A program made the position numbers and the translations under genes. A stretch of DNA of 64,000 bases, from assembly GCF_013487865.1 (NCBI RefSeq), contig NZ_CP047409.1, positions 558,001 to 622,000 on the forward strand. Reading direction: 5' to 3'. The notes under the pieces were generated by a model. It saw nothing but the letters and a program-made list of their open reading frames with translations. It searched no databases and had not been told where the DNA came from. Of this stretch, positions 1 through 64,000 are shown piece by piece; positions within the stretch are counted from its first letter, which is position 1; each line of letters starts with the position of its first letter. The DNA comes from Lactobacillus johnsonii. GTDB lineage: Bacteria; Bacillota; Bacilli; Lactobacillales; Lactobacillaceae.

Positions 1-2
1 AT

Positions 3-1040
3 TGTAATTTTGATACTCTTCCTCAGCATCATAGTTTACAAAGTTTGGCTTCTGATGAAGAGATTAAGACTTTAACTCAAGGGAATCTCGGTGGAAAGAA
101 TACTGAAAAGTTAATCAAGATTATGCTAGAAAATCCCCGCTTTAAAAAACTATGTTGGCGCAATGTGGTTAGTAAAGTAGATGCAAAAACACAAATGCAA
201 TTTAATGCTGTTACATTTTGTATTGCAGAAGATCAATACTATATTGCATATCGGGGAACAACGGCTACTACCATCGGTTGGAAAGAAAATTTTAATATGT
301 CTTTTAATGATTGGGTACCAGCTCATTATTTTGCTCGTTCTTATTATCGAAAAATCAAAAATTTGTTTTCAGGGAAATTTTATCTTGGTGGGCATTCAAA
401 GGGCGGAAATTTAGCTTTTGCTGTTGCATTGAACCTAAAAGAATCCGACCTGTCACATATTGTTAGAATCGACTGTTTTGATGGACCAGGTTTTCATAAT
501 CAAGAACGATTAAAGAATAGATTCTTAAAATTAAAGGGGAAGATTCATAAATATATTCCGCAAGGCTCATTGATTGGCATCTTACAAGATGATCTGATTG
601 GAGAAAAAGATTATTGTACTATTGTGGCAGCTTCTGGAAATAGTTTGCTCCAGCATGATATGTTTACTTGGCATGTTATCGATGATCAATTTGCAACCGT
701 AAAGCAATTAGATAGCACATCTGAAGTTTCCTGGAAGGCAATTGCTGAATGGCTAAAAAATACAAACGATACGGAAAGAAAAGATTTTATTGAAATGCTA
801 TATCTAACCGTGAGTGACACTAATCAAATTTATTTCAGGAAGCTGTTAACGCCTAAGACGACATATAAATTAGCTACTCGTTTGATAAAAAATAATTCTA
901 CTCAAAAGAATGTTTGGAAACCAATAATAAGAAAACTTTTTAAAGCCTATGTGAATTCAGGAGCAACAGCTTTTAGTGAACAAAGAAAAAAACAATTATC
1001 AAACTTTAAAAGAATTTTAGATGAACAACGCAATAAATAG
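3..1040 (+). CDS. DUF2974 (Mbeg1-like) alpha/beta-hydrolase family protein, 5' end cut by window
   Basis: The frame is open right to the left edge, so the TTG at base 45 is probably not the start and the true N-terminus lies outside the window. The visible part has a lipase-type nucleophile elbow, GGHSKGGN, just after a strand-rich segment containing YIAYRGT. This order (YRGT, then GHSKGG, then DGPGF) is typical of the DUF2974 family, which is predicted to have an alpha/beta hydrolase fold with the Ser of GHSKG as nucleophile. The substrate is unknown. No signal peptide can be judged because the start is missing. The hydrolase-fold reading is fairly secure; the biological role is not known. 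Confidence 0.75.
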   Translation, partial: CNFDTLPQHHSLQSLASDEEIKTLTQGNLGGKNTEKLIKIMLENPRFKKLCWRNVVSKVDAKTQMQFNAVTFCIAEDQYYIAYRGTTATTIGWKENFNMSFNDWVPAHYFARSYYRKIKNLFSGKFYLGGHSKGGNLAFAVALNLKESDLSHIVRIDCFDGPGFHNQERLKNRFLKLKGKIHKYIPQGSLIGILQDDLIGEKDYCTIVAASGNSLLQHDMFTWHVIDDQFATVKQLDSTSEVSWKAIAEWLKNTNDTERKDFIEMLYLTVSDTNQIYFRKLLTPKTTYKLATRLIKNNSTQKNVWKPIIRKLFKAYVNSGATAFSEQRKKQLSNFKRILDEQRNK

Positions 1041-1127
1041 GTTAAGTTATAAAAATCTATCTTGAATTAAAAACTACCTGCTTATCTAGAAAAAGAGTAA
1101 AATAACGATTGAAAGAGGTGGACAAAA

Positions 1128-1874
1128 TTGAAAAAAGATACATATATGACTTTACTAGGATTCCGTGATACTTGTTATAATGACTTCAATTTTGATATTG
1201 ATGAGAAAGATTTTTATTTAGGAACTGATACCTATAAAAAAATTGACAAGATATTAAAGGATGCACAGAATGAACAATTATTAGTTCAGTTTGAAGAGGG
1301 TACTCATCTTTACCAAGATTATGATCCAGAATACTTGAGCGTAGCACAAAAGAGAGAAATTCAACATGATATTAATGCAGCTCGTAACTTTTTGGATAAT
1401 TACGACGGGGATGTAGACGATAAGCATGATAACTATGCAGCTTACCTAGATGATAATTCTTTGAGTTATTCTTTTGGTCCAGATAGTAATTTAGATGAAG
1501 TACAAAATAATTTAAATGATATTGAAACCAATGGCGTAATCATTTGGCAAAGACGAAAAGATGAATATATTTTATTACCACATACCATTCATAGCCTTGA
1601 AAGAATTAAAAAACAGATTGCATCAAGTAAACGTGTTGATGATAAAAAATTGCGTTATGCAATGGAGCGCTTATTTGACAATATAACTGATTTTCTTAAG
1701 CCATTTAGTGACAGTGAATTAGGAAAATACGAAAATACAATTTCACAGGAGCTTAGAGATAATTTGGAACATTATGCTTTAAGTGTTCAAACTGATGCAC
1801 GTGAAGTAGCTGCAGATAAATTAACTAAGTATGCAGTGCAACTTGCAGAAAAAGAAAATAATGACAGTATTTAA
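1128..1874 (+). CDS. Hypothetical acidic protein, 248 aa
   Basis: A TTG start is preceded by a good ribosome site (GAAAGAGGTG, bases 1111-1120) about 7 bases away, and no better start lies downstream. The product is acidic and hydrophilic, rich in Asp, Asn and Tyr, with no membrane segment or signal peptide, so it is probably cytoplasmic. The second half is predominantly helical by composition. I do not recognise a family or catalytic motif. It is followed closely by a rho-independent terminator, so it is probably a single-gene unit or the end of a unit with the upstream hydrolase, 87 bases away. Confidence 0.7.
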   Translation: MKKDTYMTLLGFRDTCYNDFNFDIDEKDFYLGTDTYKKIDKILKDAQNEQLLVQFEEGTHLYQDYDPEYLSVAQKREIQHDINAARNFLDNYDGDVDDKHDNYAAYLDDNSLSYSFGPDSNLDEVQNNLNDIETNGVIIWQRRKDEYILLPHTIHSLERIKKQIASSKRVDDKKLRYAMERLFDNITDFLKPFSDSELGKYENTISQELRDNLEHYALSVQTDAREVAADKLTKYAVQLAEKENNDSI

Positions 1875-1879
1875 AGTAA

Positions 1880-1905
1880 AGCTCATCGATTAGATGAGCT
1901 TTTTT
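1880..1905 (+). terminator. Rho-independent terminator
   Basis: A perfect stem, AGCTCATC pairing with GATGAGCT, is followed by a T run. It lies 6 bases after the hypothetical gene and ends 13 bases before nnrD, so nnrD probably has some other transcript source or depends on read-through. Confidence 0.85.
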
Positions 1906-1917
1906 GGATAGGATAAA

Positions 1918-2763
1918 ATGGAATCTATTTCACAAGAATTAATATCTAGAGTAATAAAGAAAAGAAAAAGTGCGACCCATAAAGGTAATTATGGCCGCTT
2001 ACTCCTAATTGGAGGTAGTAAAAAGTATGGCGGAGCACTGATTATGGCAGCAGAAGGTGCATTGAACAGTGGTGCAGGTTTAGTGACAGTTGCTACAGAC
2101 CAAGTCAATATTGCCGCGTTACATACTAGAGACCCAGAGATTATGGCTCTTAATTGGGATGAAAGCGTAGAGTTAAAAAATTTAATTAAAAGCTCTGATG
2201 TAGTAATTTGCGGAATGGGTCTTGGATTAGATGAAAAAGCACAACAAATATTAGGACTAGTCAGAGATAACATCACCTTAAAGCAAACACTAATCTTAGA
2301 TGCTAGTGCACTAGATTTAATTGGTCAGCAAAATGACTTACTACCATTAAGTTCAAAAGTTTTGATTTTTACCCCTCATCAAATGGAATGGCAGCGATTA
2401 AGTGGAATAAAAATTTCTGATCAAAGTGATGAACTAAATCAAGCAGCTTTGAATAAATTAGTTAAAAATAAGAATGCAATTTTGGTTTTGAAATCCAATC
2501 ATACTAAAGTTTATGATCAAGCAGGGCATATTTATTTAAATCCTTTTGGTAATCCAGGAATGGCTATTGGCGGAATGGGAGATACATTAGCTGGAATTAT
2601 TGGCGGATTTTGTGGTCAATTTACGCCTAACTTAGAAACAGTGGCAGCTGCCGTAGGGATTCATTCTTTAGATGCTGATAAAATTGCAGAGAGACAATAT
2701 ATTGTTCGACCAACTCAATTATCGGCTTATTTCCCAGAAATAATGAAACGATATGAAAAATGA
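1918..2763 (+). CDS. nnrD: ADP-dependent NAD(P)H-hydrate dehydratase
   Basis: This is a repair enzyme that dehydrates the S-form of hydrated NADH or NADPH (NAD(P)HX) using ADP. The protein is 281 aa and is the stand-alone YjeF C-terminal (ribokinase-like) domain; no epimerase domain is fused. Diagnostic segments are GNYGRLLLIGGS near the start, GAGLVTVAT around residue 55, ICGMGLGLD around residue 97, TPHQMEW in the middle, and GNPGMAIGGMGDTLAG near residue 210, the nucleotide and catalytic loop. A ribosome site (GGATAGGAT) lies directly upstream of the ATG. The next gene begins 47 bases downstream and may be cotranscribed. Confidence 0.93.
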   Translation: MESISQELISRVIKKRKSATHKGNYGRLLLIGGSKKYGGALIMAAEGALNSGAGLVTVATDQVNIAALHTRDPEIMALNWDESVELKNLIKSSDVVICGMGLGLDEKAQQILGLVRDNITLKQTLILDASALDLIGQQNDLLPLSSKVLIFTPHQMEWQRLSGIKISDQSDELNQAALNKLVKNKNAILVLKSNHTKVYDQAGHIYLNPFGNPGMAIGGMGDTLAGIIGGFCGQFTPNLETVAAAVGIHSLDADKIAERQYIVRPTQLSAYFPEIMKRYEK

Positions 2764-2810
2764 TTAAGTAAAGACGAAATAAATTGCATAAAGAGAATTT
2801 AGGTGACCGA

Positions 2811-3737
2811 ATGAGGCATGCAAAGAAGAAACCTAAGAAAAAGTATTTATGGTTAATTATATTTGTAATGGCAGCTATTTGTTTTTTTGTATGGAAAAAC
2901 AATTTTAACTCAAATAGAATGCAATCGAACTATCATGCTGACCAAGTAGATTTAAACGTTAAAGCTGCCGTAGCAATTAATGCAAAAGATGGAACAACCA
3001 TTTACGCTAAAAATGCTAATCAAAGCTTGCCGATTGCCTCAATGACTAAGCTTTTAACTGTTTATTTAACTTTACAAGCAATTAAAGAGAAAAAGATATC
3101 TTGGGACACAACCGTTACTCCAACTCAAGAAATAGTAGACTTAGGCTCAAATCCAGATTATGCTAGTGTTCCACTTAGGCTAGGACAAAAATATACGGTA
3201 AGAGAGCTATACGATGCAGCTTTAATAAAGTCGGCAAATAATGCAGCCCGTTTACTCGCGATTGCAGTTAGTGGAAACGAGACAAATTTTCTAAATCAAA
3301 TGCGCCAGCAAGCTCGTAAATGGAAACTCAATAATGCTAAATTCGTAACTGTTGATGGTTTACCAGAGAAAAAGAAAAATTTTTTAGGGATGACGACAAC
3401 AGTTGAAAATAAAATGAGTGCTAATGATATGGTAATTGTAGCGAGAAAATTAATAACTGATTATCCTGAAATTTTAAACACTACAAAGCAAGCCAGAGCG
3501 TATTTTCAAAATACCCTTATGACTAATAGTAATAAGATGCTAAATGGCCTCTCATACTATGATTCGACATTTCCTGTTGATGGTTTAAAGACGGGTACTA
3601 CTGATGGTGCTGGTTCGTGTTTTACTTGTACAGTAGATAAAAATGGAAAAAGAGTAATTACAGTAATTTTAGGTGCTGAAAATGATAATGAACGGTTTGT
3701 GGAGACCCAAAAGTTATTAAGTTATTGTTTTAATTAA
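2811..3737 (+). CDS. Serine-type D-Ala-D-Ala carboxypeptidase (penicillin-binding protein, S11 type)
   Basis: This enzyme trims the terminal D-alanine from peptidoglycan stem peptides at the outer face of the membrane. All three active-site motifs are present: SMTK (Ser77-Lys80), SAN in IKSANNAA, and KTG in DGLKTGTTDG. One N-terminal hydrophobic segment at about residues 12-28 follows a Lys-rich stretch, so it is membrane-anchored or secreted. I chose the ATG at 2811 over an upstream TTG at 2784 because AGGTGA sits just before it. At 308 aa it is shorter than DacA proteins of about 400 aa and appears to lack their C-terminal beta domain. Which paralog it is cannot be said. Confidence 0.88.
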   Translation: MRHAKKKPKKKYLWLIIFVMAAICFFVWKNNFNSNRMQSNYHADQVDLNVKAAVAINAKDGTTIYAKNANQSLPIASMTKLLTVYLTLQAIKEKKISWDTTVTPTQEIVDLGSNPDYASVPLRLGQKYTVRELYDAALIKSANNAARLLAIAVSGNETNFLNQMRQQARKWKLNNAKFVTVDGLPEKKKNFLGMTTTVENKMSANDMVIVARKLITDYPEILNTTKQARAYFQNTLMTNSNKMLNGLSYYDSTFPVDGLKTGTTDGAGSCFTCTVDKNGKRVITVILGAENDNERFVETQKLLSYCFN

Positions 3738-3763
3738 AATTTTACTATGCATTCGATTTAATA

Positions 3764-3793
3764 TTGCACTTTCCCTAAGTTTGCTGATATAAT
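3764..3793 (+). promoter_or_regulatory. Sigma-A-type promoter of the argS T-box transcript
   Basis: A TTGCAC -35 box is followed, after an 18-base spacer, by a perfect TATAAT. It lies directly upstream of the T-box leader and points towards argS. Confidence 0.8.
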
Positions 3794-3799
3794 CTTCAT

Positions 3800-3998
3800 G
3801 ACAAAAGGTTAAAAGTAGTAGTGTTGCATTTATATTCAGCGAGTCTATGGTTGGTGGGAGTTAGATAATAGGGCAATATGAAGGCGTGTTTAACTTTAAA
3901 TTTAAAATCAATTAATAAGCGGATACTTTGTATCAAGTAGAGTGGTACCGCGGGAACTTTCTCGTCTCTTTCTAGTTTACTAGGAAGAGACTTTTTTT
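3800..3998 (+). promoter_or_regulatory. T-box riboswitch controlling argS
   Basis: The leader contains the hallmark T-box antiterminator sequence GGTACCGCGG at 3944-3953, followed by a terminator stem (about 3964-3991) and a run of seven T. Uncharged tRNA binding would favour the antiterminator and allow argS transcription. Since argS follows, the expected specifier is an arginine codon; CGT at 3885-3887, just after an ATGAAGG stretch, is a candidate, but I have not folded stem I and this assignment is tentative. Confidence 0.92.
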
Positions 3999-4016
3999 AT
4001 GCAAGAGGTGTTATAA

Positions 4017-5693
4017 GTGGATTTTAAACAAAAAGTCGTTGATTTAGTTAGTGAACAGGTAGATTTACCTAAAGAAAAAATTTCTATGTTAATTGAAAGA
4101 CCAAAGAATCCTAAGATGGGTGATTATGCTTTTCCAGCATTTGCTTTGGCTAAAATTGAACATAAAAATCCGGCTTTAATTGCTAAGGATATTGCAGAAA
4201 AAATTAGTGATGATAATTTCACCAGTATTCAGGCAGTTGGACCATATGTAAACTTCGCAATTGACCATGCTAAATTAGTCAATGCAACTTTAAATGATGT
4301 TCTAACTGAAAAAGAACATTTTGGTGATCAAAAACTTGGAGAAGGAAATGTTCCAATTGACATGTCCTCTCCTAATATTGCTAAACCAATGTCAATGGGA
4401 CACTTACGTTCCACAGTTATTGGTAACTCAATTGCTAAGACTTTGAAAAAAGTTGGTTATACTCCAATTAAAATTAATTATCTTGGGGACTATGGTACTC
4501 AATTTGGTAAATTAATTACGGCTTATCGTTTATGGGGTAATGAGGAAGATGTGAAGAAAGATCCAATCACAAATCTTTTCCATTACTACGTTAAATTCCA
4601 TGAAGAAGCTGAAAAAGATCCTAAATTAGAAGATGAAGGACGGGCTGCCTTTAAGAAACTAGAAAACGGTGATGAAGAAGAAATCAAATTATGGAAATGG
4701 TTCCGTGAAGTTTCTTTACAAGAATTTAACCGTATCTATAAAGAATTAGGAGTAACCTTTGATTCATATAATGGGGAAGCATTTTTCAATGATAAAATGC
4801 AGCCAGTAGTTGATGAATTAAGAGAAAAGGGCTTACTTGAAGAATCTCGTGGAGCTCAAGTTGTTAACTTGGGAGAAGATGAAAATCCAGCTTTAATCTT
4901 GAAATCTGATGGCTCTAGTCTTTATATGACGCGTGATTTGGCTGCTGCCTTATATCGTAAAAAAGAATATGACTTTGTTATGTCATTATATGTTGCTGGT
5001 GGTGAACAAACTGGTCACTTTAAGCAATTAAAACAAGTTTTGAAGAAGATGGGCTATGACTGGTCAGATAACATTCACCACATTCCATTTGGTTTGATTA
5101 CTCAAGGCGGAAAGAAATTATCTACTAGAAAAGGAAACGTTGTTTTCTTAGACCAAGTCTTAAAGGATGCAGTTTCTTTAGCAGAACAACAAATTGAAGA
5201 AAAGAATCCAAATCTATCTAATAAGAAGCAAGTTGCTCATGATGTTGGTGTGGGCGCTGTTGTGTTCCATGATCTAAAGAATGATAGAATGGATAACTTT
5301 GATTTTGATTTGGAAGAAGTTGTTCGTTTTGAAGGGGATACTGGTCCATACGTTCAATACACTAATGCTAGAGCTCAAAGTATTTTACGCAAAGCTAATA
5401 AAGAAATCTCAATGGATAATTTAAGCTTAAATGATGATTGGTCCTTTGCAGTTGCAAAAGCATTAGCTGATTTCCCTGCTATTGTAGAAAAAGCTTCAGA
5501 AAAATTTGAACCATCTATTATTGCAAAATATGCCTTGGACTTAAGTAAGAAATTTAATAAGTATTATGCAAATGTTAGAATTTTAGATGAAGATGATCAA
5601 CTAAATGCTCGTCTTGCATTAGTTCAAGCAACTTCAATTGTTTTAACTGAAGCATTAAGACTTTTAGGTGTAAATGCACCTAAAGAAATGTAG
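4017..5693 (+). CDS. argS: Arginyl-tRNA synthetase
   Basis: This cytoplasmic enzyme charges tRNA-Arg with arginine at the cost of ATP. At 558 aa it has the usual class I layout: an N-terminal additional domain of about 110 residues, the HIGH-type motif as SMGHLRS around residue 127, a KMSKS-equivalent GGKKLSTRKGN around residue 360, and a C-terminal DALR anticodon-binding domain containing GDTGPYVQYTNAR. The start is GTG with AAGAGGTG upstream and is placed directly after the T-box terminator. Expression should rise under arginine starvation through that leader. Confidence 0.97.
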   Translation: MDFKQKVVDLVSEQVDLPKEKISMLIERPKNPKMGDYAFPAFALAKIEHKNPALIAKDIAEKISDDNFTSIQAVGPYVNFAIDHAKLVNATLNDVLTEKEHFGDQKLGEGNVPIDMSSPNIAKPMSMGHLRSTVIGNSIAKTLKKVGYTPIKINYLGDYGTQFGKLITAYRLWGNEEDVKKDPITNLFHYYVKFHEEAEKDPKLEDEGRAAFKKLENGDEEEIKLWKWFREVSLQEFNRIYKELGVTFDSYNGEAFFNDKMQPVVDELREKGLLEESRGAQVVNLGEDENPALILKSDGSSLYMTRDLAAALYRKKEYDFVMSLYVAGGEQTGHFKQLKQVLKKMGYDWSDNIHHIPFGLITQGGKKLSTRKGNVVFLDQVLKDAVSLAEQQIEEKNPNLSNKKQVAHDVGVGAVVFHDLKNDRMDNFDFDLEEVVRFEGDTGPYVQYTNARAQSILRKANKEISMDNLSLNDDWSFAVAKALADFPAIVEKASEKFEPSIIAKYALDLSKKFNKYYANVRILDEDDQLNARLALVQATSIVLTEALRLLGVNAPKEM

Positions 5694-5803
5694 TATTTTT
5701 TGAAATAAAAATATTCACGAATTTTTTTAAGCTAAAGTATGTTAATTTTTGCACTAATGGGTTAAACTAGTGATGTGTTAAAAATTTAGGAGGTATTTTT
5801 TTA

Positions 5804-6721
5804 ATGGCTTATTTAGTAAATGGTAATGACATTTTCAAAGCTGCTCGTGAAAACCACTACGCTGTAGGTGCATACAACACTAACAACCTTGAATGGACTC
5901 GTGCACTTTTAAGAGGTGCTAAGGAAACTAGAACTCCTTTATTGATTCAAGTTTCTACTGGTGCTGCTAAGTACATGGGTGGTTACAAGACTGTTAAGGA
6001 CTTAGTTCTTAACGAAATGGACAACATGGATATCGATGTTCCAGTTATTTTGAACTTGGACCACGGTGACTTTGAATCAGCTAAGGAATGTATTGCACTT
6101 GGTTACTCATCAGTTATGTTTGATGGTCACAACTTACCAACTGACGAAAACTTAGCTAAAACTAAGGAAATCGTTAAGTTAGCTCACGAAAGAGGTATCT
6201 CTGTTGAAGCTGAAATCGGTAAGATTGGTGAAAACCAAGGTGCCGATGGTGGTGAATTAGCATCAGTTGAAGACGCTAAGACTTTCGTTGCTGCTGGTGT
6301 TGACAAGCTTGCTTGTGGTATTGGTAACATCCATGGTGTTTACCCAGAAGGTTGGACTGGCTTAAACTTCGATCGTTTGAAGGAAATTGCAGAAGCAGTT
6401 CCAAACGAACCACTTGTTCTTCACGGTGGTTCAGGAATTCCTCAAGACCAAATCGAAAAGGCAATTCAATTAGGTATTGCTAAGATTAACATCAACACTG
6501 AATTCCAATTAGCATTCCAAGCTGCAACTCGTAAGTACATCGAAGACAAGATGGACTTAGACAAGGGCAACAAGGGTTACGACCCACGTAAGCTTTTGAG
6601 AGCTGGTACTGACGCAATTACTGATTCTATGAAGGAAATGATTTCATGGATGGGTACTGCACCAATCGACTCAAAGGAATCATCAGTTCAATTTGATGAA
6701 GCTTCATTAAACGAAGAATAA
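5804..6721 (+). CDS. fba: Class II fructose-bisphosphate aldolase
   Basis: This glycolytic enzyme cleaves fructose 1,6-bisphosphate to glyceraldehyde 3-phosphate and dihydroxyacetone phosphate using a divalent metal. The 305-aa protein shows the class II signature LDHGD (about residue 85), the VMFDGHNLP motif, EAEIGKIGENQ, a zinc-ligand HGGSGIP, and NINTEFQ. An AGGAGG-like ribosome site sits 8-10 bases before the ATG. Codon use differs from its neighbours: AAC, GAC, CAC and AAG are strongly preferred, as expected of a very highly expressed lactobacillus gene. It is monocistronic and ends in a strong terminator. Confidence 0.97.
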   Translation: MAYLVNGNDIFKAARENHYAVGAYNTNNLEWTRALLRGAKETRTPLLIQVSTGAAKYMGGYKTVKDLVLNEMDNMDIDVPVILNLDHGDFESAKECIALGYSSVMFDGHNLPTDENLAKTKEIVKLAHERGISVEAEIGKIGENQGADGGELASVEDAKTFVAAGVDKLACGIGNIHGVYPEGWTGLNFDRLKEIAEAVPNEPLVLHGGSGIPQDQIEKAIQLGIAKININTEFQLAFQAATRKYIEDKMDLDKGNKGYDPRKLLRAGTDAITDSMKEMISWMGTAPIDSKESSVQFDEASLNEE

Positions 6722-6735
6722 TCAAAAATTATATT

Positions 6736-6765
6736 AAAAAGACCTCATTTTTGAGGTCTTTTTTT
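6736..6765 (+). terminator. Rho-independent terminator of fba
   Basis: Perfect inverted arms AAAAAGACCTCA and TGAGGTCTTTTT are followed by a T run immediately downstream of the fba stop codon. Confidence 0.92.
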
Positions 6766-6785
6766 ATTGGCTTAAGTGTGAAAAA

Positions 6786-7097
6786 ATGCAAATAATATTT
6801 GATGCTCGTGGATGTAAAAGCTTTTTTAAAAAATATAGTAGTCAAAAAAAGATAATCAAGAATTTAATTGAAAAAGCCATTGTTAAAGAAGTTACCACTG
6901 GTATGACAAAGATTAAATTGGCCAGTAGAAAAAGAATTAAGGGACAAAAAATTTATGAATTTCGATTAAATCTTGGTACTATTGGATCGGCTCGAATTGC
7001 CTTTTCAGTTTTTAAAGATCAGGCTACTATTTATTTCATTAGTAAGGATATAGAAAAAGCATCTTTTAGTAAGGCATTTGAAAAAATCTTGAGATAA
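6786..7097 (+). CDS. Small basic hypothetical protein, possibly RelE/ParE-like
   Basis: The 103-aa product is Lys-rich with no membrane segment. The pattern of basic N-terminal helices followed by YEFRLN, SARIAFSV and TIYFISK strands, then a C-terminal helix, resembles the RelE/ParE toxin fold. I see no clear catalytic signature, and no antitoxin gene lies next to it. It starts 64 bases after fba, beyond the fba terminator, with only a weak ribosome site (AAGTGTG). A solitary toxin-fold protein is one reading; an unrelated small protein is equally possible. Confidence 0.5.
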   Translation: MQIIFDARGCKSFFKKYSSQKKIIKNLIEKAIVKEVTTGMTKIKLASRKRIKGQKIYEFRLNLGTIGSARIAFSVFKDQATIYFISKDIEKASFSKAFEKILR

Positions 7098-7178
7098 TGC
7101 AGGTTAGCTATGATATACAAGCATAGTTAATGATATCGCTTTCAAAAAAATAGTTATCAAAGAAATCAAAAGTAAAGC

Positions 7179-7215
7179 AAAAAACCTCGTTGATCTGAAG
7201 TCAACGAGGGTTTTT
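7179..7215. terminator. Bidirectional rho-independent terminator
   Basis: The arms AACCTCGTTGA and TCAACGAGGGTT are flanked by A and T runs on both sides, so it can end the plus-strand gene at 6786-7097 and the minus-strand small ORF at 7257-7361. Confidence 0.85.
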
Positions 7216-7256
7216 AATACTAAAATGTAGAGGAAAATGAAGAATAAATTATGGAT

Positions 7257-7361
7257 TTATTTCCTACGAACCTTTACAGGAACTGGAACTGGTTTATTTA
7301 TAATTACTGCGTTGGTAGCAAGTAATGCTACAACACTAATACCTAAAATTAATAATGTCAT
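7257..7361 (-). CDS. Small single-pass membrane protein, 34 aa
   Basis: On the minus strand an ATG at 7361 opens a 34-codon frame ending in TAA at 7257. It is preceded by a good ribosome site (AAAGGAATGG, about 4 bases away) and followed within 45 bases by the shared terminator. The peptide begins MTLLILGISVVALLATNAVI, an uninterrupted hydrophobic helix of about 20 residues, then continues NKPVPVPVKVRRK, a Pro-Val and basic tail. This is the architecture of small integral membrane peptides, with a positive cytoplasmic C-terminus. The function is unknown. The gene is too short for routine callers, so coding status rests on ribosome site, topology and terminator. Confidence 0.6.
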   Translation of the reverse strand: MTLLILGISVVALLATNAVIINKPVPVPVKVRRK

Positions 7362-7604
7362 TTAAACCATTCCTTTCTTACTTGATTGATATCAATATTA
7401 AGAGTAATTTTGTGAATTTTTTGTGACTTATATTTAAGATAAAATCTAAAAAAATATAAATAATTTTTCTTTATTTATAAAATACGAACAATATAATTAT
7501 TAGTAGTAAAAATAATTAATAAATAAGTGTAAAAAGACTAAAAAAATCATCGGATTTATGTTAGAATTTCATCATTGACGATTTTAATAAAGAGGAATTA
7601 AAGA
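7362..7604. other. AT-rich spacer between divergent genes
   Basis: About 240 bases separate the minus-strand small ORF from hpt. The stretch is very AT-rich and must carry both promoters. I see no additional gene, tRNA or structured leader in it. Confidence 0.6.
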
Positions 7605-8141
7605 ATGAATAACGATATCGAAAGTGTATTGTATACTCAAAATGATTTAAACAATCGTATGGATGAAATGGCTGCTGAATTAAATAAAAAATATAAAAAT
7701 GAAGAGCCAATTATCGTTCCAGTCTTAAATGGAGCAATGATTTTTGCTAGTGATATGATTAAGCGATTAAGTTTTAAGCTAACGATTGATCCTATTAAGG
7801 CATCTAGTTATGTAGGAAGCCACTCAACAGGAAAAGTAAAGATTACGCAAGATATTAAGTCAGATGTAAAGAATCGTCCAGTAATTTTTATGGAAGATAT
7901 TATTGATACGGGACGTACTTTGCAGGCACTTAGTGAAATAATGAAAGAACGTGGGGCTAAAAGCGTAGAAGTTGTATCGATGCTTGATAAGCCTGAAACA
8001 CGCGTCGTAGATTTTCATGCAGATTATTATGGTTTTAAGGCTCCTGATGAGTTTTTAGTTGGCTATGGATTAGATTACAATGGCTTGTATAGAAACTTGC
8101 CTTATGTCGGAATTTTAAAGCATGAAGTTTATGCTAGTTAA
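7605..8141 (+). CDS. hpt: Hypoxanthine (guanine) phosphoribosyltransferase
   Basis: This purine-salvage enzyme joins hypoxanthine or guanine to PRPP. The 178-aa protein carries the PRPP-binding motif VIFMEDIIDTGRT at about residues 98-110, the flexible-loop SSYVGSHSTGKV, and LVGYGLDYNGLYRNLP near the C-terminus, all standard for bacterial Hpt. The ATG follows GAGGAATTAAAGA. It is followed after 11 bases by a glutamine amidotransferase gene, which suggests cotranscription and a loose nucleotide-metabolism grouping. Confidence 0.93.
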   Translation: MNNDIESVLYTQNDLNNRMDEMAAELNKKYKNEEPIIVPVLNGAMIFASDMIKRLSFKLTIDPIKASSYVGSHSTGKVKITQDIKSDVKNRPVIFMEDIIDTGRTLQALSEIMKERGAKSVEVVSMLDKPETRVVDFHADYYGFKAPDEFLVGYGLDYNGLYRNLPYVGILKHEVYAS

Positions 8142-8152
8142 AGGGATAAATA

Positions 8153-8824
8153 ATGCGCGTTAATGTATTGCAACATACTCCAAACGAGGGGCCCGGAGCA
8201 ATTAAAACTTGGGCAGATAGTCACCATCATGAACTATATGTATATCACCCTGAAACTTTTGGTAAATTGCCAACTGCTAATGAAACAGATCTACTCGTAA
8301 TTCTAGGTGGCCCCATGAGTCCAAATGATAATCTAGAGTGGATAAAAAAAGAAAGAGTTCTAATTAAAAAAATACTTGATGCTGGTAAACCGATGTTTGG
8401 GGCTTGTTTTGGTGCACAGCAAATCGCAATGACTACGGGAGCTAAGATTTCAGATGCTCCTCATAAGGAAGTGGGCTGGGCGCCAGTTTACCTAAAAGAT
8501 ACAACAATACCTGATATTCCTAAAGAATTAACAGCCCTTCATTGGCACCAACAAATGTTTGAAATTCCTGTAGGTGCAAAACTCTTATTTTCAAGTGATT
8601 TAGTAAAAAATCAAGGTTTTTTGCTAAGGGATAATGTTATCGGCTTACAGTTTCATTTTGAGCCTGAAGAAGATAATGTCCGCGAAATTGCTATTAACGA
8701 TAGTGAGTATCCACTTGAAAATAATGATCTAAATCAGACTGCTGAAGAAATTATTGCTCATGGTGTACCGAGAGAGAATAAAGAGGTAATGTTTAAATTA
8801 CTTAATTTTATTACTAAAAAATAA
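8153..8824 (+). CDS. Class I glutamine amidotransferase-like protein
   Basis: The 223-aa protein is a free-standing type 1 glutamine amidotransferase domain of the GMP-synthase-like group. Visible catalytic elements are the nucleophile elbow GACFGAQQIA (Cys at about residue 84) and LQFHFEPEE, holding the histidine and the following glutamate. The oxyanion-side sequence ILGGPMSP is also present. Such stand-alone proteins are often annotated as GMP synthase-like, but the acceptor substrate is not known. It lies 11 bases after hpt. No synthetase partner is encoded in the window. Confidence 0.85.
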   Translation: MRVNVLQHTPNEGPGAIKTWADSHHHELYVYHPETFGKLPTANETDLLVILGGPMSPNDNLEWIKKERVLIKKILDAGKPMFGACFGAQQIAMTTGAKISDAPHKEVGWAPVYLKDTTIPDIPKELTALHWHQQMFEIPVGAKLLFSSDLVKNQGFLLRDNVIGLQFHFEPEEDNVREIAINDSEYPLENNDLNQTAEEIIAHGVPRENKEVMFKLLNFITKK

Positions 8825-8833
8825 ATGTAAATT

Positions 8834-8863
8834 TTGAACTACTAATAAAAAGTAAGTTATGAT
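8834..8863 (+). promoter_or_regulatory. Predicted promoter of the NAD(P)-binding gene
   Basis: TTGAAC and TATGAT are separated by 18 bases, located 33 bases upstream of the ATG at 8896. Confidence 0.6.
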
Positions 8864-8895
8864 AAAGCTGTAAGTTTTTTCGAGGAGGAAAAATT

Positions 8896-9528
8896 ATGGC
8901 TAAAATATTTATTTTTGGTGGCTCCGGAAGAGTAGCTACAGACTTAATTAAAGATTTAGTAGCTGATGGTAATACAGTGACAGCCGCAGCTCGTCATCCA
9001 GAAAATATTATTAAACTTGATGGTGTAACACCTGATAAGCTTGATTTACATGCTGATGTAGAAGATATTACTAAACAAGTAAAAGGCTTTGATGTTATTT
9101 ACTTTACTGCTGGATCTCGTGGTAAAGACCTTATCCAAACTGATGCTATGGGAGCAATTAAAACTATGATGGCTGCTGAAAAAGCAGGTGTTAAGCGCTA
9201 TATTATGCTCAGTTCAATGCTTAGTTTAGATGTGGATTCATGGAAGAAGATTCTTGGGCTTGAAGACTATTTAGCTGCTAAATTCTTTGCAGATACTTAT
9301 TTAATGGATTCAACTAATCTTGAATATACGATTTTGCACCCTACGAATCTCACCGAAGAAGCCGGAACAGGCAAAATCAAACTTGATGTTGGACCAACTG
9401 ACTCCAATCCTATACCTGACGTTGCTAAAACATTGGCTGAAATTTTAAAATATCCAAATACTATTGATAAGGTTATTCCAATGAGTAGTGGAAATACACC
9501 AATTGATCAAGCATTGAAAGAAATCTAA
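8896..9528 (+). CDS. NAD(P)-binding atypical SDR / NmrA-like oxidoreductase
   Basis: The 210-aa product opens with a Rossmann dinucleotide motif, IFGGSGRVATDLIKDL, followed by VTAAARHP at the end of the second strand, where NADP-binding proteins place a basic residue. YIMLSSM and YTILHPTNLTEEAGTG match the later SDR-like segments; the classical YxxxK catalytic pair is not obvious, as in atypical SDRs of the NmrA / YhfK type. The ATG follows GAGGAGGAAAAATT. It probably acts on a small molecule or as a redox sensor. It is a single-gene unit between its own promoter and terminator. Confidence 0.82.
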   Translation: MAKIFIFGGSGRVATDLIKDLVADGNTVTAAARHPENIIKLDGVTPDKLDLHADVEDITKQVKGFDVIYFTAGSRGKDLIQTDAMGAIKTMMAAEKAGVKRYIMLSSMLSLDVDSWKKILGLEDYLAAKFFADTYLMDSTNLEYTILHPTNLTEEAGTGKIKLDVGPTDSNPIPDVAKTLAEILKYPNTIDKVIPMSSGNTPIDQALKEI

Positions 9529-9535
9529 CTAGAAG

Positions 9536-9560
9536 AAAAAGCTCCATTGTGGAGCTTTTT
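9536..9560 (+). terminator. Rho-independent terminator
   Basis: AAAAAGCTCCA pairs with TGGAGCTTTTT, with a 3-base loop. It sits between the convergent SDR-like and fRMsr genes and can serve both strands. Confidence 0.88.
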
Positions 9561-9587
9561 GTGTTTATAGTGTTAAATAATTAATTT

Positions 9588-10046
9588 TTAGAATTTAAAT
9601 ACCTTAGAAATTTTTTCTAAGTATTTTTGATCTAACTCATCGAAGTTAGCTAATTTAGTTGAATCGAAATCAAAAACTCCCCATAAATCGCCGCTTGTTT
9701 TAAAAATAGGGACAACAATTTCAGAATTTGATTCACTATCACAGGCAATATGTCCAACAAACTCATATACATTTTTTATAATTTGAGTTTGCTTTTCTTT
9801 TGCGGTTGTTCCGCATACCCCTTTACCAATTTGGATATGAACACAAGCTGGCTTTCCTTGAAAAGGGCCAAGAATCAATTCTTGGTTATCATAACGATAT
9901 ACGCCGGCAAAGTTAACATTATTAAGTGAATTAAACAATAAAGCCGAAATATTTGCTGTATTTGCAATCCAATCTTTTTCTCCTTCAACTAGGGCTTGGG
10001 CTTGTTTTAATAATAGTTGATAATTGTCTTCTGTCGTGGCAGCCAT
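9588..10046 (-). CDS. msrC: Free methionine-(R)-sulfoxide reductase (GAF domain)
   Basis: This enzyme reduces free L-methionine-(R)-sulfoxide, an oxidative-damage repair reaction. The 152-aa protein is a single GAF domain with Cys68, Cys78 and Cys102. Their 10- and 24-residue spacings match the three conserved cysteines of the fRMsr family, and the surrounding KPACVHIQIGKGVCG and HIACDSESNSEIVVPI are its signature segments. AGAAAGAAGG precedes the ATG. It is transcribed alone. This is a confident assignment; the gene symbol is the one commonly used for the family. Confidence 0.92.
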   Translation of the reverse strand: MAATTEDNYQLLLKQAQALVEGEKDWIANTANISALLFNSLNNVNFAGVYRYDNQELILGPFQGKPACVHIQIGKGVCGTTAKEKQTQIIKNVYEFVGHIACDSESNSEIVVPIFKTSGDLWGVFDFDSTKLANFDELDQKYLEKISKVFKF

Positions 10047-10093
10047 AATTGAATACCTTCTTTCTCTTAAATTGTTCTAATTCTACCATTAAT

Positions 10094-10562
10094 TTAGTAA
10101 ATTAAGGATTTTAAATCAATTTTTTTCAGAAGAAATTTGTGTATCAACATAACTATGTAGGCAGTAATAAAAATAAGTGGAGCTAAAGGAATTGGTAATA
10201 AAAAAATTAACAAGATAGCTGTAAGGAGTGGCTTTTCTAAAATAATAGTGACGCTAGCAACTACTGCTAATGATACAGTAATTGCTGGTTGAATAGGGAT
10301 GAATTGAGCAATTGCAGTACCAACAGCGATGCTAGCAAAAATTGCCGGGAAAATTTTACCTCCGCGCCAGTTTATCATTCCCGCGGTAAAAACAGTAGTT
10401 GAAGCTTCAGCTCCAATACTTCCACTAGCTCCTAATGATAAAAGCCCTAAAGTAAAAGACTTCCACCAAGAATGATAATCGAGTTTTCTATTTTTCCGAA
10501 TCTCATGATACTTCTTCAATCGTTAAAGGATCAATTCCTTTATACAATTTAGATTTATGATA
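10094..10562 (-). pseudogene. Truncated ClC-type chloride channel/transporter remnant
   Basis: The main open frame (10094-10519, TTG start) encodes 141 residues with GASGSIGAEAS and GGKIFPAIFAS, which resemble ClC selectivity-filter motifs, then hydrophobic helices. Complete ClC proteins are about 400 aa or more, so most of the protein is missing. Upstream in another frame, 10504-10562 reads YHKSKLYKGIDPLTIEEVS and then stops, which would continue naturally into the IRKNRKLDY segment. That indicates a frameshift near 10505-10515 as well as loss of the N-terminus. I therefore treat it as a pseudogene rather than a small membrane protein. Confidence 0.65.
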
Positions 10563-10647
10563 GCAGTGTACTTTATTTGTTGTCTTGGTTCAAATCGCTC
10601 ATAATAAATTTGAGAGCAGAATAAATAAAGAAAGGATTGGTCCATTT

Positions 10648-11643
10648 ATGATTGGAAGAGAAACTCAAATACGCCTAGTAAATAAATTAGAGAATATTCA
10701 CCATGTTGTAGTTCAAGCTTCCGCAATTGATGGAAGTAACGTCTTTGCCTTGCAGCTTCTTCATAAACAAAGCGACGTTGTTGTTTATCAAACTCCAAAT
10801 GATAGTGAAACTGTTACATTTGATGAAGACCATCCTATTTTATACTTAAAAGGCCCAAATTCAGCTGGAACTGCTGGTGGACATACACAGACCTGGGTGC
10901 AAAGCGGAGAAAATAATAAGTGGTTTGTTGGTACTAAGCCAAAAAGACATGGAAGTACCTATTGGACAACCCAAATTGCAAGAGTGGAAGTTCCTGGATA
11001 TCAAACACAAGTATTTGCTAATAATACTGATTTACCACGTCTTTCCTACCTTAATCGAGCAGGGGCCGGTTATGGAGATGGAGATACAGTTTATCCAGGA
11101 AAAGATTTAGTAAGAGTAGAAGCCACTGTTTCACCAAATGGTCATTATTTCTTAGTTGCAAGCATTGATATAAATCATACCGGCTATTTTGCACTCTATG
11201 ACCTTAATGAAGTAAATAATAAGTTAGATGAGGTAGAAGAAAAAGCTGAAGATATTAATATTGAGAATTTAACATGCTTAGGAGCCTTTAAGGTCCCTCA
11301 TTTTAATGATCAAAAGATTGTCTCTATTCAGGGATACGGAGTAGATGATAATAAGGATATCTATATTTCAAGTCAACGAAGCCCGCATACAACTTTTTTA
11401 GGTTTTCCAAAACAGGGAAAACCTCGTGAAATTGTTAAAATTCCGTGGGGGATAGCTGATCCAGATAAGTGGTCTGTAGTTAATTTAGATAATAGCTTAA
11501 AACTTGATGCTTTAGATTTTTGTACTGAATTTGAAGGAATTCAAGTAACTAGTGATTGTCTTTACTTAACAGTAGCTTATCATCAGCGAAATAGTGACTT
11601 AACAACTTTAATGAATCGTATTTACCAAGTTGAAAAATTTTAG
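10648..11643 (+). CDS. Helveticin J-family class III bacteriocin-like protein
   Basis: Helveticin J is a large, heat-labile lactobacillus bacteriocin. The 331-aa product shares its hallmark segments in order: GGHTQTWV, KWFVGTKP, IARVEVPG, TDLPRLSYLNRAG, then IYISSQ, EIVKIPW and CLYLTVAYHQRN. I place the start at the ATG at 10648, not an upstream TTG at 10585, because AAAGGA lies before it and the resulting N-terminus matches the family length (about 330 aa). No signal peptide or double-glycine leader is visible, as in helveticin J itself. No immunity or transport gene is adjacent. Actual killing activity is unproven; many homologs are uncharacterised. Confidence 0.85.
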   Translation: MIGRETQIRLVNKLENIHHVVVQASAIDGSNVFALQLLHKQSDVVVYQTPNDSETVTFDEDHPILYLKGPNSAGTAGGHTQTWVQSGENNKWFVGTKPKRHGSTYWTTQIARVEVPGYQTQVFANNTDLPRLSYLNRAGAGYGDGDTVYPGKDLVRVEATVSPNGHYFLVASIDINHTGYFALYDLNEVNNKLDEVEEKAEDINIENLTCLGAFKVPHFNDQKIVSIQGYGVDDNKDIYISSQRSPHTTFLGFPKQGKPREIVKIPWGIADPDKWSVVNLDNSLKLDALDFCTEFEGIQVTSDCLYLTVAYHQRNSDLTTLMNRIYQVEKF

Positions 11644-11647
11644 AATG

Positions 11648-11680
11648 AAAAATAGGCAGACTTTTATGTCTGTCTATTTT
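11648..11680 (+). terminator. Rho-independent terminator
   Basis: AATAGGCAGAC pairs with GTCTGTCTATT, followed by T residues, just after the helveticin-like stop codon. Confidence 0.82.
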
Positions 11681-11710
11681 GCTATAATTGATAAAAATGA
11701 GGTGTGAAAA

Positions 11711-12277
11711 ATGGAAAAAATGCGTTGTAGTTGGGGAAATAGTAAGAATCCACTCTATCAAGAATATCATGATAAGGAGTGGGGTAAGTTGAATCTAGAT
11801 TCAACCTACTTATATGAGATGCTTGTGTTAGAAAGTTTTCAATCGGGATTATCCTGGGAAACAATTTTAAATAAACGTGAAAATTTTCGAAAAGCATTTG
11901 CAAATTTCGACTATCATGAAGTAGCCAAATTTAATGAAGCTGATTTTGAAAGATTAATGCAAGATAAAGGAATTGTACGGAATCGACTAAAGATTAATGC
12001 TGCAATTAATAATGCAAAAGTTTTAGTTAAACTAGAAAACAACAATCAAACTTTCAAACAAATTCTAACTAAGTTTATTCCTGAGCCAATAAATCATCAT
12101 CCTAAAAAAATGGAGGATGTTCCTGCTTCAAATGACTTGTCTAAACAAATTTCAAAAGAAATGAAAAAAAGGGGTTTTAAGTTTGTGGGACCAGTAACAA
12201 TATATTCATTTTTGCAGGCAGTTGGATTAATAAATGATCACATAGAAGATTGTAGCTTTAAGAATGGAGAACTGTAA
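11711..12277 (+). CDS. tag: DNA-3-methyladenine glycosylase I
   Basis: This base-excision repair enzyme removes 3-methyladenine from alkylated DNA. The 188-aa protein begins MEKMRCSWG and continues YHDKEWG, the Tag signature. The four expected zinc ligands are visible: Cys6 and His20 at the N-terminus, and the His and Cys of DHIEDCSF at the C-terminus. The GLSWETIL and GFKFVGPVTIYSFLQAVG segments fit the helix-hairpin-helix fold. AGGTGTG precedes the ATG. Its stop overlaps the next ATG by one base, so the two are translationally coupled. Confidence 0.95.
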   Translation: MEKMRCSWGNSKNPLYQEYHDKEWGKLNLDSTYLYEMLVLESFQSGLSWETILNKRENFRKAFANFDYHEVAKFNEADFERLMQDKGIVRNRLKINAAINNAKVLVKLENNNQTFKQILTKFIPEPINHHPKKMEDVPASNDLSKQISKEMKKRGFKFVGPVTIYSFLQAVGLINDHIEDCSFKNGEL

Positions 12278-13215
12278 TGCCTTTATTACTACCGACAAAA
12301 CAAGTAGTGATTATGTTTATCTTGATGTTTGTTGGCTGGATTTGCTACCAGGTAAAATTTCTCCATGAACAAACAGTAAAAGATTTAACTAAGATACTTC
12401 TTTATGTAGTATCACCATGCTTAATTATTAATTCTTTTCGCCAATCTTTTTCAGTTACTAGATTAATACAATTTAGTTTAATTCTTTTACTAGTACTTGT
12501 TTTATTTGTGTTTAAAATTATTGTAAGTTCGGTTCTCTTTAACAAAAGAACAATTAAAGACGAGCAAAAAAGAACAATTCTGCGATATGCGGGAACTTAT
12601 ACTAATGCGGGCTTTATGGGAATACCTTTAGTACAGGCACTTTTAGGGAATAATGGTGTGTTTTTTGCAGTACCATATTTGATTATTTATAACATCTTTA
12701 TGTGGACGCATGGCATTAGAATGTTTACTAGAAAAAAGCAATCATTTAAAGAAAGTTTTCATCAAGCTATAGTTAACCCTAATATTATTGCAGCTATTGT
12801 AGGGATGATATTATTTGTAATTCAAATTAAATTACCTGATATAGTTTCTGATCCTATGAACTATATTGCTAATTTGAATACTCCGCTAAGTATGATTGTT
12901 ATTGGTACAAATCTTGGAGCTATTAATTTAAAAGAAGACTGGCATGATAAGTTAGTTTGGAGTGGAGTATTAGTTAGAAATCTGTTTTTCCCATTAATAA
13001 TTTTAGGTTTTTTACTAGTTTTGCCGCTTCCATCAATTGCTAAAATGACAACTTTAATTATGGCAGCTTGTCCAGTAGCAGGAGTAGTAGTGCTTTTTAG
13101 CTTAATCAGCAATTTTGAAGTGAAATTTCCTACTAAATTAATGTGTTTATCTACTTTAGTAGCAATTATTACTCTTCCAGTCATAATTAGTTTGGCTAAT
13201 TTAATGGGAATATAG
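12277..13215 (+). CDS. AEC-family (auxin efflux carrier-like) membrane transporter
   Basis: The 312-aa protein has about ten hydrophobic segments in two halves, typical of the AEC family, which in bacteria includes malate and other organic-acid carriers. Characteristic elements are the first-half VSPCLIINSFR and TYTNAGFMGIPLVQALLG and the second-half LNTPLSMIVIGTNLG and AACPVAGVVVLFS. The start overlaps the stop of tag by one base. The substrate cannot be read from sequence; malate or another carboxylate is the usual guess in lactobacilli. There is no functional link to tag beyond cotranscription. Confidence 0.85.
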   Translation: MPLLLPTKQVVIMFILMFVGWICYQVKFLHEQTVKDLTKILLYVVSPCLIINSFRQSFSVTRLIQFSLILLLVLVLFVFKIIVSSVLFNKRTIKDEQKRTILRYAGTYTNAGFMGIPLVQALLGNNGVFFAVPYLIIYNIFMWTHGIRMFTRKKQSFKESFHQAIVNPNIIAAIVGMILFVIQIKLPDIVSDPMNYIANLNTPLSMIVIGTNLGAINLKEDWHDKLVWSGVLVRNLFFPLIILGFLLVLPLPSIAKMTTLIMAACPVAGVVVLFSLISNFEVKFPTKLMCLSTLVAIITLPVIISLANLMGI

Positions 13216-13258
13216 GGGGAAAATGGAAAAATGAAAGAAAAGAAGAAGAACTATTTTA

Positions 13259-13288
13259 AAAAAAGCAGATCGACTGATCTGCTTTTTT
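13259..13288. terminator. Bidirectional rho-independent terminator
   Basis: AAAAAGCAGATC and GATCTGCTTTTT form a near-perfect stem with A and T flanks between the convergent AEC and aquaporin genes. Confidence 0.9.
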
Positions 13289-13298
13289 GTCTGAATAA

Positions 13299-14051
13299 TT
13301 AAAGTCCAAATGGAATCTTGTAAAGGAAAATTCCGATGATTGCACCTAAGATAGGAGCAACTACAGGAACCCATCCATAGCTCCAGTGAGCATCCTTTTT
13401 ATTAGGAATTGGTAAAATTGAGTAAACAAGTCTTGGACCGAAGTCACGTGCTGGGTTAAGGGCTGGGCCAGTTGGACCACCAAGTGCCATAACCAAAGCA
13501 GTGATTAAGAATCCTACACCGATATTGGCAATGTCAACTGCTTGTTTGAAGAACATACCCTTGTATAAACCGATTGCAACAAACATCAAGACACCAGTAC
13601 CGACAAGCTCAGAAATGAAACCATTCCATTTACTGTTAACACAGTCACTAGTAGCAAAACATGCAAAAACAATGTTAGAGTCGGTAGATTTTTTGATGTA
13701 TGGCCAGTAAATAGTGATAATAAGAAGTTGACCACAAATTGCGCCAAGAACTTGTGAAATAATGTAAGGTGTTACTTGTGCCCAAGGGAAGACACCAGCA
13801 GTAGCTTGAGCAAGTGTAACGGCTGGATTAAGGTGATTACCAGAAATTGATCCAAAAAGCATTGCTGGAAGCATAACACCAAAACCAAAACTGAAGGCGA
13901 TTAAAATCCAACCACCATTGGCTTTACCATCATGAGCATTACCAGTAGTTCCCTTTAAAAATGAGTTGGCAACGGCACCGTTACCAAACATAACCATGAT
14001 TAGCGTACCGAAAAATTCGGCAAAATACTTGAGCATCCAACTATGTTCCAT
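13299..14051 (-). CDS. glpF: Glycerol uptake facilitator / aquaglyceroporin
   Basis: This is a six-helix MIP-family channel for glycerol, water or related small solutes. The two pore motifs are present as GNHLNPAVTLA and GPALNPARDFGPRL; the Asp after the second NPAR is the mark of the glycerol-conducting subfamily. The protein is 250 aa from the ATG at 14051. A longer frame reaches 14168, but its extra 39 residues are basic and aromatic and lie in the promoter region. GAGAGG lies about 13 bases upstream. In lactobacilli, members of this group also pass dihydroxyacetone, lactate or hydrogen peroxide; the real solute here is unknown. Confidence 0.9.
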   Translation of the reverse strand: MEHSWMLKYFAEFFGTLIMVMFGNGAVANSFLKGTTGNAHDGKANGGWILIAFSFGFGVMLPAMLFGSISGNHLNPAVTLAQATAGVFPWAQVTPYIISQVLGAICGQLLIITIYWPYIKKSTDSNIVFACFATSDCVNSKWNGFISELVGTGVLMFVAIGLYKGMFFKQAVDIANIGVGFLITALVMALGGPTGPALNPARDFGPRLVYSILPIPNKKDAHWSYGWVPVVAPILGAIIGIFLYKIPFGL

Positions 14052-14152
14052 AAGATACTTTTTTCCTCTCTTGAAAAAATAAGTGAAAAATAAACACAAG
14101 TACTGATTATACCTAAGTTTACAAAAAAAGCATAGATATTTTTTAAAGAATC

Positions 14153-14182
14153 TTGCAATTTTAAGCAAAAAGTTTGCATAAT
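14153..14182 (+). promoter_or_regulatory. Predicted promoter of first DHA2 exporter
   Basis: TTGCAA and CATAAT are spaced by 18 bases. The transcript start would fall near 14189, leaving a leader of about 65 bases that contains the hairpin at 14200-14235. Confidence 0.55.
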
Positions 14183-14199
14183 AAGAAGATAAATGTCCA

Positions 14200-14235
14200 A
14201 GCTCTAATTACCAAATGTAATAAGGGCTCTTTTTG
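14200..14235 (+). promoter_or_regulatory. Terminator-like leader hairpin (candidate attenuator)
   Basis: AGCTCTAATTAC can pair with GTAATAAGGGCT (one mismatch, one G-U), followed by TCTTTTTG. It lies inside the 5' leader of the exporter gene, 20 bases before its ATG, where a terminator would stop the gene's own transcription. A four-codon frame (ATG TCC AAG CTC TAA, 14193-14207) overlaps the left arm. Conditional attenuation by ribosome movement is the inference; no regulation is shown. Confidence 0.5.
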
Positions 14236-14255
14236 TTATTGAGGGAAGTGCTTTA

Positions 14256-15734
14256 ATGAATAAAAAACAGATTACGATGGTGACTGTAGCGTTGATGCTC
14301 GGGAACGTTATGGCAGGGTTAGATGGAACTATTACTAATACGGCTATTCCTGCCATCGTTTCAGCGTTACATGGGATCCAATTTATGGGATGGATTGTGG
14401 CAATCTATCTCTTAGGAATGTCTGTTTCAATACCAATTTGGACAAAAATTGGAGAAAAAATTACTAATAAATTAGCTTTTGAGATTGCACTAGTGCTGTT
14501 TGTTTTAGGTTCAACGCTTGAAGGACTAGCACCTAATATCTACTTTTTCTTAGTTGCCCGAATGATTATGGGAATTGGTGGTGGAGGAATGGGGTCCTTG
14601 CCTTATATTATTGCAGGATACGTCTTTCCAAATATTAAGAAAAGAACCCAAGTTTTGGGATATTTGACAGCCAGTTTCAATGGAGCAGCAATTTTAGGAC
14701 CTTTAGTGGGAGGTTGGCTAATTGATGCTCTATCATGGCACTGGGTATTTTATATTAATATTCCAATTGGTTTAGTTGCTTTGTTAATTTCCTTGATCTA
14801 TTACAAGCCAGTTACACCAAAAAGTGTCCCAGTTTTTGATTTACAAGGGGCATTTTTGCTAGTGAGTGGTTTAATTATGTTTTTAATGGGAATCCAACTC
14901 TTGGGATTAACTGCAACTTGGATTGTAGTAGGGTTGATCCTATTTAGCTTAGTTTTACTGATCTTTTTCTTTTTGCATGAAGCTAAAGCAGAAAATCCAA
15001 TTATTCCTTTATCTATTTTTAGTAATCATGATCTAAATGGTGATTTGATTTTATTTGCGACTACATGGGGAGCTTTTATTGCTGTAAATACATATTTGCC
15101 AATGTGGGCTCAAGCTCTTTTAGGAATGTCTGCTTTAATGGGTGGAATGACGTTAATTCCTAACTCAATTGTTGAAATTATTGCTTCTCAAACAGTTGCC
15201 ACAATTCAAGAGAAAATTAGAACATTTACGCTGGTAATGATTGGAATTGTTACAATGATGATTTCATCTGGTGGTCTTTTCTTAGCTAATGATCAAACTC
15301 CTCTCTGGATATTAATTTTGATTGGGGCATTTTCTGGCATTGGAGTAGGATTTATTTTTGTTGCACTTCAAGTAAAAGTACAAATCGATGCTGGAATGGA
15401 AGATATGGCAACCGCAACTTCAACGTCTTATTTAATTAGAATTTTAGCTCAAACTATTATGGCAGCTGTATATGGGGTCATCATGAATTTAGCGTTAGCT
15501 AGTGGAATTAATACGCATTCAAGTATTACGATGCATATGATGAATGAACTAAGTGACGCAAAATCAGCTAAATTATTGCCACAATATCTTTTGCCAGAAA
15601 TGCGCCGAATTTTTCATAGTGGTATTCATGAAATTATGGCAGTCTCTTTTATTTTGTTGATAATTGCTACTGTCTTTAATTTTTATTTCAATTTTAGGCA
15701 GCCAAATAAAAAACTTAATAGATCATCAAAATAA
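14256..15734 (+). CDS. MFS multidrug exporter, DHA2 (14-TM) family, copy 1
   Basis: A proton-driven drug exporter of the membrane. The 492-aa protein carries the DHA2 features LDGTITNTAIPAI in helix 1, MGIGGGGMGSLPYI, and the antiporter motif C as AAILGPLVGGWLIDALSW. WHWVFYINIPIGL is also typical of the 14-helix group. GAGGGAAG precedes the ATG. It is followed by a closely similar paralog in the same direction (copy 2, starting at 15841), clearly a tandem duplication. Substrates are unknown. Control by the upstream leader hairpin is possible. Confidence 0.9.
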   Translation: MNKKQITMVTVALMLGNVMAGLDGTITNTAIPAIVSALHGIQFMGWIVAIYLLGMSVSIPIWTKIGEKITNKLAFEIALVLFVLGSTLEGLAPNIYFFLVARMIMGIGGGGMGSLPYIIAGYVFPNIKKRTQVLGYLTASFNGAAILGPLVGGWLIDALSWHWVFYINIPIGLVALLISLIYYKPVTPKSVPVFDLQGAFLLVSGLIMFLMGIQLLGLTATWIVVGLILFSLVLLIFFFLHEAKAENPIIPLSIFSNHDLNGDLILFATTWGAFIAVNTYLPMWAQALLGMSALMGGMTLIPNSIVEIIASQTVATIQEKIRTFTLVMIGIVTMMISSGGLFLANDQTPLWILILIGAFSGIGVGFIFVALQVKVQIDAGMEDMATATSTSYLIRILAQTIMAAVYGVIMNLALASGINTHSSITMHMMNELSDAKSAKLLPQYLLPEMRRIFHSGIHEIMAVSFILLIIATVFNFYFNFRQPNKKLNRSSK

Positions 15735-15737
15735 AGC

Positions 15738-15766
15738 TTGTGTTTAAGGAATTAAGCAAGTATATT
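15738..15766 (+). promoter_or_regulatory. Predicted promoter of second DHA2 exporter
   Basis: TTGTGT and TATATT are separated by exactly 17 bases, beginning 3 bases after the stop of copy 1. The second exporter can therefore be transcribed on its own. Confidence 0.6.
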
Positions 15767-15780
15767 TTAGATAAGATTAT

Positions 15781-15815
15781 TAGCCTTGATTATTGCAAAA
15801 TAATTGGGGCTTTTT
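15781..15815 (+). promoter_or_regulatory. Terminator-like leader hairpin of second exporter (candidate attenuator)
   Basis: AGCCTTGATTATT pairs with AATAATTGGGGCT using G-U pairs, followed by TTTTTATTT. It could simply be the terminator of copy 1, but it lies downstream of the predicted promoter at 15738-15766 and 25 bases before the ATG of copy 2, mirroring the arrangement in front of copy 1. A short frame, TTG ATT ATT GCA AAA TAA (15786-15803), lies within the stem. Confidence 0.5.
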
Positions 15816-15840
15816 ATTTCATAGAAAAGTAGGTGTACTG

Positions 15841-17292
15841 ATGACAAAAAAGCAAGTAACGATGGTCACATTTGCTATGGTTTTGGCTAATGTAATGGCG
15901 GGATTAGATAGCACGATTATTAACACAGCAATTCCAGCTATTATTGCAGACTTACATGGAATTCAATTCATGGGGTGGATAATTGCCATTATGCTCTTAG
16001 GGATGTCTGTTTCAACTCCAATTTGGACTAAAGTTGGGGAAAAGATTGGTAATAAGGCGGCTTTTGAATTATCGTTACTCTTTTTTGTATTAGGGTCACT
16101 TTTTCAGGGACTGGCAAATAATATGTATTTTTTCCTTTTAGCTCGCGCTTTAATGGGAGTGGGTGCTGGAGGAATGGGTTCGCTACCCTACATAATGGCT
16201 GGTTTTATCTTTGATAATATTAAAGCAAGAACAAAAATTTTAGGTTATTTAGGGGCTGCCTTTAGTGTAGCAGCTATTATCGGACCACTAGTAGGTGGTT
16301 ATTTGGTTGATTCACTTTCTTGGCATTGGGTCTTTTATATCAATATTCCGATTGGACTTTTAGCAATTTTTCTTTCATTGCTTTACTATCGTGAAGGTAC
16401 AATTAAAGAGACTCCAAAATTTGATGTATTGGGCTCTTTCCTAATTATTGTTGGTTTAACTTTACTTTTATTAGGAATCCAACTACTTGGGTTAACTAGT
16501 AGCTGGATTGTGGTTAGTTTAGTTATTGCTGGTATAGTTTTACTGGTCTTATTTTTTATGCACGAAGAGAATCATCCAAATCCAGTTGTCCCGATTAGCA
16601 TGTTTAAAAATCGGGCTTTAGTTGGGGATTTTTTACTTTTTATTTTTAGCTGGGGAGCTTTTTTAGCTGTAAATACTTACTTACCAATGTGGGCGCAGGG
16701 ATTACTTGGAACAACTGCATTAATTGGTGGAATGACGCTAATTCCTAATTCTTTAGTTGATGTTGTAGGGACTTTAGTAGTTAACCCCTTAAAAGCACGC
16801 TTTAGTAATCGCAGTTTACTGTCAATGGGGTTAATATGTATTCTCATTTCTTCACTAGGTTTGGCCATTGCTCCACAAAATACTAATATCTGGTGGCTTT
16901 CAATTATTGGAACTTTTTCTGGCTTTGGTGTTGGTTTTATTTTTGTTTTACTTCAAATAAAAGTTCAAGTTGACGCTAGTGAAAAAAATATGGCCCCAGC
17001 AACTTCACTCTCGTATTTAATTCGTATTCTTGCTCAAACGATAATGGCAGCTGTTTATGGTGTAATTATGAATATGGAGTTAGCGCGGGGTGTAAGAGAG
17101 AATCATGGAATAACAATGAGCATGCTTAATAAATTAAGTGATGCATCTTCCGCAAAAAGTTTGCCGCAACACTTGCTGCCAACGATGAGAAATATTTTTC
17201 ATTTAGGACTTCAAGAAATTATGTGGTGTGCGACTGCTCTCTTGGTGGTAGCACTTTTATTAAACTTTGTTTTTAATAAAAGCGATAAGTAA
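15841..17292 (+). CDS. MFS multidrug exporter, DHA2 (14-TM) family, copy 2
   Basis: A paralog of the preceding exporter, 483 aa, with the same motif series: LDSTIINTAIPAI, MGVGAGGMGSLPYIM, and AAIIGPLVGGYLVDSLSW. Both copies share the long C-terminal PQHLLP / PQYLLP and RNIFH / RRIFH region, so the duplication covers the whole gene. I chose the ATG at 15841, with AGTAGGTG before it, over a TTG at 15793 whose extension would lie inside the leader hairpin. Tandem retention suggests either dosage or diverged drug specificity; substrates are unknown. Confidence 0.9.
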   Translation: MTKKQVTMVTFAMVLANVMAGLDSTIINTAIPAIIADLHGIQFMGWIIAIMLLGMSVSTPIWTKVGEKIGNKAAFELSLLFFVLGSLFQGLANNMYFFLLARALMGVGAGGMGSLPYIMAGFIFDNIKARTKILGYLGAAFSVAAIIGPLVGGYLVDSLSWHWVFYINIPIGLLAIFLSLLYYREGTIKETPKFDVLGSFLIIVGLTLLLLGIQLLGLTSSWIVVSLVIAGIVLLVLFFMHEENHPNPVVPISMFKNRALVGDFLLFIFSWGAFLAVNTYLPMWAQGLLGTTALIGGMTLIPNSLVDVVGTLVVNPLKARFSNRSLLSMGLICILISSLGLAIAPQNTNIWWLSIIGTFSGFGVGFIFVLLQIKVQVDASEKNMAPATSLSYLIRILAQTIMAAVYGVIMNMELARGVRENHGITMSMLNKLSDASSAKSLPQHLLPTMRNIFHLGLQEIMWCATALLVVALLLNFVFNKSDK

Positions 17293-17415
17293 GGATTTAA
17301 GATCAAATATAAAATAGTTACAGAAAATTTAGCTATTCTTAATAATTTGATTTTTTATTAAAAATATCTTTTAATTAGAGAAGTAAATTATAATTTAGAA
17401 AAGAGAAGGATTCTT

Positions 17416-17949
17416 ATTTTAGACGAACAACCCGCCCGATGGGGCTCTAAGAATTATCATAAAGTTAAAGATTTATATTATAGTGCTTTTCCAGAATGGG
17501 AAAGATTCTCATGGATCTCAATGGTATTAATGAGCTTGCGAAAGAAACTCCAACTTAATGCCGTTTATGATGGAGAAGTATTTTGCGGAATGGTTTGTTA
17601 CTATATTAGTGACAATACTGTTTATTTGGCGTACTTAGCTGTTGAACCAGAATTACGTGGCAATGGATATGGGAGCAGAATTTTACATATGCTTGAAGAA
17701 AAATATCCAGATCAGCAAATCGTATTAGATATTGAACCGCTTGATCCTGATGCAGAGAATTATCATCAACGTGTTAGTCGTTTGCGTTTTTACCAGAAGA
17801 ATGGTTGGCGTAGAACTCACCAGATGTTAATCGATGCGGATGGTGAATTTGAAGCATTAGTAGATCAAAACCATTTTGATAAAAAAGATTTTGCCAAAAC
17901 ATTGAAACAAATGAGTTTAGGTTTTTATCGCTTTAGAATTGAAAAATAA
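17416..17949 (+). CDS. GNAT-family N-acetyltransferase, apparent ATT start
   Basis: The conserved acetyl-CoA loop is visible as VEPELRGNGYGSRIL, and RLRFYQKNGWRRT near residue 130 is the second GNAT hallmark. The first ATG in frame (17521) would remove an N-terminal segment, VKDLYYSAFPEWER, that is clearly family-like. Reading upstream, the frame stays open to 17362 without any ATG, GTG or TTG. ATT at 17416, placed 6 bases after AGAAGG, fits best, with TATAAT at 17389-17394 as -10 box. Either this is a genuine rare start, or the original start has mutated. The acceptor substrate is unknown. Confidence 0.75.
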   Translation: MLDEQPARWGSKNYHKVKDLYYSAFPEWERFSWISMVLMSLRKKLQLNAVYDGEVFCGMVCYYISDNTVYLAYLAVEPELRGNGYGSRILHMLEEKYPDQQIVLDIEPLDPDAENYHQRVSRLRFYQKNGWRRTHQMLIDADGEFEALVDQNHFDKKDFAKTLKQMSLGFYRFRIEK

Positions 17950-17987
17950 TATTTTTGTGTCTGGGAAAAAACTAATTCTCAGACATG

Positions 17988-18031
17988 AAAAAAGAACGAT
18001 GATTTCCATTTTGGATTTCATCGTTCTTTTT
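17988..18031 (+). terminator. Inbound terminator inside IS1182 left end
   Basis: AAAAAAGAACGATGA pairs with TCATCGTTCTTTTT. It stops outside transcription from entering the transposase gene, a common protective feature of IS elements. Confidence 0.85.
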
Positions 18032-18099
18032 ATGTACTTTAAGTGCCTTCCTTGCTATTATTGAATCACCACAAAACAAAATGAAAGAAGGTAATCTCA

Positions 18100-19773
18100 A
18101 TGTATCAAAATTATATCACAGGTCAAACTGCTTTAACACTTAATTTAGACTTCTCTATTCCTAACAATCATTTAGCTACTGTTATCAGCTGGTTTGTCGA
18201 TTCAATTCCAGAAGATGTTTTATTGGGAGATACTGCCGAAACTGGACGTCCAGCCTATTATCCGGCCATGATGCTTAAAATTCTGCTTTTTGCTTATTCC
18301 AGAAGAGTATTTTCAGGCCGAAAGATCGAATTAATGTTGGAAGAAAACCTGCCCATGATGGTATTGGCAGAACATCAAAAGATTTCTTACCATACCATCA
18401 ATAATTTTAGATCTAGCAAGCATGCCAATCAGCTCATTAAGAAAAGCTTTTTGTACTTTACCAACTTATTAGAACAAGAGGGTTTAATCAATGAAGGGAC
18501 TATCTTTATTGATGACACCAAGATTGAAGCGGATGCCAATCGCTATATTTTTGTTTGGCGTAAAGCTGTTGAAAAGTTTCATGAAAAGCTAAAAGATCAA
18601 GCAGTCAAGCTTTATGATGAATTGGTTGCCCAAGAAGTGGTTAAAGCAATGGAAAAAGAAAAAGTTCAAACTAGTCAAGGCTTAGCAGAACTAGCCCAAG
18701 AAACCGAAGCTGAAATTGAAAAACTGACTAAAGAAATTGAGCAAGAACCAAAAGCTATCCCAGGTGGCTCGCCTAGAAAAGCGAGAAGACGTGGACTTAA
18801 AAAGTATCTTCATCGCTTGAAAAAAGACTATCTGCCCCGAATGAAAAAATACGAGGAAGCCGAGAAGATTTTTGCTGGACGCAACAGCTACTCCAAGACA
18901 GACCATGATGCGACTTTCATGCATATGAAGGAAGACCACATGAAAAACGGCCAGCTTAAGCCAGGCTACAATATTCAAGCGGCTACGACGGATCAGTACG
19001 TGGTTGATTTTGCCTTATATCCTAATCCAACTGATTTCAAGACGCTGGAGCCTTTTTTGAAACAGATGACGGTCCTAGATAAGTTTGACAAGATTGTCGC
19101 CGACGCTGGCTATGGGAGTGAATATAATTACACACAGCTGGAAGAAAAGTATTCAGACAAAGAGTATTTCATTCCTTACACCATGTATGAAAAGGAACAA
19201 ACCAGAAAGTACAAAAATGATCCAAGCCGGCTGTCTAACTGGTTCTACAATGAAAAAGATGATTATTATTTAGATCAAAACGGCGTTAGATTCAATTTCA
19301 AATATTATAGCCAGCGCAAGGACCACTCTACTGGTCAGGTTCGTGATTTTAAGATATATGAAGCAGATGAATTCCAAATCACACCAGAATTGGAACGCTT
19401 AGCTAAAACAAAAAGCGGCCGTCAAAGGCAAGTACGTTATAATCCTAACTGGCAGTATTTAAAAGAAAAGACAAAAGAAGTTCTTCAAAGTCCTGAAGGC
19501 AAGCACATCTACAGCATGAGAAAGTATGATGTCGAGCCAGTTTTTGGACATTTGAAGAACGTCTTTGGCATGCGCCGAACTCATCTAAGAGGTAAAAAGA
19601 AGGTTGAAACTGATGTAGGAATAGCCTTGATGATGATGAACTTAAGCAAGTATTGGCACAGAAGATGGTCCAAAGACCGATCTGCTTTATGTGCAAATAA
19701 AAATAGAAAAAAAGACGGTCAAGCTACTCAAATTAAGAGTTGGCTTGATCGTCTTTTTGTACCTGAGAATTAG
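18100..19773 (+). CDS. IS1182-family transposase
   Basis: The 557-aa protein is a full-length DDE transposase of the IS1182 group. The N-terminal domain shows PAYYPAMMLKILLFAYS; the first catalytic Asp is in TIFIDDTKIEADANRY, the second in IVADAGYGSE, and the Glu near the C-terminus in YDVEPVFGHLKNVFGMRRTHLRG. A coiled, Glu/Lys-rich insertion occupies about residues 190-270. The reading frame is uninterrupted, so the copy may be active. A GAAAGAAGGTAA ribosome site precedes the ATG, and the coding 3' end overlaps a terminator. Confidence 0.95.
   Translation: MYQNYITGQTALTLNLDFSIPNNHLATVISWFVDSIPEDVLLGDTAETGRPAYYPAMMLKILLFAYSRRVFSGRKIELMLEENLPMMVLAEHQKISYHTINNFRSSKHANQLIKKSFLYFTNLLEQEGLINEGTIFIDDTKIEADANRYIFVWRKAVEKFHEKLKDQAVKLYDELVAQEVVKAMEKEKVQTSQGLAELAQETEAEIEKLTKEIEQEPKAIPGGSPRKARRRGLKKYLHRLKKDYLPRMKKYEEAEKIFAGRNSYSKTDHDATFMHMKEDHMKNGQLKPGYNIQAATTDQYVVDFALYPNPTDFKTLEPFLKQMTVLDKFDKIVADAGYGSEYNYTQLEEKYSDKEYFIPYTMYEKEQTRKYKNDPSRLSNWFYNEKDDYYLDQNGVRFNFKYYSQRKDHSTGQVRDFKIYEADEFQITPELERLAKTKSGRQRQVRYNPNWQYLKEKTKEVLQSPEGKHIYSMRKYDVEPVFGHLKNVFGMRRTHLRGKKKVETDVGIALMMMNLSKYWHRRWSKDRSALCANKNRKKDGQATQIKSWLDRLFVPEN
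19710..19759 (+). terminator. Terminator overlapping transposase 3' end
   Basis: GACGGTCAAGC (19714-19724) pairs with GCTTGATCGTC (19743-19753), followed by TTTTTG, inside the last codons of the transposase gene. Confidence 0.8.
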
Positions 19774-19803
19774 TTTTTTCCCAGACACATTTTTTATGAA
19801 GAA

Positions 19804-19821
19804 GTATAAAAAAGTATAAAA
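19804..19821 (+). repeat. Single GTATAAAA-AA-GTATAAAA box before ATPase fragment
   Basis: Two GTATAAAA octamers separated by 2 bases. The layout (8-2-8) matches the GTTTAAAA boxes in front of the intact ATPase at 24215, one base different per octamer, and both are preceded by ATGAA nearby. IS1182 ends 14 bases upstream, so earlier copies may have been lost. Confidence 0.6.
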
Positions 19822-19850
19822 CAGTTTATAGTAATAAATGAGGAAAAATA

Positions 19851-20405
19851 ATGAATCCATTTAATCCAACATTTGGTGATGTTCCTAAAATATTTCTAGA
19901 TAGATCGAAACAGATAAATATCGTAATTAAGGGTCTTGAGGGACCTGTAAGTCCATATCAAACTACTTTTGTTTATGGTTTACGTGGATCAGTTAAAACT
20001 ACTTTTTTAAGTGATATTAGCAATCAGATGTCTAAAAAAGATAACTGGATTGTGATCAATTTAGCTGTTGGAGAAGATTTATTAATTACATTAGTAAAGT
20101 TAATTTATGATCGAATGAGCAACAAATTTCGTGAGATCTTTGATCAATTAGATTGGCATTTTGAAGTATGGGGTGTATCAATAAATAAAAATTCTAAGAA
20201 TACAATTGAGAAAACTGATTTACGAATTGTTTTGGAAAAAGTGCCAATTAAAGACATTATGACTAAGATGGATAAACCTTATATTTCTATTTATCGGCGT
20301 CGATTAATTGATGATCAGGTTATCTTTAGCAAAGAACGAGGTTATGTTGAATTTACATTGCCATATTTTGCTGATTTTGTCGCTGAATTTGGTGACATGT
20401 ACTAA
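19851..20405 (+). pseudogene. Internally deleted AAA-type ATPase paralog
   Basis: The 184-aa product aligns with both ends of the 356-aa ATPase encoded at 24215-25285, starting MNPFNPTFGDVPKIFLD and ending with YRRRLID, then TLPYFADF. About 172 residues of the middle, including Walker B and the sensor region, are missing. The Walker A reads GLRGSVKT: the invariant Gly before Lys is Val. The frame is still open and a GAGGAAA ribosome site remains, so a short protein could be made, but it should not hydrolyse ATP. I call it a decaying duplicate. Confidence 0.8.
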
Positions 20406-20441
20406 AAAAGCTTGAAGCGTGGGGATTACTTCAAGCTTTTT
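20405..20441. terminator. Bidirectional rho-independent terminator
   Basis: AAAAAGCTTGAAG pairs with CTTCAAGCTTTTT, between the convergent ATPase fragment and HAD genes. Confidence 0.88.
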
Positions 20442-20445
20442 GTTA

Positions 20446-21234
20446 TTAGAGAATATTATTTTCAATGTAAGTAAGAACACCTTGTTCATTATTGGAAGTA
20501 GTTGTATGATCTGCAACTTTTAAAACTGCTGTATCCGCATTTGACATCGCTACGCCATCTCCAACTTCTTTGATCATTTCTAAGTCATTTCTACCATCAC
20601 CAAAAGCAGTCATATCAGAAAGAGAAATTCCTAAAACTTGGCCTAATTCAGCTAAACCATGAGCCTTATGGATCTCTGGTAAAATCAAGTCAATTTCGCC
20701 ATGACCACTACTTGTTACATTACAATAGCGGCCGAGGTTCTTTTTTAAGAAGTCTACATAATAATTTGTTTTTTTGTCCGGACAGGAAATTGAAAATTTG
20801 AGTACTTTATCATCAACATCATTAAGGTTATGTATTTTCTTTAAACGATAGTAGTATTTAGTAGAAATTTCGTAATAATCATCTGTAAATTGAATCGGAA
20901 AGTAAGCACTTTTTGCACCTGAGATTAAAAATTGTAATTCAGGTTGTTTTAATAAAAAATCTTCGATCTGTTTAACTGTATCGTTTGAAAAAGCATGAAG
21001 TGCTAAAATTTTTCCTTTGTTTCTAACTAAAGCGCCATTTTCTGCAACATAGATTACATTAGGAAAATCTTTAAAGAAAGTAGTAATTTGATAGTATTGA
21101 TTACCACTAGCTATAGTGAATTTAATATCTTTCTTTTCTAATTCTTGATAAATTCGAGCAAATTTTTCTCTAGCGTAAGTTTTATCATCTCTTAAGAAAG
21201 TACCGTCCATATCTACGGCGATTAATTTAATCAT
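20446..21234 (-). CDS. HAD-superfamily hydrolase, Cof-type (C2B cap)
   Basis: A cytoplasmic phosphatase that typically acts on sugar phosphates, FMN or similar small phosphoesters. The 262-aa protein starts MIKLIAVDMDGTFLRDD, giving the two catalytic Asp of motif I, has TIASGNQY as motif II, and ends with AFGDGRNDLEMI as motif IV followed by VAMSNA and EQGVLTYIE, the Cof-family tail. A GGAGGA ribosome site precedes the ATG. The substrate cannot be assigned; lactobacilli carry many paralogs. Confidence 0.9.
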   Translation of the reverse strand: MIKLIAVDMDGTFLRDDKTYAREKFARIYQELEKKDIKFTIASGNQYYQITTFFKDFPNVIYVAENGALVRNKGKILALHAFSNDTVKQIEDFLLKQPELQFLISGAKSAYFPIQFTDDYYEISTKYYYRLKKIHNLNDVDDKVLKFSISCPDKKTNYYVDFLKKNLGRYCNVTSSGHGEIDLILPEIHKAHGLAELGQVLGISLSDMTAFGDGRNDLEMIKEVGDGVAMSNADTAVLKVADHTTTSNNEQGVLTYIENNIL

Positions 21235-21322
21235 TTTAAATCCTCCTCATATTTTTTACATTATTAAGATACCATTTATAAATAGAAAAAAAGTATCATT
21301 TTCGTAATTAAGAAGTAATTTT

Positions 21323-22045
21323 TTGAAAAGGATTACAATAGTTGAGTATGAAGAAGTTCAAAATAATCAAAGATTGCCTTTTTATTTTTACCACAGCGAT
21401 CAGGCAATTCAGTCAGAGCATTGGCATCAAGGAATTGAACTTAATTATTTAGTTAAGGGAAAGGATCTGCGTTTTGCACTTGAAGGTAAAACTTATCACT
21501 TTAATAGTGGTGATATTTGGCTTGTTAATCGAAGAAAGATTCATAGTTCATCTGGTAAAGAAGAAAATTGGGAATATGAAGGTTTGATTATTGATGATGA
21601 TTTTTTATTAAGTCAATATCCTACACGTATTAACTGGAACCTTGATCTGTTAGGAAAAAATAGCACTGAGAATAAAAATTCTTATAAAAAGTTAGAAAAA
21701 GAAGTTATTGAACTCGGTAAATTATGTCATAAATCATTGACTGACGCTCGACGTTTTATGATTTTAAGTCATTTGATGAGAATGATTGTTTTACTTGATC
21801 AGAATTTTAATAAAAAAGAGTCAGTTACTAAAAGTTCTAATCTTCCACTAGGGGATGAAATAATTAAATATATTAATGAGCATTTTCAAGAAGATATTCA
21901 GATTGACGATATGTTGCATTTACTTTGCTATTTTTTAAGGAGTACGTATTGCAGCAATATAGATTTGAACAAGAAATGGACTACTAAAAAGGCTAGAATC
22001 CACATTACACGGATTCTAGCTCTTTTCATATATTCAACTAATTAA
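21323..22045 (+). pseudogene. AraC-family regulator with truncated DNA-binding domain
   Basis: The N-terminal half is a cupin-like sensor domain (HWHQGIELNYLVKG, GDIWLVNRRKIHS), and EIIKYINEHFQEDIQIDDM begins the AraC helix-turn-helix domain. After about residue 200 the sequence leaves the family pattern and runs into non-conserved residues; the end of the frame lies over the neighbour's terminator. The roughly 80 remaining residues of the two HTH motifs are absent, so DNA binding is probably lost. A frameshift or deletion near 21925-21945 is likely. The start (TTG, weak ribosome site) is uncertain. Confidence 0.7.
21985..22026 (-). terminator. Terminator of uraA
   Basis: GCTAGAATCC (21992-22001) pairs with GGATTCTAGC (22011-22020); read on the minus strand it is followed by a T run. 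It sits 12 bases after the uraA stop codon. Confidence 0.85.
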
Positions 22046-23369
22046 AGTATTTTTGTTCTTTTTCTTTCTTTTCAGCTTCTAACGCTTTTTCGCTAGCCGC
22101 TTGTTTAGGTAAGATCCAGTTCATCAACATACCAAAGATTGTACATAAGGCAACTGAAGTTAATTGGAAATTACCGAGTTGTAAGTAAGCTCCACCAATA
22201 CCAATAACTAAAATGACAGAAGCAATTAACATATTACGTTTTTCGCCAAAGTCGATTTTATCATCAACTAAAATCTTTAGCCCATTAGAGGCAATCGTTC
22301 CAAATAGTAAGAATGAGATACCACCAATAACTGGCATTGGAATTGATTCAGTAACTGCAGCAACTTTACCAACAAAACTAAAGATAATTGCAAATACTGC
22401 AGCTCCTGCTAATACCCAAACTGAATGAACTTTGGTCATAGCTAAAACACCGATATTTTCACCGTAAGAAGTAGTCGGAGGACCACCGATAAAACCAGCA
22501 ATAATTGTTGAAAGACCGTCACCCATCATAGTACGGTGTAAACCTGGATTCTTAAAGAAGTTTCTCTTAGTTAGAGAGTTAAGAACCATAATATGTCCCA
22601 TATGTTCAGTCATTGTAACAAAGGCGATTGGAGCCATTGTTAAGATAGCTGCTGGATACCATTTGAAGTGGTAGCTAATTCCAGGTACATCTAAAGCAGG
22701 CATGGAGAACCAAGCAGCTTTTGCTACTCCTGAAAAATCAACTATTCCTAGAACACAAGATAGGGCGTAACCACAAACGATCCCAAGCATAATTGAAACT
22801 AAACTAGTAAAGCCTTTGAAGCACATTTGGAAAATTAAGGTCATGACCAAGGTAAAGATGGCAACACCGAAGTAAGTTAAGTTGTACTTGGTACCTTTCA
22901 TCATGGCATCATTTGCAGCAGTAGTTGCAAGAGATAGTCCAATTACGATAATGATTGGCCCTACAACAATTGGTGGTAAGACTTTGTTTACCCAATCAGA
23001 CCCAACCTTTGCGATAACTAAGGCAACGATAACATATACTAACCCAGCTGCAATTGCACCTTGAGCAATTGCTGGATAACCGTCTTGCTTCATTAAAGCT
23101 TGCATTGTTGCAACGAAAGCAAAACTTGATCCTAGGTATGCTGGAATCTTGAAGCGGGTTAGTAGCATATGAACTAAAGTACCGACACCAGATGAAAGAA
23201 GAGCAATACTTGGATTAATTCCGACTAAGATTGGAACCAGAACTGTTGAGCCAAACATGGCAAACAAGTGTTGCATGGAAAGGAGAATTCCTTGCCCTAA
23301 TTCTGGTTTCTCATAAACGTCTAAGATCGCATCATCATTATGAAATGTGTCTTTAGGCATCTTTTTCAT
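22038..23369 (-). CDS. uraA: Uracil/xanthine permease (NCS2 family)
   Basis: This membrane symporter imports uracil with protons. The 443-aa protein has many hydrophobic helices and the NCS2 motifs QHLFAMFGSTVLVPIL near the N-terminus, FVTMTEHMGHIMVLNS holding the substrate-binding Glu, and FIGGPPTTSYGENIG containing the second conserved Glu. A CAAGGAGGAAATT ribosome site precedes the ATG. The upstream leader carries a PyrR-type anti-antiterminator and terminator, consistent with repression by UMP and supporting uracil rather than xanthine as substrate. Confidence 0.93.
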   Translation of the reverse strand: MKKMPKDTFHNDDAILDVYEKPELGQGILLSMQHLFAMFGSTVLVPILVGINPSIALLSSGVGTLVHMLLTRFKIPAYLGSSFAFVATMQALMKQDGYPAIAQGAIAAGLVYVIVALVIAKVGSDWVNKVLPPIVVGPIIIVIGLSLATTAANDAMMKGTKYNLTYFGVAIFTLVMTLIFQMCFKGFTSLVSIMLGIVCGYALSCVLGIVDFSGVAKAAWFSMPALDVPGISYHFKWYPAAILTMAPIAFVTMTEHMGHIMVLNSLTKRNFFKNPGLHRTMMGDGLSTIIAGFIGGPPTTSYGENIGVLAMTKVHSVWVLAGAAVFAIIFSFVGKVAAVTESIPMPVIGGISFLLFGTIASNGLKILVDDKIDFGEKRNMLIASVILVIGIGGAYLQLGNFQLTSVALCTIFGMLMNWILPKQAASEKALEAEKKEKEQKYFN

Positions 23370-23407
23370 AATTTCCTCCTTGAAATGAAAATCTTGATGA
23401 CCTAAAG

Positions 23408-23520
23408 AAAAAACGACTATCTAAAGAGCATCCCTTTAAGATAGTCGTTTCTGTTTAAAACTATGTCAAAAAATAGTTTACGCGCAGATTTCCTTGATAG
23501 CCTCACGGGACTATATTAAA
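23408..23520 (-). promoter_or_regulatory. PyrR-type pyrimidine attenuator upstream of uraA
   Basis: Read on the minus strand, AGTCCCGTGAGGCTATCAAG (about 23493-23512) matches the PyrR-binding loop consensus found before pyr genes (TCC-G-GAGGCT-CAAG). Downstream, ACGACTATCT pairs with AGATAGTCGT and is followed by six T (23408-23450), a terminator. With UMP, PyrR binding should favour this terminator. No pyrR gene is in the window. Confidence 0.85.
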
Positions 23521-23544
23521 GGTCATCACATTATTTCTTTCTTA

Positions 23545-23573
23545 ATTTAACTAAGAGATAAGAAAAAAGTCAA
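23545..23573 (-). promoter_or_regulatory. Promoter of the uraA leader
   Basis: On the minus strand TTGACT and TTAAAT are separated by 17 bases, directly before the attenuator. Confidence 0.7.
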
Positions 23574-23595
23574 GCGTAAAATTTGATTGTTCTAA

Positions 23596-24057
23596 CTAAG
23601 GTACGACGTCAACCATATGAAGGGTGTTGGTGAAGAGATTCATCCTAAGGATTTGCCTGCAACTGATTGGGACTGGATTATTTATTCACAAGGGATGTAC
23701 GGCCAATTAAAGCGTGTCTATGATGATTATCCATTAGTTCATTCGATCTATATTACTGAAAATGGAATGAGTTATAAAGATAAGTGTGAAAGTGAAGATA
23801 AAATAATTGATGATACTCCAAGAATTGATTATCTAAGACAACATATGGAAGAAGTTGCTAAGGCAATTGAAGCTGTTATTCCAGTAAATGGTTACTTTGT
23901 CTGGTCACTTCAAGATATGTTCTCTTGGACGAATGGTTATTCAAAGCGTTATGGTCTATTCTATGGCGACTTTAAGACGCAGGAGTGTTACGCAAAGAAG
24001 AGCGCATATTGGTATAAGAAATTAGCTGAAATCCGAGAACTCCCTCCTGTTGATTAA
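23596..24057 (+). pseudogene. C-terminal remnant of GH1 6-phospho-beta-glucosidase
   Basis: About 150 residues remain of a family normally near 480. They begin YDVNHMKGVGEEIHP and include the catalytic nucleophile in YITENGMSY, VWSLQDMFSWTNGYSKRYG and a normal C-terminus. The N-terminal two-thirds, with the acid/base NEP motif, are absent; an in-frame stop lies immediately upstream and the uraA promoter lies beyond it. There is no ribosome site at the first ATG (23617). The remnant implies a lost beta-glucoside (for example cellobiose or salicin) utilisation locus. Confidence 0.85.
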
Positions 24058-24073
24058 GAAAATAATCATCTGT

Positions 24074-24111
24074 AAAAAGCTAAGTACTGAATGAAAGTAC
24101 TTAGCTTTTTT
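24074..24111 (+). terminator. Rho-independent terminator
   Basis: AAAAAGCTAAGTACT pairs with AGTACTTAGCTTTTT. It belonged to the GH1 gene and now isolates the ATPase promoter region. Confidence 0.92.
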
Positions 24112-24120
24112 GATGGAAAA

Positions 24121-24196
24121 GTTTAAAAGAGTTTAAAAGTAGATATGAAGTTTAAAAGAGTTTAAAATAAAATATGAAGTTTAAAAGAGTTTAAAA
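24121..24196 (+). repeat. Three perfect 18-bp direct repeats at 29-bp period before ATPase gene
   Basis: GTTTAAAAGAGTTTAAAA occurs at 24121-24138, 24150-24167 and 24179-24196, separated by near-identical 11-base spacers ending ATATGAA. Each unit is itself two GTTTAAAA octamers. They fill the whole upstream region of the ATPase gene. Possible roles are operator sites for an autoregulator or an AT-rich unwinding region; no function is shown. Confidence 0.85.
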
Positions 24197-24214
24197 ATGA
24201 AAGGAGACATTAAG

Positions 24215-25285
24215 GTGAATAATCCTTTTAATCCGACATTTGGTGATGTGCCTAAAATATTTCTTGATACAGATACTAGAATTAATGATTTAATTTCTAA
24301 AATTAAAACTAGTGATTTTGCCCGTTCATTTTTTATTACTGGCGTTAGAGGTTCAGGAAAGACTGTCTTTTTAAACGCAGTGGCTCAAAAATTGGATCAA
24401 GATGATAATTGTTATCGGATTAATCTTATTAATAAAGATAACCTAGTCGCAAGTTTAACAAAAAAGTTAGCTATCAAGACTGAATCTGCTTTTCAAAAAG
24501 CTTTAAATAATGTTAATTCAATTACTGTAAAAGGAATTAATATCGATTTGAACAGTTCTGAAACAGAATATGATATTGTTTTAGAAAAAATACTAGAAAA
24601 AGTAAAAAGACAAAATAAATACGTGGTTGTTACAATTGATGAAATTACTAATACCGAAGCAGTAAGAGAATTTGCACAAGTCTTCAATGAATTAAAGGGA
24701 GATAATTTACCGATCTTCGTTTTAATGACAGGACTTCCAGATTTGATTTTAGATATTCAAACTCAGAATAAATTGACATTTTTGCTTAGATCAGAAAAAA
24801 TTCACACATTACCGTTAAAAAATGCAGATATAATTGCGGCATATAGTTCTGTGTTTAATTGCTCTTTGAGTGTAGCAAGTCGTATGGCGAAAATGACAGG
24901 TGGTTATGCATTTGCCTTTCAATTATTGGGATTTTTATTGTTTGATCAACTAAACGGAAAAATCCCCGAAAGTGCAGATCTTGATAAAGTTTCAATTCCA
25001 TTTCAGTTGCAACTATTTGACAATGCATATCAGAAAATCTTTATTGATCTATCTGAATGGGATCGAAAATATTTATTAGCAGTTAGGGGAGATAAGCGAC
25101 TTCGAGATGTAGTAAAGATCTTAGAAAAAGATAAAGTTTTTGTGGCACAATATCGAAGAAGAGCTATTGAGCGTAAATTGATAATCCCAGCCGGATATGG
25201 ACTAGTACAATATACGCTTCCATATTTTGATGAGTATTTGAAACAAACTGAAGATCCCGATTCAGCTTATTATTGGGGATATTAG
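24215..25285 (+). CDS. AAA/STAND-like P-loop ATPase, repeat-associated
   Basis: The 356-aa protein has Walker A GVRGSGKT (residues 43-50), Walker B YVVVTIDE (Asp142-Glu143), an arginine- and helix-rich middle, and a C-terminal winged-helix-like part ending YRRRAIERKLI, YTLPYFDEYL. This matches the prokaryotic ATP-binding family often labelled AAA_16/ATPase, common as paralogs in lactobacilli and of unknown role. I choose the GTG at 24215 because AAAGGAGA lies 7 bases before it and the protein then begins NNPFNPT as in the paralog; the ATG at 24197 abuts the repeats without a ribosome site. No partner gene is obvious nearby. Confidence 0.82.
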   Translation: MNNPFNPTFGDVPKIFLDTDTRINDLISKIKTSDFARSFFITGVRGSGKTVFLNAVAQKLDQDDNCYRINLINKDNLVASLTKKLAIKTESAFQKALNNVNSITVKGINIDLNSSETEYDIVLEKILEKVKRQNKYVVVTIDEITNTEAVREFAQVFNELKGDNLPIFVLMTGLPDLILDIQTQNKLTFLLRSEKIHTLPLKNADIIAAYSSVFNCSLSVASRMAKMTGGYAFAFQLLGFLLFDQLNGKIPESADLDKVSIPFQLQLFDNAYQKIFIDLSEWDRKYLLAVRGDKRLRDVVKILEKDKVFVAQYRRRAIERKLIIPAGYGLVQYTLPYFDEYLKQTEDPDSAYYWGY

Positions 25286-25311
25286 GAACAATATTTGGGG
25301 GATAAATTCAA

Positions 25312-25878
25312 ATGACGATTGTATACTTTGTAAGACATGCTCAACCGAATATAGATATTCATAATGATGTCATGCGTCCACTAAGTATAAAAGGATTAGA
25401 AGATAGAAAAAAGCTAGTTTTATATTTTAAGCAAAAGAAAATTGATGTAGCATATTCTAGTCCTTTTAAGAGAGCAATTGAGACTATTGATCCAATTGTG
25501 AAAGATAAGCAAATTTCATGTCTTATAGATAAAAATTTACGTGAGCGTAAAATTGGTAATGAATGGATTACAAATTTTAATGACTACTGTAAAAAACAAT
25601 GGGAAAATTTTGAATATCATCTTTCCAATGGAGAATCTCTTAAGGAAGTTCAAGAGCGAAATATTAAAGCTTTAGAAAATATCCTAGAGAAAAACTTGAA
25701 TAAGACTATTATAGTGGGAAGTCATGGAACAGCTATAGGAACAATAATCAATTATTATGATTCTAGTTTTACTTATGAAAAATTTGTAAAAATTCAGCCA
25801 TTAATGCCATTTGTTATAAAAGCTGAATTTAAAGGCTTGGTATTGAAGGAATATAATTTAGATTTCTTTTTAAGATAA
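25312..25878 (+). CDS. Histidine phosphatase-superfamily (phosphoglycerate mutase-like) protein
   Basis: The 188-aa protein begins MTIVYFVRHAQPN, the RHG-type motif with the catalytic histidine; SSPFKRAIETI supplies a phosphate-binding Arg, and VGSHGTAIG the second catalytic His. A Glu/Arg-containing NLRERKIGN matches the mid-domain. The domain covers the whole protein; there is no signal peptide. The substrate is unknown. It starts 26 bases after the ATPase, GGGGGA preceding the ATG, so the two are probably cotranscribed. Confidence 0.88.
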   Translation: MTIVYFVRHAQPNIDIHNDVMRPLSIKGLEDRKKLVLYFKQKKIDVAYSSPFKRAIETIDPIVKDKQISCLIDKNLRERKIGNEWITNFNDYCKKQWENFEYHLSNGESLKEVQERNIKALENILEKNLNKTIIVGSHGTAIGTIINYYDSSFTYEKFVKIQPLMPFVIKAEFKGLVLKEYNLDFFLR

Positions 25879-25966
25879 TGTTTTTTATAATCTCAAATAT
25901 TTCACCTAATCAAATGAATCGACTATGCTTAAAGTGAGAGTGTATTTTCATAGAAAAGAGATAGCT

Positions 25967-26887
25967 ATGATTCAATTAGAAAAATTAGTTAAGAAGAATT
26001 TGCCTAAAGAAAAAGAAGGAAAAGTTGCTAGCTATATTCCAGCTTTAGCTGAAGTTAATCCTAAACAACTCGGAATTGCCTTATATGATTTAGAGGATGG
26101 TGAAATAGGTGAAGCCGGTCAAAGTGAAGTACGTTTTGCAATTGAAAGTATTTCTAAGGTGATTACCTTAATGCTTGCTATTAAAAAGATGGGCATACAA
26201 GAAGTATTTAAACATGTAGGCTCCCGTCAAACCGGCTTTGCCTTCAATTCAATTCTAAATATGGAAATTGAAAGAGCTAAATATCCGTTGAATCCTTTTA
26301 TTAACGCTGGAGCAATTGCTACAACTTCGATGGTAGTAAGTAAGACGGGTGACGATGCATTTGAAGAAATCTTAAATTTTGCTCGTGATATTTGTAATGA
26401 CCCAGATCTTTACTTAGATCAAATAATTTATCATTCTGAAAGAAGAACAGGCAATCTAAATCGGTCATTAGCATATTACATGGAATCTAAAAACATGATG
26501 CTCGGGGATGTAGTAACTAGTCTTGATACTTACTTTAAGCAGTGTTCAATGATGGTGACTGCACGTTCTTTAGCAAATTTAGGGGCTGTTTTGGCTAATG
26601 GCGGTGTAAAACCATGGGACAACAAACGCATTATTCCTGATGAAGAAGCTTGTTGTATCAAGTCATTAATGATGACAACTGGGCTATATAATCAATCAGG
26701 CATCTATTCACGACTAATTGGTGTACCAACAAAGAGTGGTGTTGGTGGTGGTCTTATGTCCGCTGCACCTCATAGATACGGAATTGGAATCTTTAGTCCA
26801 GCACTAGATAAAGATGGAAATAGTATTGCAGGACTTGATTTATTGAGAGACGTTGTTGATGGATTAGAGCTAGATATATTTGATTAA
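25967..26887 (+). CDS. glsA: Glutaminase A
   Basis: This enzyme hydrolyses L-glutamine to glutamate and ammonia, which can feed glutamate metabolism or acid resistance. The 306-aa protein is a beta-lactamase-fold glutaminase: the catalytic Ser-x-x-Lys is in ESISKVITL, and PLNPFINAGAIATTS, the Tyr-bearing LAYYMESKNM and SGVGGGLMS are family-specific. I use the ATG at 25967, preceded by AAAAGAGA, rather than an upstream codon at 25925, since glutaminases are about 305-310 aa. It stands alone with its own terminator. Confidence 0.95.
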   Translation: MIQLEKLVKKNLPKEKEGKVASYIPALAEVNPKQLGIALYDLEDGEIGEAGQSEVRFAIESISKVITLMLAIKKMGIQEVFKHVGSRQTGFAFNSILNMEIERAKYPLNPFINAGAIATTSMVVSKTGDDAFEEILNFARDICNDPDLYLDQIIYHSERRTGNLNRSLAYYMESKNMMLGDVVTSLDTYFKQCSMMVTARSLANLGAVLANGGVKPWDNKRIIPDEEACCIKSLMMTTGLYNQSGIYSRLIGVPTKSGVGGGLMSAAPHRYGIGIFSPALDKDGNSIAGLDLLRDVVDGLELDIFD

Positions 26888-26912
26888 GTAAGAATTTAAA
26901 AATTGATATTTT

Positions 26913-26960
26913 AAAGCTAAGCATTGTCGCTAGTGTATGCGATAAGTGCTTAGCTTTTTT
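26913..26960 (+). terminator. Terminator of glsA
   Basis: AAAGCTAAGCA pairs with TGCTTAGCTTTTTT, with further partial pairing in the loop. Confidence 0.85.
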
Positions 26961-27040
26961 GCTAAATTATAACGGATTGTGTTGAGCTCTCTACATAAGT
27001 GGTAAAATAATAAAAAACATTATTGAAAACAGGAGTAAAA

Positions 27041-27661
27041 ATGAAAAGATATTCAAAAGCGATATATTGGGGCTTACCCATTAGTTTGATTCTTGCCATT
27101 TCGATTATTTTACACTTAGGTTGGATTAATGCCTTTGATAATTTCTTTGAAGGATTAGTTCACATTGTTCCTAATTTAAAGGGATTGATGCTAAAGATTA
27201 CATTTTTAGCAGATACCAAAGTTGACTTGATCTGGATGGTATTAATTGCAGTAATCTTATGGTTTAGAAAGCAACGACCTCTTGCGACTAACTTAGTTTT
27301 AACAATGATTACAGGGGATGCAGTTGGTTGGGTAATTAAGCATTTGATTCAAAGAGCTCGTCCTGTACAACACCTAGCAGTTGATGATGGATTCAGTTTT
27401 CCTAGTGGTCATACCTTAGGTATGGGGATGATTGTTATTTGGATCATTATGGTGCTTTTACCAGTAGTATTGAAAGATAGAACTAAACGTTTTTGGATTG
27501 ATTTTCTATTGATTGTTTGGTTAGTTATTGTAATGATCTCTAGAGTATATGTTTATGCTCATTATCCATCTGATGTTTGCGGTTCCGTTGCAATTGCTTT
27601 AACTTGGGTTGGAGTAATGCAATTTGTCTTTGAAAAGATTAAGCAAGTAATAAATAGGTAA
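27041..27661 (+). CDS. PAP2-family membrane phosphatase
   Basis: The 206-aa integral membrane protein shows all three PAP2 motifs: KHLIQRARP, PSGHT and SRVYVYAHYPSDV. Members dephosphorylate undecaprenyl pyrophosphate or phosphatidic-acid-like lipids on the outer membrane face. About six hydrophobic helices are visible. The ATG at 27041 has AGGAG 5 bases upstream; the codon at 27023 does not. The substrate (lipid carrier versus phospholipid) cannot be told from sequence. It is a single-gene unit. Confidence 0.9.
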   Translation: MKRYSKAIYWGLPISLILAISIILHLGWINAFDNFFEGLVHIVPNLKGLMLKITFLADTKVDLIWMVLIAVILWFRKQRPLATNLVLTMITGDAVGWVIKHLIQRARPVQHLAVDDGFSFPSGHTLGMGMIVIWIIMVLLPVVLKDRTKRFWIDFLLIVWLVIVMISRVYVYAHYPSDVCGSVAIALTWVGVMQFVFEKIKQVINR

Positions 27662-27663
27662 CA

Positions 27664-27696
27664 AAATAGGGTTAAGCATTATGCTTAACCCTATTT
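27664..27696 (+). terminator. Rho-independent terminator
   Basis: AAATAGGGTTAAGCAT pairs with ATGCTTAACCCTATTT with almost no loop; a perfect palindrome that can serve the PAP2 gene and the convergent C45 gene. Confidence 0.9.
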
Positions 27697-27746
27697 GTGT
27701 GAGTAGTTTTTATGATTTTGTTTTTGATTAAGTTAATTGAACTGAT

Positions 27747-29102
27747 TTAGTCAAACAGTGTCCAAGGTTGACTTGGTCTATCATATAGATAACCTTTTTG
27801 CCAGTTCCATTCGGGATGTTGTTTCATAAAGTCTTTGGCATCAAATGGTTCACCGTCGGCTCTGCCAAAAATGCCCCACATATTCAAGTTTTCAATATCA
27901 GTGGCATCAGCACATTTGCCGTCACATGAACCACCTGGGAAGAAAGGTACATTCCAAACGCCATGTGGATCGTCAGCATAGTATTGTGGATCAACATCAT
28001 AGTGAGCACAAATATTACGTGAAGAAGCGCATTGATAACCTAGGTATGGATCATACTTATCAGCTAAGATTCTCTTAGCAACGCCATCATCAATAGTCCC
28101 AGATACTTCTGGAAGTAATTGCTCAAAGCGAGTTCTACGAGCACCAGTTTGTTGACGAGTATCATTATAGCCATTGTCAACACATTCAAGGTTACGAATC
28201 CGTGGATTGTGACAAGCATTACAGCCATAGTAGAAACCATCAGTTGACTCTAACAATTCTTGGTGTTTTAATCCTTGTTCAAAGCGTGCGATTTCACCAG
28301 TATTAATGTTGCAAAGAAGCCAAATATTTGCATAACCACCATTGTTGCCTTCATTAACTAATTTTACCCATTGATCAATGTTATTTGCGTACTGAGTAGC
28401 TTTACGTGCACGAATAAATTCAGGCATTCCATGTACATCATAGCCAACAAAGCCAGCGATTGTTGTTTCAGTAATACCAAGACCAGCATCAGTAACGTAG
28501 AAGTCAGTCATTGAATCGATGTAGCCAGGAACAGTTTGCATCTTAAATGCATGACCATTAGTTGGATGAACTTCTTCACAAACGTTAAAGTATTGACCAC
28601 TCCAGAAATCATCGAAACTTTCATGAGCAATAACTGGTTTACCATCTCTTGTAGCAGATCCTGTAGCAACAAATCCAGAACAGTGAGAACCGCGTGGTCC
28701 TTGAGGAGGATTGTTAGAATAATTAGTTGCAACTTGTGGCCACCAATAGCCAGTTAGTTCCATCCAATCATTCCAACCGATAACATCGTCAACACTGGTT
28801 TCAAATCCATTAGCAGTAAAGCCGTCAGCCATACCTTGCATTTCTTTCAAATATTCTTCTGGAATCTTATCTTTGTGCATTTTAACTGCTTGATTGACAA
28901 AGAACGAGTAATCCATTCCATATAGTTCAAGCGTCATATGAGTGTAAACACGCACTGCATCCCTAAATTCATCAGTTAAAAGATAACCATGTTGGAAACC
29001 AATTTCATAAGGGTCACCTTGAACTGTTAAATAATGCCAACCATTAACATCTTTTTTAGTAGCTTTTGCGACAATTTTACTTTGTGTATCTGTTAATGTC
29101 AT
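27747..29102 (-). CDS. C45-family autoproteolytic Ntn-hydrolase
   Basis: The 451-aa protein belongs to the acyltransferase/hydrolase family (peptidase C45) related to isopenicillin N acyltransferase and phospholipase B-like proteins. The predicted nucleophile is Cys141 in GSHCSGFVATG, which self-cleavage would expose as a new N-terminus. PYEIGFQHG near residue 35 and PVIAHESFDDF downstream are typical. I start at ATG 29102, with AAGGTG 6 bases upstream. It ends a cassette whose upstream permease and PepC genes are broken. It probably hydrolyses an amide or peptide-like bond; the substrate is unknown. It is not a bile salt hydrolase, whose Cys is residue 2. Confidence 0.8.
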   Translation of the reverse strand: MTLTDTQSKIVAKATKKDVNGWHYLTVQGDPYEIGFQHGYLLTDEFRDAVRVYTHMTLELYGMDYSFFVNQAVKMHKDKIPEEYLKEMQGMADGFTANGFETSVDDVIGWNDWMELTGYWWPQVATNYSNNPPQGPRGSHCSGFVATGSATRDGKPVIAHESFDDFWSGQYFNVCEEVHPTNGHAFKMQTVPGYIDSMTDFYVTDAGLGITETTIAGFVGYDVHGMPEFIRARKATQYANNIDQWVKLVNEGNNGGYANIWLLCNINTGEIARFEQGLKHQELLESTDGFYYGCNACHNPRIRNLECVDNGYNDTRQQTGARRTRFEQLLPEVSGTIDDGVAKRILADKYDPYLGYQCASSRNICAHYDVDPQYYADDPHGVWNVPFFPGGSCDGKCADATDIENLNMWGIFGRADGEPFDAKDFMKQHPEWNWQKGYLYDRPSQPWTLFD

Positions 29103-29135
29103 AACATTCACCTTCATTTTTTAATCAATTAAAGA

Positions 29136-30460
29136 CTAATCAGATAACATTGCAGTCCAATATGGAAGATTGATCTCAGCTTTTTCGTAAGCTGCACGTT
29201 CGGTATCAGTCAAATACTTCTTGTTAACTACAGTGTTATAAGTGTATTGATCCATCCATGGATTGTCCATGATAAAGTAGCCTTTGTGACCAGGTTTATC
29301 ACCCCATGAATTTTGAACCTTCCATTTAGTTGGTTCATTATCATGTAAATCAACACCACGAATTAACATGGCGTGAGTTGGCATGCTTTCACGATATTGA
29401 ACTCTAGTAGCTTTGTCTTTGCCTAAGCTAATACCAAATGAACGCTTCCAATCATAAACCTTTAAAGAAAGTAAACCAGCAGGATTATTCCATTCTTGTA
29501 AGACATCACAAGCAAACCAAACAGGTTCATCGTCTTTTAATTGATCTATGACCATCCGTCTCATATCATGCATTGGAACGTTTAAGTAGCGAATATTTCT
29601 CCCACCGACTACGTTATTGCATAGTTCAATACCATAGGTTTGGTTGTACTTGTAGCCACCACCAGGTAAGTTCATTAGTTCAACATAGTCATCTAAGTTA
29701 ATATCTGCAAACTTCTTGTAAAATTCTAATGGTGTAACTTCACCAGTAGTGTGATACTTCTTATTCTTATCACGATATTCATAAGTGAATTTTTCTGGAG
29801 GAGTACCAAAGCAGATGCTCAATACACGATAGTTTTCTTGATTTAGTTGACGAATGACGCTTTTAATCTTTGTATCAGAAGCATTGCTGTTAACTAAATC
29901 ACGTAATTTCATTGCGTCTTTGTCTAGTTTTCTGTTGTACATCCGATTAATTTCAGTAGTATTCCAGGCTGGCTTTGTTTCAGGCATTAATTCGTTTGGA
30001 ACTAGACCATATTTTTCAATTAAGTTGGTCAATAGTGGTCAATCACCGCCATCTTCTTGAGGGGTGGCGAGGAGGAACATAACTTCACGGTCGGATAGGG
30101 GCTTAGCGGCTGTCTTGACAATGTTGCTGTAGAAGTAATTACCACGTTCTAGCTTGTCGTAGAAGAATAGGTAATCTGGAGATAGTTCCATATCTTTTAA
30201 ATTGTGCTTCTTTTCAATTAAGAAACGAACAAAGTTTAAACCACTAAACATCCAGCAGCGGCCAGAATGTTTTTGATTCATGACTTTATTTGAATCGACA
30301 TCAATTGAAAAGTTAAAACTACTATTTTCAATTGCACGTTCATTAGTAATGGCTTTTTTAATACCATTTTCATAACCGCATTTTGAGTAATACGTAATCT
30401 TTGAGTATCAAGAAAGTCTGATCTGATTGTTTTCAAATCAGTAGGGTTAATTTCAGACAT
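29136..30460 (-). pseudogene. Broken PepC-like C1B peptidase (bleomycin hydrolase family)
   Basis: A full-length homolog of the gene at 33685-35010 is readable in three pieces. After QNAVMK, a run of A has lost one base (AAAAA to AAAA, plus strand 30367-30370), shifting the frame. The piece with the active Cys (KHSGRCWMF) then ends at TGA (30039-30041), where the intact copy has Trp (GGDW), a single-base nonsense change. The remainder, from LIEKYG to the end with His (MPTHAMLI) and Asn (QNSWG), is open. Two separate lesions argue against a sequencing error. The gene lies between the decayed permease and the C45 hydrolase. Confidence 0.9.
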
Positions 30461-30486
30461 AATACAATCTCTTTTCTAATATAAAA

Positions 30487-32158
30487 CTAATTGTCGGCAT
30501 CCGGTGGGGTAAGCTTATTGTCTTCAGCAGCCTTAAAGACGGAACTTGAAACTTGTTCATCTGGGCTGTAGTGACGCTTAATTGGCACACCCATTGGGTT
30601 TTGATCTTTGGACATAATTTCAGTAGGGACATTTGAAGAAACCTTTCCTGGTTTATTTAATCCCTCAATCTCCCAAGTAAATGGAGCGAATTTGTTGCGT
30701 GGATCAACCCATTCAGGGTGCTTCTTTGATAATTGATACATGATAAAGCAGATAGCCAAGATTACTGCAACCAATACACAGATAATTACCACATAAGTTA
30801 CAGGTGAACCAACTTCTGATTTAACTTGTGCTGGTGGGTAAATGGCTAATACAATGCCGAATACACTGGAAATTAAGCCAATACCAGCTACAATCCAAGC
30901 ACCAACTTTACCACCAGGAACTTTAAATGGACGTGGACGGTTAGGTTGGTCATATCTTAATCTCAAGAATGTGATGAACATTAAGATGTAGTAGAACATG
31001 TAAAGAATGGTAATAGTCTGAGTTAAAAGAATAACAAATCCTTCGACGTTTGGAATTAATTTAACTAGATAGGCAATAATTGTCATACCTGCAATTTGTG
31101 TGTACATTAAGTGAGCAGGCATGTGGTGCTTGTTCTTTTCCTGGAACCATTTTGGTAAGAAACCACTGCCACCAGCTTGTCCAAGCATGAATGATGGACC
31201 AGCCATATTGGTAATAACATTAGCCAAAACGTTACATAATCCAGCCCAAACAAGAACCATATATAACCAAGGCATTCCGATAGTAGCACCTAATTCTCTG
31301 AAGACAGTGTTCAAAGAATAGATAACGTTTAATTGTTTTTCTGGTACGACCATCGCAATGATCACAGTACCAACAACGAATATCAAGAAAACTAAAATAA
31401 TAGTAATAAAAGTAGCTTTGGTAAAGTCTTTTTCTGGGTGCTTCAATTGCTTAATATGAGCCGCATTAGTATCAATACCGGTATATGAGAAGAAGACACC
31501 AGCAGCTAAGGCTAAGGTACTCATTCCGTTCCACTTAGGAATTAAGCCTTTAGGAGTCATTGGGATGGCAGGGGTGTGTCCCTGACATAACCAAACGATA
31601 GCCAAAATAATCATGATAGCTAAGGGAATAAAAGTACCAATTAAAACACCATATTTTGCGACATTACTAAAAGCTTTAACACCTTTAGTAGCGATAAAGG
31701 TCAAGATCCAATACAAAATTATGAATCCAGTCATAATTAGTACTTCGTGTTGTGGGTGCTGTGCGAATTGAACAGCCTTATCATACATTGGTGTATAGAA
31801 CATGATCGTAGCAGCATAGCTTGGCATCCCCATACCAAAACTAATCATAGTTTGAAACCAAAGTATCAATAGACAAGTTAAAGCCCAGCCTTTACCTAGG
31901 CCTTCACCAACCCATCGAAAGATACCACCACGGTTGCTCCAGCCAGATGCTAATTCAGCAGCTACTAAAGCCGGTAGGAATGAAGAAACAAATGGCACCA
32001 ATGGCAAAATAAGTAACAGCAGACAAGCTATAAAAGGCTTGCTGAACGTCATTACCAATACCAGCGATAATGGAGACGTTCATAAGTGTTAATGCAAGGA
32101 TAGAAATATAAATCTGTTTGACAGACTTTTTTTCTTTTTCCTTGGCATCTTCCATCAT
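30487..32158 (-). pseudogene. Broken GadC-like amino acid antiporter (APC family)
   Basis: A close paralog of the antiporter at 35044-36693. The N-terminal part (MMEDAKEKEKK to FFIPT) and the rest (ALVAAELASGWSNRGG onward) lie in different frames. The break coincides with CCGG at 31971-31974, where one extra base relative to the intact copy (IPTALVAAE) shifts the frame. Everything after the shift is continuous to the normal C-terminus, so this is a recent lesion. An AGGAG ribosome site precedes the ATG. The inferred original role was exchange of an amino acid for its product. Confidence 0.88.
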
Positions 32159-32189
32159 TGTTATCATCTCCTAAATAACATACGTTAAA

Positions 32190-32216
32190 GAAAAAACTAG
32201 GTGAGAGTCACCTAGC
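32190..32216 (-). terminator. Terminator separating the two cassettes
   Basis: CTAGGTGA and TCACCTAG form a perfect stem (32197-32215) with a T run on the minus strand, 11 bases after the C69 dipeptidase stop. It ends the intact cassette, so the decayed one needs its own promoter or read-through. Confidence 0.88.
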
Positions 32217-32226
32217 TTTTCTTTGA

Positions 32227-33651
32227 TTAACTTTGTAAACGATCAGTATTAATGGAGAAACTTAAACGAGATAAAGTTAATTCATGTTTTACTAAATTAC
32301 CAACAGTTTTATGCGTAAGGTAAAGAACCTTTTGTGCATTAGCTGCATTAGCTTTAGTTAAATATTGCATTAGCTTTTGTCCACTTAATTTTTCAGCTTC
32401 TAAATCAGTTTGATGAATTAAGTGATTTGTAAGCTGATCAGCAGTAGGCAAAAATCCATCTAATCCACTTAATAGAGATTTCATTTCGTTATAACTTGGT
32501 TGAATTAAAGCAGCAACAGTTCTTGAGAGCCAGTATGCTTCATTTGGATCATATGCATCAGTAGTATTCTCATATTCAGGAGCCGTACCATTTGCATTAG
32601 CATAGAATGGAACATAAGGATTAAAGGCTGTCGGAGCAAAATTAAGCCATGCAATACCAGCAATACCTGCTGGAACATTATTTCTGATTTCTAGAATATG
32701 TGATTCAGCACATCTTGCCATGGAAATTGGACGGAATTTAGTTCTGTCATCTTTTGGTGTGTTATCAGCTAATGGATCATAGATTGTCTCGTTATAGTGA
32801 GAGCTAAGAACATAGCCAACATCTTCACGTTTTAACTTACGATTTGGCTTGAAACTAAAATCTAGGTCATTGCTGGTAGGTGAGAAAGCAATATGTCCTA
32901 AATAGCGTTGACCAAACCAAACACGTGGTGTGTTATAGCAACGATCACGTGAATTCGACGTACCAAAAATATGGCGGAAGTTAAATTCATCAGAATCAGG
33001 ATTAAGGTGATTGTCCTCTACAAAATCTCTAATGCCAGGAGCCCACATAAAGCGACTACTGTCATCAAAGTCAATATCTTGCAAGGAAACTTGATTGGCA
33101 ACTACAGCAGCTTTGTTATCATCAAGTTTCTCAGCAACCCAATAGTGACCTGTTGGAATTTCCATATACCAAACTTCATCTTTATCACTAAAAGCAATTC
33201 CATTTCCTTCATGAGAACCGTATTTTTCAATCAATTTTCCTAAGTATTGGACACCGTCGCGAGCAGAATGAATAAATGGTAATACAATGCTTAAGAGGGC
33301 ATCTTCACCAATTCCGTTGCTTACTAGTGGATCTAATCCTAATACTTGCGGATTCCCATATAGGCTTTCGGTAGCACTCATAGCAACGTTTTCACTGTTG
33401 ATTCCGCATTCACCGAATTGACCATGAATTTTATAATCAACGAAAGGAGCCATTTGGTAACGAAGTGCATTTTCAGGTAGAGGAATATCTAATCCTGTTA
33501 CATATGAATGAAAAGTTTGCTTTTCTGATTTAGCAGGAACAACTACAAACTTTACTGGTACATTACATACTTCAGCATCACAATCTCTTGCAATAATCGT
33601 AGAACCAGCAATATTGGCTTTTTTACCAACCAAAACAGTGGTACATGCCAT
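32227..33651 (-). CDS. pepD: C69-family dipeptidase (PepD type)
   Basis: This Ntn-hydrolase cleaves a broad range of dipeptides in the cytoplasm. The 474-aa protein begins MACTTVLVGKKANIAGSTII: Cys3 is the predicted nucleophile, exposed after a very short leader. DPLVSNGIGEDALLSIVLPF, ARDGVQYLGKLIEKYGSHEG and EVWYMEIPTGHYWVA are all standard PepD segments, and length matches the family (about 470 aa). It follows a PepC-like gene by 33 bases and ends at a terminator, so it closes a permease-PepC-PepD operon probably devoted to peptide-derived amino acids. Confidence 0.92.
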   Translation of the reverse strand: MACTTVLVGKKANIAGSTIIARDCDAEVCNVPVKFVVVPAKSEKQTFHSYVTGLDIPLPENALRYQMAPFVDYKIHGQFGECGINSENVAMSATESLYGNPQVLGLDPLVSNGIGEDALLSIVLPFIHSARDGVQYLGKLIEKYGSHEGNGIAFSDKDEVWYMEIPTGHYWVAEKLDDNKAAVVANQVSLQDIDFDDSSRFMWAPGIRDFVEDNHLNPDSDEFNFRHIFGTSNSRDRCYNTPRVWFGQRYLGHIAFSPTSNDLDFSFKPNRKLKREDVGYVLSSHYNETIYDPLADNTPKDDRTKFRPISMARCAESHILEIRNNVPAGIAGIAWLNFAPTAFNPYVPFYANANGTAPEYENTTDAYDPNEAYWLSRTVAALIQPSYNEMKSLLSGLDGFLPTADQLTNHLIHQTDLEAEKLSGQKLMQYLTKANAANAQKVLYLTHKTVGNLVKHELTLSRLSFSINTDRLQS

Positions 33652-33684
33652 ATATAATCGTCCTTTCTAAAGAAATAATTCTCT

Positions 33685-35010
33685 TTAAATTGGGTTCATT
33701 GCGTTCCAGTATGGAAGCATTACTGGCTCTTTTTCGTAAGCAGCGAGTTGTTCGTCTGTTAAGTACTTCTTGTTGACAACAGTTTCGTAGGTGTATTGTT
33801 CCATCCAGTCATTGCCCATAATGAAGTAACCTTTGTGACCAACTTTTGGACCCCAAGAGTTTTGGATCTTCCATCTAATTGGCTTGTCATCACGGATGTC
33901 AACACCAGAAATAAGCATTGCGTGTGTTGGTAAGCTTTCACGGTATTCAAATCTCTTAGTCTTATCAGTACCTAACTTAATACCAAATGAACGATCCCAG
34001 TCAAATACTTTTTCAGTTAAAAGACCTGCTTGTGGTGCCCATTCTTGAAGAACATCACAGCCAAACCATACAGGTTCATCATCTTTCAATTGTTCAATAG
34101 CAGTCTTTTCCATGTCCTTCATTGAAACGTTGAAGTAACGACTTGGTTGACCGCCAACCATGTTGCCAGAAATTTCAACTCCAAATGGGGTGTTGTATGG
34201 ATACTTTTCACCTGGTAAGTTCATTAACTCAACATAATCATCTAAGTTAATACTTACGAACTTCTTGAAGAACTCTAATGGAGTAATTTGACCAGTGGTG
34301 TGGTATTCGTTGTTTTCGTCACGATATTCATAAGTGAATTTCTCTGGAGGAGTACCTAAAGCAATGGCTAATACACGGTAGTTTTCTGCGTTCATTTGAC
34401 GAAGTACACTCTTCATCTTTTCATCAGATGCATCGCTATTAGCTAAATCACGTAACTTCAAAGCGTCCTTTTGTAACTTTCTGTCATACATACGGTTTAA
34501 TTCTTGAGAGTTAGCACTAACTGCATCTTCTGGCATCTCTTCCATTGGAACAATACCATACTTTTCAATTAAGTCGACTAGTAATTGCCAGTCACCACCA
34601 TCTTGTTGTGGAGTAGTAAGTAACCAGTTAACTAGACGATCAGACAATGGACGGTCAGCTGTGTTAATAATGTTTTGGTAGAAGTAGTTACCTTTTTCTA
34701 GCTTGTCGTAGAAGTAAACGTAGCTAGGTGACAATTCCATGTCCTTAATGTGGTGCTCTTTTTCAATGTGGTAACGAATGAAGTTTAAACCTGAGAAGTC
34801 CCAGCAACGACCAGATTGTTTTTGGTTTAAAACTTTATTTGAATCAACATCAATTGAGAATACAAATGGGTGAGAATTAATTTCACTTTGATTTGTAATT
34901 GATTTCTTAATACCGTTCTTCATTACGGCATTTTGAGTGTTACGATACTTTGGTGTATCTAAAAATTCTGATCTAACTTGTTTTAAATCTTCATTATCAA
35001 TTTGTACCAT
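33685..35010 (-). CDS. PepC-like aminopeptidase (bleomycin hydrolase family, C1B)
   Basis: A cytoplasmic papain-fold aminopeptidase of 441 aa. The catalytic triad is visible: Cys69 in QKQSGRCWDFS, His in LPTHAMLISG, and Asn in IQNSWGPKVGHKGYF. Length and order match lactobacillus PepC/PepE/PepG-type enzymes; which subclass cannot be settled here, so I leave the symbol blank. Codon use is biased to favoured codons, suggesting good expression. It sits between a GadC-like antiporter (34 bases upstream) and a PepD-type dipeptidase (33 bases downstream), all in one direction. A broken paralog is at 29136-30460. Confidence 0.92.
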   Translation of the reverse strand: MVQIDNEDLKQVRSEFLDTPKYRNTQNAVMKNGIKKSITNQSEINSHPFVFSIDVDSNKVLNQKQSGRCWDFSGLNFIRYHIEKEHHIKDMELSPSYVYFYDKLEKGNYFYQNIINTADRPLSDRLVNWLLTTPQQDGGDWQLLVDLIEKYGIVPMEEMPEDAVSANSQELNRMYDRKLQKDALKLRDLANSDASDEKMKSVLRQMNAENYRVLAIALGTPPEKFTYEYRDENNEYHTTGQITPLEFFKKFVSINLDDYVELMNLPGEKYPYNTPFGVEISGNMVGGQPSRYFNVSMKDMEKTAIEQLKDDEPVWFGCDVLQEWAPQAGLLTEKVFDWDRSFGIKLGTDKTKRFEYRESLPTHAMLISGVDIRDDKPIRWKIQNSWGPKVGHKGYFIMGNDWMEQYTYETVVNKKYLTDEQLAAYEKEPVMLPYWNAMNPI

Positions 35011-35043
35011 AATAATCTCTTTTCTTTAAAATCGATAATCTAT

Positions 35044-36693
35044 TTAACTTTCATCAGTTGAAAGCTCGTTGTTTTCATCTGCTTTAACAATGTCGTCGGA
35101 AACTTGCTCATCTGGCTTATAAGGACGATTAATTGGCATACCCATTGGGTTTTGATCTTTAGACATAACAGTTGTTGGGACATTTGATAAAGCCTTTCCA
35201 GGTTTCTTAAGTCCTTCAATTTCCCAAGTGAATGGGGCAAACTTGTTATTTGGATTTACCCAATCAGGATGCTTCTTAGAAAGTTGATATAAAACAAAAC
35301 AAACTATCAAAACAACAGCAACTAAGGCCAAAATAACAGAAACATAAACTATTGGTGAACCAACTTCTGCTTTAACTTGTGCTGGTGGATAGATAGCAAG
35401 AACAATTCCGAAAACAGATGAAATTATACCTACTCCTCCAACAAGCCAAGCTCCAAATTTACCACCTGGTACTTTAAATGAACGAGGACGGTTAGGTTGG
35501 TCATAACGTAAACGTAGGAAAGCAGTAAACATTAAAATGTAGTAAAACATATATAAGACAGTAATTGTTTGAGTTAATAAGATAACAAATCCTTCAACAT
35601 TAGGAATCAATTTTACTAAGTAAGCAACAACCGTCATTCCTGCAATTTGCGTATACATTAAGTGTGCCGGCATATTGTGTTTATTGTTCTTTTGGAACCA
35701 ATTTGGCAAGAAACCACTTCCTCCGACTTGACCTAACATAAATGATGGACCCGCCATATTAGTTACAACCATAGCAATTGTGTTGAAAAGTAGAGCCCAA
35801 ACAAGAACCATGTACAACCAAGGCATTCCAATTGTTGATCCTAAAATCCTGAATACAGAGTAGAGAGTGTATAAAACATTAATTTGTTTTTCAGGAATAA
35901 TCATAGCAATGATTACAGTACCAACAACAAAGATTAAGAAAGCAAGAATAATTGAAATAAACATTGCTTTTGTGAAATCTTTTTCAGGATGTTTTAGTTG
36001 CTTAATATGGGCTGCATTAGTATCAATACCTGTGTATGAGAAGAATACACCAGCAGCTAGAGCTAACGTACTCATACCATTCCACTTAGGAATCAATCCT
36101 TTAGGTGTCATCGGAATAACAGGTTGATGCCCTTGAGCTACCCAAACAATAGCTAAAATAATCATGACTGCTAAAGGAATTAAGCTTCCGATAATGACAC
36201 CGTATTTCGCGATGTTAGAGAAGGCCTTAACCCCCTTAGTAGCTAAATAAGTAAGGACCCAATATAAGATGATCCAACCTGTCATAATCAGCAATTCATG
36301 TTGTGGTGCTTGAGCGAATTTTACAGCGGCATCATAGTTTGGTGTATAAAACATGATGGTTGCTGTAAAGCTTGGCATCCCCATCCCAAAGTTCAAAATT
36401 AATTGGAACCACAGGATAAGTAAACAGGTTAGTCCCCAGCCTTTACCTAAACCTTCACCAACCCAGCGGAAAATTCCTCCGCGGTTACTCCAACCAGAAG
36501 CTAATTCAGCCGCAACTAGAGCAGTTGGGATGAAGAAACAAATAGCTCCGATTGCAAAGTACGTTACTGATGCAAGTCCATAGAATGATTGCTGAACATC
36601 ATTTACTAGTCCAGCAACTATGGAAACATTCATCATTGTTAGGGCAAGGACAGATATATAGGTCTTTTTCTGTTGAGTTTTATTGTCTTCCAT
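35044..36693 (-). CDS. GadC-like amino acid antiporter (APC superfamily, AGT group)
   Basis: The 549-aa protein has about 12 hydrophobic helices and resembles glutamate/GABA antiporter GadC: VAAELASGWSNRGGIFRWV in the helix 2 region, YTGIDTNAAHIKQLKHPEKDF in the middle, MIIPEKQINVLYTLY, and PGGKFGAWLVGGVG followed by a long hydrophilic C-terminal tail. GadC-type tails plug the channel at neutral pH. I take the ATG at 36693, since a GTG at 36705 overlaps the ribosome site. It is the first gene of a three-gene operon with C1 and C69 peptidases. The exchanged amino acid is not known, and no glutamate decarboxylase is nearby. Confidence 0.85.
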   Translation of the reverse strand: MEDNKTQQKKTYISVLALTMMNVSIVAGLVNDVQQSFYGLASVTYFAIGAICFFIPTALVAAELASGWSNRGGIFRWVGEGLGKGWGLTCLLILWFQLILNFGMGMPSFTATIMFYTPNYDAAVKFAQAPQHELLIMTGWIILYWVLTYLATKGVKAFSNIAKYGVIIGSLIPLAVMIILAIVWVAQGHQPVIPMTPKGLIPKWNGMSTLALAAGVFFSYTGIDTNAAHIKQLKHPEKDFTKAMFISIILAFLIFVVGTVIIAMIIPEKQINVLYTLYSVFRILGSTIGMPWLYMVLVWALLFNTIAMVVTNMAGPSFMLGQVGGSGFLPNWFQKNNKHNMPAHLMYTQIAGMTVVAYLVKLIPNVEGFVILLTQTITVLYMFYYILMFTAFLRLRYDQPNRPRSFKVPGGKFGAWLVGGVGIISSVFGIVLAIYPPAQVKAEVGSPIVYVSVILALVAVVLIVCFVLYQLSKKHPDWVNPNNKFAPFTWEIEGLKKPGKALSNVPTTVMSKDQNPMGMPINRPYKPDEQVSDDIVKADENNELSTDES

Positions 36694-36720
36694 GAAAATA
36701 CCCACTCCTTCTAAAAAGGC

Positions 36721-37201
36721 AAAAGAAACTAACTAAAAAGATGGTTGGCTTGTGAATCTCTTTTATTAGCAACATTTGTTATTGATAAAAAAGATTGCTC
36801 GTAAAAGATAGTAGTTCACATGAGTTTTCATCAAAATAGAAAGTTAATAAAACAAATAGATATTTATATAACGACTTGCAAGTTAAAATAATAATTATCT
36901 ATTCGTCTCTTAGAATAGGAGTTAAAAATAAAAAAAGCAAATAAAAAACAATCGTAATAAATGGGCTTTATTTACAAAAAAACACTATATTAACTAATTT
37001 TTAATAAAATAACTAAAAAGAAGACTGATAAAATAATAAATCGATAAAATGTTTAAAAAATATATTCTTTTAGGAATAATTATTATTTTGTAAGTAAATG
37101 AATTATTTTTTGGATTCGGTTTCTTTTATTTGCTTTTAAAAAGGATAATCGTTATGGTTGAGATGAGAGTTAATGTTTTAGAAATATAAATGAACAGTTT
37201 C
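36721..37201. other. AT-rich intergenic region between divergent permeases
   Basis: About 480 bases with very high AT content. It must carry promoters for the leftward peptidase operon and the rightward permease. I see no open frame with a ribosome site, no tRNA, no T-box motif and no clear operator. Short A/T-rich near-repeats are present but not convincing. Confidence 0.5.
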
Positions 37202-37217
37202 AAAGGTGGTAAGTACT

Positions 37218-38591
37218 ATGGTTAAAAAAAATGTTCCTAAAAAGTTAACTTTTATGTCAATCTACTTTTTAGGAATTAACGGAATTATTGGATCTGGAGC
37301 GTTTTTGCTTCCACAATCTATTTATAAAGACATGAATTTGCTCAGTGTAATTGTTTTACTATCTGCTGCCTTGACAGTGGGGTTGATTGCTTTATGTTAT
37401 GCAGATTTAGCTAGTCGTTTTACAGGATCAGGGGCTGCTTGGTTATATTCTTATAATGCTTTTGGTCGATTTGCGGGGTATGAATTAGGTGTATTTACCT
37501 GGTTTTTAGGTTGCTGTACGTATGCTGCTGAAGTGGTAGCATTTTTGACAACGCTTAAAAGTTTTGTACCAGCTTTTAAACAGAGTTCGATCTATTTTGC
37601 AGTTGGGATAGGTTTAATCTTATTATTCTCAATTATTAATTTCTTTGGTCGTGCATTAGTTAAGGTAATTGATAATACTTCTTCGATTGCAAAATTATCA
37701 ACTATTATTTTATTTATTATTGTTGGTATGTTTTTCATGCATATTGCAAACTTCCATCCCGTAATGCCAGCAGCCGCCGGTAAGGGTGTTGGTCCTTTCT
37801 TCCATCATTTTGGTGCAGCATTTAGTGTTGTATTTTATTTATTTAGTGGATTCTCATTTATTCCAATAGCTGCTTCACAAATGAAAAATCCTGCGAAGAA
37901 TATTCCACGAGCTTTAGTTGCAGTTATGGTTAGTGTAAGTATTCTTTATACTTTAATGCTATTAATTGCGATTGGTATTTTGGGTCATAAAATGTCTTGG
38001 TACACAATTCCAATTGCAAATGCCTTTAAAGCTGCTGTTGGTGAATGGGGTTATGTGATCATCATTATTGGAGTTTTGTTAAGTATTTTCGGTGTGGCGT
38101 TTACTTGCTCATTTAATACGCCTGCTTTGATTGCTTCCTTAGCTCTAGAACACCAGTTATTACCAAATTGGGTAGGAAAAAAGAACAAATTTGATGCTCC
38201 ATGGGTTGGTATTATTTTGACAGCTGCTGTAACCTTACTTTTAATTACTCAATCATACTTATTCTTAGTTGGATGTATTGTTTTAGCTTCATTTGTTCAA
38301 TATGTACCATCTATTTTTGCGGTTATTAAATTTAAGCATACTGGCCAATATCCAAACCATGGCTTCAAGCTTCCAGGTGGCTACACAATTCCAATTTTAG
38401 CTTTATTAGTAGCTTGCTATTTAATCTTTAACTTTACTTTGGAAACTATTTTACTCTCAATAGTTGTAGCTGCTGTAACAGCTGTTTTATACTTGTTCTT
38501 AGGAAAGAAGAGATTAGCTAAGATGGGCGGAATTCCAACTGCAGTTAGGGAGCAGAAGAATCATCCAAATATTACTAAAAAACAAAATTAA
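37218..38591 (+). CDS. APC-family amino acid permease
   Basis: The 457-aa membrane protein has about 12 helices, with the APC helix-1 motif GINGIIGSGAFLLPQ and the helix-6 region FYLFSGFSFIPIAASQMKNP. The start is the ATG at 37218, with AAAGGTGG ending 8 bases upstream. A PGGY segment near residue 390 and a short basic C-terminus are normal for the family. The substrate cannot be assigned; it differs from the GadC-like, APA-like and large 549-aa permeases nearby. It lies alone, divergent from the peptidase operon. Confidence 0.88.
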   Translation: MVKKNVPKKLTFMSIYFLGINGIIGSGAFLLPQSIYKDMNLLSVIVLLSAALTVGLIALCYADLASRFTGSGAAWLYSYNAFGRFAGYELGVFTWFLGCCTYAAEVVAFLTTLKSFVPAFKQSSIYFAVGIGLILLFSIINFFGRALVKVIDNTSSIAKLSTIILFIIVGMFFMHIANFHPVMPAAAGKGVGPFFHHFGAAFSVVFYLFSGFSFIPIAASQMKNPAKNIPRALVAVMVSVSILYTLMLLIAIGILGHKMSWYTIPIANAFKAAVGEWGYVIIIIGVLLSIFGVAFTCSFNTPALIASLALEHQLLPNWVGKKNKFDAPWVGIILTAAVTLLLITQSYLFLVGCIVLASFVQYVPSIFAVIKFKHTGQYPNHGFKLPGGYTIPILALLVACYLIFNFTLETILLSIVVAAVTAVLYLFLGKKRLAKMGGIPTAVREQKNHPNITKKQN

Positions 38592-38700
38592 CTAATAAAT
38601 TTTTTGAAGTATATTCCAATTTGAACTAAATTTTATGTTGAAATAGGGTATGCTTCATTTTTTGTATGTTTTTATAAGTTTAAAGTATATTTGAAAGTAG

Positions 38701-38742
38701 AAAAAATGTCTGGAAATTATATTAGATTTCCAGACATTTTTT
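38701..38742 (+). terminator. Rho-independent terminator
   Basis: AAAAAATGTCTGGAAAT pairs with ATTTCCAGACATTTTTT about 110 bases after the permease gene. Confidence 0.88.
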
Positions 38743-38762
38743 GTTTGTAGCGAAATTATGGA

Positions 38763-38858
38763 TTAATTATTAAAAAATTTACGATAAATAATATTTACAT
38801 GATTTTCTTTAAGAGCATATAAAATATGTCTATCTTCTACTGGCATATCTGTAACAAC
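38763..38858 (-). pseudogene. Possible remnant of a minus-strand gene
   Basis: A 31-codon open stretch reads VTDMPVEDRHILYALKENHV and on to KFFNN before a stop. It looks protein-like but has no ribosome site or start, and I cannot place it in a family. It is probably the 3' end of a deleted gene. Confidence 0.3.
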
Positions 38859-38932
38859 TTAGTCGAGACAATCAAGACTGCAAAGTTATGATGATTTGAA
38901 AATTTAGTATGATTCAAGAGGAGTGATCACAT

Positions 38933-39010
38933 ATGTTTATTACGCAAAGCGAAGAGATTTTTTATAATTAATTTGTAGAATTTATTCGAAAAAAGCATAT
39001 TCCAATATAA
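38933..39010 (+). pseudogene. Possible gene start interrupted by stop codons
   Basis: An ATG with a very good ribosome site (AGAGGAG, 9 bases upstream) begins MFITQSEEIFYN, then TAA; the same frame continues FVEFIRKKHIPI to a second TAA inside the terminator stem. The strong ribosome site without a sensible product suggests the 5' remnant of a lost gene, or a tiny peptide. Confidence 0.3.
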
Positions 39011-39028
39011 AATCAGAATATGCTTTTT
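38989..39028. terminator. Rho-independent terminator, used by the leftward permease
   Basis: AAAAAAGCATATTC pairs with GAATATGCTTTTT across a 13-base loop, 25 bases beyond the stop of the minus-strand permease gene. Confidence 0.85.
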
Positions 39029-39052
39029 CACGATAATTAATAAAGTTAATTG

Positions 39053-40702
39053 TTAATCTTCTTCAGCCTTAAAACCGTTGGCTAGGTTAGGTTTTCTTCT
39101 ACCAATTAGCCAAACAATCAGCAGACTAAGTATACCTTCAACAGCAATGTAGATTCCACGTCCAGATAAGTGTTTTAATCCTCCTAGGTAAATTCCGAAG
39201 ATAATTGAGCCCATAATGATTGCAATCATTGAAATCCATTGAACCTTATCAAAAGCAATACCATATTCAATTTCTCGGTGTCTGATTCCAGGCAAAATTG
39301 CTCCTAAACCAATCAAGACGATTACAGCAACAATATTAATAATTAATTCATACCACCAAATATTGCTTCCTTCCGGTACATCTTGTGGCGTGATTCCCAT
39401 AATCGTGGCTATAGCAGTAACAAGAAGGAGAGTTAGCCCAACAGCATAGGCAATTTTGTCGTTTTTAATAAAGACATATTTTGAAGGAAACTTTTTCGAA
39501 TCTTTTCTAATCCGCATAAATGAGTAGAAGATCCAGCAGGTAACACCTGGTGAAACAATTGCGTTTAAGTTAAGTAACCAGTTAAAAATATCGTTCATGT
39601 TAGGTAAAAAGATACCTAAAATCATAATGAATGATGACAAAGCTACAGTTAATATATACCCGTTAATTGGCAAACCATTCTTATCCTTTTTTCTAAGGAA
39701 CTTAGGCATATAGCGACTACCAGTATCAGAAATTAACATTCTAGTCATTGCATCAAGTAAAACTGCTAGCAATGCACAGTTAAAGAAGAAAGATGTCCAA
39801 GCCCAGAAGTAGAGAAGAAAATTGCCCCAACCATATTGGTGGCCAATCATCTTAAAGGCATAGTAAGCACCGTTCATTTTTAAGTCGTTAGGCAAGTGGT
39901 TTGCGTTAAAGTAAATTCCTAAGGCAAATGATCCAAATATTGTTAAGAATGCTGTCATTGCTGCTAAAGCAATCATCGCTTTAGGAAAGTCATATTGTGG
40001 CTTCTTCATTTTAGTTACATAAGGCGCAACTAATTCGGCACCATTCATTGCATAGATTAGCATTGCAATTGTTGAGAAGTAGCGCCAGTCAAATTTAGGA
40101 AAGATATCTCTCCAAGTGAAATTGGTGGTGGCCATATGGCCATCTGATTTTGCCAAACCTACAAAGGCAAGGACAACAAAAAGAATAGTCATAATAACCA
40201 TTAGTCCACCACCAATGGTTGACAAGAACTCCATTGAATTTGAAAAATGGTGTTCAACAATGATGAAGACAATAAAAGTTACAAAGGTTAGGAGGGCAAA
40301 CAAAGAGTTGGGAATTTGATCCTGAAACTTTTCTGATCCAGTAAGAGCCCAACCTAAGTCAACAATAACTTCATTAGCTGAATCAACAGCATAAGGAATT
40401 GAAGCTGCCCAATAAGTCCAAGCAGTGAAATATCCCAAGAATTCGCCATCAGTTCCGCGTACCCATGAAGAAAGTCCTCCGCCTTCTTTATTAAAGACTG
40501 AACCTAATTGTCCAACCATTAAAGAGTAAGGAATAACATAAAATAAAACCATTACGATCCATGAGAATATGACCGCCATTCCTTGGTTTTGGAAATTGTA
40601 CATTATGTCATCTAAACCGATAACAGTACAGAGTGCCATCAAAAATAAAGTTTGCCAAGAAATAAATTTCTTGGCAGGGTTTAAATCTTTTGATTCATCC
40701 AC
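39053..40702 (-). CDS. Large APC-family amino acid permease
   Basis: The 549-aa membrane protein has 12 or more hydrophobic segments. Family-like segments are TVIGLDDIMYNFQNQGM in helix 1, NKEGGGLSSWVRGTDGEFLGYF in the helix 2-3 region, and MNGAELVAPYVTKMKKPQYDFPKA in helix 6. The acidic residues in helix 1 and the GGGLSSWV motif resemble amino acid/amine antiporters, but I cannot name the substrate. The start is GTG with AAAAGGA about 12 bases upstream. It is a single gene between two terminators. Confidence 0.85.
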   Translation of the reverse strand: MDESKDLNPAKKFISWQTLFLMALCTVIGLDDIMYNFQNQGMAVIFSWIVMVLFYVIPYSLMVGQLGSVFNKEGGGLSSWVRGTDGEFLGYFTAWTYWAASIPYAVDSANEVIVDLGWALTGSEKFQDQIPNSLFALLTFVTFIVFIIVEHHFSNSMEFLSTIGGGLMVIMTILFVVLAFVGLAKSDGHMATTNFTWRDIFPKFDWRYFSTIAMLIYAMNGAELVAPYVTKMKKPQYDFPKAMIALAAMTAFLTIFGSFALGIYFNANHLPNDLKMNGAYYAFKMIGHQYGWGNFLLYFWAWTSFFFNCALLAVLLDAMTRMLISDTGSRYMPKFLRKKDKNGLPINGYILTVALSSFIMILGIFLPNMNDIFNWLLNLNAIVSPGVTCWIFYSFMRIRKDSKKFPSKYVFIKNDKIAYAVGLTLLLVTAIATIMGITPQDVPEGSNIWWYELIINIVAVIVLIGLGAILPGIRHREIEYGIAFDKVQWISMIAIIMGSIIFGIYLGGLKHLSGRGIYIAVEGILSLLIVWLIGRRKPNLANGFKAEED

Positions 40703-40872
40703 GTTTAAATTTTCATCCTTTTCTACTAGTAAAATTGTATACAGCGATTTTACTAGAAAAGACTAGGCGATTTATTCTTAAATTTTATATTCATAAATTA
40801 CTATTTTTCCTCTTAGTATTAATATCCTTAACTATTTTAATAATTATGAAGGTGTAAGACCAGGAAAAATAT

Positions 40873-40910
40873 AAAAAAATAGCGTTTCTCAATTTGGAGA
40901 GACGCTATTT
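40873..40910 (-). terminator. Terminator of the MarR-MFS operon
   Basis: AAATAGCGTTTCTC pairs with GAGAGACGCTATTT; on the minus strand it follows the MFS stop by 5 bases and ends in a T run. Confidence 0.9.
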
Positions 40911-40914
40911 AAAA

Positions 40915-42126
40915 TTATTTTGCAAGATTTCTAACGACATTCAAATTAAACAAAATCAAATTCAAGACCACAATACCTGCTGTGACAATAAATACCATGT
41001 TGTAGCTTGAAATACCGGCAATAAAGGAACCTAAAAGAGGCCCAACTATATTTCCAATATACATTGCACTCTGATTCCATGAAAAAATTCTTCCTGTTAC
41101 AGCAGCTGGTGAATTCTTAGTTAATAAAGTTTGAACTTGTGGGAAGAGACAAGCATCGGTAAAGCCTACTAAAAATCGTAAGATACCGAGTTGAGTTGTG
41201 TTGTGAACAAAAGCGGTTAAGAAGAAAAGAATTGTTGCTCCAATAAAACCACCGATAATAATTTTATGGGTTCCAATTTTATCTCCTAAGGCTCCAAAAC
41301 GAGAAGCAGCCAAAAACGTTGCAATTCCTGGTAATGCTGCAATAACTCCAGAAACGAAAACAACATCTCCGTGTCCATTCATTAATTGCTTAACATACAG
41401 TGAGACAATTGGATTAATTGAGTTATTAGCTGCTTGAATAATTAAAGTGGTTAGTAAAAGTCCAAAAATTAGAGCAGGAGAGCGGAGAGTTGCGATAACA
41501 CCACTGGCCTTATCTAATTTCTTTTCAGTAATAGGTTTAAAACCTTCTTCATGAACAAAGAATAGTGAAAGAAGGAAGGAGATTAACAATAAACCGCCTG
41601 TGATAAAGAAAGTAACTCGGTAGCTAAATGTAGAAGCTAGCGCACCTCCTAAAAATGGTCCCAGTAAGTTGCCGGCAGTGAAAGAAGAAGCCATTGTTCC
41701 TAAAGCCTGACCAGATTTTTCTTTTGGAGTTTCTGTAGCAATTAAGGCATTTGAGTTTGAAACAAACCCAGCAAATACTCCTTGCAACATCCTTAGGAAG
41801 AACAATTGCCAGACATTAGTCACTAATCCCATGCTTCCAAGAACAATTGCCATTCCTAAAGAAGCCCTGAGAATCATTAGTTTTCTGCCTTTTTTATCAG
41901 CTAATTTTCCCCACCAAGGAGAAATAATGGCTGAAACAAAGTATACGCCTGAGAAAATAAATCCAGACCAAAAATTTAATTGTTGGTGAGTAAAATGACC
42001 CAAGGTATCAATGTAGAGAGGTAGAAAAGGCATAATTTCGGAAAAAGCAATTCCAGCAATAAAAACTGCAATTGAAAGGATATAAAGATTCTTTTTCCAA
42101 ATCGGTTTATCTGATTTTTGCATCAT
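40915..42126 (-). CDS. MFS drug exporter, DHA1 (12-TM) family
   Basis: The 403-aa protein has 12 helices. WWGKLADKKGRKLMI is the MFS loop 2-3 signature, MLQGVFAG and ALGTMASSFTAGNLLGPFLGG the helix 4-5 region including the drug-antiporter motif. Overall order resembles PmrA/YwoG-type multidrug exporters. The start is ATG 42126, directly after the stop of the upstream small ORF, whose end supplies GGGAG. It is the last gene of a three-gene operon headed by a MarR repressor, which makes inducible efflux of a toxic compound the likely role. Confidence 0.9.
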   Translation of the reverse strand: MMQKSDKPIWKKNLYILSIAVFIAGIAFSEIMPFLPLYIDTLGHFTHQQLNFWSGFIFSGVYFVSAIISPWWGKLADKKGRKLMILRASLGMAIVLGSMGLVTNVWQLFFLRMLQGVFAGFVSNSNALIATETPKEKSGQALGTMASSFTAGNLLGPFLGGALASTFSYRVTFFITGGLLLISFLLSLFFVHEEGFKPITEKKLDKASGVIATLRSPALIFGLLLTTLIIQAANNSINPIVSLYVKQLMNGHGDVVFVSGVIAALPGIATFLAASRFGALGDKIGTHKIIIGGFIGATILFFLTAFVHNTTQLGILRFLVGFTDACLFPQVQTLLTKNSPAAVTGRIFSWNQSAMYIGNIVGPLLGSFIAGISSYNMVFIVTAGIVVLNLILFNLNVVRNLAK

Positions 42127-42336
42127 CTAATCTCCCAACTTTTTAAAATCTATAGTTTTGTTTTTCAAAGATATTTTGCCTACCTTGAAGCCGTAATTTA
42201 ATAGGTCTTTTTTGTAGGTTAAAAAGGAGTGATCGATTGGTAGACCTGCAATTTTTTTGATTTGATCAAAAGATAGTTGGAAATCTGCGTCTTTATTATC
42301 TTTAATGTATTTCCACAAGGGTTTGAATTTACTCAT
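42127..42336 (-). CDS. Small conserved-type protein, 69 aa, between MarR and MFS genes
   Basis: The product is short, basic and soluble. FKPLWKYIKDNKDADFQL, then FDQIKKIAGLPID, resembles a small domain seen in stand-alone bacterial proteins in which a hydrophobic start is followed by a helical FxxIxxIxGxxLP segment. I do not recognise a function. Coding status is supported by its tight packing: 15 bases after the MarR gene, zero bases before the MFS start, with an AAAGAAAGG ribosome site. It could be a partner or sensor of the exporter. Confidence 0.7.
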   Translation of the reverse strand: MSKFKPLWKYIKDNKDADFQLSFDQIKKIAGLPIDHSFLTYKKDLLNYGFKVGKISLKNKTIDFKKLGD

Positions 42337-42351
42337 TAATCTTGCCTTTCT

Positions 42352-42762
42352 TTAAATTTGTTTTTCTAAATTAGTTGAAATTCTCTCAAGCTTTAATAAA
42401 GTTTCGGAATCAACAGTTCCAACTAATTTATTTACGTCATCAAAAGCATCGTTTACTTGATCAAGAACTTCTTTACCAGCGGGAAGCAGGAACAATTGCT
42501 TCTTTAAGCTGTTTGTAGGATCTGGTCTTCGCTCAATCATATTGCGCTTTTCTAATAATTTAACTACATTAGTAAAGCTTGCTGGTTGGTAAAAAAGATA
42601 ATCAGCTACTTCTTTTTGAATGCAACCAGAATGTTTTTGGATATATCTTAAGACATGAGCGTGTGACATTCGTAGGTTAATAGAAGCTAGTTTTTGATTG
42701 ATCAAAAGATTTTCTAATTTGCCAATATGATAAAGTAAATTTGCTAAGGGTCTTTTTCTCAT
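42352..42762 (-). CDS. MarR-family transcriptional repressor of the adjacent exporter
   Basis: The 136-aa protein has the MarR winged helix: LRYIQKHSGCIQKEVADYLF as the first helices, ASFTNVVKLLEKRNMIERR as recognition helix, and RRPDPTNSLKKQLFLLPAGK as the wing. As the first gene of an operon with an MFS exporter it probably represses that operon until a ligand binds. Two copies of a TTGTAATTAC palindrome lie just upstream (42777-42792 and 42821-42836) and are the obvious operators. GAAAGGATACCT precedes the ATG. Confidence 0.9.
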   Translation of the reverse strand: MRKRPLANLLYHIGKLENLLINQKLASINLRMSHAHVLRYIQKHSGCIQKEVADYLFYQPASFTNVVKLLEKRNMIERRPDPTNSLKKQLFLLPAGKEVLDQVNDAFDDVNKLVGTVDSETLLKLERISTNLEKQI

Positions 42763-42776
42763 AGGTATCCTTTCTA

Positions 42777-42792
42777 AGTTGTAATTACAACT
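42777..42792. promoter_or_regulatory. Proximal MarR operator
   Basis: AGTTGTAATTACAACT is a perfect 16-bp palindrome, lying between the predicted transcript start and the MarR gene. A second imperfect copy sits 44 bp further upstream. Confidence 0.75.
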
Positions 42793-42806
42793 ATCAATTT
42801 AAAATA

Positions 42807-42836
42807 AGTATAGCGCAATTAATTGTAATTACGACT
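42807..42836 (-). promoter_or_regulatory. Promoter region with distal MarR operator
   Basis: On the minus strand TATACT (42807-42812) is a plausible -10 box; the -35 area is covered by AATTGTAATTACGACT (42821-42836), which matches the proximal palindrome at 14 of 16 positions. Bound repressor at both sites would occlude the promoter. Confidence 0.6.
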
Positions 42837-42849
42837 AGTCTCTTTTTAA

Positions 42850-42970
42850 TTCAAGGAATCAATAACCTTAGAAAAATCATATTTACGATAGTGTAATGCT
42901 ACTTTTTTATCTTTGAACATTACACTATGAATATCGCTAGAAGAATAGGCTAAGTAAAGACAATGAATAA
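42850..42970 (-). pseudogene. Possible 3' remnant of a minus-strand gene
   Basis: An open stretch ends LHYRKYDFSKVIDSLN and a stop codon, preceded by YLAYSSSDIHSVMFKDKKVA. It looks like the natural C-terminus of a protein, but no start or ribosome site exists upstream. The family is not recognised. Confidence 0.3.
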
Positions 42971-42985
42971 GAAAATAAAGACACG

Positions 42986-43025
42986 AAAAAAGCAGACATT
43001 CTGGGGGATTAGAAGTCTGCTTTTT
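42986..43025. terminator. Rho-independent terminator (orphan)
   Basis: AAAAAAGCAGAC pairs with GTCTGCTTTTT over a 17-base loop. No intact gene precedes it on either strand, which supports gene loss here. Confidence 0.75.
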
Positions 43026-43206
43026 AATGTCGTATGTTATTTTGGGAGAATAAGTAAGGTGTAGAAGTTCCCTTACTTGTTAAATAGAATACCTTTCTTT
43101 TTTTAAAGAAGATTTGGTATTAGATTTAAAATTTGCAAAGAATTTCTTTAAAAAGTTTAAAGACATAAATATAATTAAAATAAAAGCGTTTGCGAGAGAA
43201 AAAATT

Positions 43207-44289
43207 ATGAAAAAAGAACAATAAATTCAAATGTTAAAAGAATTTTCAGATGCAAATTCTACATCTGGATTTGAAGAAGAATTTGTAAAACTATTTTCTA
43301 CTTATGCTAAAAATACTGCTGATATTACGGTAGATGGGATGCTTAATGTATATGCAGCTAAGAAAGAAAATAAAGGTAATCGCCCTGTTATTCAAATGGA
43401 TGCTCACTCTGATGCAGTTGGTTTTATTACCCAGGCAGTTCGTCCGAATGGATTAATTAAATTTGTTCCACTTGGTGGTTGGGTAAAGTATAATATCCCA
43501 GCTTTAAGGGTGAAAATTCGTAATCGTGATGGTGAATATATTCCTGGAGTAGTAGCTACAAAGCCGCCACACTTTATGACTGCTGCTGAAAGAAAGTCAA
43601 TCCCAGAAGTTGCTGATATGTCTATTGATGTAGGTTCATCAAGTAGGGAAGAGACCATTAAAGATTATAAAATTGATACTGGTTGTCCAATTTTTGTTGA
43701 TGTAAAATGCGAATACCATGAAAAATCCGGCTTATTCTTCGGTAAAGATTTTGATGATCGCTTTGGTGCAGGAGCCATGGTAGACATCTTAGATAATTTG
43801 AAGGGTGAAGAGACTAATTTTGATGTAGTAGCTGCTTTATCTAGTCAAGAAGAAGTAGGACTGCGCGGTGCATATCTCACTGGACGAAAAATTAAGCCTG
43901 ATTTATGTATTGTTTTAGAAAGTTGTCCAGCTGATGATACTTTTGAGCCGGAATGGTTATCTCAAACTGGCTTAAAACGCGGTCCAATGCTCAGAGATAT
44001 GGACACTACATTTTTACCAAATCCTAAATTTCAACAGTATGCTTGCGATATGGCTGATAAGAATAATATTCCATATACTCGTTCTGTTAGAACAGGTGGC
44101 GGACAAGATGGGGCAGCAATTTATTATGAATATGGAGCTCCAACAATTGTTATTGGAATTCCAGTTCGTTATGAGCACTCCCCATATTGTTTCTCGGCAT
44201 ATAAAGACTTTAAGGCTTCAGTTGATTTAGCAACTGCAATTATTCGTGATATGACACAAGAAAAGCTAGATAGTTTTAAGGTGATCTAA
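43207..44289 (+). CDS. M42-family glutamyl aminopeptidase/endoglucanase-type metallopeptidase, possible start-region nonsense
   Basis: A dinuclear-metal aminopeptidase. MDAHSDAVGF gives the first metal-binding His and Asp, DFDDRFGAG the bridging Asp, and SSQEEVGLRGA the catalytic Glu pair. An open frame of 352 aa runs from ATG 43231, but this ATG has no ribosome site. An ATG at 43207 in the same frame has GAGAGAAAA upstream and reads MKKEQ, then TAA, then IQMLKEFSDANSTSGF, which fits the family N-terminus (M-KEE-L-LLK-LSDA-GISGF). So codon 6 (probably CAA) may have become TAA, with translation resuming at 43231. Activity may be reduced rather than lost. Confidence 0.8.
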
Positions 44290-44489
44290 TGGATTGGAAA
44301 GTATTTTTCAAAAAAGTAGCAATTTTTAGTTGGTGTATGGCCATTATTAGTATTTTGATTTATATTGTTCGTTATACAGCAAGTGAAATTGGTAATCTTT
44401 TTATGTGGGACCAGCCATTTATTTGGGAGTTAATTTTAGGACTTGTTTTTTGTCTCTTATCAGTTTTTTGGCCGAAGAAAAATAAATAG
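44289..44489 (+). CDS. Small two-helix membrane protein, 66 aa
   Basis: The start overlaps the stop of the aminopeptidase gene by one base, so it is translationally coupled. The product has two hydrophobic segments, roughly residues 10-30 and 45-60, joined by a short loop with SEIGNLFMWDQPF, and ends in a basic tail, FWPKKNK. I do not recognise a family. A terminator follows. Confidence 0.72.
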   Translation: MDWKVFFKKVAIFSWCMAIISILIYIVRYTASEIGNLFMWDQPFIWELILGLVFCLLSVFWPKKNK

Positions 44490-44509
44490 AATATAAATTA
44501 ATAGATATG

Positions 44510-44543
44510 AACCCCGAAACTAAGATAAAAATTTCGGGGTTTA
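44510..44543 (+). terminator. Rho-independent terminator
   Basis: AACCCCGAAA pairs with TTTCGGGGTTT over a 12-base loop. Confidence 0.85.
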
Positions 44544-44587
44544 TATCGTTTATAATAAAAATAAGTATTTGTTATAGAAGGTTAGCT

Positions 44588-45241
44588 ATGCATCTTTTAG
44601 AAATTAAAAATTTAAATTATTCTGTTGATGGAAATACCATTCTGAAAAATATTAATCTAAGTGTAAATTCAGGAGACTTTTTAACAATTATAGGACCTTC
44701 TGGTGCAGGAAAAAGTACACTTTTAAAAATTATTGCTAGCTTACTTACACCTACTTCTGGTTCAATAGAATATGAGGGAAAAGATATTAGTCAATATTCT
44801 CCGCTTGAATATCGTCGGCAAGTTTCCTATTGCTTCCAGCAACCGTCTCTTTTTGGAAAAACGGTAAGAGATAATCTGATTTTTCCTTACCAAATTCGAA
44901 GGGAAGAAGTCAATGAAGAGCATCTGGGTGAATTATTAGATAAAGTAAGTCTAAATCAGACTTTTTTGAAGAAAAATATTAATTCTTTATCTGGTGGAGA
45001 AAAGCAACGAGTTGCCTTAATTCGAAATCTAGTCTTTTTACCACAAATTTTACTATTGGATGAAGTAACTACAGGACTTGATGAAAATAGTAAGGAAATT
45101 GTTCATCATTTATTTGCTGATGTGCGCAAGAAGCATGTTACTATCTTACAAGTAACTCATGATAAAAGTGAAATTGAAAAAGCCAATAAAATTTTTGAAG
45201 TGAAGAAGGCATTTCTCGATGAAAAATGTAGTTGTCAGTAA
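44588..45241 (+). CDS. fetA: ABC exporter ATP-binding subunit, FetA (YbbL)-like
   Basis: The 217-aa ATPase has Walker A GPSGAGKST, Q-loop region SYCFQQPSLFG, signature LSGGEKQR and Walker B ILLLDEVTTGLD. Its partner is the overlapping downstream FetB-type permease, a pair known in other bacteria as an iron exporter that helps withstand oxidative stress. I choose ATG 44588, with AGAAGG just before it; a longer frame from 44507 would run through the upstream terminator. The iron role is by homology only. Confidence 0.85.
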   Translation: MHLLEIKNLNYSVDGNTILKNINLSVNSGDFLTIIGPSGAGKSTLLKIIASLLTPTSGSIEYEGKDISQYSPLEYRRQVSYCFQQPSLFGKTVRDNLIFPYQIRREEVNEEHLGELLDKVSLNQTFLKKNINSLSGGEKQRVALIRNLVFLPQILLLDEVTTGLDENSKEIVHHLFADVRKKHVTILQVTHDKSEIEKANKIFEVKKAFLDEKCSCQ

Positions 45242-45980
45242 CTGGTCTCTAGTTTTTGCATTCTTATTAGTTTTAGTATCAATTGGAATTTCTGTTAAAG
45301 AAAAGCTAGGCCTTACTAAAGATATTTTGCTTAGCGTTGTACGAGCCATTATTCAACTAGTCATTATTGGATATATTTTAAAAGTGATTTTCAATGTAAA
45401 TACTTTTTGGCTAACCTTTGTTTCTACACTTGTTATCATTTTTAATGCTTCCTGGAATGCGAATGGTAGAGATCCAAATACTAATCGAAAATTATGGAAT
45501 TCAATTATAGCTGAGGCCGTAGGAACCTACATTACATTAGCTGTATTACTTCTTTCTGGTGTCATTAAACCGATACCCATGCAAGTAATTCCAATTACAG
45601 GGATGATTGCAGGTAATGAAATGGTTGCAATAGGTCTTTGCTATAAATCTTTAAATGAAAGTTTTCATGATTTAAGACAGCCCGTTTTAGAAAGGTTAGC
45701 TTTAGGTAGTGATATTAAAACGGCATCGATGCCAATTATTCGGCGTAGTATTAAGACTGCTATGCAGCCAACGATCGATTCAGCTAAAACAGTAGGGTTA
45801 GTTAATTTGCCGGGGATGATGTCAGGATTGATCTTTGCTGGAGTAAATCCAATTTATGCAATTAAGTATCAGATTATGGTAACCTTTATGCTTTTATCTG
45901 CTACAAGTTTAGGTGCGATCATTTCTGTTTATCTTGCCTATAAAAATTATTTTAATGATCAGATGCAATTAATGCTCTAG
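45219..45980 (+). CDS. fetB: FetB (YbbM)-type ABC permease, UPF0014 family
   Basis: The 253-aa membrane protein has about seven helices. Family-specific stretches are AIIQLVIIGYILK, NASWNANGRDP, PIPMQVIPITGMIAGNEMV and LPGMMSGLIFAGVNPIYAIKYQ. The ATG lies within the last 23 bases of fetA in another frame, so translation is coupled. With FetA it should form an exporter, by homology for iron. A terminator follows within 2 bases. Confidence 0.88.
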   Translation: MKNVVVSNWSLVFAFLLVLVSIGISVKEKLGLTKDILLSVVRAIIQLVIIGYILKVIFNVNTFWLTFVSTLVIIFNASWNANGRDPNTNRKLWNSIIAEAVGTYITLAVLLLSGVIKPIPMQVIPITGMIAGNEMVAIGLCYKSLNESFHDLRQPVLERLALGSDIKTASMPIIRRSIKTAMQPTIDSAKTVGLVNLPGMMSGLIFAGVNPIYAIKYQIMVTFMLLSATSLGAIISVYLAYKNYFNDQMQLML

Positions 45981-45981
45981 T

Positions 45982-46019
45982 AAAAAGACTGTTCTGGTAT
46001 TATTTCAGAACAGTCTTTT
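45982..46019. terminator. Bidirectional terminator between fetAB and decarboxylase operon
   Basis: AAAAAGACTGTTCTG pairs with CAGAACAGTCTTTT (with a mismatch-free core GACTGTTCTG / CAGAACAGTC) between convergent units. Confidence 0.9.
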
Positions 46020-46049
46020 GAATTATATGAAACTAAAATTTAATGTATT

Positions 46050-47336
46050 TTACTCAACTCTAGCGATTTCATCATGAACTTTAATATTATGAGAACCTAA
46101 ACTTGGTTCTTGACCATGTAGATTAAATTTAACATTAACTCCTGGTCTAAACAAAAGAACATGTGTTGAGCCACCAAAGTGGAAAATACCTAATTGATCA
46201 CCTTTATTAATATGCTGACCAACTTTAACAGTAATTTCGTTGCCGGAAACTTCTGCCATACCAACAGCTACAAAGCACATTAAGCCAATCTTAGGATTGT
46301 CTGCTTTAATGAAGATGACTGCACGTGATGCAGTTTCGGTAATATAAGCTTGAGAATCATTGGGAGCAGCTGGATCAGGACCATTAGGATTTTCAAAGCC
46401 TTGTGGTAAAGTTTCAGAGTAATAAGAACCATATAGGTTGTAGGCTTTAACTACTGTTCCGCTTACTGGACTATTCCATCTGTGGTAACTTAATGCACTA
46501 AGAAATGCTTGATAAAGAGTACCACCAACAAATTCTGAAGTTAATGGATCATTATGGAGTAGGTCAATTAATGAATATGGTTGTCCTTTAATCCAGAATT
46601 TAGCCTTTAAAGGTAGGTTATGAGCAATGCGATATGGTGCTGACTCACAAGCGTTAGCAATTGAATCAGGATCGTCTGCATTAACAACTGGACGAACGCC
46701 AGGATTAAATGTCCGGGTAAAGAAGTGATCCCATGAAGTAAAACCATATTGTTGATCAATATTATTATTAGGACAAGCAAAAATATCATGGAAATCTTTG
46801 CCATAGGCAGCATCACACATGCTCTTTAATGCTTCATTTCCAAGCCATCCTTCTTTAGACCGATTAAGTACATACGTAGAATCAGGAGATTGTAAAAACT
46901 TTCCCCAGTAATCTAAAATATCACGTAATTTTTGATTAACCCGTGGATCCATAAAGGCAACATATCCAGCCTTGGTTGCCATTGGATAGTCGAGAATTGC
47001 ATTAATTGGGAAACCAACTAATCCAGTAGTATTAAATTTAGGAGCGCGGTGCATAACACGATTAATAACTCTCAGCATTTGATGATAGTTGTGAACTGCT
47101 GGAGTATCCATTGGCGTTTCAACATATTTTGCTGGCACTTCTTCAAACATCATGTGGAATAGGTTCCAAAGATATCGATCCGATTCAATTAAATCTTTTA
47201 GTGCTTGAACAGGTGGTAAAAGGGCTTGATCTTGTTCTGCTTCAGCTTCTTTTAGCACTTTCTTTAACCAGTTGTTGTAAAATTCCTGATCACTTGGTAA
47301 CCATTGTCCAACGTTAAATTTTACGTCTTTTTTCAT
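46050..47336 (-). CDS. Pyruvoyl decarboxylase of the PSD family, PsiD-like, copy 2
   Basis: The 428-aa protein has the N-terminal PSDC-type domain (IESDRYLWNLFHMMFEE, NTTGLVGFPINAILDYPMAT) absent from membrane phosphatidylserine decarboxylases, then the PSD catalytic domain: YHRWNSPVSGTVV with the conserved His, and GIFHFGGSTHVLLF, where Ser390 should become the pyruvoyl group after cleavage, leaving a 39-residue alpha chain. No membrane anchor is seen. The order and motifs closely resemble L-tryptophan decarboxylase PsiD. It lies 26 bases after an antiporter gene. I infer a soluble amino acid decarboxylase; its substrate is unknown. Confidence 0.82.
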   Translation of the reverse strand: MKKDVKFNVGQWLPSDQEFYNNWLKKVLKEAEAEQDQALLPPVQALKDLIESDRYLWNLFHMMFEEVPAKYVETPMDTPAVHNYHQMLRVINRVMHRAPKFNTTGLVGFPINAILDYPMATKAGYVAFMDPRVNQKLRDILDYWGKFLQSPDSTYVLNRSKEGWLGNEALKSMCDAAYGKDFHDIFACPNNNIDQQYGFTSWDHFFTRTFNPGVRPVVNADDPDSIANACESAPYRIAHNLPLKAKFWIKGQPYSLIDLLHNDPLTSEFVGGTLYQAFLSALSYHRWNSPVSGTVVKAYNLYGSYYSETLPQGFENPNGPDPAAPNDSQAYITETASRAVIFIKADNPKIGLMCFVAVGMAEVSGNEITVKVGQHINKGDQLGIFHFGGSTHVLLFRPGVNVKFNLHGQEPSLGSHNIKVHDEIARVE

Positions 47337-47362
47337 TTTAAACACCTTTTTAATATTAATAA

Positions 47363-48796
47363 CTATAATGAAATCTTCTTAGTAACTAGCAGATATACAG
47401 AGATAACAGCCAAAATACATATAATAATAGCCAATGCTAATTCCCACTTGTTAAATAGAGGGGTACCTTTCTTGTCGTATTCTTTTCTGGCAAAGTAGTA
47501 GAAGATTATGCCTACAGCATAAATAATTGTCGAAATTAGTAGGTAATTAAGTCCTGCTGCATATAAGAGCCATAGACAATAGATAGTTGATAAAATACCT
47601 ATGAATAAACTCTTATTACGTTTATGAGAATCGTTTGTAAAAATTTCGCGTTTTTGCGCAATTTTCCATAAGTACATTGAACTCAATAGATAACAAGGTA
47701 AAATTATTACCCCGGTAATGTCGATACATGCTAGATAAACGTTATTAGCTGTTACTACTAATATCATGAACAAGGACATCAAAACGCTTGAAATATATAA
47801 GGATACACTAGGCACCTTTTTCTTGTTTTCATGAGCAAAGAATTTTGGCAATACATGTCCTTTAGCTGCAGCATATGGAAGCTGAGCCATCATAACTGTC
47901 CATGCAACCCATGAACCACCAACGGAAATAATTACAGAAATTGTTACGAAGTCTATGAACCATGGACCTAATAAGTTTTTCATTAAGTAAGCTGTTGATG
48001 GATCAGTGAGTTTAGAAAGAGTTGGTTGGTGATAAATACCATAAGCAACAATACTAATTAGAATGTAGGCGATTAATGAAATTAAATAACCCATTACAGT
48101 TGCTTTACCAACATCTTTAGGATTTTTAGCGTGGTTAGAAATAACGACTGCACCTTCAATACCGATAAAGCACCATAACGTTACTAACATAGGAGCCTTA
48201 ATTTGACTAACAAAATTTCCTAAATGAAGACCTTGTCCCCAGAATCCCCAGAAAAATGTTGGGAAACGGAAGAAGATTAGCATACAAATTAAAATGATTC
48301 CTAAACTAATGAACTTGATGATGACTGTAATATTGTTAAGAAATGAGGCTTCTTTAACACCATTAAGAACTAAAAAATTATAAATCCAAATTAAGACAAT
48401 ACCGAATATAACAGTTGGCCATTGGTGTTTAAGCAAGACCGGAAAATAATGACCGAAGGAGTCATTAAGCATAACTGCATAGGCCACGTTTCCTGTAATT
48501 GCTTCAATCCAATAACCCCAGGCTGAGTTAAAACCAACGTATTTACCGAAACCAGCACGTGCATAGGAATAAATACCAATATTTAAGTCTGGTCTCTCTT
48601 CAGCTAGGATTTTAAAGGTAAAGGCAAGCCCAAACATACCAATACCAGTCAAAATCCAAGCAATGATGACGGCACCAAGTGAAGATGAAGCAGCCATATT
48701 TTGGGGAATATCAAAAATTCCTCCACCAATCATGGCACCGACAACCATCGCAATTAAGCCAAAGAGACCAATTTTACGACTGTTAGATTTAGTCAT
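47363..48796 (-). CDS. APA-type amino acid/amine antiporter (APC superfamily)
   Basis: The 477-aa protein has 12 helices and resembles the basic amino acid/polyamine antiporters such as ArcD, CadB-like and HdcP: VGAMIGGGIFDIPQNMA in helix 1, GFNSAWGYWIEAITGNVAYA in helix 3, and WCFIGIEGAVVISNHAKNPKDVGKAT in helix 6. It lies between two PsiD-like decarboxylase genes in one operon, 39 bases after the first and 26 bases before the second. This setting implies uptake of an amino acid in exchange for its decarboxylation product. Confidence 0.88.
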   Translation of the reverse strand: MTKSNSRKIGLFGLIAMVVGAMIGGGIFDIPQNMAASSSLGAVIIAWILTGIGMFGLAFTFKILAEERPDLNIGIYSYARAGFGKYVGFNSAWGYWIEAITGNVAYAVMLNDSFGHYFPVLLKHQWPTVIFGIVLIWIYNFLVLNGVKEASFLNNITVIIKFISLGIILICMLIFFRFPTFFWGFWGQGLHLGNFVSQIKAPMLVTLWCFIGIEGAVVISNHAKNPKDVGKATVMGYLISLIAYILISIVAYGIYHQPTLSKLTDPSTAYLMKNLLGPWFIDFVTISVIISVGGSWVAWTVMMAQLPYAAAKGHVLPKFFAHENKKKVPSVSLYISSVLMSLFMILVVTANNVYLACIDITGVIILPCYLLSSMYLWKIAQKREIFTNDSHKRNKSLFIGILSTIYCLWLLYAAGLNYLLISTIIYAVGIIFYYFARKEYDKKGTPLFNKWELALAIIICILAVISVYLLVTKKISL

Positions 48797-48835
48797 TATG
48801 AGATCTTCTTTCTTTTAATCAATAAAAATTCATCC

Positions 48836-50122
48836 TTATTTAACACGAGCTATTTCTTCACGAACTTTAATATTTGAACTGCCTAAACCAGGTTCTTGAT
48901 CATGTAAATTAAATTCAACTTGAGTTTCAGGTCTAAATAGAAGTACGTGGGTTGAACCACCGAAATGGAACATCCCTAGTTGATCGCCCTTGTTAACGTG
49001 TTGACCAACACGTACAGTGATTTCATCACTTGAAACTTCTGACATACCTACAGCGACAAAGCACATGAGACCAATCTTTGGGTTATCAGCCTTAATGAAA
49101 ATAACAGCACGAGTAGCCGTAGCAGTTAAGAAAGCCTGTGAATCGTTTGCAGCAACAGGATCAGCACCACGTTCATTTGCAAAGCCTTGATATAGACTTT
49201 CGGAGTAATATGAACCTGGTAAATTATATGCTTTAACAATAGTTCCACTAACAGGACTATTCCATCTGTGGTAACTTAAAGCACTTAAAAATGCTTGGTA
49301 TAAAGTGCCACCTTCAAATTTTGATGTCCATGGATCGTTATGAAGAAGATCCATTAATGAATAGGGTTGTCCTTTAATCCAGAACTTTGCTTTCATTGGT
49401 AAATCACGGGCAATTCTAAATGGAGCAGATTCACATGCATTAGCGATTGAATCTGGATCATCAGGATCTTGGACAGGACGAATGCCAGGATTGAATAAAC
49501 GAGTAAAGAAATTATCCCAGGAAGTAAAGCCTAAATGCTTTTCACGATCATTTGATTTACATTTGAAAATAGTTGTGAAATTATCGCCATCGGCTACTTT
49601 AGACATTTCGTTTAATGCATAGTCACTTAACCAACCATTTTTAGAAGTGTTAAGAACATAGGTAGATGCAGGAGTTTGCAAATATTTGCCCCAATAATTT
49701 AATATATCTCTTAATTTCTTATTGATTTTCGGATTCATGAAAAATACATATCCAGCTTTAGTAGCCATTGGATAATCCCAAATTGCATTGATTGGCGTTC
49801 CGACCAATCCGGTAGTATTAAATTCTGGAGCTCTTTGAATAATACGATTGAGCATTAAAAGCATTTGACGATAATTTCTTACTTGAGGAGTCCCCATCGG
49901 TGTGTCGACATATTTTTCAGGAATTTCATCAAACATCATTTGAGTAATATTGTACAAGTACCGATCAGACTCAATTAAATTTTTTAAGGCTTGAACGGGA
50001 GGAAGTAACTTTTGATTTTCTTCACTTTCTGCTTCTTTTAGAACCTTTTTTAACCATTTATTATAGAATTCTTGGTCACTTGGTAACCATTGTCCTACAT
50101 TGTATTGAATATTCTTTTTCAT
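48836..50122 (-). CDS. Pyruvoyl decarboxylase of the PSD family, PsiD-like, copy 1
   Basis: A 428-aa paralog of the decarboxylase at 46050-47336 with identical architecture and length: VGQWLPSDQEFYNKWLKKVL at the N-terminus, SYHRWNSPVSGTIVK, and FHFGGSTHVLLF with Ser390 as the expected pyruvoyl precursor. The two copies differ most around residues 180-210 (CKSNDREKHLGF versus CPNNNIDQQYGF), possibly a substrate or interface difference. It is the first gene of the operon behind a consensus-like promoter, with CGAGGT before the ATG. The annotation phosphatidylserine decarboxylase would be misleading: there is no membrane anchor, and the neighbour is an amine-type antiporter. Confidence 0.82.
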   Translation of the reverse strand: MKKNIQYNVGQWLPSDQEFYNKWLKKVLKEAESEENQKLLPPVQALKNLIESDRYLYNITQMMFDEIPEKYVDTPMGTPQVRNYRQMLLMLNRIIQRAPEFNTTGLVGTPINAIWDYPMATKAGYVFFMNPKINKKLRDILNYWGKYLQTPASTYVLNTSKNGWLSDYALNEMSKVADGDNFTTIFKCKSNDREKHLGFTSWDNFFTRLFNPGIRPVQDPDDPDSIANACESAPFRIARDLPMKAKFWIKGQPYSLMDLLHNDPWTSKFEGGTLYQAFLSALSYHRWNSPVSGTIVKAYNLPGSYYSESLYQGFANERGADPVAANDSQAFLTATATRAVIFIKADNPKIGLMCFVAVGMSEVSSDEITVRVGQHVNKGDQLGMFHFGGSTHVLLFRPETQVEFNLHDQEPGLGSSNIKVREEIARVK

Positions 50123-50192
50123 AATTTATACCTCGATATTTATGAAAAAAATAACGCTAATCTTAATAAAAAATGTGCACACTTTCAATATC

Positions 50193-50221
50193 ATTATAGG
50201 CTCAAATAAAAATAACGTCAA
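50193..50221 (-). promoter_or_regulatory. Strong promoter of the decarboxylase-antiporter operon
   Basis: On the minus strand TTGACG and a perfect TATAAT are separated by 17 bases, about 70 bases before the first ATG. No terminator or T-box intervenes, so initiation probably sets expression. Confidence 0.82.
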
Positions 50222-50363
50222 AAAATAAGAAGCAATATTCCAAATTAACATATATTCATAAAATTAAATTTAATGATAAGAATTGTTACTAAGAAGGCGA
50301 TATAATATTTATGGAAGAAAGTTACTTTTTATACTAAATATAAACATATAGGAAAGAAAAATC

Positions 50364-50743
50364 ATGGAACGAATACTAAAAATTAACTAATTTCTACACG
50401 GTGGAGATTATAATCCTGAACAATGGTGGGACGAACCAGATATTATTAATCAAGACTTCGCATTTTTTAAACAGGCGGATATCCATACAGTAACTGTAGG
50501 AATTTTTTCATGGGCAAAGGTAGAACCAGAAAAAGAATAGATCCTTTTGCTGGATTTGACTATCAAAAGCTAGCTAAGCATGTAGATCTTATCTCTTGGG
50601 ATTCTTATCCAGCTTGGGGTAATGACAATCAGACGACAGAAGAATTAGGTAGAAATATTAGCCTAATTCATGACTGCTTTAGGAGTTTGAAACATCAGAA
50701 CTTTTTAGTAATGGAAAATACACCACAAACAGAAGATAATTAA
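50364..50743 (+). pseudogene. Decayed GH42 beta-galactosidase
   Basis: An ATG with a nearby GGAAAG site begins MERILKIN, then TAA, then FLHGGDYNPEQWWDEPDI and HTVTVGIFSWAKVEPEKE, the GH42 N-terminus, before a stop. After an internal deletion the sequence resumes GFDYQKLAKHVDLISWDSYP and ends with LVMENTP, which contains the nucleophile Glu region. Complete enzymes are about 670 aa; here about 125 codons remain. Nonsense codons and deletion make it clearly dead, evidence of a lost galactoside pathway. Confidence 0.88.
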
Positions 50744-50860
50744 CGGTGAAGTTGTTCTTACTCCATTTGGAAGTAAGATTTATAAAAAAATAAATAGATA
50801 AAATGAGTATCTTTAAAAGTAAAGATTGCTTATTTTTTTGATATACTGCTCTGTACCAAT

Positions 50861-50890
50861 TTGACTACTTATTATAAATAGGTATAGAAT
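50861..50890 (+). promoter_or_regulatory. Predicted promoter of dtpT
   Basis: TTGACT is followed by TATAGA after 16 bases or TAGAAT after 18 bases, about 50 bases before the dtpT ATG. Confidence 0.6.
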
Positions 50891-50939
50891 AGACCTTTCT
50901 GTGTATATAAAACACATAATACAGAAAGGATAGTTTTTA

Positions 50940-52433
50940 ATGAATAATTCAACAACAGAGAAGACTTTCTTTGGACAACCTCGTGGCTTGTCCACCTTGT
51001 TCTTCACTGAAATGTGGGAGAGATTTAGTTACTATGGTATGCGTGCTATTTTACTCTTCTACATGTATTATGCCGTAGAACGTGGCGGATTAGGGATGAA
51101 TGAAACCACTGCTGCTTCAATTATGTCTATCTACGGTTCACTTGTTTATCTTTCTACGGTAGCTGGTGGATGGCTAGCAGACAGAATTTGGGGAGCACGT
51201 AGTACTGTCTTCTTTGGTGGTGTCCTTATTATGATTGGACACATTATCTTAGCCCTACCAATGGCAGAGGTAGGTTTATATATTTCGATCGCATTCATTG
51301 TGGTAGGTACAGGTTTACTTAAGCCTAATGTTTCTGATATGGTTGGTGGCCTATACTCATTAGATGATCGAAGACGTGATGCTGGTTTCAGTATCTTTGT
51401 TTTTGGTATTAACTTAGGATCAGCACTTGCTCCATGGTTAGTTCCTTGGGCAAGTGAAGGTTTTGGCCTTAATTTATTTGGAAATCATTTTAACTTCCAT
51501 GCTGGTTTCTCTTTGGCAGCAGTTGGAATGTTCTTTGGTTTAGTACAGTATGTTTGGGGTGGTAGAAAGTATCTCTCTGAGAATGGAATGCACCCAACAG
51601 ATCCAATCGATCCAGAAACTCGTAACAAAGTCTTAAAGAGAATCGGTTTAGGAGTTTTAGCTTTAGCAGTAGTATTAGGTTTAATGGCTGCTTTTGGTCA
51701 ATTAAATATTGATAATATTATTACTTTAATTACTATTGTTGCTATTGCCTTACCAATTTATTACTTTGTTTTAATGCTTAGAAGCCCTAAAGTTACAAAA
51801 GAGGAACGCTCAAAAGTTTGGGCTTACATTCCCTTATTTATTGCAGCTTCTATCTTCTGGGGAATTGAAGAATCTGGTTCTGTTGTTTTAGCTCTATTTG
51901 CTGCCCAAAGAACAGTACTTCACATCGGAGGATGGCACTTTACTGCTGCTAACTTCCAAACTTTGAACCCAGTATTTATCATGATTTTGACTCCGTTCTT
52001 TGTATGGTTATGGGATAACTGGAAGAAACAACCAAGTGCTGCTGGTAAATTTGCTGCTGGTTTGGTCTTTGCTGGTCTTTCATATATGTGGATGGCCCTT
52101 CCCGGAATGCTTTATGGAACAAACGGACGAGTTAGCCCATTTTGGCTAGTTGGCTCTTGGTTTATTGTTGAAATTGCCGAAATGCTTATTTCTCCAATTG
52201 GCTTATCTGTAACTACACGTTTAGCACCAAAAGCTTTCCGTTCACAGATGATGAGTCTTTGGTTCTTGGCAGATGCCACTGGCCAAGCTATTAACTCTCA
52301 AATTGTTAAATACTACTCAAGTAAAACTGAAGTGGCATACTTCTTAGCAGTGGGAATTGTTAGTGTATTGTTTGGTGTAGTGATGTTTTTCTTTACTAAG
52401 AAAATTCATAACTTAATGGCAGATGCTGAATAA
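50940..52433 (+). CDS. dtpT: Proton-dependent di/tripeptide transporter (POT family)
   Basis: This carrier imports di- and tripeptides with protons and supplies the many peptidases in the window. The 497-aa protein carries the POT signatures: FFTEMWERFSYYGMRAIL in helix 1 with the ExxERFxYYG motif, GGWLADRIWGAR, and FSIFVFGINLGSALAPWLV. Codon use is biased, suggesting high expression. AGAAAGGATAG precedes the ATG. An ISL3 element sits 22 bases beyond the stop, and the gene's probable terminator now lies beyond that element. Confidence 0.95.
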   Translation: MNNSTTEKTFFGQPRGLSTLFFTEMWERFSYYGMRAILLFYMYYAVERGGLGMNETTAASIMSIYGSLVYLSTVAGGWLADRIWGARSTVFFGGVLIMIGHIILALPMAEVGLYISIAFIVVGTGLLKPNVSDMVGGLYSLDDRRRDAGFSIFVFGINLGSALAPWLVPWASEGFGLNLFGNHFNFHAGFSLAAVGMFFGLVQYVWGGRKYLSENGMHPTDPIDPETRNKVLKRIGLGVLALAVVLGLMAAFGQLNIDNIITLITIVAIALPIYYFVLMLRSPKVTKEERSKVWAYIPLFIAASIFWGIEESGSVVLALFAAQRTVLHIGGWHFTAANFQTLNPVFIMILTPFFVWLWDNWKKQPSAAGKFAAGLVFAGLSYMWMALPGMLYGTNGRVSPFWLVGSWFIVEIAEMLISPIGLSVTTRLAPKAFRSQMMSLWFLADATGQAINSQIVKYYSSKTEVAYFLAVGIVSVLFGVVMFFFTKKIHNLMADAE

Positions 52434-52447
52434 AACAAACATAATTT

Positions 52448-52455
52448 AATATTTA
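52448..52455. repeat. ISL3 target-site duplication, left copy
   Basis: AATATTTA, identical to 53911-53918. Confidence 0.9.
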
Positions 52456-53910
52456 GGCTGTTTGTCAAATCCTGTTGATGAATAGTTTGTAAAGAGAGCT
52501 AAGCAACTAGAAAATAGTTGTTTGGCTCTTTTTCTTTTACAATATTTTCTTCAAGTCTAATTCTAATTAATAAATGTTTGAAATTTCTATAGCCATAAGC
52601 AGTACGTTCAATTTGCTTAATCTTCCGATTGACACCTTCAAGACAACCATTAGAGTAGTTAGAAGATATACCGTTTAGGACACCGGTATAATTATGCTTA
52701 AAGGTCAGTAGTGTTTGATGCATTTGTTTACCAACACTTTGTTTTGAATGAAGTAGATGGATAACTTTCTTTTCATCGTTATCCTGAATAGCAGTCATAA
52801 AGTCCTGCATAACCCAATAAGTATTTTCTAAGGTTTGGTCACAATCTAAACCATCTAAGACAACATGTTCCTGAGTGAGAGAGTCTTTAAAGTGCCAATC
52901 GTAGTAGGGAGTAGTCTTATTAAGTTTGTCATATTTCATGAGATAAAGCTTCCAAGGAGACTTTAAAAGCTTATATTCATGGCTTTGCTTTTTAAATTGC
53001 TTCATGATTTGAACTCTGAAAATATTAAACGATCTAGTAAGCATTTGAACCATATGAAAACGGTCAATAACTATCTGAGCATTTGGAAATAATTCTCTAG
53101 CAACTAAAGGATAATAACAATTAAGATCCATAGTTACTGTTTTAACCATTGCACGAGCTTTAGGAGTGAACTTGTAAAAATAGCGTAGAATATCAGGTTT
53201 GAAACGAGTTCTAAGAATTTGAACAACTTTGTGAGTATCACCATCTAGACAAATAAAGTGAAGCTTTTTGCCTACACCTTTGAATTCATCAAAGGCTAAG
53301 TGTTCAGGGAGATGATCAAAGTCATCATAGAACTTAGAAGAGCAGGCTTCTAATACTCTTTGAACCGTGTTGACAGATACATTATGTTCTCTAGCAATGC
53401 TGGTCATTGAACGATCTTCAGTAAGAGCAGAAAGTATTTTTCGCTTAGAAGTGTTAGAGATATAGCAGCTTTTATTAACCAGATTAGATTGAGCCATAGA
53501 TCTTTTTAAACAATCATTGCAGAGAACACGTTGTTTTCTTAATCTGATAGTAACGGGCTTACTAGCATCAGCAGTAATGAAACGAACGTTAGAAACGTAA
53601 TGACCGTTATGCTTAAGATTAGAGGAAAGACAGTAAGGACAATGGGACTGAATAAGTTCAGCTACATAGAGATTATGATATTTGCCGTTAATATATTTTT
53701 TAAAATAATCAGAAAAATAATATTAGGATCTTCAATATTGAGATGAAATTTAATACAATCATTGTTAGAGGACATAAGCAATCACCTTTATTCTTTAGAG
53801 TGGAATCAGAAGATTTAATGCAGTGAGGCTTATGGCCTCTTTCTTTGTGCAATAAAAATCCTGTCGATAGAATATCATAGATATCCATCAACAGGAAAAA
53901 GTATAGAGCC
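52456..53910 (-). mobile_element. ISL3-family insertion sequence, 1455 bp, with 8-bp target duplication
   Basis: Imperfect inverted repeats begin GGCT at 52456 and at the complement of 53910, sharing the stretch CCTGTTGATG. They are flanked by a perfect direct repeat, AATATTTA, at 52448-52455 and 53911-53918, the 8-bp duplication expected of ISL3. The transposase inside has a frameshift. The insertion lies between dtpT and what looks like its terminator. Confidence 0.93.
52499..53775 (-). pseudogene. Frameshifted ISL3-family transposase
   Basis: The catalytic part (52499-53497) is open, with HLAFDEFKGVGKKLHFICLD, TVTMDLNCYYPLVARELFP, VIDRFHMVQML and SNGCLEGVNRKIKQIERTAYGYRN, the ISL3 DDE region. 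The N-terminal zinc-finger part starts at ATG 53773-53775 (MSSNNDCIKFHLNIEDPNII) and includes CPYC and LCNDC cysteines, but a run of five T (plus-strand A at 53713-53717) needs a sixth to join the two frames. One base has been lost, so this copy cannot make a full protein without frameshifting. Intact length would be 425 aa. Confidence 0.88.
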
Positions 53911-53918
53911 AATATTTA
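53911..53918. repeat. ISL3 target-site duplication, right copy
   Basis: AATATTTA, identical to 52448-52455. Confidence 0.9.
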
Positions 53919-53920
53919 AT

Positions 53921-53964
53921 AAGGAAAGATTTGATGGGTAATTCGGATCTTTCCTTATTTTTTT
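53921..53964 (+). terminator. Probable dtpT terminator displaced by ISL3
   Basis: AAGGAAAGAT pairs with ATCTTTCCTT over a 16-base loop, followed by ATTTTTTTA. Without the element it would lie about 30 bases after the dtpT stop. Confidence 0.85.
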
Positions 53965-54077
53965 ATAAAATCATTAGTTCACACTTTTGAGAATGCGTTT
54001 TAGTAAAATTTTTGCGCCTAAGGTAATACAATGAAAAATGAATAAGAAAGGTTATTTAAATGAAAGTGTGATATATA

Positions 54078-55484
54078 ATGATTGAAAGTAATCACAGTGC
54101 ATGTACATCAATTTTAATTGGGAAAAATGCTACTACAGATGGCAGCATTATCATTGGACGTAATGAAGATGATAAGCCAAACTGTGCTAAGCATTTAGCT
54201 TTTCATGAAGAAAAGGATATTCCTAATAATCACTTTAAGTCTAACTTGAATAAGTTTGAAATGGATTTACCAATTCATAGATATGCTTATTCTTCAACTC
54301 CAAACTGGAGTGACAAGAAGGGTGTTTATGAAGAATCTGGGATTAACCAATTTGGTGTAGCAATGAGTGCTACTGAAACTACCTATGCCAATGACCAAGT
54401 TCAATCTTTTGATCCATTCAAGAAGACCGGTATCATTGAAGAAGCAATGGTAACTTGTATCTTGCCTTATGTAAAGACAGCACGCGAAGCTATTGCTCGT
54501 TTTGCTAAGATTATTAAAGATCATACTGCAGGTGAATCAGATGGTATTTTGTTCGCTGACCCTAAAGAAGCTTGGTACTTCGAAATTGGTACTGCTCACT
54601 ACTGGGTAGCACAACGTATTCCAGATGATTGCTATGCTGTAGCTGCTAATGAATTAGCCATTCAAGAAATTGACTTTAATGACTCTGATAACTTCATTAC
54701 TGCTCCTGGTTTACAAAAATTTGTTGAAGAACATAATTTATGGCCAAATAATAAGCCATTTAATTGGCGTCGTATTTTTGGTACACATAACCTGTTGGAT
54801 TTAACTTATAACACTGCTCGTGTTTGGACTGGCCAAAGAATCTTAAGTCCTTCTATTAAGCAAGAGCCAAGCAGCTTTGATATTCCATTTATTCAAAAAG
54901 CAGACCATCCAATTTCAATCACTGATGCCCAAAGAGTATTAAGAGACCACTATGATGGAACTAAATATGATGTAGCAAATCCTGTTAATAAAGATACAGC
55001 GGTATATCGTCCAATTAGTGTTGACTTTACTGAAGAGTCACACTTACTGCAACTGAAAGGTAAGGATTGGATTCACTGGTTATCATTAGGCATTACTTGT
55101 CAAAATGTATATGTTCCTTTCTACCCACAAGGTAGCGTAGTACCAAGCTTCTATAGACACGGCAAAGATAAGTATGCTTCAAACTCAGCTTATTGGATTT
55201 ACAAGGAAGCACAAGTCTTAGCTGATCGTTCATGGAAAGACTATGGTTTGCAATTGTATCAGGCTAGAAATGCTACACAACAAAAATTAAGTCAAATGCG
55301 GGCAGAATATGATGTTAAAGTGGATAAGGAAAAAGATCCTGCAAAGAAGCTAGACTTAATTAATAAAGCAAACAAAGACTTAGCTCATACGGCAGTTAAA
55401 GACTACCAAGAATTAATTGGTAAGTTAATCACTAAGCAAATAAAGAAATCACCATTGCACTTTAGAAGAGACCCAGACTTATAA
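54078..55484 (+). CDS. pepD: C69-family dipeptidase, second PepD-type enzyme
   Basis: The 468-aa Ntn-hydrolase begins MIESNHSACTSILIGKNATT; Cys9 is the predicted nucleophile after a short leader. GIIEEAMVTCILPYVKTAREA, ESDGILFADPKEAWYFEIGTAHYWVAQR and YNTARVWTGQR are PepD segments. It differs from the C69 gene at 32227 by its leader, and by the SHLLQLKGKDWIHWLSLG region. No strong ribosome site precedes ATG 54078, but a tiny frame with AAAGG (ATG AAA GTG TGA, 54061-54072) lies just upstream and may help by coupling. Codon use suggests high expression. Confidence 0.9.
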   Translation: MIESNHSACTSILIGKNATTDGSIIIGRNEDDKPNCAKHLAFHEEKDIPNNHFKSNLNKFEMDLPIHRYAYSSTPNWSDKKGVYEESGINQFGVAMSATETTYANDQVQSFDPFKKTGIIEEAMVTCILPYVKTAREAIARFAKIIKDHTAGESDGILFADPKEAWYFEIGTAHYWVAQRIPDDCYAVAANELAIQEIDFNDSDNFITAPGLQKFVEEHNLWPNNKPFNWRRIFGTHNLLDLTYNTARVWTGQRILSPSIKQEPSSFDIPFIQKADHPISITDAQRVLRDHYDGTKYDVANPVNKDTAVYRPISVDFTEESHLLQLKGKDWIHWLSLGITCQNVYVPFYPQGSVVPSFYRHGKDKYASNSAYWIYKEAQVLADRSWKDYGLQLYQARNATQQKLSQMRAEYDVKVDKEKDPAKKLDLINKANKDLAHTAVKDYQELIGKLITKQIKKSPLHFRRDPDL

Positions 55485-55574
55485 TCTAGGATTGTAAATC
55501 ATAAAAAAACGAGTAGAATAAGTTCTGAAGAAATAATTGAATGACAGAGAGCATTCGTTTTGGAGGAATTTAAT

Positions 55575-56813
55575 ATGGATACAATGGTTAAGCACAGACA
55601 TACTCTAAGCAAAAATCAGAAGTGGGTTATTGCATCTACTTCATCAGGTTTTGCGCTTGAGAATATGGATGTGCTTTTTTTATCGTTTGCAATGAGTTCG
55701 ATGATTGCTGATCTTCACTTGTCAGGTGGAGAGGCTGGCTTTATTTCAACGATTACTAATTTAGGAATGTTAGTTGGTGGAATCGCCTTTGGAATTTTAG
55801 GTGATAAGATTGGTCGAGTTAAAACATTTAGCCATACAGTAATTATTTTTGCAATTGCGACAGCTTTGATGGCATTTGCCAATAATATTTATCTTATCTA
55901 TGCTCTTCGGTTTTTAGCAGGAATTGGAGCAGGTGGGGAATATGGTGTTGGAATTGCTTTAATTGCTGAGAACTTTCATAAAGAACAAATTGGTAAAATG
56001 ACCTCAGTAGCAGCGATTGGTGGCCAAATTGGAGCAATTTTAGCGGCTTTAATTGCAGCTTGGATTATTCCAGTAGCAGGCTGGCATATGCTATTTTTAG
56101 TAGGAATTCTTCCAGTAATTTTAACCATCTTCATTAGAAAACATGTCCATGAAAGTGAGCAATTCATTAAGGCTCAAGCTAGTGAAAAGAATTCATTATT
56201 ATCAGATGTGGCTAAAAAAATGTTTTCAACACCGCATCTTGCCTGGCAAACAGTGGGTCTAATGATTATGATGACAGTTCAAATTGCTGGATATTTTGGT
56301 TTAATGAACTGGCTTCCTACAATTGTGCAAAAACAATTGAATTTAAATGTTTCAAATTCTAGTCTTTGGATGATTTCTACTATTATTGGAATGAGCATTG
56401 GTATGATGACATTTGGCTCAATTTTTGACTACTTTGGCCCGAGAAGAGCCTTTGCAATTTTCTTAATTGGTTCAGCTTTAATGGTTTATACATTAAGTTT
56501 GGCCCAAAATATGACCATGCTCTTGATTATTGGAGCTGTAGTTGGCTTTTTCTCAAATGGGATGTTTGGTGGCTATGGCGCTGTAATCAGTAGATTATAT
56601 CCAACAGAAATTCGGTCAAGTGCCAATAATATTATTGTTAATGTCGGCAGAGCAATCGGTGGATTTTCATCAGTAGTAATAGGTATTTTAATGGATAAAT
56701 ATAACTTAGGCGTAGTAATGGGCTTTTTATCAGCTTTATACTTACTTAGCTTTGTTGTGATGATTACTTTACCAGGCTTAAAAACTTTAACAAAAGAAGC
56801 TAAAAGAAACTAA
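55575..56813 (+). CDS. MFS transporter, sugar/organic acid-type (AAHS-like)
   Basis: The 412-aa protein has 12 helices. GILGDKIGRVKTF is the loop 2-3 MFS signature, RFLAGIGAGGEYGVGIALIAE the helix 4-5 segment typical of sugar and aromatic-acid carriers, and MFGGYGAVISRLYPTEIRSSANN the second-half signature. The ATG at 55575 follows TGGAGG; a TTG at 55560 overlaps that site. A substrate cannot be given; benzoate- or niacin-type anion transport is a family guess only. It follows the dipeptidase by 90 bases. Confidence 0.85.
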   Translation: MDTMVKHRHTLSKNQKWVIASTSSGFALENMDVLFLSFAMSSMIADLHLSGGEAGFISTITNLGMLVGGIAFGILGDKIGRVKTFSHTVIIFAIATALMAFANNIYLIYALRFLAGIGAGGEYGVGIALIAENFHKEQIGKMTSVAAIGGQIGAILAALIAAWIIPVAGWHMLFLVGILPVILTIFIRKHVHESEQFIKAQASEKNSLLSDVAKKMFSTPHLAWQTVGLMIMMTVQIAGYFGLMNWLPTIVQKQLNLNVSNSSLWMISTIIGMSIGMMTFGSIFDYFGPRRAFAIFLIGSALMVYTLSLAQNMTMLLIIGAVVGFFSNGMFGGYGAVISRLYPTEIRSSANNIIVNVGRAIGGFSSVVIGILMDKYNLGVVMGFLSALYLLSFVVMITLPGLKTLTKEAKRN

Positions 56814-56912
56814 ATATAGCTTTTAACGATGGGAAACTAGTAAGAATAAATATTTTTCAATTGATAATTGTCCTTGTATACTGGAGAAAAGTAAGTGTGA
56901 GAGGAAATAATT

Positions 56913-57767
56913 ATGAAGAAGAAAAAGATTTATCTTGCTAGTTTTTTTATTGCATTATTTTTATTTGTGTTAGCGGGATGTGGTCAAAAAGCTCAAAATA
57001 TTCCTGCTAAAAGGGTTACTGTATCTTTAACCAATACTAAAACAATTCCCACATTTTTCTTTCATGGTTGGGGGTCAAGTGCAAATGCGGAGACCCAAAT
57101 GGCGAATGCCGCAAAAAAGGCTGGTGTAAGTAATACAATTATTCAAGCAGATGTAAGTAAAAATGGCACTGTTAAACTTAAAGGCACGATCCCAAAAAAT
57201 GCAAAAAATCCAATTATCAAAGTTAATCTAGAAGATAATCAGAGTGGAAAAACATCATATGTAAAAGATGTAATAACTGCAATCTCTAATAAATATCATT
57301 ATGCAAAGATTAATTTAGTTGGTCATTCAATGGGAAATCTACAAATTGCTAACTACATTAATGAAAACTATGACAATAAAAAATTGCCTAAGATTAATAA
57401 AGTAGTTTCAATTGCAGGGCATTACGATGGCTATCTTGGTGAAGAAGCTGGCCAAAAGGCTAAGATCAAAAATAAGAAAACAGGTGAACCGGATATTTAT
57501 AGTGATGGTTTTAAGCAATTATTACCTTTACGGAAACACTATCCGAGACAAATTGAGGTCTTAAATATCTATGGTAATAAAGAGGACGGTTCAAATTCTG
57601 ACGGATCAGTTTCTGTAGCCTCAGCACAAAGTTATAAATATTTAATTAATGGCCGTGCCAAATCATACCGTGAAGTAGAAATTAAGGGTAAGAATGCACA
57701 ACATAGCAAATTACACGAAAATAAAGAAGTTGATAAACTTTTAATTAATTTTTTATGGAAAGAATAA
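56913..57767 (+). CDS. DUF915-type alpha/beta hydrolase lipoprotein
   Basis: The 284-aa protein has a lipoprotein signal: basic start MKKKKIY, a hydrophobic helix, and the lipobox LAGC with Cys at about residue 23. The mature part has an oxyanion-type FFFHGWGSSANAE and the nucleophile elbow GHSMGN, then VVSIAGHYDG and a C-terminal AQHSKLHEN supplying a histidine. This is the layout of extracellular DUF915 hydrolases, anchored on the outer face of the membrane. The ester or other substrate is unknown. GAGAGGAAAT precedes the ATG. Confidence 0.88.
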   Translation: MKKKKIYLASFFIALFLFVLAGCGQKAQNIPAKRVTVSLTNTKTIPTFFFHGWGSSANAETQMANAAKKAGVSNTIIQADVSKNGTVKLKGTIPKNAKNPIIKVNLEDNQSGKTSYVKDVITAISNKYHYAKINLVGHSMGNLQIANYINENYDNKKLPKINKVVSIAGHYDGYLGEEAGQKAKIKNKKTGEPDIYSDGFKQLLPLRKHYPRQIEVLNIYGNKEDGSNSDGSVSVASAQSYKYLINGRAKSYREVEIKGKNAQHSKLHENKEVDKLLINFLWKE

Positions 57768-57777
57768 TAAAAAGTTA

Positions 57778-57836
57778 TTGACAATAGTCTCTGTGGATAC
57801 TAATATAGTTAATTAATTAGTATCTACAGAGACTAT
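57778..57836 (+). promoter_or_regulatory. Promoter with paired MarR-type operators
   Basis: A consensus TTGACA and TAATAT are separated by 17 bases. The spacer (57784-57804) and the region after the start point (57816-57836) are 21-bp inverted repeats of each other with one mismatch. Each arm also contains an imperfect palindrome of form TAGT-TC--GA-ACTA. Two operators centred 33 bp apart, about three DNA turns, would block the promoter. The left arm is probably not transcribed, so this is not a terminator. Confidence 0.75.
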
Positions 57837-57852
57837 TTTTGTGAGGTGAAGT

Positions 57853-58290
57853 ATGGAATTAACTGCTACCGAAAAGTTGAATTTTGCAATTATCCGAGGT
57901 GGAAAAGCTTATGCAGAGTGGGATAGACAACATGGCATGCCAAGTTATCTAACCATTATTTTGTATGAACTATTAATGCGCCAAAGATTAACGCAAAAAG
58001 ATCTGGTCAACTTAAGTGACTTACCAAAGCAATCTATTAATAAAGGAATTCACCGCTTACTAGAACAAGATTATCTAGAACTGACAATTGATCCAGAAGA
58101 TAATCGGGTTAAGTATTGCCAGCTAACTGCTTCAGGGAAAAAATACGCTAAAAAGAAAATGACTCCTTTATTTGAAATTGAAAAGCAAATTGCACAAAAA
58201 ATGGGCGCACAAAAGATGGAACAGTTAGTGGCTCTAAATGAAGAGTGGAGTGATACCTTTTGGGAGCTTTTAAGAAAGAAGGGAGAATAA
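57853..58290 (+). CDS. MarR-family regulator of the ABC exporter
   Basis: The 145-aa protein has the MarR fold: YLTIILYELLMRQRLTQKDL, then SDLPKQSINKGIHRLLEQDYLEL as the recognition helix region, and IDPEDNRVKYCQLTASGKK as the wing. It is the first gene of an operon with two ABC exporter half-transporters, 3 bases upstream of the next start. It probably represses its own promoter, which carries paired palindromes. GTGAGGTGAAGT precedes the ATG. The inducing compound is unknown, likely an exporter substrate. Confidence 0.9.
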   Translation: MELTATEKLNFAIIRGGKAYAEWDRQHGMPSYLTIILYELLMRQRLTQKDLVNLSDLPKQSINKGIHRLLEQDYLELTIDPEDNRVKYCQLTASGKKYAKKKMTPLFEIEKQIAQKMGAQKMEQLVALNEEWSDTFWELLRKKGE

Positions 58291-58293
58291 TAG

Positions 58294-60027
58294 ATGCAAA
58301 TTTTGAAGCCACACTTCAAAAATTATCGTAAAGAAATAATTTTAGCGATTATTACAATTCTAATTTCTGCTTTTGCAACCTTATGGCAGCCAAGATTATT
58401 AGAAAATATCCAAAAAGCAATTTTGGCGGATAACCAGAGTGTTGTCTTAAGAGATGGAATTGGATTAGTTGTACTCGGTTTATTAGCAATTATTGCTGGT
58501 ATTTTTAACGTATATTATGCTGCAAAAATTGCCCAGGGAATAACCTCAGATTTACGTGAAGAAACTTATGCTAAGATTCAAAGTTTTTCTTTTGGAAATA
58601 TTGAAAAATTCTCTAGTGGTTCATTAGTTGTTCGTTTAATTAATGATATGAACCAAGTTATGAATATGATGATGATCTTATTCATGCAATTACTCAGAAT
58701 GCCAATTATTTTAATTGGATCATTTGTACTGAGTATTATTACAATTCCTCAGTATTGGTGGGCTCCTGTATTAATGCTAGCTTTAATGATGGGGGTTGGA
58801 TACATTGTTATTCAAAATATGAATAAACTTTTTGCTAAATTCCAACACTATATGGATAAAATTTCTACTCGCGTTAAAGAAAATTTACAGGGTGTACGTG
58901 TAGTAAAATCTTTTAATCAGGGAGAAAATGAGATTAAGAGATTTAACGAAACTTCTGATGATTTAAACGAATTAAATATTAAGATTGGTTACTGGATTTC
59001 TACTATTATGCCAGCTTTCATGTTAATTGCTTATTTAGTAATTGCTTTGGTTGTCTTTTTAGTAGGACGCAGTGCTAATTTAACTCCAACTGATGTTGCA
59101 GTTGTATCACCATATGTTTCTTATATTTTAACTTTGCTCTTTGCAATTTTAATTGGTGGTTTTGTGATTATGAACTTCACTCGTGGAATGGTTTCTCTAC
59201 GAAGAATTAAAGAAGTACTTGATACTGAACCAGATGTTAAGTTTGATCCTAATGCACCAACTGCACCAGAGAAGGGAAGTATTGAATTTGACGATGTTTC
59301 TTTCACTTATCCTGATGGAGATAAGCCAACTTTAAAGAATATTTCATTTAAGGTGAAACCAGGTGAAATGGTTGGTATTGTTGGAGCAACAGGATCTGGT
59401 AAAAGTACGCTGGCTCAACTTATTCCGCGTCTCTATGATCCGACTAAAGGAACAATAAAAATTGGTGGAAAAGACTTAAAGACAATTGGTGAAAAATCGC
59501 TGCGTAATACTGTTTCAATGGTTTTACAAAAAGCAATTTTATTCTCTGGAACAATTGCCTCTAACTTGCGTCAAGGAAAAGAAGATGCGACCGATTATGA
59601 ATTAAAACGTGCTTCAGAAATTGCCCAAGCACAGGAATTTGTCGGTCAATACTCGGATCGATTTGACCATGAAGTAGAAGAAAGATCAGCTAACTTCTCT
59701 GGTGGTCAAAAGCAACGTTTATCAATTGCTCGTGGTGTTATTGGTCAACCACCGATTTTGATTTTAGATGACTCTACTTCAGCCTTAGATGCTAAGTCTG
59801 AAAAATTAGTTCAAGAAGCTTTAGAGCATGATTTAAAAGATACAACAACAGTAATTATTGCTGAAAAGATAGTATCAGTGATGAATGCAGACAAGATTTT
59901 AGTTTTAGATGATGGAAAATTGGTTGCTGAAGGAACTCATGAAGAATTACTGAAGACTTCCCCAATTTATCAAGATATTTATCGCACACAAAAAGCTAAA
60001 GAAAAGAGAGGTGAAATTGATGAGTAA
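58294..60027 (+). CDS. Heterodimeric ABC multidrug exporter, degenerate-site subunit (LmrC/BmrC-like)
   Basis: The 577-aa half-transporter has six N-terminal helices and a C-terminal ATPase domain with Walker A GATGSGKST and signature NFSGGQKQR. Walker B reads ILILDDSTSALD, with Asp instead of the catalytic Glu, and the H-loop reads VIIAEKIVS, with Glu instead of His. Those losses mark the subunit that contributes the degenerate site in LmrCD/BmrCD-type heterodimers. Its partner is the next gene, which overlaps it by 8 bases. The pair should export hydrophobic drugs or lipids. Confidence 0.92.
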   Translation: MQILKPHFKNYRKEIILAIITILISAFATLWQPRLLENIQKAILADNQSVVLRDGIGLVVLGLLAIIAGIFNVYYAAKIAQGITSDLREETYAKIQSFSFGNIEKFSSGSLVVRLINDMNQVMNMMMILFMQLLRMPIILIGSFVLSIITIPQYWWAPVLMLALMMGVGYIVIQNMNKLFAKFQHYMDKISTRVKENLQGVRVVKSFNQGENEIKRFNETSDDLNELNIKIGYWISTIMPAFMLIAYLVIALVVFLVGRSANLTPTDVAVVSPYVSYILTLLFAILIGGFVIMNFTRGMVSLRRIKEVLDTEPDVKFDPNAPTAPEKGSIEFDDVSFTYPDGDKPTLKNISFKVKPGEMVGIVGATGSGKSTLAQLIPRLYDPTKGTIKIGGKDLKTIGEKSLRNTVSMVLQKAILFSGTIASNLRQGKEDATDYELKRASEIAQAQEFVGQYSDRFDHEVEERSANFSGGQKQRLSIARGVIGQPPILILDDSTSALDAKSEKLVQEALEHDLKDTTTVIIAEKIVSVMNADKILVLDDGKLVAEGTHEELLKTSPIYQDIYRTQKAKEKRGEIDE

Positions 60028-61789
60028 TACTAAAAAAGCATTAAAATACTTTGCCAAGTATTTAAAGAATTATTGGAAAGGCGTTACAATTGTTATCGTC
60101 TTATCTTTGATTTCGACTTTGAGTCAAGTGCTTGGTCCTCTTTTCCTAGGAAATGCTGTTCAAGAATTGACTAAGGCGGTTAATAAAGTAGCTAGCCGTA
60201 CTCATGATTTAAGTAGCTTTTATCAGGCTTTAGGATCAATGGTGGGTGTATATGCAGCAGGAATTATCGCCTCCTTTATTGCATGGATGGTAATGTCAAA
60301 ATTCACTGCAAATGCTACTAATGATATGAGAGAAAACTTATTTGCTAAGTTTCAAAGAATGTTAATTCGCTACTTTGATACTCATCAAGATGGAAAACTA
60401 TTATCTCTATTTAATTCAGACTTAGATAATATTTTTAATGCCTTGAATAATGCAATTTTTGAAATTATTTCTCAAGGCGCATTATTAATCGGAACTATCA
60501 TTATGATGTTTATCGTAAACCCAACTATGGCCCTATTTACGGTAGCAACAACGCCATTTATTTTGATTATTAGTTTAGTCATTATGAAGAAGGCGAGAAT
60601 TTACTTAGATAAGCAACAGGATAAAATTAGTGATCTTAATGGTTATGTAAATGAACAGATCAATGGTGAAAAAGTAATTATTACTAACGGCTTACAAGAA
60701 GAATCTGTTCAAAACTTTAAAAAGTACAATAACGATGTTCGTAGCGCTATGTTCAAAGGTCAATTTTATTCTGGGATGCTCTTCCCCTTGCTACAAGGAA
60801 TCTCTTTACTGAATTTAGCCATTGTAATTGGTGGAGGGGCATGGCTGATTGTTAGTGGCCAAGTCAGTCAAGCAATTGGTTTGGGATTAATTGTTGCCTT
60901 TGTTGAATATTCACAAACATATTTCCAACCACTAACCCAACTCACTTCAATTTATTCAATGACACAGCTTGCTTTAACTGGTGCTAGAAGATTGGCAACT
61001 GTTGAAGAACAAGATGAGGAGAATACGGTACCTGATGGAAAAGTTCTTAAAGGAATCAAAAAGGGCGTTAAATTAGAAAACGTTCATTTTGGCTATAACG
61101 CTGATAAAGAAATCTTGCACGGTGTTTCAATTGATGTCGATAAAGGTAAGTCAGTTGCTGTAGTTGGACCAACGGGTTCAGGTAAAACTACAATCATGAA
61201 CCTAATTAATCGCTTCTACGATGTAAATAGTGGGAAAGTAACTTTTGATGGCGTTGATGTGCGTGATATTACTCTTGAATCTTTAAGAAATAATGTTGGT
61301 ATTGTTTTACAGGATTCGGTTCTATTTACTGGAACCGTTGAAGATAATATTAAATATGGTAAACCAGATGCGAGCCGAGATGAGGTGATTGCGGCCGCAA
61401 AAGAAGCTAATATTCATGACTTCATTACGACCCTACCTGATGGTTATGATACGCAAGTTTCAGAAGAGAATTCCGTCTTTTCTACTGGTCAAAAGCAATT
61501 AATTTCAATTGCTCGAACAATCTTAACTGACCCAGAATTTTTGATTTTGGATGAGGCTACTTCTAATGTAGACACTGTTACTGAGGCTAAGATTCAAAAA
61601 GCTATGGATGCGGTTATTGCAGGTAGAACTAGTTTTGTTATTGCTCACCGTTTGAAGACTATCTTAAATTCAGATAAAATAGTAGTGTTGAAAGATGGAA
61701 ATGTCATTGAAGAAGGAAATCACGATGAATTAATTAAGAAGCGTGGTTTTTACTATGGCTTGTATACTAATCAAATGGCATTTGAATAA
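60020..61789 (+). CDS. Heterodimeric ABC multidrug exporter, catalytic-site subunit (LmrD/BmrD-like)
   Basis: The 589-aa partner of the preceding protein. Walker A GPTGSGKTT, Walker B FLILDEATSNVD with catalytic Glu, and VIAHRL with H-loop His are complete, while its signature is altered to FSTGQKQL. The defects are complementary to those in the first subunit, giving one active and one degenerate nucleotide site, as in BmrCD. I use ATG 60020, preceded by GAGAGGTGAAATTG; a GTG at 60011 falls in that site. The operon ends at the terminator at 61791. Confidence 0.92.
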   Translation: MSNTKKALKYFAKYLKNYWKGVTIVIVLSLISTLSQVLGPLFLGNAVQELTKAVNKVASRTHDLSSFYQALGSMVGVYAAGIIASFIAWMVMSKFTANATNDMRENLFAKFQRMLIRYFDTHQDGKLLSLFNSDLDNIFNALNNAIFEIISQGALLIGTIIMMFIVNPTMALFTVATTPFILIISLVIMKKARIYLDKQQDKISDLNGYVNEQINGEKVIITNGLQEESVQNFKKYNNDVRSAMFKGQFYSGMLFPLLQGISLLNLAIVIGGGAWLIVSGQVSQAIGLGLIVAFVEYSQTYFQPLTQLTSIYSMTQLALTGARRLATVEEQDEENTVPDGKVLKGIKKGVKLENVHFGYNADKEILHGVSIDVDKGKSVAVVGPTGSGKTTIMNLINRFYDVNSGKVTFDGVDVRDITLESLRNNVGIVLQDSVLFTGTVEDNIKYGKPDASRDEVIAAAKEANIHDFITTLPDGYDTQVSEENSVFSTGQKQLISIARTILTDPEFLILDEATSNVDTVTEAKIQKAMDAVIAGRTSFVIAHRLKTILNSDKIVVLKDGNVIEEGNHDELIKKRGFYYGLYTNQMAFE

Positions 61790-61790
61790 T

Positions 61791-61820
61791 AAATTAGAGG
61801 GACGCTTTCCCTCTAATTTT
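61791..61820 (+). terminator. Terminator of MarR-ABC operon
   Basis: AAATTAGAGGG pairs with CCCTCTAATTTT across a 7-base loop. Confidence 0.92.
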
Positions 61821-61842
61821 AGTTAGGGGGAAAGTTTAAAAA

Positions 61843-62664
61843 GTGAAGAGAAAGCTACGATTCTTTTCTTTATTTGTTGTCTTATTTAGCGTTTTTTTAC
61901 TTTCGGCATGTCAAAAAAATACTCGTAACGTCTACCAAGAAGTTAAAAAAAGTGATGAAATTACTTGGGGTGTTAAGGCGGATACCCGTTTATTTGGTTT
62001 AATGAGTATTAAAACCGGAAAAATTGAAGGTTTTGAAGTTGATTTAGCAAATGCTTTAACTAAGGAAATACTAGGAAAAAATGCTAAGGCAAACTTTGTA
62101 CAAACTACTGCAAAAACAAAAATTCCACTTTTGAAAAATGGAAATATTGATGCAGTTTTAGCGGCAATGACGATTACGCCAGAACGCAAAAAGCAAATTG
62201 ATTTTAGCGATCCATATTTTTATGCTGGACAATCACTTCTTGTAAAAGATGATTCAACAATCAAGAGCATTAAAGATATGAATGGTAAAACTGCATTAGC
62301 TGTAAAAGGTACAACAGCAGTTGCCAATGTTAAAAAATTTGCACCTAAGGCTAAAGTATTAGAATTTGATGATTATGGTCAAGCATTTACTGCGCTTAAA
62401 GCCGGTCAAGGTCAAGCCATGACTACTGATAATGGTTTGCTTGCCGGAATTGCAACAGAAAACAAGGTCTATAAACTTGTAGGGGGCACCTATACTAAGG
62501 AACCCTATGGAATTGCTGTCAATAAAGGACAAACACAAATGAAAAATGCAATTAATCGTGCACTAGTAAAATTAAAAAAAGATGGGACGTATGATGCCTT
62601 GGTAAAGAAGTGGTTTAGCGGTATTCCGGGCTTTAATATTAAAGAGGCCGAAGGTGAAAAGTAA
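61843..62664 (+). CDS. Amino acid ABC transporter substrate-binding lipoprotein, copy 1
   Basis: The 273-aa protein has a lipoprotein signal: basic MKRKLRF, a hydrophobic stretch, and the lipobox LLSACQ with Cys near residue 23. The mature part is a family 3 solute-binding protein: GFEVDLANALTKEILG, AAMTITPERKKQIDFSDPYFYAGQSLLV and PYGIAVNKGQTQMKNAINRAL. The start is GTG after GGGGGAAAG. A closely related second copy begins at 63859, after a T-box and an ATPase gene. The binding protein presents a polar amino acid to the transporter. The ligand is unknown. Confidence 0.9.
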   Translation: MKRKLRFFSLFVVLFSVFLLSACQKNTRNVYQEVKKSDEITWGVKADTRLFGLMSIKTGKIEGFEVDLANALTKEILGKNAKANFVQTTAKTKIPLLKNGNIDAVLAAMTITPERKKQIDFSDPYFYAGQSLLVKDDSTIKSIKDMNGKTALAVKGTTAVANVKKFAPKAKVLEFDDYGQAFTALKAGQGQAMTTDNGLLAGIATENKVYKLVGGTYTKEPYGIAVNKGQTQMKNAINRALVKLKKDGTYDALVKKWFSGIPGFNIKEAEGEK

Positions 62665-62759
62665 AATTTTTACTTGCCTTTTTTGAAAAAATATTATTAA
62701 ATGTAATCAACATTTAAATTTAAAAAGCGATAAAAAGAAAAGTAGGTAATCTATTTCTT

Positions 62760-62994
62760 TTAGTGAGTTAACGGTAGTGGAAAAGTTAGCAGACCCTGGA
62801 TTATTGAAAGACACTTTTATAATGCTGCTGGCCGAAATCTTTTAAGAGAGTAAGTTTAGCCGTAAGCGGTACGTTATCTAGCCGCTGGAGCATGGTTGTG
62901 CTCTAGTCAAGTTGGTCTTTAATTAGACAATTTAGGTGGTACCGCGGAAAAAAGCCTTTCGTCCTGAGTAATTTAGGAGCGAAGGGCTTTTTTT
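62760..62994 (+). promoter_or_regulatory. T-box riboswitch upstream of amino acid ABC transporter genes
   Basis: The antiterminator core GGTACCGCGG lies at 62938-62947, preceded by the AGGT typical of T-boxes. A terminator follows: AAGCCTTTCG pairs with CGAAGGGCTT, then seven T (62952-62994). The roughly 170 bases upstream, with several GC-rich stems, form the stem I to stem III region. I could not identify the specifier codon with confidence, so the sensed tRNA, and hence the transported amino acid, is open. Confidence 0.92.
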
Positions 62995-63107
62995 CTTTGC
63001 TCCAATCAGGAAATAAAGGGGTATGCAACAGATATAACTACAGAAGTTAATTTTAAGAAGTTTTAGAGTAGAATGGAAAAGTGAGTAAAAAAGAGAGGGG
63101 AAGCACA

Positions 63108-63857
63108 ATGGCTGCAATTATTGATTTTAAGCATGTAAATAAGTACTATGGTAAGTTCCATGCTTTAAAGGATATTAATTTGAGTATTGAAGAGGGTCAA
63201 GTTGTTTCAATTATCGGCCCGTCTGGTTCTGGTAAGAGTACTTTGATTCGTACAATGAATGGATTAGAGCGAATTAATTCTGGTACTTTGATGGTTACTG
63301 GCTATGATTTGGCAGATAAGCATACGGATTTAAATAAAATTCGTAAAAATGTGGGAATGGTTTTCCAACATTTTAACTTATACGACAACCACACTGTGCT
63401 TGAAAATATAACTTTAGCTCCTAAGATTGTTTTGCATAGACCAGATAAGGAAAATAATGATATTGCCATGGATCTTCTAAAAAAAGTTGGTCTTGAAGAA
63501 AAGGCAAATATGTATCCAAGACAATTGTCTGGTGGACAAAAGCAACGTGTTGCAATTGCTCGTTCATTAGCTATGAGACCAAAGGCAATTTTGTTTGATG
63601 AACCAACTAGTGCTCTTGATCCAGAAATGATTCAAGATGTGTTAGATGTTATGAAATACGTAGCAGATCAAGGAATTACAATGGTTGTTGTAACTCACGA
63701 AATGGGATTTGCTCGTGAAGTTGGGGACAGATTAATTTTCTTTGATCAAGGTAGAATTTTAGAGGATGAAAAACCAGAAGAATTCTTTGCACATCCTAAG
63801 ACTGAACGTGCACGTCAATTTTTAAGTAAGGTTATTACTGAAAAGCTAGGTGGCTAA
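63108..63857 (+). CDS. Polar amino acid ABC transporter ATP-binding protein (GlnQ type)
   Basis: The 249-aa ATPase has Walker [11 protein letters not shown]-loop [18 protein letters not shown], signature [17 protein letters not shown], Walker [17 protein letters not shown] and [12 protein letters not shown], all standard for GlnQ/HisP-type proteins. ATG 63108 follows GAGAGGGG. It is transcribed behind the T-box and followed after 1 base by a substrate-binding lipoprotein gene; the permease gene is expected beyond the window. It would energise import of one polar amino acid, likely the one sensed by the T-box. Confidence 0.93.
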
Positions 63858-63858
63858 A

Positions 63859-64000
63859 ATGAAAAAATCAACTAAGATTTTTATTTTGCCTCTGGTACTA
63901 GCTTTATTAGTTACTTTGACCGGCTGTGCCAAGAAGCAGAAATCAAGTAATGTTTATGATCAGGTTAAAGAGAGTAAGACAATTACTTGGGGAGTTAAGG
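63859..64000 (+). CDS. Amino acid ABC transporter substrate-binding lipoprotein, copy 2, 3' end cut by window
   Basis: ATG starts 1 base after the ATPase stop codon. The first 47 residues show a basic start, a hydrophobic helix and the lipobox TLTGCAKK, then VYDQVKESKTITWGVK, closely matching VYQEVKKSDEITWGVKADT in copy 1. It is therefore a paralog of the binding protein at 61843, here placed inside the T-box operon. The rest lies outside the window. Confidence 0.92.
   Translation, partial: MKKSTKIFILPLVLALLVTLTGCAKKQKSSNVYDQVKESKTITWGVK

Follow-up and report, generated by a model that had tools for sequence, protein, structure and literature searches.

The window analysed here, a stretch of 64,000 nucleotides from Lactobacillus johnsonii, harbours an operon that quite probably encodes a mobile amino-acid decarboxylation and antiport system, whatever the amino acid processed. 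An enzyme with the phosphatidylserine decarboxylase (PSD) fold filling the decarboxylase slot is what is new in this otherwise known type of system. That an amine antiporter and an amino-acid decarboxylase work together here had been proposed in a sequence-only reading, and the sequence comparisons described below argue for it. The features concerned, in the direction of transcription, are as follows.

50193-50221, minus strand: predicted promoter TTGACG-17-TATAAT, top-scoring of 21 matches (11/12)
50170-50186, minus strand: operator-like palindrome GAAAGTGTGCACATTTT, directly 3' of the -10 element
48836-50122, minus strand: decarboxylase A, 428-aa ORF, PSDC and PSD-fold, predicted self-cleaving pyruvoyl amino-acid decarboxylase
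48953-48955, minus strand: codon of the predicted pyruvoyl serine S390 of decarboxylase A
47363-48796, minus strand: antiporter, 477-aa ORF, basic amino acid/polyamine (amino acid:amine), TIGR00905
46050-47336, minus strand: decarboxylase B, 428-aa ORF from ATG, paralogue of A
46167-46169, minus strand: codon of the predicted pyruvoyl serine S390 of decarboxylase B
45983-46019, no strand assigned: predicted intrinsic terminator for both directions, formed by a perfect inverted repeat of 14 bp with a 9-nt loop

The ORFs and the Pfam domains confirmed the presence of two 428-aa proteins of the PSD family around an antiporter, each carrying a PSDC (PF12588) and a PS_Dcarbxylase (PF02666) domain and sharing 75% identity. 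As judged from gene order, the antiporter gene sits between A and B in a single same-strand run, with gaps, calculated from the coordinates, of 39 bp between A and the antiporter, and 26 bp between the latter and the ATG of B. A further GTG upstream of this ATG would give a B protein of 431 aa. The antiporter and B are the conserved core of the module, and A is an extra paralogue. The location of Ser390 at the same position in both enzymes was also verified, the serine of the FHFGGST motif being invariant in an alignment of 44 sequences that contains A and B, as are D203 and H285; we take these three residues to fulfil the Asp-His-Ser roles known from PSDs, with GGS as the cleavage site. All three genes are under purifying selection, with dN/dS values (NG86) of 0.012-0.022 for A, 0.013-0.026 for B (but 0.099 against L. 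rodentium) and 0.018-0.057 for the antiporter, which are rough because dS (0.35-1.9) is partly saturated.

With regard to the family of A and B, the sequence search with A gave 268 bits for 9jer, the arginine decarboxylase of A. oryzae, 224 for PsiD and 27 for E. coli PSD, and the corresponding profile scores were 396, 349 and 53. The best PDB sequence match is 9jer (41% identity), and PsiD shares 38% identity with the window decarboxylase. A tree, run as a check that could have placed both proteins inside the true PSDs, did not do so: the PSDC-type proteins, together with PsiD and 9jer, are split from seven true PSDs with a support of 100/100, the inner positions of PsiD and 9jer being unsure, with long branches. 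The predicted structure of A (pLDDT 82.6) resembles PsiD (TMt 0.89) and 9jer and 9jf5 (TMt 0.82 and 0.81), and matches E. coli PSD more weakly (TMt 0.68, TMq 0.41). Sequence scores, tree and fold model thus bear out the earlier proposal of PsiD-like rather than PSD-like enzymes, and A and B are most likely amino-acid decarboxylases that would make their own pyruvoyl cofactor.

The Pfam and database labels and the PSD domain itself would fit another reading, namely, that A and B are ordinary PSDs making phosphatidylethanolamine, and that the transporter between them is unrelated. Against it, all NCBIfam PSD models score below their cut-offs (for B, 53 versus 112 and 85 versus 371), the true PSDs lie on the other side of the 100/100 branch, and of 12 further genomes examined that carry a PSDC gene, 11 have a separate true PSD as well, the exception being a Cellulomonas; true PSD identity was ruled out on these three grounds. 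In the L. johnsonii genome itself, the PSD domain occurs in A and B only, and a search for a phosphatidylserine synthase, confined to the CDP-alcohol type, found PgsA as the sole CDP-alcohol transferase; the lack of a synthase of this type would also speak against PSD activity. We give this reading hardly any credence.

The antiporter passes the TIGR00905 model (510 bits, cut-off 409), and remains below those of ArcD (TIGR03810; 495 bits, cut-off 591) and TyrP (37 bits, cut-off 630), the latter score ruling out TyrP membership. Among nine related antiporters whose genetic setting was examined, six are linked to a decarboxylase, two stand with arc genes and one is alone. The partners of the six are a pyruvoyl arginine decarboxylase with aguAB (one), an ornithine decarboxylase (one), an Orn/Lys/Arg decarboxylase (two) and hdcA (two). 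In the antiporter tree, the window protein groups with these six (97/92), and a topology grouping it with two ArcDs was rejected (p-AU 0.005), which, along with the model score, excludes ArcD membership. Identity alone gives no separation, since it reaches 41% to some ArcDs and 36-43% to the decarboxylase-linked proteins. The TIGR00905 pass and the grouping bear out the suggestion that the antiporter is of the decarboxylase-paired kind.

In the mechanism that we propose, the antiporter would import an amino acid, most likely a cationic one and L-arginine in the first place, and swap it for the corresponding amine. Both decarboxylases, having presumably cut themselves at S390 to form the pyruvoyl cofactor, would decarboxylate it in the cytoplasm, using one proton per turnover, and the amine (agmatine, if the substrate is arginine) would exit via the antiporter. 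Amine export and proton use would therefore raise the internal pH and build a proton-motive force, so that the cycle could provide both acid resistance and an energy gain.

The survey of Lactobacillus neighbourhoods upheld the pairing: an antiporter orthologue (at least 88% identity) was found in 8 of 75 genomes searched, and adjoins a PSDC gene in all eight, at differing genomic sites. The same pairing is present on Photobacterium plasmids and on pUPC1, a conjugative Enterobacter plasmid, where an aspT-Asp 4-decarboxylase pair, evgA, YfdX and the lysine decarboxylase system cadBA lie within about 13 kb; the pUPC1 pair had no match in E. coli genomes. By analogy with known systems, and given this acid-stress neighbourhood, the roles in proton-motive force and acid resistance put forward earlier appear plausible. 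Overall, the PSDC gene stands next to an antiporter in 11 distinct places among 99 loci scanned (about 90 distinct), and in the plasmid settings first examined, five out of seven had no antiporter beside it. A search of phages returned two matches, which cover the PSD domain only and are both annotated psd. That most PSDC genes elsewhere lack a neighbouring antiporter, and that the PSDC gene is accompanied in seven loci by genes for a C69 dipeptidase and a distant member of the PAD/agmatine-deiminase family, would be in keeping with an antiporter serving another pathway, such as arginine import, and with decarboxylases whose substrate is a metabolite from inside the cell; the linkage in eight out of eight Lactobacillus genomes at differing sites and the separate pairings in two other lineages (the Enterobacter and Photobacterium plasmids) make this quite improbable.

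In two Lactobacillus MAGs (L049 and L050) and in a Limosilactobacillus (L054), a PSDC gene and the gene of a TyrP-like antiporter are divergently oriented, with a tyrosine decarboxylase nearby. The antiporter of L049 scores 486 bits (cut-off 630), and the tyrosine decarboxylases of L049 and L054 score 876 and 867 bits (cut-off 905). The MAG MGBC166701 holds both this arrangement (L049) and the antiporter operon (L044), as expected if their substrates differ, binning errors aside. A single ancient PSDC-antiporter unit was set aside, the joint grouping of the antiporters being weakly rejected (p-AU 0.036, for a group named after the tree had been viewed). As the antiporter-paired PSDC proteins also occupy three places in the tree, repeated pairing or swapping is the likelier history. 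We lean slightly towards a wider view, in which these decarboxylases form a bacteria-wide unrecognised family filed as PSDs, an interchangeable part plugged repeatedly and independently into amine antiporter modules, both in gut lactobacilli and on plasmids, with paralogues per amino acid (cationic in the window, tyrosine-like beside TyrP).

Regarding the substrate, the conversion of L-arginine to agmatine is our best guess, and a tentative one. The nearest solved homologue of the enzymes is an arginine decarboxylase, which counts against another cationic substrate in the same system (lysine, ornithine or histidine, yielding cadaverine, putrescine or histamine), as does the PLP ornithine-decarboxylase-like gene already carried by the genome (TIGR04318, 898 bits over a 436-aa stretch, cut-off 950). 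Such a substrate, which we regard as rather unlikely, would agree with the TIGR00905 antiporters whose partners are ornithine, Orn/Lys/Arg or His decarboxylases, and with two residues: antiporter position 98 is Glu in the window protein and Ser in the arginine- and ornithine-linked ones, and at decarboxylase position 282, three residues ahead of the catalytic His, A and B have Leu instead of the Asp of the A. oryzae protein, so that the pocket may differ. Plasmid pUPC1 also carries a PLP decarboxylase whose best match is arginine decarboxylase (375 bits, far below the 1167 cut-off), next to which an arginine role for the PSDC enzyme would be redundant.

An aromatic substrate (Trp, Tyr or Phe, giving tryptamine, tyramine or phenethylamine), named earlier as a candidate, now seems improbable, the antiporter grouping with those linked to cationic-amino-acid decarboxylases and 9jer being an arginine decarboxylase. 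PsiD is the top match of the predicted fold, the loci L049, L050 and L054 associate PSDC genes with tyrosine functions, and 16 conserved columns side with PsiD alone; 21 side with the arginine enzyme alone, a preference so weak that a substrate call from these columns was dropped. However, the window antiporter scores only 37 bits to TyrP, and at 14 tabulated positions, which were picked by us after the conserved-column comparison, A and B share their residue with the arginine enzyme alone in 11 cases and with PsiD alone in none. The TyrP-linked proteins carry Val-Phe at positions 281-282, versus Ala-Leu in A and B and Val-Thr in PsiD, position 282 also varying in other aligned sequences, and the coexistence of both arrangements in MGBC166701 likewise disfavours an aromatic substrate. 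The suggestion that the two enzymes serve two substrates found no support, A and B being identical at all 14 positions.

The promoter proposed for the operon is indeed the best of the matches found; taken alone, it is a weak indication, because the 21 promoter-type matches found compare with 26.9 expected by chance. Promoter-like -35 and -10 elements were seen by eye at L029 and L030, and less clearly at L031, L043 and L044. In all five loci, a GTGCAC-centred palindrome lies downstream of these elements, AAAGTGCACTTT or a near form being located at the equivalent place, in a comparison confined to the retrieved loci. A genome-wide search for a regulon with the window form found no exact copy beyond that of the operon itself, the remaining matches carrying three mismatches. 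The predicted terminator separates the operon from a convergent gene. Rfam searches over 40000-56000 gave nothing at the gathering score; a looser threshold gave two weak matches, of which RefA9 (29.4 versus 49 bits) overlaps the 45983-46019 inverted repeat, and six related loci yielded tRNAs and one ribosomal leader only, so that an RNA leader was dropped as a clue to the substrate.

Among titles and abstracts from one open-access library, we found none dealing with PSDC-type amino-acid decarboxylases in bacteria or with the pairing of such an enzyme and an antiporter. Three pyruvoyl groups (His, Asp-1 and some Arg) are listed in a survey of amino-acid decarboxylases of the gut published in 2025, the main text of which does not contain the word phosphatidylserine (PMC12484125); on that basis, PSDC-type genes would be missed by such a survey. 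If our proposal is true, the amine output and acid resistance of some gut lactobacilli run on a mislabelled "lipid" enzyme, which also serves Photobacterium and at least one conjugative Enterobacter plasmid, and a fold known from psilocybin chemistry extends to bacterial acid stress.

Among characterised enzymes, the A. oryzae PSD-fold arginine decarboxylase (9jer, 9jf5 with arginine, 9jfn) shares the two-domain fold and the GGS site with A and B, but is fungal and has D282 in place of L282. The L-tryptophan decarboxylase PsiD (8x4q, 8zia) also has the PSDC and PSD fold and the GG(S) cleavage site, whereas it belongs to fungal secondary metabolism (psilocybin biosynthesis) and lacks 11 of the 14 tabulated residues common to A, B and the arginine enzyme. 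True PSDs (E. coli Psd and those of Bacilli) have the catalytic domain in common with A and B, but are usually encoded by an additional, distinct and shorter gene in genomes that carry the PSDC type (11 of 12). The gene logic of the operon is that of AdiA/AdiC, CadA/CadB, HdcA/HdcC, TyrDC/TyrP and pyruvoyl ArgDC with its antiporter, and the antiporters beside pyruvoyl ArgDC, ODC and HdcA belong to the same subfamily as that of the window. The decarboxylases of these acid-resistance systems are PLP enzymes or have other pyruvoyl folds; in the window operon, by contrast, the place of the decarboxylase is taken by an enzyme of the PSD fold, in two copies.

Two genes for 428-residue proteins with PSDC and PSD domains, A and B (75% identical), enclose the gene of a 477-residue antiporter.

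Features of the operon
50221-50193, minus strand: match to TTGACG-17-TATAAT (motif search)
48836-50122, minus strand: A, PSDC and PS_Dcarbxylase domains (Pfam)
47363-48796, minus strand: antiporter, amino-acid permease (Pfam)
46050-47336, minus strand: B, PSDC and PS_Dcarbxylase domains (Pfam)

The promoter proposed to drive all three genes is present as a motif and, judged by eye, is resembled by -35/-10 elements ahead of A in related loci L029 and L030 (less clearly in L031, L043 and L044), but the bare match does not rise above chance (21 matches versus 26.9 expected). A palindrome centred on GTGCAC (AAAGTGCACTTT or slight variants) lies 3' of these elements in the same five loci, and its window form has no second exact copy across the genome. 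The unit is closed by a 14-bp perfect inverted repeat. Upstream, positions 50353-50718 hold remnants of a gene that we take to be a GH42-like beta-galactosidase; the equivalent site in L029 is occupied by a 678-residue frame. A nearby transposase-like ORF (52499-53497) is, by eye, presumably ISL3-like, and a stretch 91% identical to its region lies inverted, adjoining the single PSDC copy of genome G037 (L039).

An ordinary PSD identity was rejected for A and B. Every NCBIfam PSD model matching them scores below its cut-off, and in a 74-row tree, a check named beforehand, a 100/100 branch divides 67 PSDC-type rows (a selection of those fetched, including PsiD and the Aspergillus oryzae chain 9jer) from seven true PSDs (six of 20 fetched Bacilli PSDs and that of E. 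coli). A and B thus do not fall within the true PSDs, in agreement with the PsiD-like character claimed by the sequence-only reading. The inner places of PsiD and 9jer are unsure because of long branches, and Burkholderiaceae rows standing beside the outgroup in the PSDC tree give a long-branch warning. A separate PSD, shorter and better-scoring, is also present in 11 of 12 further genomes with a PSDC gene, picked by hand from the loci of a wider scan, Cellulomonas having the PSDC type only. In the L. johnsonii genome, only A and B carry a PSD domain, and the one CDP-alcohol phosphatidyltransferase is PgsA.

Among PDB sequences, 9jer ranks first (268 bits), before PsiD (224) and E. coli PSD (27). 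It is an arginine decarboxylase according to its PDB title and PsiD-like according to the label of its sequence file; an A. oryzae arginine decarboxylase of this type has reportedly been published. The AlphaFold model of A, built from 44 sequences (mean pLDDT 82.6, pTM 0.84; below 50 at residues 1-14 and 247-253), matches PsiD with tryptamine (8zia) at TMt 0.89 and the arginine enzyme at 0.82 (9jer) and 0.81 (9jf5, with arginine), the match to E. coli PSD being weaker (TMt about 0.68, TMq about 0.41).

The pairing of an amine-type antiporter with a PSDC gene is seen repeatedly. An antiporter orthologue (at least 88%) occurs in eight of 75 Lactobacillus genomes and adjoins a PSDC gene in all eight; 14 further genomes of the 75 have only antiporters of 31-38% identity. 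Six of the eight keep the order A-antiporter-B, and two, L. rodentium (G226) and G864, have antiporter and B alone, so that these two make up the core of the module. L. taiwanensis DSM 21401 carries a third PSDC copy. Among 99 loci scanned for adjacency, nine of which repeat a place already included, a same-strand antiporter lay within 100 bp of a PSDC gene at eight distinct places and a divergent TyrP-like antiporter at 326-381 bp at three; the ArcD-type antiporter of a Photobacterium MAG, at a distance of 2.8 kb, was left out of the count. Beyond Lactobacillaceae, PSDC gene and antiporter are about 30 bp apart on Enterobacter cancerogenus plasmid pUPC1 and about 100 bp apart on Photobacterium damselae plasmids, the pairing being found in two of the seven plasmid settings first read (37 records matched) and not in the other five. 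These two proteobacterial antiporters are 69% identical and their PSDC partners 47%; paired PSDC proteins occupy three separate places in the tree. In Lactobacillus sp. LL6 (L037, 9751-11283), the gene after an orphan PSDC gene encodes a YfcC-like DcuC-family permease (293 bits against a cut-off of 500), possibly another basic amino acid transporter.

The window antiporter passes TIGR00905 and falls below the cut-off of each single-substrate model matched; it has no close paralogue in its genome (next best 27% identity). Nine settings of relatives, picked among 40 of 135 matching plasmid records, comprised one with a pyruvoyl arginine decarboxylase and aguAB, one with ornithine decarboxylase and arginine deiminase, two with an Orn/Lys/Arg decarboxylase, two with hdcA, two with arc genes and one without any such partner. 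In a 15-row tree excluding two TyrP-like rows, it stands on the decarboxylase-linked side (97/92; 11 rows, five PSDC-linked). With groups named after the tree was seen, AU tests rejected placement with two ArcDs (p-AU 0.005), weakly rejected the hdc antiporters (0.033) and did not reject the arginine/ornithine-decarboxylase pair (0.349). By plain identity, some ArcDs (41%) and the decarboxylase-linked antiporters (36-43%) are equally near. In what we take to be AdiC numbering, N101, W202 and W293 are kept and S26 and M104 are not; Glu98 replaces the Ser of Arg- and Orn-linked antiporters.

The decarboxylase-antiporter reading is supported, but an aromatic substrate, the candidate of the sequence-only reading, is less likely: the nearest solved enzyme is an arginine decarboxylase and the antiporter's company is cationic. 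On these two grounds, arginine is our tentative choice. A and B agree with each other at all 14 tabulated positions, hand-picked after the conserved-column split was seen; 11 of these residues also occur in the arginine enzyme but not in PsiD, and three occur in neither, among them that at position 282 (Leu in A and B, Asp in the arginine enzyme and Thr in PsiD). Of the columns with 90% conservation over 44 rows, 21 are shared with the arginine enzyme alone, 16 with PsiD alone, 65 with both and 10 with neither. At 281-282 the TyrP-linked relatives do not match A and B, yet 282 varies in other rows too, and one MAG holds both the antiporter-operon and TyrP-linked kinds; an aromatic substrate appears quite improbable for A and B, and the Glu/Tyr decarboxylase family is absent from the genome.

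At seven loci (L058, L061, L063, L065, L104, L110 and L115) from Bacteroidales, proteobacteria and Campylobacterota, a distant member of the PAD/agmatine-deiminase family and a C69 dipeptidase accompany the PSDC gene, and L061 adds a phospholipase-B-like protein. All four PAD-family neighbours scanned pass Pfam PAD_porph, and agmatine-deiminase models give 23-40 bits in three and no match in one (cut-offs 382-483), so that they may serve as a loose pointer to arginine chemistry. The L. johnsonii genome has no PAD-family protein, and agmatine would therefore probably be an end product here. It does have an ornithine-decarboxylase-like PLP gene.

On pUPC1 (L158, record 10188-41202), the pair stands with aspT and aspartate 4-decarboxylase, malic enzyme, evgA, a DUF308 protein, YfdX, an EmrA/EmrK adaptor, an MFS pump, cadB-cadA and one more PLP decarboxylase; EvgA, YfdX and HdeD-like (DUF308) proteins are acid-stress proteins. 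The plasmid is conjugative and carries a whole set of decarboxylase/antiporter systems as well as an evgA of its own. Its additional PLP decarboxylase matches arginine decarboxylase best, though far below cut-off, and this speaks slightly against arginine as what the PSDC enzyme of pUPC1 uses. For A and B, another cationic amino acid ranks as the next most likely substrate after arginine.

Of 397 Lactobacillaceae genomes, 15 gave a match to PF12588: 13 Lactobacillus, this one included, one Limosilactobacillus and one with a decayed copy below cut-off. A sample of 398 Bacillota genomes gave no match in the other 397. A wider scan gave 171 relatives, with 79 loci kept, at 71-99% identity in Lactobacillaceae and 45-55% in other phyla. 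With dS (0.35-1.9) partly saturated, NG86 dN/dS is 0.012-0.022 for A, 0.013-0.026 for B among near orthologues (0.099 versus L. rodentium) and 0.018-0.057 for the antiporter. The operon is 98.4% identical to that of L. taiwanensis DSM 21401, whereas stretches on both flanks are 95-99% identical to G037, where one different copy sits, which points to horizontal exchange of the module. L. johnsonii ATCC 33200 (L034 8672-9881, equal to L085) has lost the antiporter and retains a broken fusion gene, its front 92% identical to A and its back 93-96% to B, apparently the result of a deletion between the paralogues and later decay. A simple hydrophobicity count flagged signal-peptide-like N-termini in seven of 89 PSDC proteins, two resembling over-long starts; four of the remaining five (L057, L060, L066, L078 and L106, the last Tat-like by eye) share one subclade (97/78), and these five are possibly exported pyruvoyl decarboxylases.

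Taken together, the operon is best read as a predicted system in which a PSD-fold pyruvoyl amino-acid decarboxylase works with an antiporter on arginine/agmatine or another cationic pair, the activities of A, B and the antiporter being what we infer throughout. A PSD-fold enzyme in this bacterial role was not found in the open-access literature, searched mostly at listing level; the kind of system, a decarboxylase with its antiporter, is already known.

Follow-up and report, generated by a model that had tools for sequence, protein, structure and literature searches.

Three adjacent genes in the window, the 64,000-nucleotide stretch of Lactobacillus johnsonii DNA analysed here, probably encode two pyruvoyl-dependent L-arginine decarboxylases together with an arginine/agmatine exchanger, with the identity of the substrate deduced from sequence and gene context. 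In the proposed mechanism, the antiporter P0003 would import L-arginine, and P0001 and P0002, cytosolic paralogues with the phosphatidylserine decarboxylase (PSD) fold, would cleave themselves before Ser390 to generate the pyruvoyl cofactor and then decarboxylate arginine to agmatine with the consumption of one proton. Agmatine, which is one charge more positive, would exit through P0003. Since a proton is used and the extra positive charge of agmatine leaves the cell, each turn would alkalinise the cytosol and export one net positive charge. Such an exchange would support proton-motive force as well as acid resistance, the probable role of the operon, and would release agmatine from the cell. 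If this is right, a bacterial gene set has been mislabelled, and the supposed phospholipid enzyme of lactobacilli may be part of a route by which they produce and export agmatine, an amine active in the host.

Layout of the operon

The three genes are co-oriented on the - strand in the order enzyme copy A, antiporter and enzyme copy B, with gaps of 39 and 26 bp. ORF coordinates and domain matches confirmed the initial annotation of a three-gene operon in which two 428-aa PSDC proteins, both with Ser390, flank an APA antiporter. The features are as follows.

50193..50221, - strand: candidate sigma-70 promoter, TTGACG-17-TATAAT, from a motif scan and not above chance
48836..50122, - strand: P0002 (copy A), PSDC-type pyruvoyl decarboxylase, 428 aa, with PF12588 and PF02666 and a match to PDB 9jer; putative L-arginine decarboxylase proenzyme
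48953..48955, - strand: codon of Ser390 in copy A, computed from the translation; predicted cleavage and pyruvoyl site (between GG and S)
47363..48796, - strand: P0003, APA antiporter, 477 aa, above the TIGR00905 cut-off and with the AdiC columns kept; putative arginine/agmatine exchanger
46050..47336, - strand: P0001 (copy B), PSDC-type pyruvoyl decarboxylase, 428 aa, with PF12588 and PF02666; the type that travels with the antiporter
46167..46169, - strand: codon of Ser390 in copy B, computed from the translation
45983..46019, no strand assigned: 14-bp hairpin with A/T runs, fold z-score -5.53

The ORF list begins P0001 three codons upstream at a GTG, which gives 431 aa; the 428-aa form is used here. 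One strong promoter had been proposed to drive all three genes. The sequence TTGACG-17-TATAAT is indeed present at 50221-50193, but with one mismatch allowed the window has 2 sites of this form where shuffled sequences average 1.27, and an alignment of 5 orthologous loci shows no strict conservation of the hexamers. Thus, a single promoter for all three genes is plausible but unproven. None of 200 shuffles folded as low as the hairpin at 45983-46019 (z -5.53), which is likely a bidirectional terminator between the operon and a converging UPF0014 gene.

The two enzymes and their relatives

In a Pfam search, both enzymes matched PF12588 (PSDC; 2.5e-49 and 3.2e-48) and PF02666 (PS_Dcarbxylase; 3.7e-34 and 3.2e-36) above cut-off, and their Pfam matches were limited to these two families. 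The long PSDC-type N-terminal domain attributed to both proteins is therefore borne out, as is the absence of a membrane anchor, since neither protein has a 19-residue window with a mean Kyte-Doolittle value of at least 1.6. Each is predicted to be soluble, with a mass of 48 kDa. Both contain FHFGGSTHVLLF, and FHFGGS begins at residue 385 in each, which places the serine at position 390. Among 81 aligned bacterial rows, Ser at column 390 and His at column 285 are present in all 81 and T391 in 79, with P0001 and P0002 both reading GGST. According to the accessible text of PMC7952604, His144 of E. coli PSD has a catalytic role, and H285 appears to be its equivalent in our own alignment of motifs. 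P0001 and P0002, which are 75% identical, keep 112 and 110, respectively, of the 115 near-invariant positions of the family, which makes it plausible that the two enzymes act on one amino acid. D116 was considered as a specificity marker and dropped, being D in 66 of the 81 rows but N in 14.

P0001 and P0002 are not phosphatidylserine decarboxylases. The database label and the common PSD domain would suggest that they produce phosphatidylethanolamine, but such a role is extremely improbable and was rejected on the tree, the cut-offs and the genome context. The best score with the NCBIfam PSD equivalog models was 86.8 bits against a cut-off of 371, and 11 canonical PSDs split from the PSDC rows at 99/99 in the tree, as the initial annotation had anticipated. 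A search of the genome for phosphatidylserine synthase, confined to the PssA type (TIGR00473), reached 23.5 bits against a cut-off of 107, and all 16 of the non-Lactobacillaceae PSDC genomes checked also contain a second, shorter PF02666 protein. The suspicion that the label misleads was well founded, in that most annotated plasmid relatives are named 'phosphatidylserine decarboxylase family protein'.

The best PDB sequence match of P0002 was 9jer (E 1.1e-78), compared with 4.1e-65 for PsiD and 2.1e-5 for E. coli PSD. The title of 9jer is 'Arginine decarboxylase in Aspergillus oryzae' and that of 9jf5 adds 'complexed with arginine', while 9jfn has the same sequence as 9jer; the arginine activity of the A. 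oryzae enzyme is taken here from the PDB titles. P0002 was the query in the PDB search, and direct comparison of P0001 gave 42.7% identity to 9jer and 38.9% to PsiD. The margin between 41-43% identity to 9jer and 39% to PsiD is slight, and for 20 of the 61 relatives outside Lactobacillaceae 9jer is no nearer than PsiD; both points count against arginine. In a Foldseek search with a predicted model, PsiD chains came ahead of 9jer on both E-value and TMt (0.84 vs 0.79), with TMq values of 0.69 for PsiD and 0.71 for 9jer; pLDDT of the model drops below 50 over residues 246-253 and 307-334, stretches that include several of the compared residues.

Of the 115 positions near-invariant in the bacterial family, 32 are altered in PsiD (two as gaps), and its changes include N112Y, W248V, Y275L, E308Q and Q329L. 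P0001 and P0002 keep the family residue at all five, and N112, W248, Y275, E308 and Q329 set the bacterial family and 9jer apart from PsiD. However, 9jer itself departs at 28 positions, including R286C, F387S and Q252T. It sides with the bacterial family at 23 positions versus 19 for PsiD, and with so nearly balanced a count residue comparisons are no sufficient guide to the substrate. The final tree held 42 rows, including 29 of 70 bacterial PSDC rows and the 11 canonical PSDs, with L186 (wrong frame) and L198 left out. In it the window proteins group with neither fungal enzyme; 9jer is unplaced at the base and PsiD lies inside the bacterial set, both on long branches whose joins, the tree program warns, may be false. 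Of the resemblance to PsiD that had been proposed, the PsiD-type family stands, but a special likeness is not supported, given that 9jer is the best sequence match of P0002 and that both enzymes have GGST in place of GGSS, although Foldseek puts PsiD first.

The antiporter and gene neighbourhoods

P0003 passed the TIGR00905 model for basic amino acid/polyamine antiporters (510.5 bits; cut-off 409.05), in agreement with the APA-family antiporter annotated between the enzymes, and has 12 segments with a 19-residue mean Kyte-Doolittle value of at least 1.6. It scored below cut-off with the models for the ArcD arginine-ornithine antiporter (TIGR03810; 494.7 vs 591), the histidine-histamine antiporter (395.2 vs 725), the AdiC arginine/agmatine antiporter (NF007929; 183.3 vs 574) and the TyrP tyrosine-tyramine antiporter (NF040513; 37.1 vs 630). 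The ArcD and AdiC shortfalls count against arginine, and in view of the latter we suggest that P0003 works like AdiC, not that it is a member of that group. P0003 had initially been likened to antiporters paired with histidine or lysine decarboxylases; by the models it is nearest the arginine-ornithine type, albeit below cut-off. It shares 28% identity with the AdiC stretch aligned and keeps N101, W202, E208 and W293 (AdiC numbering counted along the alignment), which we take to be ligand or gating columns; the N101 and W202 columns are absent from two TyrP-like proteins aligned.

Two other roles were rejected. Arginine deiminase was matched in none of 10 Lactobacillus genomes tested, including that of the window and all 8 that bear the antiporter, so in these 8 no deiminase pathway is at hand for the ArcD-like antiporter; the deiminase is present in a Limosilactobacillus genome (G104). 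Use of agmatine inside the cell through agmatine deiminase was discarded as well, as PAD_porph, the one agmatine-degrading family searched for in this check, had no match in 11 of 11 genomes, the window's own included.

The proposed survey of PSDC neighbourhoods supported the link between antiporter and enzyme. Antiporter orthologues (at least 88%) occur in 8 of 75 Lactobacillus genomes and adjoin a PSDC gene in all 8, in each case of the copy-B type. Two genomes (L053 and L070) have copy B and the antiporter without copy A, and copy-A types occur in genomes lacking an antiporter orthologue, for example those of L059, L060 and L061. Beyond lactobacilli, the linkage extends to Rhodobacterales, Ignatzschineria, a Chlorobiota genome and two gammaproteobacterial plasmids (the antiporter adjoins PSDC in L130, L132, L133 and L152 and on plasmids L218 and L220), with YfdX and EmrA/EmrK-type genes near the pair on L218. 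Counted against arginine is that no such antiporter was seen in the stretch examined at 55 of the 61 loci outside Lactobacillaceae where a PSDC gene was called, some of these being short contigs; of the 79 named loci, 3 yielded no PSDC call and were excluded from the count.

The nearest outgroup enzyme, from a Veillonellaceae genome (L090), is 67% identical and sister to the Lactobacillaceae clade (100/99). It lies in a run of antiporter (63% identical to P0003), AguA, AguB and PSDC, in which AguA passes the agmatine deiminase model (551.8 bits; cut-off 381.8) and AguB that for N-carbamoylputrescine amidase (446.9; 410.25). Just upstream lies a fragment of an AdiA-like gene, its C-terminal third, and among 28 genomes of this family a PSDC gene occurs in one and AguA in one, the same genome. 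This is a metagenome-assembled genome and the one relative with adjoining agmatine genes above cut-off, which also weighs against arginine; deiminase-like proteins at L101 and L111 are distant (23.5-30.3 bits). At L105 the run is antiporter, AdiA-like PLP decarboxylase and PSDC, and the best model of the AdiA-like protein is arginine decarboxylase (706.4 vs a cut-off of 1167), with lysine and ornithine decarboxylase models also scoring below cut-off.

Nine of 24 PSDC-bearing plasmid records were examined, one without annotation in view. Two of the 9 carry the antiporter beside PSDC, and one antiporter-PSDC plasmid is typed as conjugative; on 6 of the 9 (two Plesiomonas, L. intestinalis, Mycetohabitans, Caballeronia and Paraburkholderia) neither antiporter nor agmatine gene was in view. 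Viral contigs gave 3 pattern matches, none a relative, and the DNA of the Enterobacter plasmid pair was not matched in E. coli genomes.

Alternative substrates and known systems

Exchange of an amino acid for its amine by a decarboxylase and an antiporter, as initially proposed, is right in kind and probable, but the aromatic substrate then put forward is not favoured. A decarboxylase making tryptamine from tryptophan, or tyramine from tyrosine, alongside an exchanger of aromatic amines ranks below the arginine reading and is very unlikely, although the PsiD identity and Foldseek rank point that way. A sub-clade of Lactobacillus and Limosilactobacillus enzymes adjoins tyrosine-decarboxylase-like (TDC) and TyrP-like genes, which counts against arginine, but no other group has lost so many of the invariant positions (14 and 16 in the two rows for which they were counted, among them N112A), and the sub-clade may therefore be an exception. 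Also set against an aromatic substrate is a putative acid-resistance locus of Lactobacillus brevis with adjoining agmatine deiminase and tyrosine decarboxylase genes, according to the available part of a review (PMC6351943). The TyrP score of P0003, its N101 and W202 columns, the match of P0002 to a fungal arginine decarboxylase and the agmatine-degrading genes in the outgroup run all argue against an aromatic substrate, as do the 32 departures of PsiD from positions largely kept by P0001 and P0002, tempered by the 28 of 9jer.

A different cationic substrate, be it ornithine, lysine or histidine, exchanged for a diamine or histamine, would suit the breadth of the cationic models with which P0003 scores, the histidine-histamine model included, and the lysine and ornithine scores at L105; we regard it as quite unlikely in light of the AguA and AguB genes of the outgroup and the arginine title of 9jer. 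It is also possible, although unlikely, that the copies differ in substrate, with P0001 supplying the antiporter in an arginine route, a proposal that partly overlaps the preferred one, and P0002 making another amine. The separate occurrence of the copies and their 75% identity would fit this, whereas the near-complete retention of invariant positions by both speaks for a shared substrate.

With arginine as the preferred substrate, one may tentatively entertain a broader scenario. PSDC proteins labelled as PSDs could be pyruvoyl arginine decarboxylases, a family that is widespread but has been overlooked, and a further, independent origin of agmatine in bacteria, forming with the ArcD-like antiporter a mobile acid-resistance module in lactobacilli, marine bacteria and plasmids; in one genome, that of L090, the enzyme may have replaced a PLP arginine decarboxylase now in decay, and the TDC-adjoining sub-clade may have moved to a new substrate. 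If true, the PSD fold would be one more that has been recruited to arginine/agmatine pumping, in a system able to ride a conjugative plasmid. A survey of gut-bacterial amino acid decarboxylases (PMC12484125) names, in its accessible portion, three pyruvoyl groups, namely histidine and aspartate enzymes and some short arginine enzymes, and the word phosphatidylserine was not found there, so PSDC-type genes would be missed. Our literature search, with most subscription journals outside its coverage, found no paper on a bacterial PSDC amino acid decarboxylase.

Among known systems, the A. oryzae arginine decarboxylase (9jer, 9jf5) shares the PSDC plus PSD architecture, aligning from P0002 residue 8 to the GGS motif, with 41-43% identity and a fold TMq of 0.71, but it is fungal and differs at 28 of 115 near-invariant positions. 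We know of no exchanger partner for it. E. coli AdiA and AdiC, a PLP-dependent arginine decarboxylase and an APA arginine/agmatine antiporter, confer acid resistance; P0003 resembles the AdiC stretch in identity and in its four ligand or gating columns, but lies far below the AdiC equivalog cut-off. SpeDA and SpeDC differ from PSD in fold and origin, and the AaxB family of Chlamydia is unrelated to the PSD fold. Like the proposed enzymes, SpeDA and SpeDC are self-processing bacterial pyruvoyl arginine or ornithine decarboxylases, derived from AdoMet decarboxylase (PMC10407285, in whose available text the word phosphatidylserine was not found). Chlamydia AaxB/AaxC would work alike, as a pyruvoyl-dependent arginine decarboxylase paired with an arginine:agmatine antiporter (PMC2720952, as far as its accessible text goes), but P0001 and P0002 match PSDC and PS_Dcarbxylase only. 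Finally, the Psilocybe L-tryptophan decarboxylase PsiD (8x4q, 8zia) is alike in family, fold (TMq 0.69, TMt 0.84) and sequence (39% identity), but differs in the 32 changed positions, in its GGSS motif and in its place in a psilocybin cluster where, in the portion of PMC6121855 that also gives the motif, no antiporter of the P0003 kind is listed.

Layout of the operon

The operon consists of three minus-strand genes and a closing hairpin:

48836-50122, minus strand: copy A (P0002), PSDC-type decarboxylase, 428 aa
47363-48796, minus strand: antiporter (P0003)
46050-47336, minus strand: copy B (P0001), PSDC-type decarboxylase, 428 aa
45983-46019: hairpin closing the operon

ORF coordinates confirmed the three-gene arrangement of the initial annotation, with intergenic gaps of 39 and 26 bp. 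The decarboxylases are 75% identical, and its description of both as 428-aa proteins with a PSDC domain (PF12588), Ser390 within FHFGGSTHVLLF and no membrane anchor was borne out by domain matches, which also placed a PS_Dcarbxylase domain (PF02666) in each, and by a simple hydropathy window, which found no hydrophobic segments in either. The single strong promoter it proposed is a good consensus match, but the window has 2 sites of this quality in total versus 1.27 in shuffled sequences.

By eye, 50300-50900 of the window is what is left of a gene whose intact form, 678-679 aa and galactosidase-like by motif, occupies the corresponding site in loci L054 and L057 of compared genomes. Between peptide transporter and dipeptidase genes, 52499-53497 encodes a 332-aa protein related to the 425-aa ISL3-type transposase of L061.

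Separation from phosphatidylserine decarboxylases and range of the family

PSD model scores, the tree and genome content together show that the initial annotation was right to suspect that these enzymes are not true phosphatidylserine decarboxylases (PSDs). NCBIfam PSD models give them at most 87 bits (cut-offs 111.75-371). In a 42-row tree that included PsiD, the L-tryptophan decarboxylase of Psilocybe, as had been proposed, a 99/99 split separates 11 canonical PSDs from the PSDC proteins (29 bacterial, 2 fungal), among them P0001 and P0002. These two are the sole PF02666 matches in their genome, where a search limited to PS synthase of the TIGR00473 kind stayed below the cut-off (23.5 bits against 107). 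Among 18 PSDC-bearing genomes searched for PF02666, all 16 from outside the Lactobacillaceae encode an additional PF02666 protein that is shorter (219-374 aa frames; 11 placed in the tree, 5 counted from the domain match alone), and the two Lactobacillaceae genomes (G226, G104) have the PSDC protein only. The label is indeed misleading, most annotated plasmid relatives being named 'phosphatidylserine decarboxylase family protein'.

P0002 is matched in 23 of 75 Lactobacillus genomes, marginally in G400 (28%) and only partially in G242 and G402. PF12588 is rare in relatives outside Lactobacillus, occurring in 15/397 genomes of the family (1 below cut-off, 13 in Lactobacillus), 8/295 of the order (every one Lactobacillus) and 1/398 of the phylum, the window's own. 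A scan of named genomes gave 229 places, the best 80 of which (79 loci) comprise 15 Lactobacillaceae, 1 Veillonellaceae (67%) and 63 other loci (49-55%) from Bacteroidota, Pseudomonadota, desulfobacteria, Lentisphaerota, Actinomycetota and more. Given these counts and this spread over phyla, PSDC proteins are a scattered bacterial family. The operon seems to have been lost in G242, since the orthologous site (L076:6672-7596) holds broken PSDC fragments and the antiporter orthologue is absent.

Three PSDC copies and an antiporter stand in a row in G070 (L056:5629-11195). The second PSDC-like gene of a Scalindua genome (L117:3198-4556) is very divergent, and many family-conserved residues are missing from it. 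In Lactobacillus sp. LL6 (L082), the gene that follows a solitary PSDC gene encodes a YfcC-like basic amino acid antiporter (L062:6751-8283; 292.6 bits, below the cut-off of 500).

An antiporter orthologue (at least 88%; next best proteins 37-38% identical) occurs in 8 of the 75 Lactobacillus genomes, directly adjoined in all 8 by a copy-B type PSDC gene; L053 and L070 have this pair without copy A. Outside the Lactobacillaceae, a PSDC gene was called in 61 loci (from the best 80 of 229 places), and six of these have such an antiporter in the available stretch, as the next gene in L130, L132, L133 and L152 and one or two genes off in L105 and L090. The two genes are convergent in L130, L133 and L152 (Rhodobacterales) and co-oriented elsewhere, which argues against a single inherited block. 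Both also occur on 2 of 9 plasmid records examined (of 24 that bear PSDC), Enterobacter L218, typed conjugative, and Photobacterium L220, typed non-mobilizable. In L218 (E. cancerogenus; 555-7251), YfdX, EmrA/EmrK-type and DHA2 efflux genes share one stretch with them. In E. coli, YfdX and EmrA/EmrK-type genes belong to the acid-response regulon, and it is possible that this stretch is a mobile acid-response island.

Candidate substrate

We favor arginine as substrate and agmatine as product because of the solved relatives, transporter, gene context and absence of arginine deiminase in combination. The best PDB match of P0002 is 9jer (1.1e-78), 'Arginine decarboxylase in Aspergillus oryzae' (the same enzyme in 9jf5 is 'complexed with arginine'), followed by PsiD (4.1e-65), with E. 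coli PSD at 2.1e-5. Against arginine, whole-length identity to the window enzymes (41-43% for 9jer, 39% for PsiD) hardly separates these two relatives. Nearer 9jer than PsiD are 41 of 61 relatives, and at 115 positions nearly constant in the bacterial family PsiD alone deviates at 23 and 9jer alone at 19. Both are long branches apart from Lactobacillus in the tree, and the program warns of such joins. Foldseek likewise speaks against arginine: with the P0002 model (mean pLDDT 78.2, pTM 0.79; pLDDT below 50 at residues 246-253 and 307-334, which include W248, E308 and Q329) the top-ranked matches are chains of PsiD (TMq 0.69, TMt 0.84), above 9jer/9jf5 (TMq 0.71/0.70, TMt 0.79/0.78); E. coli PSD is far lower (TMq 0.38-0.42).

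P0003, which the initial annotation called an amine-type antiporter, scores above the cut-off of the model for basic amino acid/polyamine antiporters and far below that of the tyrosine-tyramine model (37.1 bits, cut-off 630); it reaches 494.7 bits with the arginine-ornithine model (cut-off 591). In a ten-row alignment, AdiC columns N101 and W202 (counted along the aligned AdiC sequence) are kept in P0003 and six other PSDC-linked antiporters and lost in two TyrP-like proteins, and every row retains E208 and W293; in AdiC these four are ligand or gating positions. Arginine deiminase had no match in any of the 8 antiporter-bearing Lactobacillus genomes, which leaves an ArcD-like carrier there without a deiminase pathway that it could supply.

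L090, from the genome of an uncultured member of the Veillonellaceae, is sister to the Lactobacillaceae PSDC clade (100/99). Its genes for antiporter, agmatine deiminase, N-carbamoylputrescine amidase and PSDC are consecutive on a single strand, both agmatine enzymes passing their own equivalog cut-offs. No intact PLP arginine decarboxylase lies within this stretch. Directly upstream of the antiporter lies a fragment of a gene for an AdiA-like PLP decarboxylase, corresponding to its C-terminal third (L090:3569-4405; 47% identity to the L105 AdiA-like protein over 281 residues), which suggests the decay of a PLP enzyme at the site that PSDC now occupies. Among 28 genomes of this family, PSDC and AguA genes each occur in one, the same genome. 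L105 (Chlorobiota) has antiporter, full-length AdiA-like (762 aa) and PSDC genes in a row. Also against arginine, most PSDC relatives show no antiporter in the available stretch, and agmatine genes over cut-off stand beside one relative only, L090, a metagenome-assembled genome.

A C69 dipeptidase gene lies near PSDC in L093 (9313-10722), L101, L111 and L115 and near the window operon (54078-55484), with a distant deiminase-like gene between the two in L101, L111 and L115. Our guess is that the dipeptidase supplies arginine from peptides.

In three similar Lactobacillus loci (L058, L069, L074) and in Limosilactobacillus avistercoris (L072, = L089), the PSDC gene is beside tyrosine decarboxylase-like genes (two scanned, 875.5 and 866.6 bits; cut-off 905.3) and TyrP-like genes (two scanned, 485.9 and 470.1 bits; cut-off 630). 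Losses among the 115 near-invariant positions number 14 in the protein of L084 (the L058 contig) and 16 in that of L089, N112A being among the changes in both; P0001 has lost 3 and P0002 5. The substrate may have changed in this sub-clade, or these genes may be an acid-resistance island like the tyrosine decarboxylase and agmatine deiminase of L. brevis, reported as such in a review (PMC6351943).

Proposed mechanism and known systems

In E. coli PSD, Ser254 has His144 as its main helper (PMC7952604); by analogy, self-cleavage of the window enzymes would depend on H285 and S390. E. coli Asp90 and Asp142 correspond to Glu231 and Ser283 in the window enzymes (motif alignment), and His147 to Asn288. 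The pyruvoyl group would bind arginine as a Schiff base, CO2 would be released and a proton taken up, and agmatine would then be swapped for arginine.

AdiA/AdiC is a known arginine/agmatine exchange module. AaxB/AaxC is likewise described as one (PMC2720952), and a PSD-fold arginine decarboxylase is already known from the fungus A. oryzae by its PDB entry. With both elements known, the new part would be, by analogy, a bacterial operon that joins them, of which our literature search found no published description: a PSD-fold arginine decarboxylase like that of the fungus, coupled to an exchange module like AdiA/AdiC and AaxB/AaxC.
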